Part shown: positions 1 to 37,895 of the stretch, piece after piece
Position numbering within the stretch: position 1 is the first letter of the stretch
Layout: the number at the start of each line of letters is the position of its first letter
NCBI GenBank assembly: GCA_023662875.1
Contig: JAMPIG010000028.1
Location: 1 to 37,895, forward strand
Source of the DNA: Roseburia sp.
Lineage (GTDB): Bacteria; Bacillota; Clostridia; Lachnospirales; Lachnospiraceae
Direction of reading: 5' to 3'
Length of the DNA: 37,895 nucleotides
Notes under the pieces: model-generated
The model's input: the letters and a program-made list of their open reading frames with translations, nothing else
Told to the model about the DNA's origin: nothing
Database searches by the model: none
Made by a program: the position numbers and the translations under genes

Positions 1-57
1 ACCAATTTTTTCATCACTATTTGTGCCGCCAGCGTCAGCGGCGGAATGGAGATTAGA

Positions 58-1104
58 ATGAAAAAAGAAATGATTCACCGATACGTCAACATGCCGGGGC
101 ACACGCCCTGCTACGATACCATAACCGCCGCCCTGACCGGGCTGGACGGGGCGGAGCAGGAAAAAACCTATCCCGCCGCCTCTTCCGACCTTCCTCCCGC
201 CGTTCTCCATATCGGCAGCGGCGTTTACCGGGAAAAGCTGGTGATTACCCGCCCCAACCTCACCCTCCAGGGAGAAGGCGAACGCCGGGAGGATGTCGTG
301 CTGGTATACGGCGACGCCGCGGCAGATATAATGCCGGAGGGAGACAAGCGCGGCACCTTCCGCACCGCCTCCGTCCGAGTCGATACCCATGACTTTACAG
401 CGAGGCATCTGACCTTTCAAAACGACGCAGGCTACGGCCACACCGTAGGACAGGCCCTTGCCCTCTATGTGGACGGCGATCGGAATTACTTCGAAGACTG
501 CTGCCTGCTTGGCAGTCAGGATACTCTCTTTACCGCGCCCCTGCCCTTAAAGGAGGCGCAGCCCGGCGGCTTTAAAGGCCCCGGAGAATTTAAGCCCAGG
601 ATTCTGGGACGGCACTGCTATAAAAACTGCTATATTCAGGGGGATGTGGACTTCATTTTTGGCGGTGCGATCGCCTGGTTTGAAGACTGTACAATCTTTT
701 CCGGCTTTCCGCGGGATCGGAAAACGGAAGAGACTCCCAACCCAAACGCGGTTTACGGCTATATTACCGCCGCCTCCACGCCGAAGGAGGAACCCTTTGG
801 CTATGTGTTTTATCATTGCAGCCTGGAAAGCGACTGCCCGCCTCACACCGTGATGCTGGGACGCCCCTGGCGGGAATGGGCAAAGACCGTCTTCTTAAAC
901 TGCCGGCTGGGGGAGCATATCCACCCTGCGGGCTGGAACGACTGGAACAAGCCCCATGGCCATTTCTACTACGGCGAGTACGGCTCCTACGGCCCCGGGG
1001 CAAGCCCCGATACCCGGGCGGATTTTTCCTGCCAGCTGACAGTCAGCGAGGCCGCGGAATATACGCCGGAAAATGTACTGAAGGGCTGGAAGCCGGGGGA
1101 GTAG
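58..1104 (+). CDS. Pectinesterase (carbohydrate esterase family 8), cytoplasmic form
   Basis: Removes methyl esters from galacturonate units of pectin or pectin oligomers. Family 8 hallmarks appear in order: GQALALYVDGDR followed by GSQDTLF (the Q and D of the family), then GDVDFIFGGA with the second catalytic Asp, and LGRPW with the substrate-binding Arg. There is no signal peptide or membrane segment, so it probably acts inside the cell on imported methylated oligogalacturonides. An in-frame ATG lies at 46, but GGAG six bases before 58 favours 58; ATG 70 is also possible. The length of about 348 residues is normal for a beta-helix pectinesterase. Its upstream neighbour lies outside the window, and a strong terminator follows. 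The family call is very secure. Confidence 0.93.
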   Translation: MKKEMIHRYVNMPGHTPCYDTITAALTGLDGAEQEKTYPAASSDLPPAVLHIGSGVYREKLVITRPNLTLQGEGERREDVVLVYGDAAADIMPEGDKRGTFRTASVRVDTHDFTARHLTFQNDAGYGHTVGQALALYVDGDRNYFEDCCLLGSQDTLFTAPLPLKEAQPGGFKGPGEFKPRILGRHCYKNCYIQGDVDFIFGGAIAWFEDCTIFSGFPRDRKTEETPNPNAVYGYITAASTPKEEPFGYVFYHCSLESDCPPHTVMLGRPWREWAKTVFLNCRLGEHIHPAGWNDWNKPHGHFYYGEYGSYGPGASPDTRADFSCQLTVSEAAEYTPENVLKGWKPGE

Positions 1105-1126
1105 GCGGGAAAATCAAAGATGGTGC

Positions 1127-1157
1127 AAAAAATCCCCGCTTTAAAGCGGGGATTTTT
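1127..1157. terminator. Bidirectional Rho-independent terminator
   Basis: AAAAATCCCCGC, a short TTTAAA loop, then GCGGGGATTTTT. The stem is a perfect inverted repeat with A and T tracts on either side, so it can stop transcription from the pectinesterase on the plus strand and from the decayed minus-strand genes on the other side. Confidence 0.9.
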
Positions 1158-1279
1158 CAGACCCTGGTCACCATTGGATTGATGGCAGCCATATGATCAC
1201 CGTTCATCTCTACCAAATCGAATCCGTCCGCCTCCAATTCTTTCAGCACGGTTTCGAACAACTCCAAGCATTTGGTTAA
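1157..1279 (-). pseudogene. Remnant of a small unrecognised coding frame without a start codon
   Basis: The minus-strand frame reads as ordinary protein (segments LTKCLELFETVLKELEADG and FDLVEMNGDHMAAINPMV) and ends with TGA just at the terminator. No ATG, GTG or well-placed TTG opens it. It lies immediately after the stop of the upstream reading frame, in the same frame. I do not recognise the family. It is probably the tail of a decayed gene or a small gene that lost its start. Confidence 0.4.
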
Positions 1280-1546
1280 TCAATGATCAGCTACCCTCCT
1301 TCGTCTATGTCTACATACACCGGATTGATAAGCTGTCCTTTTTTGATTATCTATTTCGACTACAGACGAATTTTCAATCATTTCGATTGGATACATCTTA
1401 TCAAGAGCGGAAATCATCTGAACGTCATCCTCGTTAAAATCGCTTTCATCCAGATCCACCTGATATTCTCCGCGCAGGATTCTTTCCTCCTTGGATTTCC
1501 ATAAATTCATCGAATGCGTCAATTCTGACAGTTCGCTCTCAGACAA
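1280..1546 (-). pseudogene. Small acidic protein, probably frameshifted near its C terminus
   Basis: The frame begins at a TTG (1546) preceded by AGGGG and encodes an acidic helix-rich protein (LSELTHSMNLWKSKEER, then DESDFNEDDVQMISALDK). After DNQK the annotated frame turns into an Arg-rich tail (CRHRRRRVADH) that looks like out-of-frame translation. In the +1 frame the same DNA gives GQLINPVYVDIDEGG and a stop, which looks like a genuine C terminus. The switch falls at a run of six A. Either the gene is inactivated by a one-base slip or the run slips in expression. It follows the nuclease-like gene by about 35 bases and could belong to the same transcript. The family is unknown. Confidence 0.45.
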
Positions 1547-1580
1547 AATCCCCTGGACGCCTGTTTTCCTTCCGCCTTTA

Positions 1581-2591
1581 TCACTTGCTCATTCTTGCTT
1601 TTGATATTTCCATAGCCTCTGTAACCGTTTCAGAGGTAAAAAGCGTGTCAAGCTGCACCCACACCCGATTCGACCTCACGATCTTTTTTCCTGTGCGAAC
1701 CGTTCCGGGCGGTGTGATTGCCGATCCCAGTTCATAGACAAAATGCGTTGTGGAAAGTTCAGCATCCGGTATCTCCGGTACAAACAGATGCAGATTATCC
1801 GTAACAGTATAGCTTTCAATATGATGGATTGACTGCAACATGCCGTTATATCGAAAGGCAATATAGGTCAGCGGTTCTTTGGGCCACCCACCTTTCCCAC
1901 CGCCGACAGGGCAGCAATACCTGTGATACTTTCTGACAATATCAACATATGTGATATCCGCAGCTTTCTTTTCCCCCTTGGACGTTATGATCTCTGCCTT
2001 GTTCAATCCAAGCGACACGACATATACCCAATTCGTGTCTTTCTTCTGTGTCGTCATAATTCTCTTTATGTACCTTTCCAGCTCATTAAGGATATAATTC
2101 TGCTTACCCGCCGTTTTCGCCCGTAATTTTCCCGAAATATTACATATCTCCATCCACGGGAGATGTAAAACCATGATCCCCGGTATTACAGGCCGCCTCT
2201 TTTTCGCATATTCCTCCGTACACTCCGACATAGATACGATCGCCTTTATTTTAGCCGGACTGTTCCTGAAATCAGTCCTTTTCGAATACAGCTTTAATTG
2301 CGCTTCCCCAGGAAGATTCCAGCCACGTTTCGCCTCAATAATGATATAAAACTTCCGGTTATCCGTTATCTCTAAATCAGTAACTCCCTTATTCTTCTCA
2401 AATTCCTGATACCGGATCACAACATCCTCTGCGTTCACGCTTACATGAATCAGATAATCAACGACCGATTCCAATAAACACGGACTTTTTACGAATGCCC
2501 ACGCTATGCTTTTCGTTATATCATTCTCCCTGTCACCGATCAGGTCAAAGACTGTCTCAATGTTCTCACTGTATGCGAAAAGCTCTGCCAT
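1581..2591 (-). CDS. PD-(D/E)XK nuclease family protein
   Basis: A 336-residue protein whose N-terminal half carries the restriction-endonuclease fold signature: an Asp in GVTDLEI followed about 12 residues on by FYIIIEAKRGW, the E-x-K of the metal-binding active site. A C-terminal segment (PLTYIAFRYNGMLQSIHHIE) resembles the extra domain of stand-alone members of this superfamily. The start is placed at the ATG of MAELFAYSEN, because ACAGGAG sits six bases upstream; the longer frame from 2615 lacks a site. Such solitary nucleases occur in defence islands and mobile DNA, but no methylase or partner is present here, so its role is open. The region is AT-richer than the flanking sugar genes, which suggests acquisition. 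Confidence 0.75.
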   Translation of the reverse strand: MAELFAYSENIETVFDLIGDRENDITKSIAWAFVKSPCLLESVVDYLIHVSVNAEDVVIRYQEFEKNKGVTDLEITDNRKFYIIIEAKRGWNLPGEAQLKLYSKRTDFRNSPAKIKAIVSMSECTEEYAKKRRPVIPGIMVLHLPWMEICNISGKLRAKTAGKQNYILNELERYIKRIMTTQKKDTNWVYVVSLGLNKAEIITSKGEKKAADITYVDIVRKYHRYCCPVGGGKGGWPKEPLTYIAFRYNGMLQSIHHIESYTVTDNLHLFVPEIPDAELSTTHFVYELGSAITPPGTVRTGKKIVRSNRVWVQLDTLFTSETVTEAMEISKARMSK

Positions 2592-2739
2592 GATAGCTCC
2601 TGTCCCGACTTCCATTTTCTGTCAAGTGGTTACATTTTTTTCCTCTCTATGCACATCCATGAGCATAAGCACCGCTTGAACCAGCCGGAACTATCACCCG
2701 CCATTCGCATATTTTCGACATGCTTCTTCTGCATTATGG

Positions 2740-3264
2740 TTATGCTCCTACTATATCATCAACACATTTGTATAACTTATAGCACTCATTATCACTCTCT
2801 TGTACAAATGTACTCATATCAACCTCAAAAGCCTCATAGCTATTTCTTTCATGATATAAATGATATCCTTGTTTTGTAGAATATAAAGTAACAAACACTA
2901 TACCAACTTCTTTTCTCGCAATCTCTCAACAAATAATCACCTATATATATTTTTTACCTTTTACTTCCGCGATTTTTGTACCTTGACATTTGATATCCAC
3001 CGCTAAATAATTGATATTAACAGTTCCTCCCATAGGTTTGCAGATTATACTCCCATTTATCTCTTCTATTTGATCTACCCTTCCCACTTCTATATTATAA
3101 TAACCAATAATTGCATCCTTTTTATCAGACAGCAAAACGTAAGTAATGCCCTGGTTTTCATCCAGAGCACTACCATTTTTCAAAAAATTATCGATAACTA
3201 TATTTCCGCATGTAAACTTATCTTTCAGGTGCTTATATTCTGACGTGTATTTTACTATATCCAT
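2740..3264 (-). pseudogene. GNAT acetyltransferase of toxin (TacT-like) type, broken by two dinucleotide slips
   Basis: The first 107 codons give a GNAT N-acetyltransferase of the kind seen in GNAT toxin pairs (CGNIVIDNFLKN, then GYYNIEVGRVD, then VNINYLAVDIKCQG of the acetyl-CoA site). The frame then meets TAG after KKYI. In the same frame coding resumes further on (EIARKEVGIVFVTLYSTKQG, then YHLYHERNSYEAFEVDMSTF) and runs to TAA at 2740. Between the two stops the sense reading GDYLLR lies in another frame. The pattern fits gain of TA in a TA run followed by loss of GA in a GA run, which restores the frame but leaves two stops. It follows the small upstream gene by seven bases, as toxin follows antitoxin. 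The protein is probably inactive. Confidence 0.7.
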
Positions 3265-3271
3265 CCTGCTC

Positions 3272-3445
3272 CTATTTCTCTGTCACGGTACATTTTATAT
3301 TTTCTGTTTTAGCATCAATCTCGAAGGAAAAATTGTGCGAATCCATAAACTCAACCATTTTTCTGTTATCTTCTGTTGCCGGTGTCCTTCCCAGTTTTTT
3401 TCTTGTTACGAAAGGCATCATCGGCTTTACTGCACATGCATTCAT
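3272..3445 (-). CDS. Small protein upstream of the GNAT gene, candidate antitoxin or leftover partner
   Basis: A 57-residue frame starting MNACAVKPMMPFVT. A longer frame opens at 3481, but AAAGGAG eight bases before 3445 makes the inner ATG the better start. It lies seven bases before the broken GNAT gene and shares a promoter with it, the usual layout of an antitoxin before a GNAT toxin. I see no clear ribbon-helix-helix or DUF1778 signature, so the antitoxin role rests on position only. It ends in a basic-acidic tail (ENIKCTVTEK). Confidence 0.5.
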   Translation of the reverse strand: MNACAVKPMMPFVTRKKLGRTPATEDNRKMVEFMDSHNFSFEIDAKTENIKCTVTEK

Positions 3446-3531
3446 TTCAATTTCTCCTTTCCCTTCCTTATTTTTACTCATATCATACCACCCCGGTCAC
3501 AAAAGTACAATAACCGAGCATACAACATCTT

Positions 3532-3571
3532 CTATATCAACTGTATATAGTAAAAGTCTATCATATGCCAA
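3532..3571 (-). promoter_or_regulatory. Promoter with overlapping inverted repeat for the GNAT-pair genes
   Basis: On the minus strand TTGGCA (3571-3566) is followed after 18 bases by TATACA (3547-3542). A perfect inverted repeat, CTATAT and ATATAG with a seven-base spacer (3532-3550), covers the -10 box. That is the normal place for an autorepressor site of a toxin-antitoxin operon. Confidence 0.5.
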
Positions 3572-3634
3572 GTTAAAAATCAACAGCTTTTACATATTAT
3601 GATTCATTTTATTGCAATTATGCTAAAATAGGAC

Positions 3635-4294
3635 TTATTCCGCTTCCTTCTGCTCTTCTTCCGTCTCCGCCGCGTTCTCGGCGCTCATATTTCCGCCGAC
3701 CTCGCTCTCCAGATCCTCGATTTCCTTCTCCATGGACTGGATCTTCGTATCCTGAGCGATGGCGCGCAGAATCCGATTCAGATCCTCCGGGGAAAACATC
3801 CCCGCCGCCTTGGAAAGATCTCCGATGTTGCTCCTGTTTACCTTCAGGTGCCCCCCGCCGGTCAACGCCACAGTAATCACTTCCTTCGGATCCGTCATAT
3901 CTCCCAAGCAAATACTGTTGGTTTTTTCATCGCAGACAAAGACCACTCCGTTATATTCGATAATTCCGTCCTTCGCCAGATACGCGTAGGGAACCTTCCC
4001 CTGCTGCCGCATATTTTTCAGAGGATTCTCCTTGCCCGTCGCCGCGGCCTCAAAAATTTTTGCCGCCTCAGAACGCCCTCCGGTCTCCTTCTCCTCCTCT
4101 GATTCCGCCGCGCTCTGCAGGTTCTTCATCCCTGTCTTTCCTTCGGCTGTCTCCTGCTTCGCCGCGGCTTCCCTGGCCTTTTCCGCCGCCGCAAGGGAAG
4201 CGATCCACATCCCTGCCGCGCTCTCTTCTCTCTTTTGTCCCGATACCCTCTGCTCATTCCTTCCGGCCAGACTACCGTTTACCCCAATCTGCAT
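3635..4294 (-). CDS. Conserved hypothetical protein, Lachnospiraceae type
   Basis: A 219-residue soluble protein without signal peptide or membrane segment. The N-terminal 90 residues are Ala/Glu-rich and low in complexity. The middle part (VPYAYLAKDGIIEYNGVVF, then VCDEKTNSICLGDM) is a compact beta-rich segment that looks folded, and the C terminus (QDTKIQSMEKEIEDLESEVG) is a coiled coil. GAGGG six bases before the ATG supports the start. It is the last of three consecutive minus-strand genes including a FliD-like and a DUF6033-like protein. I do not recognise a named domain. Its function may be linked to those neighbours, but that is inference. Confidence 0.7.
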   Translation of the reverse strand: MQIGVNGSLAGRNEQRVSGQKREESAAGMWIASLAAAEKAREAAAKQETAEGKTGMKNLQSAAESEEEKETGGRSEAAKIFEAAATGKENPLKNMRQQGKVPYAYLAKDGIIEYNGVVFVCDEKTNSICLGDMTDPKEVITVALTGGGHLKVNRSNIGDLSKAAGMFSPEDLNRILRAIAQDTKIQSMEKEIEDLESEVGGNMSAENAAETEEEQKEAE

Positions 4295-4309
4295 CTCTAT
4301 CCCTCATCT

Positions 4310-4325
4310 GCGCGCTGCAGCGCGC
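4310..4325. repeat. Perfect 16-bp GC palindrome before the third gene of the cluster
   Basis: GCGCGCTGCAGCGCGC lies in the gap between the FliD-like gene and the next minus-strand gene, 15 bases before the latter's start codon and just ahead of its GAGGG site. In RNA it would form a hairpin next to the ribosome binding site and might limit translation or protect the mRNA. Confidence 0.5.
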
Positions 4326-4409
4326 CCTTTCTACTTTTTATTCTCCAAAAGTCTCGCAGCCGCTTGTTTTTCTTCGCATTCATTATATCGGAAAAAGCGT
4401 CCATCTTCC

Positions 4410-5042
4410 TTAGCCGAGGAGATTATACCGGCTGAGATAGGAATTCATGATATCTCCCCGGGCGTTGTAGGCCGTACTCAGATTCTGAACATTTGTCTTC
4501 GCATTGTCCGATACCCGGGACGCTACATAAGAAGCCCTCTTGACAAAGTCTCCTTCCGTCCCCAGAAGCCGCTTTACCTGCTCCGGATCCGCCCCCTTCA
4601 GCTTTTCCTGGTTTAATGTCAACTTGCCCGACGAGTTATAGGCAATGCCCAGCTCCTCCAACTCTTTCCGCTGATCAGAGTAGGTCTGCTTCATCATCTG
4701 CTGATAATAACGGTTTAAAACTCCGCTGGCGCTATCCAGCGTATCTAACGTACTGTTATAGGCGTCCAAAAAGCTCTGTACCTCCCTGACACAGTCCTCG
4801 CCGCCATCCGCCTTGCGCCCCAGCTGCTCCGCTGCAGAAACCAGCTGATCCGCCTTGCTTCCCATGCTCTCATAGCCAATCCTCTGCGTCCGTTTCAGAG
4901 CGGTATTGCCCCGGGCAGCCCCCAAAGACTCCAGTCGCTCCATGCCCCCTGTCCGGTTCTGCTGCGTGCCACTCCTCCAGGCCATTCCCTTTCTGGCGGC
5001 CTCGCTGTTCCGTCGGTTTATCATTCCCATGGTTACTCTCAT
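4410..5042 (-). CDS. FliD (hook-associated protein 2) C-terminal-like protein
   Basis: A 210-residue protein. Its second half has the look of the FliD C-terminal coiled coil: VQSFLDAYNSTLDTLD, then a long helix ending ELEELGIAYNSSGKLTLNQE, LKGADPEQVKRLLG, and FVKRASYVASRVSDNAKT. In FliD this part is followed by the filament-cap C terminus. The N-terminal half here is basic and unrelated. AAGGAG eight bases before the ATG fixes the start. No flagellar genes are in the window. Similar short FliD-tail proteins are known to me from Lachnospiraceae, some non-motile, so it may serve another extracellular or structural purpose. The similarity is clear but the function is not. Confidence 0.65.
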   Translation of the reverse strand: MRVTMGMINRRNSEAARKGMAWRSGTQQNRTGGMERLESLGAARGNTALKRTQRIGYESMGSKADQLVSAAEQLGRKADGGEDCVREVQSFLDAYNSTLDTLDSASGVLNRYYQQMMKQTYSDQRKELEELGIAYNSSGKLTLNQEKLKGADPEQVKRLLGTEGDFVKRASYVASRVSDNAKTNVQNLSTAYNARGDIMNSYLSRYNLLG

Positions 5043-5111
5043 ATTCGCGTTCTCCTTCCTTCGGATCCTGAAACTTCTTGTTTTTCTACCGTTTCCGCTC
5101 TCCTTCTCTTC

Positions 5112-5270
5112 GGCTCTGTCTTTCCTCTTCAGCCCTGCTCTTCCTCTTCAGCCCTGCTCTTCCTCTTCGGCCCTGCTCTTCCTCTTCAGCCCTGCTCTTC
5201 CTCTCCAGCCCTGCTCTTCCTCTCCAGCCCTGCTCTTCCTCTTCGGCCCTGCTCTTCCTCTTCGGCCCTA
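5112..5270 (-). repeat. 19-bp tandem repeat (minisatellite), about eight copies
   Basis: Units start at 5112, 5131, 5150, 5169, 5188, 5207, 5226, 5245 and 5264, exactly 19 bases apart, with only A/G and T/C changes within them. On the plus strand each reads about AGCCCTGCTCTTCCTCTTC. The block fills most of the gap between the DUF6033-like and FliD-like genes. Because 19 is not a multiple of three, no frame reads through it as a regular peptide, so it is not coding. Copy number could vary by slippage. Confidence 0.9.
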
Positions 5271-5309
5271 TCTCTAACCCGATATGTGCGGCTTCTCACA
5301 CCGGCCCTC

Positions 5310-6224
5310 TCAGGAAAATTCTCCGACGCCCTGACGCCCGGCTGCCCGCTCCTGAATCCTCTCCGTTCTGTTTCGGATCAGCCGCTCTGTCAAGCCTTCC
5401 CTCCTGCCAGCCTGCGACATAAGACGCTCTGCGTGTTCGCTCGCCCAGCCTGCGCTTTCTTCCGTCAAACCGGAGCTTCGACTCTGCGCTGCCTGTCCCC
5501 GGCTCTCCCGCAGACTCTTTCTGTTCCCATAGTCCGCCGACGCTGTTCTCTTTGCCGCCGCACTCAAACCATAGCATTCCTCCGCCGAACCGCCGATAAC
5601 GCGGCATCCAAACCAGGACGAGCCGGCGGCCTTCTGCGTCTGGAGATCCTTCCGCAGCATCTCCAGCACCTGCTTTTCATAATCCGGCTCCCGCTGCATC
5701 CTGTCGAGCGCCTCCTCCTTCAGCACCAGCAGCCCCCTGCCCCTTTGTCCGGCGTCCACGCTGTCCGACAGGGAAGAAATCCGCCCGCAAATATCCTTTT
5801 GATACTCCTCCCGGGTCATTTCCGAAGGCTTCTTACCGTTCTCTTCCATTGTCCCGGCCGCTACCGTCGGCGGAAAACCCATCATCACATCCCGCCCCTG
5901 CTGTAAGCTCTGCCGCTCGCCCAGCGCCTTTTGCAGCGCCTGCGCAAAATTCTGATACGGAACGCTTAAGCCGCTCAGGCCAAGGCCTCCTTTCCAAACA
6001 TTTCCCATCGTCAGACTTCCCAGAACGCTCCCATAACCCGTACTCAGTCCCGTCAACCCGTCTCCGTAGCCCAGGCGTAAGCCTGTCAAATCATTCCCAT
6101 ATCCCAGACCCATCAGACTGCCCCCGTAGCCAAGGCTCAGACCCGTCAAATTATTTCCATAACCCAGCCCCAGGCTGCCTCCATACATGCCGCTCAAATA
6201 ACCGTTTCCGATTCGTAAATCCAT
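5310..6224 (-). CDS. DUF6033-like protein with N-terminal Gly/Leu/Tyr repeats
   Basis: A protein of about 304 residues. The first 90 residues are imperfect repeats around LGYGNNLTGLSLGYGG, which suggests a flexible or self-associating segment. The second half resembles DUF6033 proteins of Lachnospiraceae: MTREEYQKDICGRISSL, LKEEALDRMQREPDYEKQVL, and WFGCRVIGGSAEE. The track-length frame opens at 6329, but CGGGAG lies eight bases before the ATG at 6224 (MDLRIGNGYL), which is the better start. It leads the three-gene group and is separated from the FliD-like gene by the minisatellite. The domain match is from memory of the family and the function is unknown. Confidence 0.6.
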   Translation of the reverse strand: MDLRIGNGYLSGMYGGSLGLGYGNNLTGLSLGYGGSLMGLGYGNDLTGLRLGYGDGLTGLSTGYGSVLGSLTMGNVWKGGLGLSGLSVPYQNFAQALQKALGERQSLQQGRDVMMGFPPTVAAGTMEENGKKPSEMTREEYQKDICGRISSLSDSVDAGQRGRGLLVLKEEALDRMQREPDYEKQVLEMLRKDLQTQKAAGSSWFGCRVIGGSAEECYGLSAAAKRTASADYGNRKSLRESRGQAAQSRSSGLTEESAGWASEHAERLMSQAGRREGLTERLIRNRTERIQERAAGRQGVGEFS

Positions 6225-6322
6225 ATTATTTCTCCCGCTTTCCGTCATACTGCCAATGTCAGTCCCCAATATCATGAATCTTCGATTCATGATCGCCATT
6301 CGCCGCTCACCGAATGCGCATT

Positions 6323-6454
6323 CTATCATAGAAACTGCTCTGCATTTTCTATGATCTAAATTCTATAATAGAAATCACTTCGTAATTTCTATTATCCAAT
6401 TTCTATAATAAAATCGAAAAGCAGATTTTATTATCCAAGTTCTATAATAAAAAT
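6323..6454. repeat. Array 1 of 39-40 bp palindromic repeats (three units and a terminal half)
   Basis: Units start at 6323, 6363 and 6403, with a half unit at 6442-6454. Each unit is an inverted repeat of about 10 bp, for example ATAATAGAAAT and ATTTCTATTAT around a 9-11 base loop, then a linker such as CCAATTT or CCAAGTT. The arms differ between units but each pair stays complementary. The same design occurs at 8242 and 27823. The rest of the gene-free stretch 6225-6768 holds a plus-strand promoter (6657) and otherwise nothing I can support; a 90-codon minus frame at 6431-6703 lacks any sign of being real. Confidence 0.85.
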
Positions 6455-6656
6455 CGGCCTCTCTTCCGCGGAACCTTCGCAATATGTCATCAATTCCCTC
6501 CCTGCCGTCACGAATTCCGCCCGGCTGCACTTTTTCGGCCCGCGCCGATTGACGGCTTCTCCCCGCCTCTTTCCCGCAGGAATGCCTTTTTCCGTAGAAT
6601 ATGGTTTCCCGCAGGCTTCCGACGCCTTCGGAAGACCGCTGCAGTCAAAAAATGCC

Positions 6657-6685
6657 TTGCCCTTTTTTTCTCGCCGAAGTATACT
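6657..6685 (+). promoter_or_regulatory. Sigma-A type promoter of the nitroreductase gene
   Basis: TTGCCC (6657-6662), 17 bases, TATACT (6680-6685). The start codon lies about 80 bases downstream, preceded by AGGAGGA. Confidence 0.7.
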
Positions 6686-6768
6686 GAAATTATCCGAAAA
6701 CAATAGAATTTACGCTCCGCAGGAATTCTATTGCCGTGAACAATTAAGAAAACAGGAGGAACCAGACC

Positions 6769-7299
6769 ATGAGCAATGTAATCGAAGCCATTAAAACCCG
6801 CAGTTCCACAAGAGGCTACACCGCAGAATCCCTGACCGAATCGGAGCTTGACACTCTGCTCCACGCGGGACTCCAGGCACCCACCGCCGCCAACAGACAG
6901 GAGATCCATTTTACCGTGCTGAAGGGCGGGGATCCCGTTTTACAGGAGCTGGAGGAGGAGAAAAACCGACTGCGGAATATTACGGAAGCGCCGCACAATT
7001 TTTATTACGAAGCTCCCGTCGTCGTGATTCTCAGCGCGGACGCCGACTTTAAATGGGGAACCCTGGACGCCGGAATCGCCGTGGAAAATATGGCGTTAGC
7101 AGCGGAGGAGCTGGGGCTGGGCAGCCTGATCATCGGTTGTATCCTGGATGCAATCAACGGCGAAAAGAAGGAGCATTTTGCCGAGGCCCTGAAGCTTCCT
7201 CCCTGCCATGAGTACAAAATCGCCGTCGCCTTCGGCCATAAAGCGGTGACGAAGGAACCCCACACCTACGACGCCGAAAAACAGGTTACTTATTTGTAA
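6769..7299 (+). CDS. Nitroreductase family FMN-dependent oxidoreductase
   Basis: A 176-residue single-domain nitroreductase. The N terminus has the FMN phosphate-binding pattern IKTRSSTRGYT, followed by LLHAGLQAPTAANRQ, in which the Ala-Pro-Thr-Ala-Asn segment contacts the flavin. DAGIAVENMALAAEELGLGS is the conserved dimer and FMN segment. Members reduce nitro groups, quinones or other small electron acceptors with NAD(P)H, and the natural substrate here cannot be told. AGGAGGA eight bases before the ATG gives a strong start, and a promoter stands upstream. It appears to be monocistronic. No ferredoxin domain is fused. Confidence 0.93.
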   Translation: MSNVIEAIKTRSSTRGYTAESLTESELDTLLHAGLQAPTAANRQEIHFTVLKGGDPVLQELEEEKNRLRNITEAPHNFYYEAPVVVILSADADFKWGTLDAGIAVENMALAAEELGLGSLIIGCILDAINGEKKEHFAEALKLPPCHEYKIAVAFGHKAVTKEPHTYDAEKQVTYL

Positions 7300-7342
7300 G
7301 GAAACTCCCTGTAAGAAAAAAGATCTCCAAATTTCCCGCAAG

Positions 7343-7393
7343 AAAAAACTCCCGGCGTCAGAAGAGGGGGACGTCCCTTTCTTCTGACGCCGG
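7343..7393 (-). terminator. Rho-independent terminator of the LytTR regulator gene
   Basis: On the minus strand a perfect 14-bp stem (CCGGCGTCAGAAGA and its complement, 7352-7393) is followed by AGTTTTTTC. The T tract lies on the minus-strand side, so it serves the regulator gene at 7453-8163 rather than the nitroreductase. Confidence 0.85.
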
Positions 7394-7452
7394 AAGTCAT
7401 CCGGCAACCTGACGTTTCCCGGCTCACTTGCTGCCCGCCGGTTCCTTCCGCT

Positions 7453-8163
7453 TCACCCGTCCGCCTGCCCTTCTCCCTGTCGATACCTGCGATAGCTTCT
7501 GTCAAATTCCGTATATTTTTCTCTCGCCATAAAAACGGCCTCCCCGTTTTCCAGCAGAACCCGGCCCGGCTCATATCCGGCCACCCTCGCCAGGTTGACC
7601 AGATATCCCCTGTGGCACCTGCAGAAATCCTTTCCCAGCTGCTCCTCCATCCCGGCCATCGTCCCATATATCGTGATGCAATCCCGCACAGTATGGATAT
7701 CTACCTTCCTGCCCTGGCTCTCCACATACAGGATCTCCCCCTTAGCCACCGTAAAAGTTCTGCTCTTCGTCCGGAGGAAAAGCTGTTCCTGCCTTTCCTG
7801 CGCGCGTCTTTCCGCCTCCCCGCAGGCCCTCTCCAATACCTGCCGGAATCTCTCCTCCGACACCGGCTTCAGCAGATACTGAAAAGCGGAAACATCAAAG
7901 GCCTCAAAGGCATACTCCTTCGACGCAGTGATAAAAATCAGGATCACCGCCTCGTCCTTCATCCTCAGCGCCCGGGCGATCTCGATGCCGCTGCCACTCT
8001 CCGGGCGGATATCCATCAAAACAATCTGAAAACGCTGCCGGGCTTCCAGCAGCTGCCTGCCGGAGGCAAAAGAAAACACCTCCGCATCCGCCCTCTGCCC
8101 CCGAATCAGGCCCTCCCATTTTTCACGCGTCGCCCTCTCGCTGTCACAAACCGCAATCTTCAT
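7453..8163 (-). CDS. LytTR-type response regulator, orphan
   Basis: A 236-residue two-domain regulator. The receiver domain (residues 1-115) has the phosphoacceptor Asp51 in VLMDIRPE, the switch Thr in FITASKEYAFEA, and Lys in LLKPVSEE. The LytTR DNA-binding domain (about 130-230) shows ILYVESQGRKVDIHT, FCRCHRGYLVNLARV and EFDRSYRRYR. The start is the ATG at 8163 with GGGAGAAG upstream; the frame extends to 8223, but that part lies within a terminator hairpin. No histidine kinase or peptide gene is adjacent, so its partner is encoded elsewhere. Paired sites 21 bp apart in its own leader region suggest autoregulation (see 8285-8357). It is monocistronic, with a strong terminator after it. Confidence 0.92.
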   Translation of the reverse strand: MKIAVCDSERATREKWEGLIRGQRADAEVFSFASGRQLLEARQRFQIVLMDIRPESGSGIEIARALRMKDEAVILIFITASKEYAFEAFDVSAFQYLLKPVSEERFRQVLERACGEAERRAQERQEQLFLRTKSRTFTVAKGEILYVESQGRKVDIHTVRDCITIYGTMAGMEEQLGKDFCRCHRGYLVNLARVAGYEPGRVLLENGEAVFMAREKYTEFDRSYRRYRQGEGQADG

Positions 8164-8174
8164 GGTCTTCTCCC

Positions 8175-8220
8175 AAAAAAACCGAATGCGCCGCGACTGT
8201 CTCGTCGCAACACATTCGGT
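8175..8220 (-). terminator. Terminator hairpin in the leader of the LytTR gene (attenuator candidate)
   Basis: On the minus strand ACCGAATG ... TGCGAC, a short loop, GTCGC ... CATTCGGT is followed at once by TTTTTT. The last T of the tract is directly followed by GGGAGAAG, the ribosome binding site, and the start codon at 8163. A terminator this close to a start codon would cut off most transcripts before the gene unless it is overcome. Confidence 0.8.
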
Positions 8221-8241
8221 CATCCATGCCCAACTGGTTTT

Positions 8242-8297
8242 CCATAATAAAGAATACGCTCTTCGATTCTATGATCTTAATTCCATCATAAAATATT
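8242..8297. repeat. Array 2 of the palindromic repeat family (one unit and a half)
   Basis: CCATAATAAAGAAT, a ten-base loop and ATTCTATGAT form a unit at 8242, and a half unit follows 41 bases later (CCATCATAAAATATTT, 8283). The arms are more diverged than in arrays 1 and 3, but the spacing and the ending in a half unit are the same. It lies in the presumed leader of the LytTR gene. Confidence 0.6.
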
Positions 8298-8357
8298 TCG
8301 GCCGTTTCCCGAAAAAACTTTGCCTCCTGTCACGAAATCCCCCGTAAATGTCACAAA
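8285..8357 (-). promoter_or_regulatory. LytTR binding site and weak promoter of the regulator gene
   Basis: Two near-identical 9-mers on the minus strand, TTTGTGACA (8357-8349) and TTCGTGACA (8336-8328), are exactly 21 bp apart. This is the two-turn direct-repeat layout known for LytTR regulators such as AgrA. Downstream lies TATGAT (8290-8285), with a poor -35 (TTCGGG, 8313-8308) 17 bases away, as expected of an activator-dependent promoter. The cognate protein is most simply the adjacent regulator. Confidence 0.55.
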
Positions 8358-8447
8358 CCGCTTTTCCGGGCTCCCCGCCCCTGACAAGATCAGCTCCTGC
8401 AAATGATCAACCGACTATTTTGAGCCGTTTTACCGCTCAGGCCACAT

Positions 8448-8476
8448 TTGCATCTTATTGCGATTTATGATATACT
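8448..8476 (+). promoter_or_regulatory. Promoter of the LacI-type regulator gene
   Basis: TTGCAT (8448-8453), 17 bases, TATACT (8471-8476). Transcription would start near 8483, so the whole 120-bp tandem repeat block would be part of a leader of about 300 bases before the start codon at 8781. Confidence 0.7.
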
Positions 8477-8478
8477 AA

Positions 8479-8748
8479 CCGCAAAGGAAAAACAAGCGGC
8501 TGCGAAGCAGACATTTGTTTTTCCTGCGGTTAGTAACGAGCAAACGTCCTGCGAAGCAGGACAAAGAGCGCGAAGCGCGGGTTTGCGAGTGTAACTGTCC
8601 GCAAAGGAAAAACAAGCGGCTGCGAAGCAGACATTTGTTTTTCCTGCGGTTAGTAACGAGCAAACGTCCTGCGAAGCAGGACAAAGAGCGCGAAGCGCGG
8701 GTTTGCGAGTGTAACTGTCCGCAAAGGAAAAACAAGCGGCTGCGAAGC
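8479..8748 (+). repeat. 120-bp tandem repeat, 2.25 copies, rich in GCGAAGC mini-hairpins
   Basis: Copies 8479-8598 and 8599-8718 are identical, and a third stops at 8748. Each unit has an outer stem (CCGCA..GGAAAAACAA with TTGTTTTTCCTGCGG) and three small stems closed on GCGAAGC: CTGCGAAGCAG, GTCCTGCGAAGCAGGAC and GCGCGAAGCGC. GCGAAGC occurs at 8502, 8551, 8570, 8622, 8671, 8690 and 8742. The minus-strand frame across it (8465-8782) merely repeats a peptide and is not taken as a gene. Confidence 0.95.
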
Positions 8749-8780
8749 CGGCATCAGAAAAACGAAGGAGGATGACAGTC

Positions 8781-9812
8781 ATGGTTACGCTTCACGATAT
8801 TGCCCGCAGCGCCGGCGTCTCGATCGGCACCGTCTCGAACGTCCTGAACCATACCGGCCGGGTCGGCGAAGCTACCAGGGAGCGAGTGCTCCAGACCGTA
8901 TCCGCCCTAAACTATGTGCCGAACAAGATGGCGAAGAGCCTGAAAACCAGCCAGACGAATACCTTCGGCGTAATCGCGGAGGACATCACCGCCTTTGACA
9001 CTCCCACAATCGTAGACGGTATCAACGCCTTCTGCGAAGCCCACGGTTATTCCATCTCCCTTTACAATCTCCGCATCGACAACAAGGTACACGATCATTT
9101 TTACCTGCTGGAGCAATACAATGATATTCTGACCAAGAACATTCTCGCCCTGTCCTCCGCCTGCGTAGACGGGCTGATTTATATCGGAATCTATAAGCGT
9201 AACATCGAGCTGCTGCCTCTGATTCAGGAGCTGCAGCTGCCTGTGGTCTATGTATACTGTTATAATTCCAGGGAGGTTCCCTATGTGACCTACAACGATT
9301 ATCAGGGGGCGCTGGCGGCAACCCGGTATCTGTTGGAAAAGGGGCATCAAAAAACAGGCATGATCTGCGGCCCCGCCAACACGATGATTACCGATAACCA
9401 GCTGGCCGGATACCGATCCGCCCTGGAGGAAAAGGAGCTGCCCTTTGACAGCTCCCTCGTCCGTTACGGCAATCTGGAGGTGGAGAGCGGCGCTTACCAC
9501 GCAAAAAAGCTCATGTCCCTGCCGGAGCCTCCTACCGCTATCTTTACCGCCAATGATGTTATGGCCTACGGCGTCTATCAGTACGCCGCCCAGGCCGGAC
9601 TGCGGATCCCGGAGGATCTCTCCGTCGTCGGCTTCGGCAACCTGACCTTTTCCAGCTATACGATACCGCCCCTGACCTCCGTCTCCCTGCCCCTGCATGA
9701 GATCGGCTATACCGCAGCCCAGGCTCTTTACTCCCAGGAGGAAAAATCCCGGAACACCCAGTATATTCTGGACTGCAGCCTTTACGAGAGAGCCTCCGTC
9801 AGGGCTCTGTAA
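8781..9812 (+). CDS. LacI/GalR family transcriptional regulator, likely controlling the adjacent ABC operon
   Basis: A 343-residue repressor. The N-terminal helix-turn-helix and hinge (TLHDIARSAGVSIGTVSNVL, then LNYVPNKMAKSLKT) are typical, and the rest is a periplasmic-binding-protein-like sensor (GVIAEDITAFDTP, then PTAIFTANDVMAYGVYQ and DLSVVGFGN). AAGGAGG lies nine bases before the ATG at 8781; an ATG at 8772 is too close to that site. It is convergent with the sugar transporter operon, whose promoter has a LacI-type palindrome at 14106. That operon is its probable target and a sugar or sugar phosphate its effector. Its own leader carries the 120-bp repeats. Confidence 0.92.
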   Translation: MVTLHDIARSAGVSIGTVSNVLNHTGRVGEATRERVLQTVSALNYVPNKMAKSLKTSQTNTFGVIAEDITAFDTPTIVDGINAFCEAHGYSISLYNLRIDNKVHDHFYLLEQYNDILTKNILALSSACVDGLIYIGIYKRNIELLPLIQELQLPVVYVYCYNSREVPYVTYNDYQGALAATRYLLEKGHQKTGMICGPANTMITDNQLAGYRSALEEKELPFDSSLVRYGNLEVESGAYHAKKLMSLPEPPTAIFTANDVMAYGVYQYAAQAGLRIPEDLSVVGFGNLTFSSYTIPPLTSVSLPLHEIGYTAAQALYSQEEKSRNTQYILDCSLYERASVRAL

Positions 9813-9818
9813 CATGGC

Positions 9819-10673
9819 CTAATCCATGCGGATCAACTTCTCCAGCACCTCCGCCACGCCGTCCTGCCGGTTGCTGCGCGTGACATAATCCGCCGTTTGC
9901 TTTACTTCCTCCGCCCCGTTTTCGGTCGCTACCGCCAGACCCGCGGCGCTTAGGAGGGACATATCGTTCGTCCCGTCCCCAAAGCCCACGATATTCTCCC
10001 TTGGAATCCCCAGGGTTTTCGCCATAAACCGGATAGCGCTGCCCTTGTCCGCCCGACAGTCGTTGACCTCGATGTTCTTCTCCAGAGAGTAGGAGATCGC
10101 TAAGAACGGGTATTGCTTCAGCATCTCGATTCCCCGATTCCGCTCCTCCACCGTCCGGAAAAAGATATTGAATTTCTCTACCTCCTTGCGCCCGTCCTCC
10201 AGAAATTCCCTGGCATCGTCGATGGGGACAAGATGGGGATCGTACCAGCCCTTCCGGGCCAGATCCGGCTCCAGTTCATCGATGTGCTCCAGATAATATT
10301 TTTCCGAAAATATATGATCGTCCAGATTGATTTCAAAGCGATGGGGAAGCTCGATCCCGTTGATGATATCCAAGGTTCTCAGCGCGTTTTCATGGCTGAT
10401 CATCGTCCGCATAATCTTCCTGTTCTCCCGCAGATCGATGGCCACCGCCCCGTTGGACGTGATGATAAAACGGATTCCCTTCGTATCCAGAACCGCCTCC
10501 GGGAGCTGGCAGACGCTCCGCCCCGTCGCCACGACCACAAAAATCCCCATCACATCCGCAAGCTCCAGAATCTTCCTCGTCCGCTCGGTCAGCCGCGACT
10601 CATTGTACAATAGCGTACCGTCCAGATCCGTCACGATCATCTTAATCTCATGGTTGTAAACCAGTTTTTCCAT
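9819..10673 (-). CDS. Cof-type HAD-IIB family phosphatase
   Basis: A 284-residue HAD hydrolase. Motif I is IVTDLDGTLL (Asp nucleophile and acid/base near residues 15-17), motif II lies in FVVVATGRS, motif III is the Lys of ADKGSAIRF, and motif IV is GFGDGTNDMSLL. The C2 cap between motifs II and III marks the Cof subfamily, which removes phosphate from sugar phosphates or related metabolites. It is the last gene of the sugar ABC operon, 21 bases after the second permease gene. This suggests it dephosphorylates a sugar phosphate arising from the transported compound, or prevents its accumulation. Its end nearly meets the end of the LacI gene. Confidence 0.92.
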   Translation of the reverse strand: MEKLVYNHEIKMIVTDLDGTLLYNESRLTERTRKILELADVMGIFVVVATGRSVCQLPEAVLDTKGIRFIITSNGAVAIDLRENRKIMRTMISHENALRTLDIINGIELPHRFEINLDDHIFSEKYYLEHIDELEPDLARKGWYDPHLVPIDDAREFLEDGRKEVEKFNIFFRTVEERNRGIEMLKQYPFLAISYSLEKNIEVNDCRADKGSAIRFMAKTLGIPRENIVGFGDGTNDMSLLSAAGLAVATENGAEEVKQTADYVTRSNRQDGVAEVLEKLIRMD

Positions 10674-10694
10674 ACTCTTCCTCCCCGTCCCCCC

Positions 10695-11549
10695 TCAGGA
10701 CTTGATCGCGCCCGCGATACCGGACACAAAGTATTTCTGGCAGAATACATACAGCACGACAATCGGCGCGATCGACAGGATCGCCGCGGCGCACTGCCCG
10801 GCATAGTCCACCATATCGCCGCGGGAAAAGACCATCATCCCTACCGGAAGCGTCCTCAGGCTGGTATTGGAAAAGGTAAATACCAGCGGCAGCATGAAAT
10901 TATTCCAGGCTCCCATAAAGGTCATGACAACGGTCGTCGCCGTAACCGGCCCCGTCAGCGGCAGCATCACGGACAGAAACACCTGCAGGAAGCCCGCGCC
11001 GTCGATCTGCGCCGCCTCCATCAGCTCCCGGGGCGTCTGCTCAAAGAATCCCTTGTACAGGAAAATCGAGGCGACCTGTCCCCCTCCGGCTAATGCCAGA
11101 ATCAACCCCGTCCGCGTATTCAGCAGACCCAACGAGTTGCTGAGGGATACGGTCGGGATCAGCGTCGTACCGGTCGGCACGAAAAAGGTCACCAAAAGCA
11201 CCGTCATAATCAGCTTTTTACCGCGGAAATCATACATCGCCAGCACATACCCAGCCAGAGCGCAGCGGATCACTACGATCAGAACCGTGGCGGAGGTCGT
11301 GATAACCGAGTTCAGGAAATAAGTATCAAAGTGCGCGTCCTTCCAGGCCCGCCCATAGGCGGCAAAATTCAGCGCGTCCGGAATCAGGTTCAGCCCCTTG
11401 TTCAGGATTTCCAGATTCGTCTTAAAGGAACCGGAAATCATCCAGATAAAGGGATAGACCCAGACAATTCCCAGCGCCAGCAGCAGAAGAAAGATAATCC
11501 AGTCCCCGGGTCTTACGCGTCTTCGGTTCATCGGTTTTTTCCCTTCCAT
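10695..11549 (-). CDS. Carbohydrate ABC transporter permease (MalG type)
   Basis: A membrane protein of about 284 residues with six predicted membrane segments and the inner-membrane EAA loop (ELMEAAQIDGAGFLQVF, followed by LPLTGPVTATTVV) that docks to the ATPase. It begins with WIIFLLLLALGIVWVYPFIW, a typical MalG-class first helix. ATG 11549 overlaps a weak site; the inner ATG at 11531 has GGAAGGG nine bases upstream and is equally possible. It follows the MalF-type gene by three bases. No ATPase gene is in the operon, as usual for Firmicutes family-1 sugar systems that share an MsmK-type ATPase encoded elsewhere. Confidence 0.94.
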   Translation of the reverse strand: MEGKKPMNRRRVRPGDWIIFLLLLALGIVWVYPFIWMISGSFKTNLEILNKGLNLIPDALNFAAYGRAWKDAHFDTYFLNSVITTSATVLIVVIRCALAGYVLAMYDFRGKKLIMTVLLVTFFVPTGTTLIPTVSLSNSLGLLNTRTGLILALAGGGQVASIFLYKGFFEQTPRELMEAAQIDGAGFLQVFLSVMLPLTGPVTATTVVMTFMGAWNNFMLPLVFTFSNTSLRTLPVGMMVFSRGDMVDYAGQCAAAILSIAPIVVLYVFCQKYFVSGIAGAIKS

Positions 11550-11552
11550 ATC

Positions 11553-12473
11553 CTACTTCCCCACTTTCTCAAAAACAGCCTTCACACCGCGCTGCACGAT
11601 TACGATCACCATAAAGAACAGCCCGAACACCGTCGCTGCGGCGGAAGCATAGCCCATGCGCGGCGACGTCGCCTGGAACGCGTGCCGGTAAATAAAGACC
11701 TCCACCGTCTCCGTCGTATAATAAGGCCCTCCGTTGGTCAACGTCAGCATCAGGTTAAACACGCGGATCGCGTCGCTGACCGTCAGGACGAGGATAATCG
11801 CCGCAAAGGGCATCAACAACGGAACCATAATGCTCTTAAACATCTGCCAGGCGCTGGCCCCGTCGATCTTCGCCGCCTCATACAGCTCCTCCGGGATACT
11901 CTGCAGGGAGGCAATCCAGTAAATCAGCGAGTTTCCAAGCCATTTCCACACCCAGATTACCCCGGCCGTGTTCAGCGCGGTAGAGGCGTTTCCCAACAGG
12001 GACAGGGTTGCCCATTCCGTCATCCCAAGCTGCTTCATCACCGCGTTGATCGGCCCCATGGTGGGATCCAGAATCATAATAAAGACCACGCCAATCACCG
12101 CGGAGGTCGTCAGCACCGGCAGGAAAAACATGGTTCGGAAGAAGGTCTTGCCCTTGCAGCGCTTCCAATTCAGCAAGAGGGCCAGCCCCAGCGACAACAG
12201 GAAACGCGCCGGCACCACCGCCAGCAGGAATTTTCCCGTCACATACAGGCTGTTCAGAAACTGCTTATCCTTGAACAGCGCCACATAGTTTGCCAGCCCG
12301 ATAAACTGTATATTTCTGCCGGTAAAGCTCCTCATATTCGTCAGAGAATACCAGACCGTAGCCCCGATCGGATACAGGGTATACATCGTAAACAGAATCA
12401 ATGTCGGCGCCAAAAACAGATAAATCCATCCGTAGGGCGTCCTGCTGCGTTGAAGCGAGCGCTGTCTCCTCAT
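11553..12473 (-). CDS. Carbohydrate ABC transporter permease (MalF/UgpA type)
   Basis: A 306-residue membrane protein. The first helix is YGWIYLFLAPTLILFTMY. The EAA loop is ELYEAAKIDGASAWQMFKS followed by MVPLLMP, the site of contact with the nucleotide-binding subunit. The segment FNLMLTLTNGGPYYTTETV is a strong hallmark of this permease class. It forms the channel with the MalG-type partner downstream. The start codon follows the binding-protein gene by about 160 bases, which contain two hairpins that may lower permease expression relative to the binding protein. The substrate is not evident from the sequence. Confidence 0.94.
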   Translation of the reverse strand: MRRQRSLQRSRTPYGWIYLFLAPTLILFTMYTLYPIGATVWYSLTNMRSFTGRNIQFIGLANYVALFKDKQFLNSLYVTGKFLLAVVPARFLLSLGLALLLNWKRCKGKTFFRTMFFLPVLTTSAVIGVVFIMILDPTMGPINAVMKQLGMTEWATLSLLGNASTALNTAGVIWVWKWLGNSLIYWIASLQSIPEELYEAAKIDGASAWQMFKSIMVPLLMPFAAIILVLTVSDAIRVFNLMLTLTNGGPYYTTETVEVFIYRHAFQATSPRMGYASAAATVFGLFFMVIVIVQRGVKAVFEKVGK

Positions 12474-12500
12474 CCTTCCATCCCACTTTCTTTTCTGTCT

Positions 12501-12561
12501 GCGGCGAATCCCGCCGCAGGGAGTCTTCTTTTACAATGCGGAAGGCCCTGAAGCCTTCCGC
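12501..12561 (-). terminator. Intercistronic hairpins between binding-protein and permease genes
   Basis: Two stems: GCGGAAGGC / GCCTTCCGC (12538-12561) and GCGGCG / CGCCGC (12501-12517). Neither has a clean T tract on the minus strand, so they are better seen as partial terminators or 3' stabilisers that raise binding-protein mRNA above permease mRNA. A related GAAGGC / GCCTTC stem lies in the operon leader at 14067-14083. Confidence 0.5.
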
Positions 12562-12632
12562 AGCCTTTTCTTTTCTATTGATTTTTCATACTTTTGTCAT
12601 GCCGCCTGCGGCGACACAAACTCTTTGCACAC

Positions 12633-14030
12633 TTATTTCAGCTCTGCGTACTTATCCGAAGTATAGCTCTCTCCCAGTACAAAGTTCGGGAAAATCCAGT
12701 CGTCCCGGGATACCTCTACGCCCCTGTCCTGACATGCCTTAATCGCACGGTCCAGCTCTTCGTTCATCAGCTGGTTGTACTCGTCCAGGGCCGCTTTCCA
12801 GTCGCTGACCGTTCCCGTTACATACCCCACATAGATATCGCCGATGTTCGGCTTGATCTCAATCAGCTCCGTATACACCTCGGCCACGTTGGGATTGCGC
12901 ACCTGGGGCTCCGGATAATAGCTCACCTGGGACGCCATGATATTACAGCCCTCCACGTATACCGGCGCTACGTCCGCCTTCTCGATCGCCGCCGTATTCA
13001 ACGGAGGCTGATCCATTGCGCTGGCCAGCGCAATCGCATAATCATCGTCCAACAGCTTTAACATAAGCTCCGTAGCCGCCTCTGTATCCTCGCAGTCCCC
13101 TGTCACATAAAAGGTTCCGGTCTGAGGAGCCGTACCGTAAACTCCCCTGACATTGGGGTCTACGACAGGCATGGCGCTGACGCCCAGCTTATCCAGGGAT
13201 TCCGCGCCGAACGCGCTGTTGATGGAGCCGGGATACCAGCATCCGTCGATGGCGTAAGCCGCCTCGTTGTTCACCCAGCGCTCACGCACGGTACGAGTCT
13301 TCAGCGTGGTCGAAGCGGGATGTACGGAACCGTCCTCATAGATATCCACAAAGAACTGGAATACTTCCTTCAGCAGATCGGAATCATAGACATACTGACC
13401 CGTCGTATAATCGAAATCCACCGTTCCCCCGGACAGAGCCGTGATATACCGGATCAGATTGTGCATACGACCCGTGTCGGTCAACGGCAGCGCGATACCG
13501 TACTGGTTTGCGTCTACGTTCGTCAGATCCTTCAGCTGCTGCCGGAAATCCGCCAGAGACTCGGGCACCTGATCCACCATCTCCGTATTGTACCAGAGCA
13601 GAGCCTGATGGTTGATATTAAAGGTCGGGAAGGAATACACCTTTCCGTCAAACATCGTATAGCCTTCTACCAGCGTGTTCTGCACATACTCCGGCAGTTC
13701 CTCCTTCTTGACGGTCAGAGCGCTGAAGCTTCCCTCCTGGTACTTCGCCACGGCGTTATTCTGATCCCACGCGTAGGACAGGATATCGGGAGCCTGATGG
13801 CTGGTCAGCGCCAGATCAAAAGCCTCCTTAAAGGAAGCAGCGTCAAAGTTCTCATAATTCACATGAATCCCCGTCTCCTCCTCATAAGCGTCGTAGAGCG
13901 CCTGGTGGGTTTCCTCCAGGTTTGCAAAGTGATCCCACCAATCCAGCGAGTCCGTCTTCGCCTTGCCGCACCCGGTACTGAGACAGAGCGCCCCTGCCAG
14001 GGTCAGCAAAAGCCATTTTTTCTTCTTCAT
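12633..14030 (-). CDS. Sugar ABC transporter substrate-binding lipoprotein (family 1)
   Basis: A 465-residue extracytoplasmic binding protein. The signal peptide KKKKWLLLTLAGALCLSTGC ends with a lipobox whose Cys21 would be lipidated, tethering it to the membrane outer face. The mature part has family-1 features (YENFDAASFKEAFDLALTS, DILSYAWDQNNAV, and WVNNEAAYAIDGCWYPGSI). GAAGGAGG before the ATG is strong. It is the first gene of the operon, under the promoter and LacI-type operator at 14106-14155. The ligand is unknown; the family takes oligosaccharides or monosaccharides. Confidence 0.94.
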   Translation of the reverse strand: MKKKKWLLLTLAGALCLSTGCGKAKTDSLDWWDHFANLEETHQALYDAYEEETGIHVNYENFDAASFKEAFDLALTSHQAPDILSYAWDQNNAVAKYQEGSFSALTVKKEELPEYVQNTLVEGYTMFDGKVYSFPTFNINHQALLWYNTEMVDQVPESLADFRQQLKDLTNVDANQYGIALPLTDTGRMHNLIRYITALSGGTVDFDYTTGQYVYDSDLLKEVFQFFVDIYEDGSVHPASTTLKTRTVRERWVNNEAAYAIDGCWYPGSINSAFGAESLDKLGVSAMPVVDPNVRGVYGTAPQTGTFYVTGDCEDTEAATELMLKLLDDDYAIALASAMDQPPLNTAAIEKADVAPVYVEGCNIMASQVSYYPEPQVRNPNVAEVYTELIEIKPNIGDIYVGYVTGTVSDWKAALDEYNQLMNEELDRAIKACQDRGVEVSRDDWIFPNFVLGESYTSDKYAELK

Positions 14031-14105
14031 AAAAACTTTCCTCCTTCGGTTTTGTTTATTAAATCGGAAGGCCCCATGCCTTCAAATTTTCTTTTGTTTG
14101 TTTGA

Positions 14106-14155
14106 TTAAACGTTTTACCTACAAGTATCTTATCCTTTTTTGTAGAATTTGTCAA
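14106..14155 (-). promoter_or_regulatory. Promoter and LacI-type operator of the sugar ABC operon
   Basis: On the minus strand TTGACA (14155-14150), 17 bases, TAAGAT (14132-14127). TAAAACGTTTAA (14117-14106), a near-perfect palindrome centred on CG as in LacI-family operators, covers the transcription start region. Binding there would block initiation. The likely repressor is encoded at 8781-9812. The rest of the gap up to 14278 is AT-rich and shows nothing else I can support. Confidence 0.65.
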
Positions 14156-14278
14156 TCCTGTTTTAAAATTATTTGTTTTTTTATGTTCTATTTTGAAATT
14201 ATTTGGATTTTTACTGACAATTCTATAGACAAGACGCCCGGCGTGAAATTCGCCAGATGTGTAAAAAGTGATTCCCTC

Positions 14279-15145
14279 TTATCCGAATATCGCCATCGCC
14301 AGGGTCGCCGCCGTCATCAGGCATAACCCGGCAAATGCTTTCCTGGTCAGCTTCTCATGGAATACGAGAAAGGAAAATAATACGGTAACAAGGATACTCA
14401 ACTTATCCATCGGCACCACTACGCTGACAACGCCGTTTTGAATCGCATAGTAGTAACAGAGCCAGGAGGCGCCGGTCGCCAGTCCGGACAGAGAGATATA
14501 AACCAACTCCTTCCGGTCAATCCCCCGAACCTGCCTCTGCTTGCCCTTCAGGAAAACGACCACCCAGGCCATTAAAAGCACCACGCCGGTACGCAGCGCT
14601 GTGCCAAGGTTCGATTCCACACCCGCGATCCCCACCTTCGCCAAAATAGATGTCAGCGCCGCAAACACGGCGGATAGGACAGCGTAGAGCATCCATTTCC
14701 CTCCGGCCTCTTTTTTCTCAGTCTGTTTCCTTTCCACCATCAGAAAAATACCGACGGCGAGCGCCGCCGTACAGCACAGCTTGATCAGAAGGCGCTCCGT
14801 CTCCCCAAAACAGATAATAGCGAGAAGCACGGTCAGTACGGTACTTGATTTATCGATCGGGACTACCTTATTTACGTCTCCCATCGAAAGCGCCTTAAAA
14901 TAGCAAATCCAGGACGCGCCGGTCGCCAGTCCCGACAAAATCAAAAAGAGCAGCGATTTCGGCTCTATCTCCCCGATCCGCCCGTACGAGCCCGCAAGAA
15001 ATACCATAATCCAGGAAAACGCCAGAACAACGATCGTCCGGACTGCCGTCGCGATATCGGAGTCCGTCTTTTTGATACCACACTTTGCCAGAATAGAAGT
15101 TACCCCCGCAAAAAACGCGGAGAGCGCCGCCATCATCAACCACAT
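14279..15145 (-). CDS. EamA/DMT superfamily transporter
   Basis: A 288-residue protein with ten predicted membrane helices arranged as two EamA repeats: the first opens MWLMMAALSAFFAGVTSILA, the second MLYAVLSAVFAALTSILAKV. Each repeat contains the matched segment SGLATGASWICYFKAL / SGLATGASWLCYYYAI, and each ends with a VVPxDK motif (NKVVPIDKSS, SVVVPMDKLS). This duplication is typical of drug/metabolite exporters of this branch. The exported compound is not predictable. AAGGAGATATGAGGAC precedes the ATG. The upstream region carries a 43-bp direct duplication that contains the promoter. Confidence 0.9.
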   Translation of the reverse strand: MWLMMAALSAFFAGVTSILAKCGIKKTDSDIATAVRTIVVLAFSWIMVFLAGSYGRIGEIEPKSLLFLILSGLATGASWICYFKALSMGDVNKVVPIDKSSTVLTVLLAIICFGETERLLIKLCCTAALAVGIFLMVERKQTEKKEAGGKWMLYAVLSAVFAALTSILAKVGIAGVESNLGTALRTGVVLLMAWVVVFLKGKQRQVRGIDRKELVYISLSGLATGASWLCYYYAIQNGVVSVVVPMDKLSILVTVLFSFLVFHEKLTRKAFAGLCLMTAATLAMAIFG

Positions 15146-15191
15146 GTCCTCATATCTCCTTCCGTTCCCCTATGGATACCACGATCAGTCT

Positions 15192-15307
15192 ATCCGGCCG
15201 TTTCATGCCTTGAATATGGACTTATTCTACCATGAGCACAGCATCGCTCATGGTACTGATGGCCATCCGGCCGTTTCATGCCTTGAATATGGACTTATTC
15301 TACCATG
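15192..15307. repeat. 43-bp direct repeat upstream of the EamA gene
   Basis: The same 43 bases (beginning ATCCGGCCGTTTCATG, ending TATTCTACCATG) occur at 15192-15234 and 15265-15307, a period of 73. The 30-base insert contains a stem ACCATGAGC / GCTCATGGT. Each copy carries an extended -10-like TGGTAGAAT on the minus strand. Confidence 0.9.
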
Positions 15308-15325
15308 TTTTTGTGCGCTTACCAA
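15297..15325 (-). promoter_or_regulatory. Promoter of the EamA transporter gene, with duplicated -10
   Basis: TTGGTA (15325-15320), 17 bases, TAGAAT (15302-15297) preceded by TGG, an extended -10. The second copy of the -10 (15229-15224) lacks a good -35, so it is probably silent or weak. Confidence 0.55.
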
Positions 15326-15407
15326 CTGTTTCCTGACATCAAACAGATATTTGCTGCAAGCGATACAAAACACGATACAAAACACGTTCAAGAATAATAT
15401 ATTTTGA

Positions 15408-15436
15408 TTGATTTTCACAGGCTCTTACCGTATAAT
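15408..15436 (+). promoter_or_regulatory. Promoter of the RhuM-family gene
   Basis: TTGATT (15408-15413), 17 bases, TATAAT (15431-15436). The start codon is 200 bases further on. The leader between them has no coding frame I trust. Together with the direct repeat and EamA promoter this covers the gene-free stretch 15146-15636. Confidence 0.6.
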
Positions 15437-15636
15437 AGAAAATACAATTTGCCACAACTCATATTCCGCTCTGACTCTATCCTTCTGCGAGCATGATCGC
15501 ACTTCAGGTATCGAAAATGCAGTTATAACATTCAGGGGTAAACAAAAAAATGGACGCGGAAACAGAAACCGACAGTTAAGCTCGTACAAAATACAAATGC
15601 ATCGCGTTCGCAATGATAGCGGGAAAGGAATAGAAT

Positions 15637-16665
15637 ATGGCCGCCGAAGGCAATACAACGATCGATAATCAAGGGGAAATCATTATTTATCAAACGGATA
15701 AAGGCACTACCAAGATCGATGTGCGTATGGCAGATGAAACGGTATGGCTTACGCAGCAGCAAATGGCAGAATTATTTCAATCATCCAGAACAAACATCGT
15801 AGAACATATCAGGCATATCTATGAAGAGGGCGAACTGGATGAGAATTCAACCTGTCGGAATTTCCGACAGGTTCGTATAGAAGGCAGCCGACAGGTTCAA
15901 AGAGAAATTCCTCATTACAATCTTGATATGATTATTTCCCTCGGCTATCGCGTGAAATCCATCATTGCAACCAACTTCCGCCGTTGGGCAACAGAACGTT
16001 TAAAAGAATACATAATTAAAGGCTTTACAATGGATGACGAACGTTTGAAGAACCTTGGCGGCGGCAGTTACTGGAAAGAGCTTTTAGAGCGGATTCGTGA
16101 TATTCGCTCCTCTGAAAAAGTGATGTATAGGCAAGTACTTGATCTTTATGCCACAAGCGTGGATTATAACCCGAAGAGCTCTGAGTCCATCGCATTTTTC
16201 AAGATGGTTCAGAATAAACTCCATTATGCGGCGCATGGTCATACAGCGGCAGAAGTTATTTATGAACGTGCAGATGCAGCAAAACCTTTTATGGGACTGA
16301 CCACGTTTTCAGGGGACTTTCCTACGGCAAAGGACATTGGCATTGCCAAAAACTACCTCAGTGAGGAAGAACTGAAAATCCTTAATAATCTTGTGTCCGG
16401 GTACTTTGACTTTGCGGAGATACAGGCAATGCGGCATCATCCCATGTATATGAGCGACTACATAGAACATTTGGATAATGTGCTTCGGAGCACGGGTGCA
16501 AAGTTACTGGAAGACGCAGGAACGGTCAGCCATAAAAAGGCTTTGGAAAAAGCCCATGAAGAATACCAAAAATTCCAAGCGCAAAATCTGTCTCCGGTAG
16601 AGGAAGCTTATCTCAAAACAATAAAAGAAACGGAAAAAATTGCAAAGGAAAAAGCAAATGGCTGA
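15637..16665 (+). CDS. RhuM family protein
   Basis: A 342-residue member of the RhuM family, named after a Salmonella pathogenicity island 3 gene and often found within or next to type I restriction-modification loci. Hallmarks are DETVWLTQQQMAELFQSSRT (helix-turn-helix-like N terminus), HYNLDMIISLGYRVKS, and RRWATERLKEYIIKGFTMDD, with a C-terminal domain containing KLHYAAHGHTAAEVIYERAD. GGGAAAGGAATAGAAT precedes the ATG. Its coding sequence is AT-richer than the sugar genes around it, and the stop overlaps the start of an hsdM-like fragment, so it is probably what is left of an imported restriction island. The biochemical role is unknown; a regulatory or defence role is inferred from context. 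Confidence 0.92.
   Translation: MAAEGNTTIDNQGEIIIYQTDKGTTKIDVRMADETVWLTQQQMAELFQSSRTNIVEHIRHIYEEGELDENSTCRNFRQVRIEGSRQVQREIPHYNLDMIISLGYRVKSIIATNFRRWATERLKEYIIKGFTMDDERLKNLGGGSYWKELLERIRDIRSSEKVMYRQVLDLYATSVDYNPKSSESIAFFKMVQNKLHYAAHGHTAAEVIYERADAAKPFMGLTTFSGDFPTAKDIGIAKNYLSEEELKILNNLVSGYFDFAEIQAMRHHPMYMSDYIEHLDNVLRSTGAKLLEDAGTVSHKKALEKAHEEYQKFQAQNLSPVEEAYLKTIKETEKIAKEKANG
15849..15873. repeat. Perfect 25-bp palindrome inside the RhuM gene
   Basis: AACCTGTCGGAA, one T, then TTCCGACAGGTT. The arms are fully complementary. It codes for the variable loop between STCRNFRQ and GSRQVQRE, and CCGACAGGTT occurs again 21 bases later. Confidence 0.85.
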
Positions 16666-16750
16666 TGTTATTGTGACTAAATCAAAAACTGACAAACCGG
16701 AAGACAAGGAAAGGCAGCTATGGGAACGGGAATCATGCTATGCGGCTTAA
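16658..16750 (+). pseudogene. N-terminal fragment of a type I restriction methylase (hsdM-like) gene
   Basis: A 30-codon frame starting MADVIVTKSKTDKPEDKERQ followed by LW, overlapping the RhuM stop by eight bases as in coupled operon genes. This opening resembles type I modification subunits, which continue LWKAADKLR or similar. Here the match stops after LW, exactly where the P-loop kinase gene begins, and the frame ends after eight unrelated codons. This looks like a deletion or insertion junction that removed the rest of a restriction system. Confidence 0.5.
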
Positions 16751-17244
16751 ACGGCACAGGGAAAAGTACCCTGGGAAAGGCTCTGGCGCAGGAGCTTCAT
16801 TATCACTTTATCGATAACGAGGATCTGTACTTCCCCAAGACAAGCCCCGATTACCTCTATGCCTCTCCCCGCACGCGCCGTGAGGTCGAGGAGCTCCTTT
16901 TCCGGGAGATCAAGGCCCACGAAAATTTCCTCTTTGCCTCCGTAAAAGGCGACTACGGAAAGGCTGTTTACCCGTATTTTCAGTACGCTATTCTCCTTAC
17001 GGTTCCGCGAGAAATCCGGCTTCAACGGATCAGAAACCGCTCCTTTGAGAAATTCGGCGACAGGATGCTGCCCGGCGGAGATCTCTATGAGCGGGAAGAA
17101 CGCTTTTTTCAGTTTGCCGCCGCCAGAGATGAAAATACGGTAGAAGAATGGCTGCGGGAGCTGAGCTGTCCGATTCTGCGGGCGGACGGTACAAGGCCGG
17201 TTCGGGAGAATGTCGCCCTGCTGCTAAAGCGCCTTCCGCTCTGA
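16720..17244 (+). CDS. P-loop AAA/shikimate-kinase-like small kinase
   Basis: A 174-residue P-loop protein with Walker A GLNGTGKST near residues 9-17, a Walker-B-like YAILLTVP, and a lid with paired Arg (LQRIRNRSFEKFG). The fold resembles shikimate/gluconate kinase-like nucleotide or metabolite kinases. The substrate cannot be told. The ATG at 16720 lies at the RhuM/hsdM junction and lacks a good ribosome site of its own (only GGAAAGG about eight bases away). The inner ATG giving MLCGLNGTGKST is a possible start. GC content rises again from here on, so the gene probably belongs to the resident chromosome and lost its upstream region to the island. Confidence 0.8.
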   Translation: MGTGIMLCGLNGTGKSTLGKALAQELHYHFIDNEDLYFPKTSPDYLYASPRTRREVEELLFREIKAHENFLFASVKGDYGKAVYPYFQYAILLTVPREIRLQRIRNRSFEKFGDRMLPGGDLYEREERFFQFAAARDENTVEEWLRELSCPILRADGTRPVRENVALLLKRLPL

Positions 17245-17268
17245 TCAGTTGACCGGCAAGGTTCCCTC

Positions 17269-19071
17269 TTACTCCCCCTCCTCATCCTCTAACTCAATCA
17301 TTCCCTTTTTCAGCGCTCCGTCCCGGTATTTCGACACGATAATATACTTCCCCTGCATGGAATCGATGCCGTCGAAAACCGGCTCGATTCTCTGCTCTCC
17401 CCTCAGCCCTGCCATACCGTATTTTCGGACTGTCATGTCGGAATCCGTATATACATACCCGGGAATCATATCGTACTCCCTGTTATACCAGGGTTCGCTG
17501 ATAAAAAAAGAAGAATCCCGGAATACATCCTTTCCCTCCTCGTCGATGATGCCGCACAGCGTCTTTGTGACAAAGGCCGCCCCGTCATGAAACTCGCCGA
17601 CCAAAAACGGCTGTCCCCCCGCCGCATCATAGGGATAGAAGTCAATCACCGTCCGCCCTTCCCGATCAATGTAGGCCCACGCGTCGAAGCCCTCCAGAAA
17701 GGCGGCTTTTTTGACCGCCGCTTTTCCCTCGCTGAAATTGCCCGCGTCATCATAGCCGCACTCCACGCAAAGCTTTCCCTGTAAATCAAGGTATCCCCAC
17801 TTGCCGCCTGATCTTACCGCCGCTCTCTCCTCATGAAAGGACTTGACCTCTTCATAACAAGGTTCCACGACCAGACTTCCCTCATTATCCAGGAAACCCC
17901 ATTTCCCGTCCCGCTTTACCGCAGCCCTGCCTTCGCGGAAGGACTCCGCTTCTTCATAAAGCGGCTCCACAACGATACTTCCGCCGCCATCCAAAAAGCC
18001 CCATTTCCCGTCCCGCTTTACCGCCGCTTTCCCTTCCTGAAACGCCTTGATCTCCTCATATTCCGCCGGAACAATTACCCTTCCCGCCTTGTCAATCAGC
18101 CCCCACAAACCGTTCTGCTTTACGGCTCCAATACCCTCGCTGAAACCTCCCGCAGCCTGGAATACTTCCTCAAAAACAGCGTTTCCGTCGACGTCAATAT
18201 AATAACAGGACTCGCCGGAACGGACTGCCGCCAATCCTTCGCAATACCGGGCTATCCCGTCATATTGAAAATCCGTGATCGCTCTTCCCCACATATCGCC
18301 CAGCGCGAGCTTTCCGCTTTGATCCTGCACGGCGATTCTGTCTTCTCCGACAAAAGAAATGCTCTCATATTTCCCCGGTTCGATTACCCAGCTCCACGAC
18401 CGCTCCTCCGTTTCCGTTAAGACCGTCCATAAAACATCGTCCGTTCCCACTTCAAGATATTTTCCCTCCAGCTCAAGCCAGTCCTCATAGGATATGTTTT
18501 TATCCTCCAAAAAATAGGAATCCCCTTCGCCGAATTGACCGTCTCCATCCGCATCATAGCACGCGAACATCAGGTTCCAGACCTCTTCGCCCGCGTCATT
18601 TACTTTAAAATACTTATAATCGTAATGAAGCGGCGCGCCTCCGATATGCAGATACAAATAATCCCCGTTATTGAGAAGCGCGGTCTGCGGAAGAAAACTG
18701 CCCCATAAAGACAGCTTATCTTTTTCGCAGTCTATCACATAATAGCCCTTTCCACTTCTGATATGAAGCTCTGAAAGTCCGTCCCCGTCGCAATCAAAAA
18801 AGGCGTATTCCGAAAAATATCGTTTTTCCGGCTCTCCTGTCGGCACGGTTATCTCAGTAATATCCCACCCGTCCGCCGACCTGGCTCCTTCCAGGAATTC
18901 CAGATACATGCGATATTCTTTTTTTCCTTGTACCGCCTTTCTTACCGGCGGAATCATGAAAAAAGCAATCACGCCTGCCAGCAGAATACCAAAAACGAGC
19001 CGCCGGATTCTTCTTTTTCGCTTCCGGAACTCTCTGGTTTGGGGATTCCCCGCCTGTATGTGAAAATTCAA
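17269..19071 (-). CDS. Membrane-anchored WG-repeat protein
   Basis: A 600-residue protein. A basic N terminus (REFRKRKRRIRR) leads into one membrane helix (LVFGILLAGVIAFFMI), so the bulk should face outward. Two Asp-rich loops, FFDCDGDGLSEL and CYDADGDGQFGEG, look like EF-hand or dockerin-type calcium sites. From about residue 230 there are at least six WG repeats (NGLWGLIDKAGRVIVPAEYE; DGKWGFLDGGGSIVVEPLYE; DGKWGFLDNEGSLVVEPCYE; GGKWGYLDLQGKLCVE), each a beta-strand unit. The start codon is TTG at 19071 with GGGAG upstream. It may act as a surface binding or adhesion protein. The end lies 24 bases from the convergent kinase gene. Confidence 0.88.
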   Translation of the reverse strand: MNFHIQAGNPQTREFRKRKRRIRRLVFGILLAGVIAFFMIPPVRKAVQGKKEYRMYLEFLEGARSADGWDITEITVPTGEPEKRYFSEYAFFDCDGDGLSELHIRSGKGYYVIDCEKDKLSLWGSFLPQTALLNNGDYLYLHIGGAPLHYDYKYFKVNDAGEEVWNLMFACYDADGDGQFGEGDSYFLEDKNISYEDWLELEGKYLEVGTDDVLWTVLTETEERSWSWVIEPGKYESISFVGEDRIAVQDQSGKLALGDMWGRAITDFQYDGIARYCEGLAAVRSGESCYYIDVDGNAVFEEVFQAAGGFSEGIGAVKQNGLWGLIDKAGRVIVPAEYEEIKAFQEGKAAVKRDGKWGFLDGGGSIVVEPLYEEAESFREGRAAVKRDGKWGFLDNEGSLVVEPCYEEVKSFHEERAAVRSGGKWGYLDLQGKLCVECGYDDAGNFSEGKAAVKKAAFLEGFDAWAYIDREGRTVIDFYPYDAAGGQPFLVGEFHDGAAFVTKTLCGIIDEEGKDVFRDSSFFISEPWYNREYDMIPGYVYTDSDMTVRKYGMAGLRGEQRIEPVFDGIDSMQGKYIIVSKYRDGALKKGMIELEDEEGE

Positions 19072-19217
19072 TTCTCTACATCTCCCTTTCCAGCTACCGG
19101 GAATTCAACAAAATCTACAATCTATTTCCCGAAACATCCTATATCTTTAAACTCATACCATGCTCCGCCTTGGAATATCTTTCTCCGTTATCCGCTCCGT
19201 GCCAAAGCGGCCTCCTG

Positions 19218-19637
19218 TCACAGCCTCTGCAGCTGCCCCAGAATATAGCTCACCCTCTGGATCGCGTTATCCACCTGCCGCTTGGCCTCGCTGATCCTGG
19301 ACTGTACCAGCCAGTCCGCGATCAGACCGTCGAAAAAATAGTCCGCAAAGGCGACGAAATCGCCGGTCTCGATATGAAAGTCCGAGACATGATCCACGTC
19401 CGTAAGCTCCCTCTGAAACCGCTTCAGGGCGCTTCTGGCCTGCTGCACCAGCTTCTCCGCGTCGTTCATCTTGGAATGCTTTACAAAGGTGGAGATCAAT
19501 CCGCCTCCCAGCAGGTCGACCAGTCCCCAGTTTCCCGCGCTATTCAGGCATTCCTTCGCCTGTTTCAGATAGCTCAGGGCCTCCTGCCCGGCCTGCATGG
19601 CTTCTCTGATTTCCTTTTGCTGTAGCTGACGATCCAT
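19218..19637 (-). CDS. Conserved hypothetical helical protein
   Basis: A 139-residue soluble all-helical protein with no signal or membrane segment. AMQAGQEALSYLKQAKECLN, the Gly-rich NWGLVDLLGGGLISTFVKHS and a C-terminal helix rich in Arg/Gln (RISEAKRQVDNAIQRVSYIL) are well conserved in Firmicutes proteins I have seen without assigned function. GGAAGGAGG precedes the ATG, and a good promoter (TTGACT, 17 bases, TACGAT) lies upstream, divergent from that of degV. The WG-repeat gene follows after 146 bases. Confidence 0.75.
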   Translation of the reverse strand: MDRQLQQKEIREAMQAGQEALSYLKQAKECLNSAGNWGLVDLLGGGLISTFVKHSKMNDAEKLVQQARSALKRFQRELTDVDHVSDFHIETGDFVAFADYFFDGLIADWLVQSRISEAKRQVDNAIQRVSYILGQLQRL

Positions 19638-19694
19638 AGAGCCTCCTTCCGCCCGTCAGGGCTGTCTGTCCCGGCTTAGTTTCCCGATAAGAAT

Positions 19695-19769
19695 ATCGTA
19701 TGCCCGGCACCTAAAAAAGTCAAGGAAGAAGCCGGATTTCTTGACAAATCCAGCGCTCTTTTATATACT
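19695..19769. promoter_or_regulatory. Divergent promoters with shared inverted repeat
   Basis: Minus strand: TTGACT (19723-19718), 17 bases, TACGAT (19700-19695), for the helical protein gene. Plus strand: TTGACA (19741-19746), 17 bases, TATACT (19764-19769), for degV. The two -35 boxes lie in an inverted repeat (GTCAAGGAA and TTTCTTGAC, eight of nine matching). The degV leader from about 19776 to 19969 is roughly 195 bases without a trusted gene. Confidence 0.75.
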
Positions 19770-19969
19770 TTTGTCACGACAATCGGTTCTCTCTCGGGTA
19801 AAAAGCGGGATTTGGTTTTCTATAAAGGAATATGGGCCTTACGCTTCCTGGGAATCGGATTGTCATAAAGAACGCCATATTTGCGAATCAGCCTCGAGGA
19901 CACTGTCTGATTCCAAGCCCAAACAGGAAAAACGGATTTTGCCGCGAAGGCGCGGCGGAAAGGAGACGC

Positions 19970-20818
19970 ATGAGCGTAAGAATTGTCATCGATTCCGCTT
20001 CGGATATCACAAAAGAACGGGCGGACGAGCTGCATTTGGATTTTATGCCTTTAAAGACCATCTTCGGAGAGGAGGAGTATCTGGACGGCATCACGATCAC
20101 CCACCGGGGATTTTACGAGAAGCTGATCGAGTGCGGAACGATTCCCTCTACCAGCCAGGTCACTCCCTATGAGTTTGAAGCAAAGTTCCGGGAAATCAGC
20201 GAGGCAGGGGATACCGCCGTAGTGATTACCCTGTCCTCCCTGCTCTCCGGCACCTGCCAGAGCGCGGCCATGGCTGCCGAGTCCTATCGGGATCGAATCT
20301 TCCTGGTAGACAGTCTGAACTTAAGCCTGGGAATCCAGAACCTGATCCTCTACGCCGTCCGGCTGCGGGATCAGGGGCTGTCCGCGGAGGAAATCGCCGG
20401 GAAACTGGAGGAGGTAAAGGGAAAGATCGTCGTGCTGGCGGTTTTTGATACCCTGGAATACCTGAAGCAGGGCGGCCGGATTTCCAAGAGCGCCGCCTGG
20501 GCGGGAACGATGCTCTCAATCAAGCCGGTCATCTCCGTGATAAACGGGGAGGTCGCGATTCTGGGGAAGGCCCGGGGCTCGAAAAACGGCAACAATATGC
20601 TGATTCAGAATATCTCCCAGAGCGGAGGGGTGGATTTCTCCATGCCCTACTGCCTGGGCTACAGCGGGCTGGACGACACCCTGCTCCAAAAGTACATCCG
20701 GGACAGCGCCGCCCTCTGGGAGGGAAAGACCGACCATCTCCCCATCAGCACCATCGGGGCCGTCATCGGCACTCACGCAGGGCCGGGAGCCATCGGCGTG
20801 TCCTTCTTTCATCTTTGA
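19970..20818 (+). CDS. DegV family fatty-acid-binding protein
   Basis: A 282-residue DegV protein. It opens VRIVIDSASDITKE with the conserved Ser/Asp pair, has TIPSTSQVTPYEFE (the Thr-Ser-Gln carboxylate-binding loop), VVITLSSLLSGTCQSA, and LKQGGRISKSAAWAGTMLSI, KPVISVINGE. DegV/FakB proteins hold a fatty acid and present it to the FakA kinase for incorporation into phospholipid. AAAGGAGA before the ATG at 19970 sets the start; an open frame extends to 19832 but lies within the leader. No fakA gene is adjacent. Confidence 0.93.
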   Translation: MSVRIVIDSASDITKERADELHLDFMPLKTIFGEEEYLDGITITHRGFYEKLIECGTIPSTSQVTPYEFEAKFREISEAGDTAVVITLSSLLSGTCQSAAMAAESYRDRIFLVDSLNLSLGIQNLILYAVRLRDQGLSAEEIAGKLEEVKGKIVVLAVFDTLEYLKQGGRISKSAAWAGTMLSIKPVISVINGEVAILGKARGSKNGNNMLIQNISQSGGVDFSMPYCLGYSGLDDTLLQKYIRDSAALWEGKTDHLPISTIGAVIGTHAGPGAIGVSFFHL

Positions 20819-20878
20819 TGGTTTTAAACTTAAAAAGGCCTCTTCTCCTTGTAAAAAAGCGGTCTATAATCAATCGAA

Positions 20879-20918
20879 GCGGACGGGCGATGTAAAATAC
20901 ACAGCCTCGCCCGTCCGC
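20879..20918. terminator. Hairpin between the convergent degV and glycosidase genes
   Basis: GCGGACGGGCGA and TCGCCCGTCCGC form a perfect 12-bp stem with a 16-base loop. T tracts are poor on both sides, so termination may be only partial. Confidence 0.55.
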
Positions 20919-20967
20919 ACGTTTCATCCCGCCATAATATCCCGGGAAGGTTCATATCCCGCTTTTT

Positions 20968-22500
20968 TTACCGCTCCGCGGTCGCCAGCACAGCGATCCC
21001 TTCCTTTCCCGGAAGCTTTACCTGGACGCGGCCGCCCGCGCCTTCCCTGACCACCTCCCGGGTCATCTCCCAGGTATCGATCACCTCGATCCGGTAGCTG
21101 CCGCCCTCCGGCAGGTTCAGCTCTCCCAAAGCGGTACACTCCTTCCCGTAATAGCGCAGATAGACCTCCTCCCCGCAGTGGGACACGCAGGGACGCTCCC
21201 GCAGAAGGAAGGGAAGAACCCTCTCCTCGGGCATGGGAATCAACCCTCTCAGGAAAAAGTTATTCCTCATCTCCTCCGGAAGCCCTGTCTTTTTCAGCTC
21301 TGCAATCATCTCCGCCGTAATCTTTCCGGCACCCTCCGGCAGAAATTCCAGCGGCCCCGGCAGGCTCTCCATAATCTCCCGCAGGAAAGCGATCCTGGCC
21401 GGACTTTCGCCCTTTAAGACGCCGCCCCTGGCCCACCAGAGGATCTCGTCGTCGCTATAGTAGGTCTCCCCGTGGGTGCAGTACCCGCCGTAGGCCATCG
21501 CCGTCCAGAAACGGTGCACCATCTCCCTGGCGGAAAGGCTGCCCCAGGGATGAATAATATTTCCCTCGTAGCGGCATTCATCGAAAATCACCGGCTTTTG
21601 ATACTTCCGCTGCAGCTCCGGCACCTCGTCTACGGTGATGTCCTGAATGCAGCAGTGGGTGATCTCCGGCTGGCTGAAATCCCAGTAATCGAAGCAGTTA
21701 TGATTGCTGAGCAGATGACCGTAGGGGTCGTGCTCCTTCAGAAAACGGGCAAAGTCCGTCCAGTCCTCCCTCGTGTAATTGTCCATCAGATCATACTCGT
21801 TGGCAAGGCTCCACCAAAGATTCGGGAAAGCGCTGAAGCGCCGGGTCAGATAGTCCAGATAGGTCAGGCTGTCCTCCTTGCTCAAATGCGCAAAGCCCCA
21901 GCGGTCGTAGGGGTGAAACAGGATCAGATCCCCCTGAATTCCCATCTCATCCAGCTGCCGGATTCTCTCCTCAAAAGCGTCCCAAAAGGCGAAGCAGGGC
22001 CTGTTTACATCCCATTCGCCGTCCTTCTTCTCAAAAGCGTAATACTCCGGCTCGTTATGGTTAAAATCATAATGCTTGGGAAAAAGGCAGAAGCGGACTT
22101 TATTAAAGGGAGCCTTTGACAGGGTCTCCATAGTCGTATCCACCAGCGCCTTCTCCTGATGAACCAGCGCGTAAACCGTCGTGCCGACGGGACGGTAACA
22201 GGTTCCGTCCTCGTGTTTAAAATGCAGGCCGTCCACGCGAACCATGCCGTGGTTCCCTTCCCGGGCGGGAAGGCATTCCTCCTGTCCCTCCCCCGCGACC
22301 GCTCCCTCGACACGCCAGCGGTAGACGCCGGGCCTCCGGGGGTAAAAGCGAACCTTATAAACGCCGTTTCCCGCGTAAAAGCCGGTTACGGTCTCCGTCT
22401 CATTCTCACGGGTAAACTCTCCCCAAAGATCTACCACAGCCTGGGAACCTGTGGGCTCCTGTCCCTGAAGGCTCAACTCAAACATTTCGTACTGTCGCAT
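20968..22500 (-). CDS. DUF5060/DUF5605-type glycoside hydrolase (clan GH-A fold)
   Basis: A 510-residue protein. The N-terminal beta-sandwich (residues 1-85, EMFELSLQG to VYRWRVEG) fits DUF5060, followed by a TIM barrel of the DUF4038/apiosidase-like sort and a small C-terminal sandwich (DUF5605-like). Likely catalytic Glu residues are in LWWSLANEYDL (about 234) and KPVIFDECRYEGN (about 307), matching acid/base and nucleophile positions of clan GH-A. No signal peptide, so it works in the cytoplasm. AAGGAGG before the ATG at 22500 corrects the longer open frame. It is the last gene of the isomerase/transketolase/kinase block. The substrate is unknown; release of the pentose used by that block is the attractive guess. 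Confidence 0.82.
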   Translation of the reverse strand: MRQYEMFELSLQGQEPTGSQAVVDLWGEFTRENETETVTGFYAGNGVYKVRFYPRRPGVYRWRVEGAVAGEGQEECLPAREGNHGMVRVDGLHFKHEDGTCYRPVGTTVYALVHQEKALVDTTMETLSKAPFNKVRFCLFPKHYDFNHNEPEYYAFEKKDGEWDVNRPCFAFWDAFEERIRQLDEMGIQGDLILFHPYDRWGFAHLSKEDSLTYLDYLTRRFSAFPNLWWSLANEYDLMDNYTREDWTDFARFLKEHDPYGHLLSNHNCFDYWDFSQPEITHCCIQDITVDEVPELQRKYQKPVIFDECRYEGNIIHPWGSLSAREMVHRFWTAMAYGGYCTHGETYYSDDEILWWARGGVLKGESPARIAFLREIMESLPGPLEFLPEGAGKITAEMIAELKKTGLPEEMRNNFFLRGLIPMPEERVLPFLLRERPCVSHCGEEVYLRYYGKECTALGELNLPEGGSYRIEVIDTWEMTREVVREGAGGRVQVKLPGKEGIAVLATAER

Positions 22501-22549
22501 AAAAGACCTCCTTCTTAATCTAAAATCAAACCTGTTCTTAATGTCAACA

Positions 22550-22601
22550 ACCCCGCCGCAAGCAACGGGCATCAAATTGGAATCGCCCCAAGGGGCGGGG
22601 T
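22550..22601. repeat. Nested GC-rich hairpin, possible IS200/IS605-type end
   Basis: ACCCCGCC (22550-22557) pairs with GGCGGGGT (22594-22601), while CGCCCC-AA-GGGGCG inside it (22584-22597) is a competing stem. The sequence context resembles hairpin ends of small transposon relatives in clostridia, but no transposase is near. It sits between the kinase stop and the glycosidase start. Confidence 0.4.
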
Positions 22602-22660
22602 ATGTTGGCCCTCGCGGCATTCGCTGAATGGATGCTGACGCATCCGCCTGACAAAGCTTC

Positions 22661-24115
22661 CTACGCGCGCCTCAGCGCCTCCTGCCAGCGGGCTCTTTTC
22701 TCCTCCCGAACCGCAGACTCCATCTCCGGGACATACCGCCGATACCGAGCCTTCCCGAAAAGCGTCTCCCGCCTCCAGAGACCCGCCGTAATCCCCGCCA
22801 GGTAAGCGGCCCCCGTGACAGACAGCTCGTTGTTCTCCGCAGCGTTTACCCTCGTCCCGGACAGGTCGCCCTGAAACTGCATCAGGTAAGAGTTTTTCGC
22901 CGCTCCGCCGTCCGCCCGAAGCTCCCGGATGCTCTGCCCGCTGTCCTGCTCCATAGCCTTCAATACATCCGTGATCTGATAAGCGATGCTTTCCAGCGCC
23001 GCCTTCACGATCTCCGCCCGGCCTGTGGTGCGGCTCATTCCCCAGAGCAGAGCCCTGGCGTCCTCCCGCCAGTAGGGCGCGGACAGTCCCGTAAAGGCCG
23101 GCACCAGTATCGTACCGTCCCCGGGATTTGCGGTCTCCGCCAAGGCCGCCGTCTCCTCCGGCCTCTCGATCAGCTTCATGTCATCCTTCAGCCAGGTCAC
23201 GACCGCTCCCGTATAATTAATATTTCCTTCCAGTACGTAAGCGACCTTCCCGTCGATCCCCCAGGCCAGGGATGAGACAAGCCCGTTTTTGCTGCGGATT
23301 CTCTTCTCCCCGGTATTCATCATAATCGAGGAGCCCGTCCCGTAGGTGGTCTTGACCATCCCTGCCTGATGACAGCCCTGTCCGTACAGAGCGGCGTGGG
23401 AATCTCCCAATACCGCCAGAATCGGAACCTTACGCTCCAAAAGCCCCTCAAAATCCGTACTGCCAAAGCAGCTGTTGCTGTCGCAGACCCGAGGCAGCGC
23501 CTCCATCGACACGCCGAACAGGCCGCAAAGCTCCCGATCCCACTCCAGCGTCTCCAGGTGAAAAAGCTGGGTGCGGGAGGCGTTGGAATAATCCGTCTGA
23601 AAGGAAGCCCCGCCCGTCAGGCGGTAAACCAGCCAGCTGTCGACCGTGCCAAGGCGCAGCTCCCTCTCGGACGGCAGCTTTCCAGCCTCCTGTTCCAGGA
23701 GCCAGGTCATCTTCGCCGCCGGGAAATAGGGGGACAGGGGAATCCCCGTCTTCTCGTAAACTGCAGCCCCATACTCCTTCAGCCGCTCGGTGACGGACGC
23801 CGCCCGGCCGCACTGCCAGACTACCGCGCCCGCCAGCGGCGCGCCGCTTTTCTCCCAGAGCACCGTGGTCTCCCGCTGATTACAGATTCCGACAGCCTCG
23901 ATCTCCGCCCCGGAAACGCCCGCCGCTTTCACCGCCTGCCCGACCGCACGAATCACGTTCCGATAAATTTCCTCCGGGTCATGGGACACCCAGCCCCGCC
24001 CATTGATCAGCTGTCTGTGAGGGATGTCCGCCCGGCTTACCGGAAGCCCCGCCCCGTCAAAGAGAACCGCCTTGGTTCCCTGGGTACTCTGATCGATCCC
24101 TAATATATATTTCAT
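22661..24115 (-). CDS. FGGY family carbohydrate kinase (glycerol-kinase-like; candidate D-apulose kinase)
   Basis: A 484-residue ATP-dependent sugar or polyol kinase. The N-terminal ATPase core starts ILGIDQSTQGTKAVLFDG. EAVGICNQRETTVLWEKSG and AVVWQCGRAAS resemble glycerol kinases but differ at the glycerol contacts (WQCGRA in place of WQDRR). The FGGY C-terminal signature is around IVKAALESIAYQITDVLKAM, and RADGGAAKNSYLMQFQGDLS follows. AGGAG before the ATG at 24115 sets the start. In this block it would phosphorylate the ketose made by the isomerase, giving a transketolase substrate. A TATAAT at 24178-24173 on the minus strand may be part of its own weak promoter. The family is sure; the substrate is inferred. 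Confidence 0.88.
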   Translation of the reverse strand: MKYILGIDQSTQGTKAVLFDGAGLPVSRADIPHRQLINGRGWVSHDPEEIYRNVIRAVGQAVKAAGVSGAEIEAVGICNQRETTVLWEKSGAPLAGAVVWQCGRAASVTERLKEYGAAVYEKTGIPLSPYFPAAKMTWLLEQEAGKLPSERELRLGTVDSWLVYRLTGGASFQTDYSNASRTQLFHLETLEWDRELCGLFGVSMEALPRVCDSNSCFGSTDFEGLLERKVPILAVLGDSHAALYGQGCHQAGMVKTTYGTGSSIMMNTGEKRIRSKNGLVSSLAWGIDGKVAYVLEGNINYTGAVVTWLKDDMKLIERPEETAALAETANPGDGTILVPAFTGLSAPYWREDARALLWGMSRTTGRAEIVKAALESIAYQITDVLKAMEQDSGQSIRELRADGGAAKNSYLMQFQGDLSGTRVNAAENNELSVTGAAYLAGITAGLWRRETLFGKARYRRYVPEMESAVREEKRARWQEALRRA

Positions 24116-24304
24116 TCTTGCGCTCCTATGCCATTCTGCCATCTGCGTTGAAAAATCAGGCAGCATATATTTATTATACCTGAAAAAAATCTCAGATCTA
24201 CCCTTCCGCCACAAATTCCTCCCTGCCAGTCGTCGGCAATATCCTTGTCTCTTTGCCGTCGCAACAAATCCAGTAATACAGAACTCTACCGTCGTGAAGT
24301 TTCT

Positions 24305-25252
24305 TCAGGAAGCGACTTCTGTCCCCAGCATCTCCCGGGCCGCCGCCGCGATCCCCCGCCGATCCAAGCCGTAATACGCGAAAATCTCCCGGTCTGTCCC
24401 GGCGATCAGATGTCCGTCCGGCAGCGCCAGATTCCTGACCCGCTTTGGATCTTCCGCGGCCAGCGTCTGGGCTACCATGCTTCCCAGCCCCCCGAAGGGA
24501 GAATGCTCCTCCACGGTGATGACCGCCCTGACCCCTGCTGCCTTCTCAAGAAGCGTCTCCCGATCCAGAGGCTTTACGCAGTACATATCCAGCACCGCCG
24601 CGCCGATCCCCTCCTGCCGCAGCTGCTTTGACGCGGCGTAAGCCTCCGCCGTCATCTCCCCGCAGGCGACCAGCAATACATCCGCCCCCTCCGCCAGCAC
24701 GCAGGCCCGGTTCAGGGTAAAGTCCATCCCGTCGTCGTAAATATCCTCCGACGCGGAACGGCTCACCCGCACATAGGCTGGCAGCTCATCCTGCAGCAGC
24801 GCCCGGATCAGCCTTGCCGTCTGGAACCGGTCGCTGGGCAGATAGACCCGCATATCCGGCAGGCTGGCAAAGGCCGCGATATCCTGACAGGAGTGATGGG
24901 TCATCCCCAGCGCCCCGTAGCTCACGCCGCCGCTGATCCCGATCAGGGTTACATTGGTTCGGGAGTAGGCCACATCTACCTTCGCCTGCTCGTAGCTCCT
25001 CGTCGAGAGAAAGCAGGCCGGGGAAGCCGCAAATACCTTCTTCCCGCAGGAGGCCATCCCCGCCGACACCGTGACGAGATTCTGCTCCGCGATCCCCAGC
25101 TCCACAAACTGCTCCGGAAACCTCTCCGCAAAGGCCGTCAGCGAGGCGGAACCCCTGGAGTCCGAACATGCCACTATGATATCCGGGTCAGTCTTCGCCG
25201 CCTCCAGCAGCGTGTCGCAGATTGCCTGCCGGTTTGTGATACGATTTCCCAT
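24305..25252 (-). CDS. Transketolase C-terminal subunit (split enzyme)
   Basis: A 315-residue protein covering the pyrimidine-binding and C-terminal domains of transketolase. FVELGIAEQNLVTVSAGMA contains the catalytic Glu that protonates thiamine diphosphate (about residue 56). VAYSRTNVTLIGISGGVSYG and MTHHSCQDIAAFASLPDMRV are typical, and VITVEEHSPFGGLGSMVAQ marks the C domain. The start is the ATG at 25252 with GAGGAG, one base after the stop of the N subunit, which implies translational coupling and a 1:1 complex. It transfers two-carbon ketol units between sugar phosphates. In this block it is probably dedicated to the kinase product. Confidence 0.93.
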   Translation of the reverse strand: MGNRITNRQAICDTLLEAAKTDPDIIVACSDSRGSASLTAFAERFPEQFVELGIAEQNLVTVSAGMASCGKKVFAASPACFLSTRSYEQAKVDVAYSRTNVTLIGISGGVSYGALGMTHHSCQDIAAFASLPDMRVYLPSDRFQTARLIRALLQDELPAYVRVSRSASEDIYDDGMDFTLNRACVLAEGADVLLVACGEMTAEAYAASKQLRQEGIGAAVLDMYCVKPLDRETLLEKAAGVRAVITVEEHSPFGGLGSMVAQTLAAEDPKRVRNLALPDGHLIAGTDREIFAYYGLDRRGIAAAAREMLGTEVAS

Positions 25253-25253
25253 G

Positions 25254-26087
25254 TCAGCTCTCCTCTCCGCCGTCCAGCACGGCATCCAGCTCTTTCAACG
25301 CCTGCTCATACTGTTCCCGGGTCATAACGCCGTGATGCCAGCCCTTCCGCCCCTCCATAAAGGATACGCCCTTCCCCTTAACGGTATGGGCGATAACAAC
25401 GCTGGGCTTCCCCCTCGTCTGAGCCGCCTCCTGAAAGGCCCGCAGGAGCTGCCCGCAGTCGTTGCCGTCCTCCGCGTGAATCACGTTCCAGCCGAAGGCC
25501 CGGAACTTATCGCCCAGATCGTCGCTGTTCATCACCTCCGCCGTCGGCCCGCTGATCTGCAGCCGGTTCAGATCCAACGCCGCGCAGAGGTTATCCAGCC
25601 CGTAATGGGCCGCCGCCATCATAGCCTCATAGTTGGAGCCCTCGGCCATCTCCCCGTCCCCCAGCACAACGTAGGTACGGTAGCTCTTCCGGCTCATCTT
25701 CGCCGCCAGCGCCGCTCCCGTGCCAAGCGCCAGCCCGTGTCCCAGAGAGCCCGAGTTGATTTCGATCCCCGGCACATCCGTGTTGGGATGGCCGATATAG
25801 CGGGAGCCGAAGGCGCTGAAGCCCTCGATCGCCTCCCGCTTGTCAAAAAAACCTTTTTCGCCCAGCACCATATACAGGGCGTCCACGCAATGCCCCTTGC
25901 TCAGGAAAAATCTGTCCCGATCCGGGGAGCCGAAATTTTCCGGCGACACATTCATCACTCGGAAGTAAAGCGTCGTCAGCAGATCGATCACGCTTAAGTC
26001 TCCCCCGATATGTCCCGCGCCGGAACGGTAAACCTCCTCGATGATATCCCGCCTCAGCTCATATGCTTTTCTCGTCAGAGCGTCCAT
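25254..26087 (-). CDS. Transketolase N-terminal subunit (split enzyme)
   Basis: A 277-residue thiamine-diphosphate-binding subunit. RRDIIEEVYRSGAGHIGGDL has the conserved Gly-His-x-Gly, FLSKGHCVDALYMVL and EINSGSLGHGLALGTGAALA follow, and the cofactor motif is GDGEMAEGSNYEAMMAAAHY to LDLNRLQ (about residues 142-175). AAAGGAAG before the ATG at 26087 gives the start; the open frame continues upstream through the isomerase tail but has no site there. It is paired with the C subunit immediately downstream. Confidence 0.93.
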   Translation of the reverse strand: MDALTRKAYELRRDIIEEVYRSGAGHIGGDLSVIDLLTTLYFRVMNVSPENFGSPDRDRFFLSKGHCVDALYMVLGEKGFFDKREAIEGFSAFGSRYIGHPNTDVPGIEINSGSLGHGLALGTGAALAAKMSRKSYRTYVVLGDGEMAEGSNYEAMMAAAHYGLDNLCAALDLNRLQISGPTAEVMNSDDLGDKFRAFGWNVIHAEDGNDCGQLLRAFQEAAQTRGKPSVVIAHTVKGKGVSFMEGRKGWHHGVMTREQYEQALKELDAVLDGGEES

Positions 26088-26179
26088 AATCTTCCTTTCC
26101 GGGGATCGCCTCTCCTCGAAGTCGTCCCAAAATCTTCCCCCGCTGTTATCCTTCCGTTCCGGTTTCACGCCGACTTGCT

Positions 26180-27577
26180 TCACCCCCGGATCCGCGCCTT
26201 GATCTCCTCCTCGTTGTCGTCGTACAGATCCGGCTTCACGCCGATATACTTGCACGCCTCGTACAACACGGGCGTCACATCCTTATGAATACCTACGCAG
26301 TGATGAATATAAGGGCCTTCCACCAGCTTCGCCTCCAGCCGCTTCAGATCCTTTACCTCTACCCAGACGTAGGTCCCCTTGGTATACGGGCCGTCCACGC
26401 CCTTCGCGTTCCCCAGCAGCAGCGAATACTCCCCATTGTCCCCGTCGAAGCGGCAGAGCGTCATCTCGCCGTGCTTCGCCTCCGCCTCTACCGCTCCCGG
26501 ATGGGAGAAGGCGAGCGGATAGCCGATGGTGGGCTTACAGGACGCGCAGGAGATGGGCCAGGGGCCGCAATGCTGCAGCAGCTCCCCGTTCTCGTTGTCG
26601 GGGTGCCGCACCGTCCAGTCCGCAAAGAAGCTTCTCGCCTCGTCCATACCGGCCGCCTCGACCAGGATCGAGGTAATCGCCCCGTGAATATCCGTCTCGC
26701 AGACCACCGGCAGCCCCTCCTCGTTCAGCAGGCTGTTAGCCGCGCAGGGCATAATCCCGATCTCCCCCTGCAGGGCGTTCCAGCATTGGATCGCCACGGC
26801 GTTGCACCCGTATTTATCCGCCAGCGTCCGCATCGCTACCTTCAGCGCCGCCACATTCTCCAGCTCCTCCGGCCGAATCGCTATCTCAAAGTTCTCCCGG
26901 CAGTACGCCACCGTCTCGGCAACCTTCGTCCCTTCCTCCTTCGCTCGTCTCATCTCCTCCGTCAGCTCCGGCATTGGAATCGGTGCCAGCTGAATATTGA
27001 ACTTTTCCAGCAGCTCTCCCTCGTTGCACATCGTAGACCAGAAATCAAAGGGTCTGGGCCCGATCTGCAGGATACGGGTTCTCCGAAACGCTTTCACGAC
27101 ATTGCAGACCGCCAGGAAATTCCGGATTCCCCGCTCAAACTCCGGATCCTCCAGCCTGCAGTTGCAAAGGTAGGTAAAGGGAACCTGAAACCGACGCAGC
27201 ACCTTCCCTGTAGCGAACAGCCCGCACTGGCTGTCCCGGAGCCTGACGCCGTTTTCGTCCGGCCTTTCGTCCCGCGGCCCCCAGAGCAGCACCGGCAGGT
27301 TCATCTCCTTCGCCAGTCTTGCCACCTCATACTCCGTTCCGAAATTACCGTGGGGAAAGAAAAGGCCGTCCACCCCTTCCCTCTTGAATTTTTCCGCAAT
27401 CCGGATCCGATCCGCCTCCTCATGAAGAAGACCGTCCTCCGCGATATCGTCAATATCGACGAAATCAACGCCCATCTCCTCCAGCTTTTTTCTGGTCAGA
27501 TCCGCGTACTTTACCGCGTCCGGCGCGGAAAAAATACTTCTTCTGGTCGGCGCATAGCCCAGCTTGATTTTTGCCAT
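26180..27577 (-). CDS. L-fucose/L-arabinose isomerase-family protein (candidate apiose or other aldose isomerase)
   Basis: A 465-residue member of the fucose/arabinose isomerase fold. It has a Rossmann-like N domain (GLFFPHGNFGTEYEVARLAK, VLLWGPRDERP), an active-site region with AVAIQCWNALQGEIGIMPCA (Glu and Cys) and VVCETDIHGAITSILVEAAG (Glu and Asp), both typical metal ligands, and a C domain with HCGPWPISCASCKPTIGYPL. Such enzymes turn an aldose into its ketose. AGGGGATTCAC precedes the ATG. It is the first gene of the minus-strand block with split transketolase and FGGY kinase, under a promoter covered by a 23-bp palindrome. The sugar is unknown; see the apiose finding. Confidence 0.85.
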   Translation of the reverse strand: MAKIKLGYAPTRRSIFSAPDAVKYADLTRKKLEEMGVDFVDIDDIAEDGLLHEEADRIRIAEKFKREGVDGLFFPHGNFGTEYEVARLAKEMNLPVLLWGPRDERPDENGVRLRDSQCGLFATGKVLRRFQVPFTYLCNCRLEDPEFERGIRNFLAVCNVVKAFRRTRILQIGPRPFDFWSTMCNEGELLEKFNIQLAPIPMPELTEEMRRAKEEGTKVAETVAYCRENFEIAIRPEELENVAALKVAMRTLADKYGCNAVAIQCWNALQGEIGIMPCAANSLLNEEGLPVVCETDIHGAITSILVEAAGMDEARSFFADWTVRHPDNENGELLQHCGPWPISCASCKPTIGYPLAFSHPGAVEAEAKHGEMTLCRFDGDNGEYSLLLGNAKGVDGPYTKGTYVWVEVKDLKRLEAKLVEGPYIHHCVGIHKDVTPVLYEACKYIGVKPDLYDDNEEEIKARIRG

Positions 27578-27741
27578 GTGAATCCCCTGCCCTTTCTGTC
27601 GTCAATCTGTTTTTGGTTTCGTGTTTTTTCTGCTTTCTCTCTTTGCTTCCTGGTTTTGGTTTCTGCCACGGACTCCTGCGATCCAGATTTTCGTTCTTTT
27701 ATATAATTTCCACTTCCCGCTAGCAGGCTCCTATTGATTTA

Positions 27742-27782
27742 ATTATTTAGTAAATTCATCTTAATTTCAATTTGAAATTAAG
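27742..27782 (-). promoter_or_regulatory. Promoter and 23-bp operator of the isomerase block
   Basis: On the minus strand TTGAAA (27770-27765), 17 bases, AATAAT (27747-27742). A perfect inverted repeat CTTAATTTCAA, T, TTGAAATTAAG (27760-27782) covers the -35 box. A repressor bound there would shut off the isomerase, transketolase and kinase genes. It lacks the central CG of LacI operators, so a different regulator family may be involved. Confidence 0.65.
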
Positions 27783-27799
27783 TATTTTTGAGGATTTTC

Positions 27800-27829
27800 T
27801 TGACTTAATTCACTTAATTCTACTATAAT
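27800..27829 (+). promoter_or_regulatory. Promoter of the kinase-fold gene, -10 within palindrome array 3
   Basis: TTGACT (27800-27805), 18 bases, TATAAT (27824-27829). The -10 box is the first arm of the first palindrome unit, so the array is partly transcribed as the gene leader. Confidence 0.6.
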
Positions 27830-27917
27830 AAAATCGTGGGAACGATTTTATTATCCAAGGGCTATAATAAAATCGTGGGAACGATTTTATTATCCAAGGG
27901 CTATAATAAAATTATAG
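27823..27917 (+). repeat. Array 3 of palindromic repeats (two identical 39-bp units and a half)
   Basis: Units at 27823 and 27862 read ATAATAAAAT, CGTGGGAACG, ATTTTATTAT with linker CCAAGGG, and a half unit starts at 27901 (CTATAATAAAATTATAG). The design is the same as arrays 1 and 2. The rest of the gap 27578-27991 holds the two promoters and the operator. Confidence 0.9.
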
Positions 27918-27991
27918 TTCGAATTTGTTCGTGTCAGAAAAAGTAACATTTTTAAGATAAGCTGTTGATACCGGAATTGAAGGTGACAATT

Positions 27992-28528
27992 ATGGATCGG
28001 AAAATGGCTGTAAATGAAAAGGAGTATGAAATACTTAAGTTATTAGGAAAGGGAAAAGGCGGGTATTCTTATCTGGCAAGCGATGGATCTCAAAAGTATG
28101 TTCTCAAGCAGATTCACCATGAACCTTGTGACTATTACCAGTTTGGAAATAAGATTGAGGCTGAGTTAAAGGACTATAACCGGCTAAGAGAAATCGGGAT
28201 AAACATTCCCGCTATGATAGATGTTGATATAAAGAATGAACGCATCTTGAAAGAGTTTATTGACGGCAATACCATTTACGAATTGGTTTTGCAGGATAAG
28301 ATGAAACCCGTCTATGTTGATCAGTTGCGCAGTATGTGTGTTTTGCTATATGCAGCCCATACCAATATAGATTATTTCCCGACAAACTTTGTGGTGCAGA
28401 ATGAAGAAATCTACTATATAGATTTCGAGTGCAATGAATACATGGACGAATGGAGCTTTGAAAATTGGGGCATTAAATATTGGTCAAAAACTCCTGAGTT
28501 CCTGCGATATGTGAAGGAGCATTCATGA
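27992..28528 (+). CDS. Protein-kinase-fold / APH-like small kinase
   Basis: A 178-residue kinase-fold protein. A glycine-rich loop LLGKGKGGYSYLA, the ATP Lys in YVLKQI, and a catalytic-loop remnant NIDYFPTNFVV ending YYIDFECNEYMDEW (Asp of the metal site) are visible. It is shorter than classical protein kinases and closer to the aminoglycoside-phosphotransferase/RIO-like small kinases of clostridia; the substrate is unknown. The start is ATG 27992 with AAGGTGA upstream; an in-frame TTG at 27965 is less likely. Its base composition is AT-richer than neighbours, which hints at acquisition. It stands alone behind palindrome array 3. Confidence 0.78.
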   Translation: MDRKMAVNEKEYEILKLLGKGKGGYSYLASDGSQKYVLKQIHHEPCDYYQFGNKIEAELKDYNRLREIGINIPAMIDVDIKNERILKEFIDGNTIYELVLQDKMKPVYVDQLRSMCVLLYAAHTNIDYFPTNFVVQNEEIYYIDFECNEYMDEWSFENWGIKYWSKTPEFLRYVKEHS

Positions 28529-28672
28529 TTCTGCTTTTAACTTGTCTGGTAAAAATCATATTTGAAAGGGTGATGTGATGAAGTAAGCCCTGTTCCGTGT
28601 TTAAATGGCTATGAAAACACATATACAGCATTTCATTGATTGCCTTCCGGCTTTCAAGACCGGACGAATTAT

Positions 28673-28933
28673 TTACGCAAGCATTTGAAGCTTTTCGCTA
28701 TGCTCCGAGATAACCTTTTTCATGATATCAATGTCAGCCTGCATTGTTTCATATCCTTCGACGCTGTTCTTATATCTGTCGTAAGTAGTAGTATAGCAGG
28801 ATTCGATATTCTGCAGCTGCGGTCTGATATCGTTTTCAATCGTCAGCTCGATGCTTTTTAAACGTTGCTCAATCGGTTTTAACTTTTTGTCAAAAAGCGT
28901 TGACATTGCCAATAAAAGCTCATGGTCTGTCAT
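28673..28933 (-). CDS. Small coiled-coil protein
   Basis: An 86-residue protein that is almost entirely helical coiled coil (KLKPIEQRLKSIELTIENDI, then QADIDIMKKVISEHSEKLQM). AAAGGAGG seven bases before the ATG at 28933 gives the start. Proteins of this kind with an MTDHELL-like opening are frequent in Lachnospiraceae; their function is unknown. It is convergent with the kinase-fold gene and divergent from the LacI gene. The interval 28529-28672 shows nothing I can support. Confidence 0.65.
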   Translation of the reverse strand: MTDHELLLAMSTLFDKKLKPIEQRLKSIELTIENDIRPQLQNIESCYTTTYDRYKNSVEGYETMQADIDIMKKVISEHSEKLQMLA

Positions 28934-29064
28934 GTGGCATACCTCCTTTCCGAAACAAGCGTACCACATTTCGGATACAATGTCTACTCCATTATTAAAA
29001 AACTGCGCGAGATACCATGCGCTAAGATTCCATGACCAAACCTCACAGAAAGGAAATCCTACCT

Positions 29065-30081
29065 ATGTCCGTTACCGCAAAGAAGCTGGCGGAAACTCTG
29101 GGGCTCTCGGAGGCCGCGGTCTCCATGGCCCTGAACAACAAGCCGGGCGTCAGCACCGCTACCCGCCAAAGGGTATTAACCGCCGCAAAAGAGCAGGGCT
29201 ACGACTTCAGCAGGCTGAACGAGGCCGAATCCGTCTCCCGCTCCATGAAGGGAACCCTTTATTTTATCATCTACCGCAAGCACGGCGCGGTGGTGGCCGA
29301 TACCCCCTTCTTCTCCGAGTTATCCCAGGGGATCGACAGCGGCTGCAAAAAGCATCATTATTACCTGAACGTGTTCTACCTGGACGAGGACGAAAATACC
29401 AGGGAACGTCTGCAGAGCATGATCCACTTTGACTGCAGGGGGATCCTGCTGCTCGGCACGGAGATGCAGGCAGGCGACCTGGAACCCTTCCTGCGCCTGA
29501 AGCTCCCCCTGGTGATCCTGGATACCTACTTTGAAACTCTGGCGGCAGATTACGTCCTGATCAACAATATGCAGGGAGCCTATCTGGCCACGGATTATCT
29601 CATCAACCACTGTAAGAGCCAGCCCGGCTACCTGCGCTCCTCCTACTCCATCAATAACTTCCAGGAGCGGGCGGACGGCTTTTATAAGGCAGTCCGCAGC
29701 CACGGCCTGCCGACCTCCCGCTCCGTCGTCCATCTGCTATCCCCCTCCCTGGAGGGGGCTTACGCGGATATGCTGGAAATCCTGAGGGCCGGGGAGGAGA
29801 CCGCCTCCTGCTACTTCGCGGACAACGACCTGATCGCCTGCGGCGCGATAAAGGCCCTGCGGGAGTATGGCTTCCGGATTCCTCAGGATATCTCCGTCAT
29901 CGGCTTCGACAATCTTCCGGTATCCTCCTATGCGGAGCCCTCGCTGACGACGATCCATGTCCCAAAGCAGGACATGGGCGAGGCGGCAGTGCGCCGTCTC
30001 GCCCATATCACCGAAAATCCGAAGGAAGCCCCGGTCAAGCTGGAAATCTCGACCCAGCTGGTCAAAAGGAAGTCCGTTTAG
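29065..30081 (+). CDS. LacI/GalR family transcriptional regulator of the rhamnosidase/GH3 region
   Basis: A 338-residue regulator. The helix-turn-helix and hinge are SVTAKKLAETLGLSEAAVSM and RQRVLTAAKEQGYDFSRLNE; the sensor domain has GCGAIKALREYG-like and DISVIGFDNLPVSSYAEPSL segments. The start is ATG 29065 with AAGGAAATCCT upstream; the open frame reaches 29032 without a better site. It overlaps the convergent GH78 gene by four bases. Its targets are most simply the flanking glycosidase genes or the isomerase block; an AACCGGTT palindrome before the GH3 gene is a candidate site. Confidence 0.9.
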   Translation: MSVTAKKLAETLGLSEAAVSMALNNKPGVSTATRQRVLTAAKEQGYDFSRLNEAESVSRSMKGTLYFIIYRKHGAVVADTPFFSELSQGIDSGCKKHHYYLNVFYLDEDENTRERLQSMIHFDCRGILLLGTEMQAGDLEPFLRLKLPLVILDTYFETLAADYVLINNMQGAYLATDYLINHCKSQPGYLRSSYSINNFQERADGFYKAVRSHGLPTSRSVVHLLSPSLEGAYADMLEILRAGEETASCYFADNDLIACGAIKALREYGFRIPQDISVIGFDNLPVSSYAEPSLTTIHVPKQDMGEAAVRRLAHITENPKEAPVKLEISTQLVKRKSV

Positions 30082-32909
30082 AACGCCGCCAGCATCCGAT
30101 CCAGGCCGTCCAGCTGCTCTTCGTTCATCCTGCCGCCGAACTTCTCCGCCAGCTCCCGCATGGATAGTCCCTTATATTGCTCCGGAATCTGATCCAGAGG
30201 AATCATCCGGGACAATTTCTCCGCCAGCTTTTTGTTTCCCAGAAGCTCCCGCAGTGGAGTGCGGGTGCTGTAGCTTCTTTTCAGGGGCTCGTCCGTCTCG
30301 TAAGAGACGCTGTAGGTTCCGGGCTCCAGATAACAGATTCCCTCCCGCACATCCGCGAACATCGGATTCCCCTTGTCCGTAAAGGTCTCCGCCTTCGCAT
30401 GGGGCAGCCTCAGAGTCGCGCTGCAGCCGAAGGGTACGGTGACGCTGAGCTCTACGTGGGAGGGATCCGTCAGCCTCCAGGCGCTCTTATACAGGCCGGA
30501 GGGAGAGTCGTATTCCGCCTCCATACTGCGAAGCTCCCAGTTGAGCAGCGGCTCGAAGGAAACCCTGGTAAAGCCCGGCGCTTCGTCTACGGAATTGATT
30601 CCCGCGCTGTGGCGGAACATCCACTCCTCCACCGAGCCGTAGGAATAATGGTTCATGCTGTTCATGCCGATCCCGGAGATCGTCCCGTCGGAGAGGAGGC
30701 TGTTCCAGCGCTCCCAGACCGTCGTCGCCCCCAGCTTCACCTCGTTGAGCCAGCCCGGGTACTCCTCGTTCAGCAAAAGCTCGTAAGCCAGCTTGTCGAA
30801 GCCGTTCTCCGTGAGCACGTTGCAGAGAAGAGGCGTCCCCACAAAACCGGTTTGCAGCTTGTTATTATTCTCCTCGAAAAGCTTTTTCAGCTGCGCCTTC
30901 GTCAGCTCTATGTTTTCGGACAGACGGTATTTCAGGGTCAGGATCATCGCCGTCTGGGTCTTGATGCAGCAGCGGCCCGTCGCGCTGTAGTACTCCCGCT
31001 TTACAATCTCAAACTGCTCTTCCGACAGCTTTTTATACTTCTCCTCCTCTTCCCTCCGGCCCAGCACAGCCGCCGCCTTCGCGACGATCCCGGCGCTGGC
31101 CGCATAATAGATGTTGGCGATAAATTCCTCGTCGGTCGCCCCCAGGGTCTGCTCCGCGCCTCCCTTCGGATTGTCCAGCGCCAGCCAGTCCCCGTAGTGG
31201 AACACGTACCGCCAGCCGTGGTAATCGCCGTCCACCTCTGTAATATAATCCACCCAGGATCTCATGCTCTCAAACTGATCCTCCAGGATACTCCTGTCCC
31301 CGTAGAACAGATAGAGGTTCCAGGGGATGATACAGGAGGCGTCCCCCCAGACGCAGGCGCAGGATTCCACTCCGCAGGAGGGCACCACATCCGGCACCTT
31401 CCCGCCTAAGGCGCTCTGCTCCCGGGCCATGTCGTAGAGATACTTGGCGTAGAAGGCATAGGTATCCTTCAGGTAGGTCGCCGTCGGCGAAAAGACCTGG
31501 GCGTCCCCCGTCCAGCCCATGCGCTCGTCCCTCTGGGGGCAGTCCGTCGGCACGTCCACAAAGTTCCCCTGCAGGCCCCAGCGCACATTTTCGATAAAGC
31601 GGTTCACCAGCTCATGGCCCGTGCGGAGCCGCCCCTTCTCCTCGATCTCGCTGTAATAAGCCCAGCCGGTAAAGTCCTCCGGCTTCAGGTCGGAAACGCC
31701 CTCGATTTTGACGTAGCGATAGCCGTAAAAGGTAAAGTGCGGGATCAGCAGCTTCTCCTTCCCGTCGCTGATGTAATAGTACTCGGACTTTGCGGAGCGC
31801 AGGTTCGCGTTGTAGAAATTGCCCTGCTGCAGAATCTCTCCCGTCTGGATATGGATCACCGTCCCCGCGGGCTCATGTACCCGCAGGGCGAAAATTCCCG
31901 TAAATTCCTGGCCCATGTCAAAGACGGACTCTCCCGCCGGTGTTTTCAGCAGCTTCGCCGGGCGGAAGGTCTCCTGTACCGTCACCGGGAGGCTCATCCG
32001 ATCCGTCAGCTTCCCCTCCGGTGCCGGACAGAGCACGGCCTCCGTCACCGGGAGAGGCTCTAGGGTATCGTCCTGCCACTCGCCGTCGTATAAATTCGAG
32101 AAGGTAATATTGCTGCGCCGCACCTTCCAGGTCTTGTCTGTCCCGATGACCTGCGTCCTCCCGTCCGCGTAGGTCAGATGCAGCTCCGCGATCAGCTTCC
32201 ACTGATCGCCGTAAAAGCCGATGTCCTCTACCGCAGTGAACCCGAACCGGGCCTTGTACCAACCGTTCCCCAGCAGTACGGAGAGGGTTCCGCCCTCCTG
32301 CAGCAGCCCGGTCACGTCAAAGGTCTGGTACTGCACCCACTCCTTATAATCATTGCTGTAGGGCGTGAGATATTCCTTCCCGATCCGCTCCGCCTCGCCG
32401 CCCTTCCGGGTATAATACGCCTCGTAAAGCCCCAGGCCGCAGAGATACAGCCGGGCCTGCGCCACCTGTCCCTCCGGGGCGATCTCCTTCTCAAACCAGG
32501 GATGCCGCTTCTCGGAAACCACTCCCTTCGCCTCGTCCGACGGGCTGGTCTCCAAGGGCTGGCAGCTGATCCACCTGCCCGTCCAGGGCTCCTCCCGCTT
32601 CCCCGTCTCGAACCACTGCACCTCGCCGGAGGCTTCCTCCCCGGCGTCCGTGCGCACGGTCACATCCCAATAATAGCGGGTTCTCGGCCGCAGCGCCACC
32701 TCCGCCCGGTAAGCCAGGGAGCTGGCCTGGCTGTCAAATCCGGAGTCAAATAAAATTTCCTGAAGCTCCGGATCAGCCGCCACCCGGATCCTGGCCGCCT
32801 CCTGCTGCTTCCCTTTCGCCTCCGCTGCCTTCCAGGAAAAGACGCATCTCTCCATGCGAAACCCCAGCGGATTCCTCAAATGATTCACCTTTAAATCATA
32901 TAGTCTCAT
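30078..32909 (-). CDS. GH78 alpha-L-rhamnosidase, cytoplasmic
   Basis: A 943-residue enzyme that cuts terminal alpha-L-rhamnose from plant glycosides or rhamnogalacturonan fragments. It shows the family layout: N-terminal beta-sandwich domains (RYYWDVTVRTDAGEEASGEV, ARLYLCGLGLYEAYYTRKG), an (alpha/alpha)6 barrel with CPQRDERMGWTGDAQVF at about residue 462 (catalytic acid Glu and conserved Asp), and WNSLLSDGTISGIGMNSMNH, then a C-terminal sandwich. A C-terminal extension of about 60 residues (EKLSRMIPLDQIPEQYKGLS) is a helical tail found in some clostridial members. There is no signal peptide, so substrates must be imported. GGTAAGGAGG precedes the ATG. Confidence 0.93.
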   Translation of the reverse strand: MRLYDLKVNHLRNPLGFRMERCVFSWKAAEAKGKQQEAARIRVAADPELQEILFDSGFDSQASSLAYRAEVALRPRTRYYWDVTVRTDAGEEASGEVQWFETGKREEPWTGRWISCQPLETSPSDEAKGVVSEKRHPWFEKEIAPEGQVAQARLYLCGLGLYEAYYTRKGGEAERIGKEYLTPYSNDYKEWVQYQTFDVTGLLQEGGTLSVLLGNGWYKARFGFTAVEDIGFYGDQWKLIAELHLTYADGRTQVIGTDKTWKVRRSNITFSNLYDGEWQDDTLEPLPVTEAVLCPAPEGKLTDRMSLPVTVQETFRPAKLLKTPAGESVFDMGQEFTGIFALRVHEPAGTVIHIQTGEILQQGNFYNANLRSAKSEYYYISDGKEKLLIPHFTFYGYRYVKIEGVSDLKPEDFTGWAYYSEIEEKGRLRTGHELVNRFIENVRWGLQGNFVDVPTDCPQRDERMGWTGDAQVFSPTATYLKDTYAFYAKYLYDMAREQSALGGKVPDVVPSCGVESCACVWGDASCIIPWNLYLFYGDRSILEDQFESMRSWVDYITEVDGDYHGWRYVFHYGDWLALDNPKGGAEQTLGATDEEFIANIYYAASAGIVAKAAAVLGRREEEEKYKKLSEEQFEIVKREYYSATGRCCIKTQTAMILTLKYRLSENIELTKAQLKKLFEENNNKLQTGFVGTPLLCNVLTENGFDKLAYELLLNEEYPGWLNEVKLGATTVWERWNSLLSDGTISGIGMNSMNHYSYGSVEEWMFRHSAGINSVDEAPGFTRVSFEPLLNWELRSMEAEYDSPSGLYKSAWRLTDPSHVELSVTVPFGCSATLRLPHAKAETFTDKGNPMFADVREGICYLEPGTYSVSYETDEPLKRSYSTRTPLRELLGNKKLAEKLSRMIPLDQIPEQYKGLSMRELAEKFGGRMNEEQLDGLDRMLAAF

Positions 32910-33065
32910 AAATCCTCCTTACCGCAAACACGGCTTTTCTTTTTTTCCAGGCGACCCGTCTTCCAACAGACCGCCCGGTAAAATCCTGTTCTGTGGACTC
33001 CCTTCTGTCCGGCCTTGCAGCAAAGCTTCCGGTTCTGCTCCTCTGCGCCGGGCTCCGCCGCTCCT

Positions 33066-35330
33066 TTACGCCAGACTCTGCAGCATCCCCTCCAGCTGCT
33101 CCTCGGTCACACGACCGTAGGAAACCAGCGCCCCTAACGGCATCTCCATCATCATCGCCTGCATCATCTTACTCGTTCCCTCGCCCATATTCTGGGACAT
33201 CTCCGCCTCGTGCATCTCCTGAGAGCTATCGGCCTGGCCCATCAGACTGCCCAAAAGCGCCCGGCCCCTCTCTGTAGCGGCAAGATCCCCGATGGTGGAA
33301 AACCGGGTATACACTATCGGGATTTCGTCCTTGGAATCCACCTGTACCTCAGCGGCCAGGCGGATGTCCTCCGCGGAAGCGCCCGCCAGAATCTCATAGC
33401 TGCCGCTCTCCACAAACCAGTCGTGAACCCGCTCCTCGTAATAAGCGAAGGCCCTGCGATCCAGCTCAAAGCTTACTTCCTTCTCCTCCCCGGGCTCCAG
33501 GGCAACCTTGGCAAAGCCCTTCAGCTCCTTTATCGGGCGGATCATTCCGCTGCCCTTCGGTGCCACATAGAGCTGTACCGCTTCCTTTCCAGCCCTGGCT
33601 CCCGTATTTTTTACCTTCCAGGAAGCCCGCAGAACCTCCCCGTCGCCGAGGCGCTGGCTGCTCAGCTTCAGATCGCTGTAGGCAAATGTCGTATAGGACA
33701 GTCCGAATCCGAAGGGGAAGCGAACCGGCATCTTCTTTTTATCGTAATACCGATATCCCACAAAGAGATTCTCCCGATAGCTGACAATTCCGTTCTCCCC
33801 GGGAAAATTCAGGTAGGAGGGAGTATCCTCCAGCCTTAAAGGCCAGGTCTCCGCCAGCTTTCCGGAGGGGTTCCACTCTCCCGTCAGCAGCTTTACCGCC
33901 GCGCCGCCTACGGCGCTTCCGCCCAGGTGCATCAGCAGCACGCCCGCCACCTCGTCAAACCAGGGCAGCTCCATGGGCGAACCTCCGTGAAGCACGACGA
34001 TCGTATTCTTCTGTACCTTCGCCACTTCCCGAATCAGCTCGTTCTGGTTTTCCGGCATCGCCATATGCTCCCGGTCGCAGCCCTCCGTCTCAAAGCTCTC
34101 CGGCAGACCCGCGAAAATTACGGCGGCCTCCGCCTTCGCGGCAGCCTCTACCGCCTCCCGCAGCAGCTCCGGATCCGTCTCCTCCCCGGAAGGGTCGTAC
34201 CCCTTCGCATAGACCGCCTGCAGACCGGCCGTACACTCCAGCGCCCCCGCGGGATGCTTTTCGTTGATATGGCTGCTGCCCGCCCCCTGATACCTGGGCT
34301 TTCCCGCGAAGCTGCCGATGAAGGCCAGCTTCCTCTCCCGGCCCAGCGGCAACACCCCTTCATTCTTTAACAGGACAGCGCATTCTCCCGCAAATTCTTC
34401 CGCCCTCTTCCGCGCCTTGGCCCGGTCGAAGACCGCGTCCTCCTTCTGGTTCTCCAGGGCCGCCTTCACGAACCGCAGCTGATTCCGCACGGCCTGATCC
34501 AGCTCCTCCATCGTCAGCGTGCCGTCCTCCAGCGCCTTCAGGATCGGCTCCGTCCTGCCCTCGCGGCTGCCCGGCATCTCCAGATCCACCCCGGCCTGAA
34601 TTCCCTGCGGCCTTCTCTTGGTAGCGCCCCAGTCCGTCACCACAAAGCCATCAAAGCCCCATTCCTTCCGCAGGATATCGTTCAGCAGCTCCCCGTTCTC
34701 CGAGCAGAATACCCCGTTGATCGCGTTGTAGGCGCACATGATGCTGCGGGTATGCCCTTCCTTTACCGCCGCCTCGAAGGCGGGAAGATAAATTTCGCGC
34801 AGGGTTCTCTCCTCTACCTGGGAGCTTCCCGACATCCTCCTTGTCTCCTGGTTATTCGCGGCGAAATGCTTGACGCAGGCCGCTACCCCCTGGCCCTGCA
34901 GCCCCCGGATATAAGCGGCGGCCAGCTTCCCCGCCAGATAGGGATCCTCGCTGAAATACTCGAAGTTCCTGCCGCAGAGAGGGCTTCTCTTGATATTGAC
35001 GCCCGGCCCCAGCAGCATCGCCACATGCTCCGCCTGGCATTCCTGCCCCAGCAGCTCTCCTAACTGCTCCAGGAGCTCCCGGTCAAAGGAAGCCGCGAAG
35101 GCGGAGGAGGTCGGATAACACACCGTCTCGATACTCTCGTTGATTCCCAGATGATCCCCCTCTCCGACCTGCTTCCGAAGTCCGTTGGGGCCGTCGCACA
35201 TCATAACGCCGGGGATCCCCAGCCTCTCGTTATCCTGGGTATACCAGAAGTCCCGCCCGGAACACATCTGCGCCTTCTCCTCCGTCGTCATTTCCCTTAA
35301 AACCTGCTCCACATCGAATGTTGCCTTCAT
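33066..35330 (-). CDS. GH3 beta-glycosidase, cytoplasmic
   Basis: A 754-residue glycoside hydrolase family 3 enzyme. The N-terminal barrel has PGVMMCDGPNGLRKQ and the nucleophile Asp in GFVVTDWGAT (about residue 231), preceded by HFAANNQETRRMSGSS. The second domain and fibronectin-like third domain follow (PFGFGLSYTTFAYSDLKLS). The last 80 residues form a Met-rich helical tail (SKMMQAMMMEMPLGALVSYG) also seen in clostridial beta-glucosidases. There is no signal peptide. GAGCGGAC precedes the ATG at 35330. Transcribed toward the rhamnosidase gene 157 bases away, it could remove beta-glucosyl or beta-xylosyl units after the rhamnosidase has acted. Exact specificity is unknown. Confidence 0.94.
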   Translation of the reverse strand: MKATFDVEQVLREMTTEEKAQMCSGRDFWYTQDNERLGIPGVMMCDGPNGLRKQVGEGDHLGINESIETVCYPTSSAFAASFDRELLEQLGELLGQECQAEHVAMLLGPGVNIKRSPLCGRNFEYFSEDPYLAGKLAAAYIRGLQGQGVAACVKHFAANNQETRRMSGSSQVEERTLREIYLPAFEAAVKEGHTRSIMCAYNAINGVFCSENGELLNDILRKEWGFDGFVVTDWGATKRRPQGIQAGVDLEMPGSREGRTEPILKALEDGTLTMEELDQAVRNQLRFVKAALENQKEDAVFDRAKARKRAEEFAGECAVLLKNEGVLPLGRERKLAFIGSFAGKPRYQGAGSSHINEKHPAGALECTAGLQAVYAKGYDPSGEETDPELLREAVEAAAKAEAAVIFAGLPESFETEGCDREHMAMPENQNELIREVAKVQKNTIVVLHGGSPMELPWFDEVAGVLLMHLGGSAVGGAAVKLLTGEWNPSGKLAETWPLRLEDTPSYLNFPGENGIVSYRENLFVGYRYYDKKKMPVRFPFGFGLSYTTFAYSDLKLSSQRLGDGEVLRASWKVKNTGARAGKEAVQLYVAPKGSGMIRPIKELKGFAKVALEPGEEKEVSFELDRRAFAYYEERVHDWFVESGSYEILAGASAEDIRLAAEVQVDSKDEIPIVYTRFSTIGDLAATERGRALLGSLMGQADSSQEMHEAEMSQNMGEGTSKMMQAMMMEMPLGALVSYGRVTEEQLEGMLQSLA

Positions 35331-35511
35331 AGTCCGCTCCTTTCATTTTTCCGCATTCTTTGTTTTCTTTGCTTTCTCCTATAACCTTCTATTTTTCGTT
35401 TTCCCGGATTCTGTCCTTTACTTATGGAAAACGCAATCTCCCTGAAATTTTCTTCTTATTCCCTGCTTCTTCCGAATTCCGCTTCACTCACAGACAAGCT
35501 CTCCTCCGCTC

Positions 35512-35563
35512 ATAACCGGTTTTCGTCAGCCAAGAAAACCTCAACCAGGATACGCTCATTATA
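35512..35563 (-). promoter_or_regulatory. Possible promoter and LacI-like site before the GH3 gene
   Basis: A TATAAT (35563-35558) on the minus strand has only a poor -35. About 35 bases downstream AAAACCGGTTAT (35523-35512) is a palindrome centred on CG. The rest of the gap 35331-35623 shows no gene. Confidence 0.3.
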
Positions 35564-35623
35564 AAGTCTTTTCTTCGTCGAAAATATCACAATTCCGACC
35601 CATCTTACCGGAAATCCGCCGCG

Positions 35624-36211
35624 TTAATATTCCTTCCCCCTGGAGCCGCCGACCAGAAACAGCTCCGCGTTGGGATTATACTCCCGAACGATAATCCGCC
35701 TCATCTCCTCCGGGCTTTCCCGGCACCCCCGCTTAATCCACCGCCGAATGACCGCCGAAAGCCCTTCGCAGAAAAAGGTCTGATGATAAAAGAGCTCTTC
35801 CTCCGATTCAAAGCCCATCACCTTCATCACCTCGTCCACCCGCTCCTGCAGCTCAAGCGGAAGATGATCGTATCCCAGATCCAGACTGCCGCCCGCCTCC
35901 AGATACGTCATGAAAAAAGCCTTCTGGCCCCGGATCATCTCAAACAGCCGCAGAAAACCATCCGCAGAAACCCCCTCTTCGCCCTGCATAAAGAAGCTCA
36001 TAATCCTCCCATACATTTCCCCGACCAGCTTCTCCATCAGATCCGCCACATCCCGGTAATGCACATAAAAGGTGGTGCGGTGAATCTCCGCCCTCCCGCA
36101 GATTTCACTGACCGAAATCCTGCTGATCTCCTTCTCCTTCAAAAGCTCCAGAAAGACCCCCTTGATTTTCTGCTCCGTCTGCACCGCCCGCTGATTTCCC
36201 TTCGTATTCAA
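35624..36211 (-). CDS. TetR family repressor, probable regulator of the MATE pump
   Basis: A 195-residue TetR/AcrR-type protein. The helix-turn-helix is ISVSEICGRAEIHRTTFYVH followed by YRDVADLMEKL. The ligand-binding half is less conserved, with FFMTYLEAGGSLDLGY and FFCEGLSAVIRRWIKRGCRE of the clostridial TetR C-terminal type. AGGAGGTGCGGCC stands eight bases before a TTG at 36211, the best start (Leu codon read as Met); an ATG farther upstream at 36262 has no site. It is divergent from the MATE gene and shares a 250-base control region with paired ACACxTGT sites, so repression of the pump and of itself is likely. Confidence 0.9.
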   Translation of the reverse strand: MNTKGNQRAVQTEQKIKGVFLELLKEKEISRISVSEICGRAEIHRTTFYVHYRDVADLMEKLVGEMYGRIMSFFMQGEEGVSADGFLRLFEMIRGQKAFFMTYLEAGGSLDLGYDHLPLELQERVDEVMKVMGFESEEELFYHQTFFCEGLSAVIRRWIKRGCRESPEEMRRIIVREYNPNAELFLVGGSRGKEY

Positions 36212-36256
36212 GGCCGCACCTCCTGTCCCGGTTTTTTCAAAGCTTCCATTAATTCT

Positions 36257-36307
36257 ACACATGTTTATAAATTGACGGTTGTTTTCGACACCTGTCTATA
36301 TTATAAT
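36257..36307 (+). promoter_or_regulatory. MATE promoter with paired candidate TetR operators
   Basis: TTGTTT (36279-36284), 17 bases, TATAAT (36302-36307). ACACATGTTTATA (36257-36269) and ACACCTGTCTATA (36288-36300) are 11-of-13 direct repeats exactly 31 bp apart; each has a small dyad (ACATGT and GACA-CC-TGTC). The second lies in the spacer of the promoter, where a repressor would block polymerase. Confidence 0.55.
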
Positions 36308-36458
36308 AGAATTAACTGCAGAATACAAGCGACAAACAAAAGATTTTGCAGTTCGCGGGACTTTTATAGTCAGGAATCGAAGCGATTGCGAAAACAGCCG
36401 GAAATACGGAAAACAGAATCGGCTTTTGCTTATGAAAAAAGAAAGGAAGGAAATCTCT

Positions 36459-37793
36459 ATGAATAAGAATCAGGAAATGCTGGAAAACGCCTCTTACGGA
36501 AAATTACTGCTGAACCTCAGCCTGCCCGCCGTCGTCATCATGCTGGTGATGATCCTCTATAATATGGCGGATACCTTCTTCATCGGCCAGACCGGCGATC
36601 CGGGAAAAATCGCCGCCATCTCCCTCTGCAGCCCGGTCTTTTCCATCCTCTCCGGGCTGGGGACGCTCCTGGGCAGCGGCGGCTGCACCGCCATCTCCCT
36701 CGCGCTGGGGAAAAAGGATCTGAATAAGGTAAAGCAGTACTCTTCCTTCTGCTGCTATACGGCCCTTGCGATTGGCCTGGTCTTTCTGGTTGTCGTAAAC
36801 CTGACGGTCTACCCGATCTGCCGCGCCCTGGGCGCGGACGCAGACACCATGGCGGACACGGCGGCTTATCTGCGGATCATCGCCTTCGGCGCTCCCTTCA
36901 TCCTGTTTAACAATGTGTTTGCCAACGTAATCCGCTCCGACGGGGCCGCGAAGGAATCCATGATTACCAACTGCCTCGGCACAGTGACGAATATCCTGCT
37001 GGACGCCCTCTTTATCCTGGTTTTCTCCTGGGATGTGGCGGGCGCGGCTGTCGCTACAGTCCTGGGAAACTGCGTCAGCTGCGTATACCTCCTGTACTAT
37101 GTCTGCCGGAAGCAGCCTGCCCTGTCTCTCTCTCCGAAGCTGCTGACCCCGCGCCCCGAGATCTCCTGGACAGTCGTCTCCCTGGGACTTCCCATGGCCT
37201 TCAGCACCCTGCTCAACAGCGTCTCCCACATTATCGCAAACCGCATGGTCATCCGCTACGGCTCCGTCGCGCTGGCGGCCCAGGGCGTGTCCGGCAAGAT
37301 CGGCATGATCATCACGATGCTGGCGATGGGAATCTGCATGGGGCTTCAGCCCGCTATCTCCTACAACTACAGCGCCGGCAATCAGGCCCGCCTGAAAAAG
37401 ATCCTGCGCAGCACCGCCCTCTTTACCGCAGGCGTCGGCACCGTTCTCTCCGTGCTCTGCTTTTTCGCCAGGAATTTTATCATTGCCGCCTTTATCGACA
37501 ACGCGGAGGTCATCGCCTACGGCCAGATCTTTGTCTTCGCCTCTATTGTGATCGGACCCTTTTACGGCATATACCAGCTCTGCCAGACCTTCCTGCAGTC
37601 CACCGGGAAAGCCTCCTACGCCACCTTCGTCGCGCTGCTTGACAAGGGGCTCTTTTACCTGCCCATTCTCTTTCTCCTGAGCCGCCTCTTCGGCCTCTAC
37701 GGCATCATCTTCACCGGAGCCGTAACGCTGGCCTTCTCCCTGGCCGCCGGTATCCTGTTCAGCCTGCTCTGGAGCCGGAAGATTTCCGCCTGA
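36459..37793 (+). CDS. MATE family efflux transporter
   Basis: A 444-residue membrane protein with twelve predicted helices in two bundles of six. It opens YGKLLLNLSLPAVVIMLVMI, then YNMADTFFIGQTG with the conserved Asp-Thr-Phe-Phe-Ile, and SGLGTLLGSGGCTAISLALG. The second bundle has MGICMGLQPAISYNYSAGNQ. Such pumps export cationic drugs or metabolites in exchange for Na+ or H+. GGAAGG before the ATG at 36459 gives the start; the open frame runs on upstream to 36279 without a good site. It is divergent from the TetR gene. Confidence 0.94.
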   Translation: MNKNQEMLENASYGKLLLNLSLPAVVIMLVMILYNMADTFFIGQTGDPGKIAAISLCSPVFSILSGLGTLLGSGGCTAISLALGKKDLNKVKQYSSFCCYTALAIGLVFLVVVNLTVYPICRALGADADTMADTAAYLRIIAFGAPFILFNNVFANVIRSDGAAKESMITNCLGTVTNILLDALFILVFSWDVAGAAVATVLGNCVSCVYLLYYVCRKQPALSLSPKLLTPRPEISWTVVSLGLPMAFSTLLNSVSHIIANRMVIRYGSVALAAQGVSGKIGMIITMLAMGICMGLQPAISYNYSAGNQARLKKILRSTALFTAGVGTVLSVLCFFARNFIIAAFIDNAEVIAYGQIFVFASIVIGPFYGIYQLCQTFLQSTGKASYATFVALLDKGLFYLPILFLLSRLFGLYGIIFTGAVTLAFSLAAGILFSLLWSRKISA

Positions 37794-37814
37794 GCGGAAT
37801 ATTTTTAATGCCTG

Positions 37815-37844
37815 TTGCGGCATCTGGCGGCAATGTGGTATAAT
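37815..37844 (+). promoter_or_regulatory. Promoter leaving the window, extended -10
   Basis: TTGCGG (37815-37820), 18 bases, TGG-TATAAT (37839-37844, extended -10). Its gene lies beyond the right edge. No terminator was seen between it and the MATE stop. Confidence 0.65.
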
Positions 37845-37895
37845 GTCCTTATTCAGGGCAGGAAACGGCCGAATGGCCATCCATACCGTGATTGC

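Follow-up and report, generated by a model that had tools for sequence, protein, structure and literature searches.

A candidate D-apiose catabolic block with a fucose-isomerase-type enzyme and a two-subunit transketolase in Roseburia and other Firmicutes

Which sugar is served by a gene block that combines a fucose/arabinose-isomerase-type enzyme, the two halves of a split transketolase, an FGGY kinase and a glycosidase? The block lies in a 37,895-nucleotide stretch of a Roseburia genome (GCA_023662875.1, contig JAMPIG010000028.1, positions 1 to 37,895; this whole stretch is called the window) and its features are collected in Table 1. A first-pass annotation had placed all five genes on one strand with the transketolase halves one base apart, and had suggested a Firmicutes version of the non-oxidative D-apiose route. 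The arrangement is as described: the five genes are present on the minus strand, the stop codon of the N-half (TKN) ends at 25254 and the ATG of the C-half (TKC) begins at 25252. The gene starts were picked from the sequence, and for TKN the start chosen here lies downstream of the GTG at 26255 with which the listed ORF begins. When 30 window ORFs were searched against Pfam both DUF5060 and DUF5605 were matched in the glycosidase, as expected from the earlier description, and no aldolase or epimerase family was matched, in agreement with the absence of an aldolase and a 4-epimerase noted earlier.

Table 1. Features of the block and its surroundings in the window, with proposed functions.
Feature	Position	Strand	Remarks
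Isomerase	26180-27577	minus	465 aa, L-fucose/L-arabinose isomerase superfamily; proposed D-apiose isomerase
Transketolase N-half (TKN)	25254-26087	minus	277 aa; proposed apulose-4-phosphate transketolase subunit A
Transketolase C-half (TKC)	24305-25252	minus	315 aa; proposed apulose-4-phosphate transketolase subunit B
FGGY kinase, GlpK subfamily	22661-24115	minus	484 aa; proposed D-apulose kinase
Glycosidase, DUF5060 / PF13204 Apiosidase-like / DUF5605	20968-22500	minus	510 aa
LacI-type regulator	29032-30081	plus	proposed operon regulator
GH78 alpha-L-rhamnosidase	30078-32909	minus	possible accessory
GH3 glycosidase	33066-35330	minus	possible accessory
Palindrome CTTAAT-N11-ATTAAG, 23 bp	27760-27782	no strand	candidate operator, 183-205 bp upstream of isomerase

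In the characterized apiose pathway an isomerase, a kinase and then a transketolase step lead to dihydroxyacetone phosphate and xylulose 5-phosphate. The reactions that we infer for the block would take the same course: glycosidases (perhaps the window DUF5060/DUF5605 enzyme, and elsewhere a GH140 apiosidase) would act on plant glycans or glycosides to free D-apiose, the fucose-isomerase-type enzyme would convert this sugar to D-apulose, the FGGY kinase would phosphorylate D-apulose to apulose 4-phosphate, and the two-subunit transketolase would transfer a two-carbon unit from apulose 4-phosphate to glyceraldehyde 3-phosphate, giving the same two products. We consider it very probable that the block is the Firmicutes form of the non-oxidative route for D-apiose, probably with LacI-type regulation, because the transketolase clade, two AplK pocket sites in the kinase, the co-occurrence of GH140, the GH140-type genes near the block and the related ABC transporters all support the apiose proposal.

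Orthologues of the window isomerase were sought in a sample of 200 genomes and found in 32 others (71-85% identity), and at 31 of these 32 loci the isomerase, both transketolase halves and the kinase lie together. All four genes were present at 77 of 80 scanned loci (TKN singly at 80, TKC at 78 and the kinase at 78), so the gene neighbourhood is conserved. A homologue of the LacI-type regulator is in the stretch of 27 of the 32 other loci, the block occurs in Listeria monocytogenes and Monoglobus as well, and at three loci (L057, L065 and L067) a GH78 homologue directly follows the kinase. Transketolase-kinase clusters with no isomerase within reach (G057, G085 and G084) count against the apiose reading, as does the lack of an apiose-type ABC transporter linked to the block within the window. 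Ribose-type ABC transporter genes with DUF2291 adjoin 10 of 32 blocks, and one representative binding protein and one ATPase match those of the E. coli SE15 apiose transporter at 43% and 48% respectively; RbsD_FucU is present in six of the 10 sets and seven blocks have a PfkB kinase nearby, features that may hint at ribose.

In the transketolase tree the block proteins fall with AptA/AptB of E. coli SE15 (100/100), away from 11 other split transketolases that represent one bacterial family, and the clade holds 27 block, five enteric and one Rhizobium sequence together with L092. The 27 block rows are a selection of loci, from which L098 and L101 (L101 being from the window's own genome) were left out, no pair of halves having been called.

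GH140-type apiosidases were found in 11 of the 200 genomes, all of them within the 33 isomerase-positive genomes (Fisher tests here treat genomes as independent and use hand-copied genome lists, giving a nominal p of 5e-10). A weaker GH140-like gene of G067 (28%) was left out of these counts. The isomerase also goes with GH28 (15 of 44 genomes) and GH78 (26 of 63), and this association, like the 22 of 33 isomerase-positive genomes with no GH140 match at E 1e-40, counts against apiose; among GH28-positive genomes, however, the isomerase is found in 9/9 with a GH140-type gene versus 6/35 without one, and among GH78-positive genomes in 11/11 versus 15/52. A GH140-type gene lies 10 kb or less from the isomerase at 17 of 80 loci. 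At L056 it is inside the operon and matches PDB 3kzs/5msy and 8t9w 'Apiosidase', 5msy being presumably the GH140 apiosidase, and the last gene of the Listeria operon encodes a DUF4038 protein with 8t9w as its best PDB match. Co-occurrence, proximity and PDB matches thus associate the block with apiose-releasing enzymes. The window glycosidase resembles the GH140 beta-D-apiosidase (3kzs/5msy, 8t9w) in scoring above the PF13204 'Apiosidase-like' cut-off (44.6 bits, cut-off 26.5) and differs in having DUF5060 and DUF5605; phmmer against the PDB matched only 4n0r, a putative glycoside hydrolase, and gave no direct sequence match to GH140 structures. In an alignment with 4n0r its Glu235 and Glu308 fall on Glu residues and may be catalytic. 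Its family is present in the stretch of 25 of the 80 loci.

A search for a CG-centred LacI operator upstream of the isomerase was negative (2 of 78 stretches, shuffled mean 1.7 sites). Longer palindromes were present in 37 of 69 stretches versus 6-18 in five shuffles. The motif derived from these, CTTAAT-N9to13-ATTAAG, has 15 sites in the 80 loci (1.39 Mb), 14 of them upstream of the isomerase, a count that is not an independent test because the motif was selected on part of the same loci; related sites start 72-155 bp upstream of the isomerase at 14 of the 80 loci. The operon is probably under the LacI-type regulator. The window's genome has a GH140 gene on contig C122, and since the motif occurs at one place only in this genome (91.8% complete) it does not link that gene to the operon.

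The description of the kinase as glycerol-kinase-like with altered contacts was borne out. Like GlpK it shows full-length similarity (41% identity to the genome's own GlpK) and keeps R, E, W, Y and D of the pocket motifs, but unlike GlpK, where two pocket columns read QQ and CF in 18 of 18 sequences, Q-Q is changed to S-H and C-F to S-S in 28-30 of 30 block kinases; in the window kinase the motifs, shared with AplK, are GDSH (residue 237 onwards) and GTGSS (residue 259 onwards). It passes the cut-off of the broader PRK00047 subfamily (543.2 bits, cut-off 498) and does not reach that of GlpK TIGR01311 (543.6 vs 590.35 bits). The likeness to AplK holds at these two sites but not at a third: at the Tyr column (window residue 163) 29 of 30 block kinases have the Y of GlpK, against L in enteric AplK and M in Rhizobium. 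In a tree with a weak root and long branches, its 30 block rows being a selection of loci, the block kinases join GlpK at 97/88 and not AplK. At 30 columns that set block kinases against GlpK, AplK agrees with the block at 11, with GlpK at nine and with neither at 10. Against SE15 AplK the window kinase and the GlpK of the same genome both score 328 bits, and other block kinases up to 383 bits; the equal score of the first two, and the position outside the AplK clade, count against apiose. As GlpK acts on dihydroxyacetone, the tree position and the retained Tyr would also suit a different order, in which unphosphorylated apulose is split by the transketolase to dihydroxyacetone and xylulose 5-phosphate, the former then being phosphorylated by the GlpK-like kinase, but the AplK letters at the two other pocket sites and the kinase-first order of the characterized pathway make this improbable in our judgement.

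E294, D320 and H426 of the window isomerase are invariant in an 18-sequence superfamily alignment. The evidence for its fold is from profile searches, in which L-arabinose isomerase structures were matched at E 6e-5 at best; a single-sequence search gave no match. The earlier idea of an isomerase with a different fold was not upheld, as the fucose/arabinose-isomerase family is common to the window and to three of five enteric records with an apiose-type transketolase (Rahnella, Sodalis and Klebsiella). The window enzyme is only 25-27% identical to these enteric isomerases and in a separate clade, so it shares their superfamily without being their orthologue, and this divergence counts against apiose. 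Arabinose and fucose isomerases belong to the same superfamily, and these, with the ribose-type ABC genes with RbsD_FucU and the PfkB genes near some blocks, would fit a block for another pentose or ketose (ribose, xylose or arabinose type) used by the transketolase as a ketose phosphate; neither a dedicated AptAB-clade transketolase nor a GH140 link is expected for common pentoses, however, there is no epimerase among the tested window ORFs, and we rate this no more probable than the altered order of steps. The only NCBIfam match of the isomerase at E 0.001 was the sulfoquinovose isomerase SftI (NF048012), at 106 bits with a cut-off of 700, which would fit a sulfo-sugar route of sulfoquinovose isomerase and sulfofructose transketolase. 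But the enteric isomerase has a similar SftI score (116 bits), SftI-like proteins (themselves below cut-off) form a separate clade, and six of six stretches around them gave no match to the window transketolase, the tree above having contained no characterized sulfofructose transketolase. To our knowledge that route has no kinase step and thus no place for the block kinase, and we regard it as very improbable.

The D-apiose pathway itself is known; new would be the use of an isomerase and of a sugar-releasing glycosidase that belong to branches in which we found no tested members. A wider proposal, to which we give slightly less than an even chance, is that plant-feeding Firmicutes (Lachnospiraceae, Monoglobus and Listeria monocytogenes with lmo1030-1036) use the block as their main route for apiose, that a D-apiose isomerase was separately recruited in the fucose-isomerase superfamily and that DUF5060/PF13204/DUF5605 proteins are an undescribed apiosidase family. 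If the apiose reading is right, it would give one substrate, in many Firmicutes, for a block whose current annotations are 'fucose/arabinose isomerase', 'transketolase' and 'glycerol kinase', a likely function for a Listeria operon and a testable substrate for the DUF5060/DUF5605 glycosidase. Carter et al. 2018, who reportedly described the non-oxidative D-apiose pathway, lay outside the literature that we searched, in which no assignment of apiose to this block was found. PMC10952590 and PMC10602602 describe apiose as a component of plant cell-wall rhamnogalacturonan II and of dietary glycosides such as the apiin of celery and parsley. In the sections of PMC13001218 consulted, aplK, aptA and aptB are named for E. 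coli SE15, the non-oxidative pathway (aplK, aptA, aptB, apsI) is placed in Pectobacterium and E. coli ST131 lineages, growth on D-apiose is given for three other cluster-bearing E. coli strains and E. fergusonii, and apiose degradation by gut Clostridia is stated as demonstrated. The lmo1030-lmo1036 genes are listed without a pathway in PMC2996996, where lmo1030 is called BglG-family, and lmo1035-1036 are a beta-glucoside PTS and beta-glucosidase in PMC8079631.

Compared with the known apiose pathway, the block has a two-subunit transketolase of the same clade, an FGGY kinase with two common pocket sites, an isomerase of the superfamily found in the Rahnella, Sodalis and Klebsiella clusters and, at some loci, a related ABC transporter. 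It differs in the clade of its isomerase and of its kinase, in its LacI-type regulator where the enteric clusters have a 'sugar-binding transcriptional regulator', and in the PF13204-superfamily glycosidases near the block at 42 of 80 loci. A further close parallel is Listeria monocytogenes locus L133, which we take to be lmo1030-lmo1036 from gene numbering and matching products: its LacI, isomerase (72%), TKN, TKC and kinase genes are in identical order, and it differs in that it also has a PTS beta-glucoside transporter and an apiosidase-like protein with DUF4038.

Sequence comparison indicates that the isomerase, the two transketolase halves (TKN and TKC) and the FGGY kinase, here called the block, would very probably work as a non-oxidative D-apiose pathway, a variant of the known route. 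The sequence bore out the coordinates given in the first-pass annotation for these genes and the glycosidase gene, all five on the minus strand, and the one-base gap between the transketolase halves. Further plant-glycan-type genes in the window are a pectinesterase (46-1104) and, at 8772-14030, a LacI-like gene (by clustering), a HAD hydrolase and an ABC sugar transporter set; 15637-19071 encodes, besides a RhuM-family protein, a WG-repeat protein of 600 aa.

Features of the window and of the Listeria locus (L133)
Feature	Position	Strand	Domains
Isomerase	26180-27577	minus	
Transketolase N-half	25254-26087	minus	Pfam match
Transketolase C-half	24305-25252	minus	Pfam match
FGGY kinase	22661-24115	minus	Pfam FGGY_N, FGGY_C
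Glycosidase	20968-22500	minus	Pfam DUF5060, PF13204 (Apiosidase-like, 44.6 bits, cut-off 26.5), DUF5605
Palindrome CTTAAT-N11-ATTAAG	27760-27782		
LacI-type gene	29032-30081		
Listeria monocytogenes NCTC7974 block, PTS beta-glucoside transporter and DUF4038 apiosidase-like gene	L133:4004-13086		

In E. coli SE15, ECSF_RS02700 is aplK, RS02710 aptA and RS02715 aptB according to PMC13001218. E. fergusonii and three E. coli strains besides SE15, all with the cluster, are reported there to grow on D-apiose. Identity to the SE15 proteins is 48% for the window TKN, 37% for TKC and 38% for the kinase. Joined N and C halves were placed in a 45-row tree, where 27 block rows, five enteric rows, one Rhizobium row (putative function) and locus L092, counted beforehand among the other split transketolases, were separated at 100/100 from 11 other split transketolases of the same bacterial family, two more of these others having been dropped as no pair was called. 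The block transketolases lie on the enteric AptA/AptB side of this split. Locus L110 (genome G015), possibly a related pathway, has an apiose-clade transketolase and a divergent FGGY kinase (GDSS, GTGVS); an ABC transporter adjoins them, as does a GH78 rhamnosidase.

The proposed likeness of the kinase to AplK held only in part. At the pocket columns where glycerol kinase (GlpK) has D-Q-Q and C-F (18/18), the block kinases have D-S (30/30), H (29/30), S (28/30) and S (30/30); DSH recurs in four enteric kinases and the Rhizobium kinase, with SS in all but one of these five, and the letters are absent from four other FGGY kinases and partly present in a fifth, that of L110. These two sites are AplK-like; the Tyr column, however, is as in GlpK for 29 of the 30 block kinases, enteric AplK having Leu there. 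The Q, F and Tyr columns are presumably glycerol contacts. At the 30 columns separating block from GlpK, AplK sides with the block at 11, with GlpK at nine and with neither at 10. The kinase tree (56 rows) contains block (94/83), GlpK (100/99) and enteric plus Rhizobium (98/91) groups, and since the block kinases join GlpK (97/88), the root being weak and the branches long, it does not support their membership of the AplK clade; single columns are more informative than this tree. With SE15 AplK as query, the window kinase and the same genome's own GlpK score equally (328 bits each). The Tyr column and these equal scores lowered our confidence in the apiose pathway and raised that in a rival, still improbable, in which the transketolase acts first and the GlpK-like kinase phosphorylates dihydroxyacetone.

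The window isomerase has a sub-threshold Pfam Fucose_iso_C match and reaches 106 bits with the sulfoquinovose isomerase model (cut-off 700); a profile of 18 relatives matched L-arabinose isomerase structures (best E 6e-5). Among five enteric records with an apiose-type transketolase, those of Rahnella, Sodalis and Klebsiella have a gene between TKC and kinase. Its 472-aa product, which we infer to be apsI, is annotated as fucose or L-fucose/L-arabinose isomerase family. The SE15 cluster has two oxidoreductases in its place, and in the Erwinia stretch neither isomerase nor kinase adjoins the transketolase. As the window isomerase is 25-27% identical to the 472-aa protein (over 90-97% of the window protein) and falls in a separate clade, the two share a superfamily but not orthology. 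The earlier suggestion of a different fold is not supported. A 56-59% paralogue of the window isomerase occurs with other FGGY kinases and an aldolase-like gene, and without the block transketolase, at L046:7244-17812 (kinase XylB-like), L048:3126-10732 and L047; a relative (44%) of the enteric isomerase is present as well at L046 and L048. These clusters presumably form a sugar route other than the block's. An SftI-like (sulfoquinovose isomerase) gene at G000:C102:6033-7358 (L256) scores about 411 bits with that model, under its cut-off; at E 1e-100 such isomerases occur in 13 of 200 genomes, in none above the cut-off.

Isomerase orthologues (at least 71%) were found in 33 of 200 same-family genomes, the window's own included, and both transketolase halves and the kinase lie inside the fetched stretch at 31 of the 32 other loci; in the exception, G084, the transketolase-kinase pair is on a separate contig. 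A genome-collection scan found at least 554 places encoding an isomerase relative, the best 80 by similarity being retained; in these best 80, TKN is present in 80, TKC in 78, the kinase in 78 and all three within reach in 77, some contigs being short. Hosts named among the matches listed include Candidatus Galacturonibacter soehngenii, Blautia parvula, Hungatella hathewayi, Fusicatenibacter saccharivorans, Eisenbergiella tayi, Anaerocolumna and Lacrimispora, and plasmid-collection records gave a relative at 70% in Monoglobus pectinilyticus and one at 72% in Listeria monocytogenes. At L049:9085-10783 (G192) the isomerase matches are split into two pieces, a frameshift or assembly error. Loci L107, L108 and L109 (G057, G085, G084) carry LacI, a ribose-type ABC set, TKN, TKC and kinase with no isomerase in reach, perhaps reflecting direct ketose uptake.

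At locus L056 a gene between TKC and kinase matches PF13204 at 320 bits and, in the PDB, 3kzs/5msy (1.6e-100) and 8t9w 'Apiosidase' (7e-66). As query (E 1e-40) it found matches in 11 of 200 genomes, all 11 among the 33 isomerase-positive ones; for the controls, the isomerase-positive share of carrier genomes was 15/44 (GH28), 26/63 (GH78) and 9/15 (DUF5605). Within the stretch at the best 80 of at least 554 loci, a GH140-type (apiosidase-like) gene occurs at 17 and a DUF5060-type gene at a further 25 (42 in total). The window's own genome has its GH140-type gene on a different contig, and the window glycosidase, judged by domain similarity and linkage, may be an apiosidase outside GH140. The Listeria operon (LacI, isomerase, TKN, TKC, kinase, PTS beta-glucoside IIBCA, DUF4038), whose DUF4038 protein matches 8t9w at 2.5e-25, is a candidate for apioside uptake. 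We take it, from gene numbering and matching products, to be probably lmo1030-1036. These genes are listed without a pathway in PMC2996996, and lmo1035-1036 are termed a beta-glucoside PTS and beta-glucosidase in PMC8079631.

A ribose-type ABC set with DUF2291 adjoins the block in 10 of the other 32 loci, whereas no set of this kind is linked in the window. Against the SE15 apiose cluster, one representative binding protein is 43%, one ATPase 48% and the DUF2291 protein 23% identical. As an RbsD_FucU gene is present at six of the 10 ABC-bearing loci and a PfkB-family kinase near seven blocks, ribose may share this carrier. Relatives of the window LacI-type gene, which is separated from the isomerase by a small RIO-like kinase gene, lie within the stretch at 27 of the 32 other loci, and one other query placed a LacI-type gene in 31 of the best 80 of at least 554. 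In 14 of those 80, relatives of the palindrome (one with a spacer of 10) start 72-155 bp upstream of the isomerase; elsewhere in the window's genome none occurs at three or fewer mismatches. Also upstream of the isomerase, 27823-27900 consists of two exact 39-nt copies, each holding a perfect 13-bp inverted repeat, the 30-nt core having no other copy in the genome at three or fewer mismatches.

Compared with the known D-apiose pathway, the block has the same transketolase clade and part of the AplK kinase pocket, whereas its isomerase clade and regulator differ and PF13204-type glycosidases lie nearby; we infer that the chemistry is the same.
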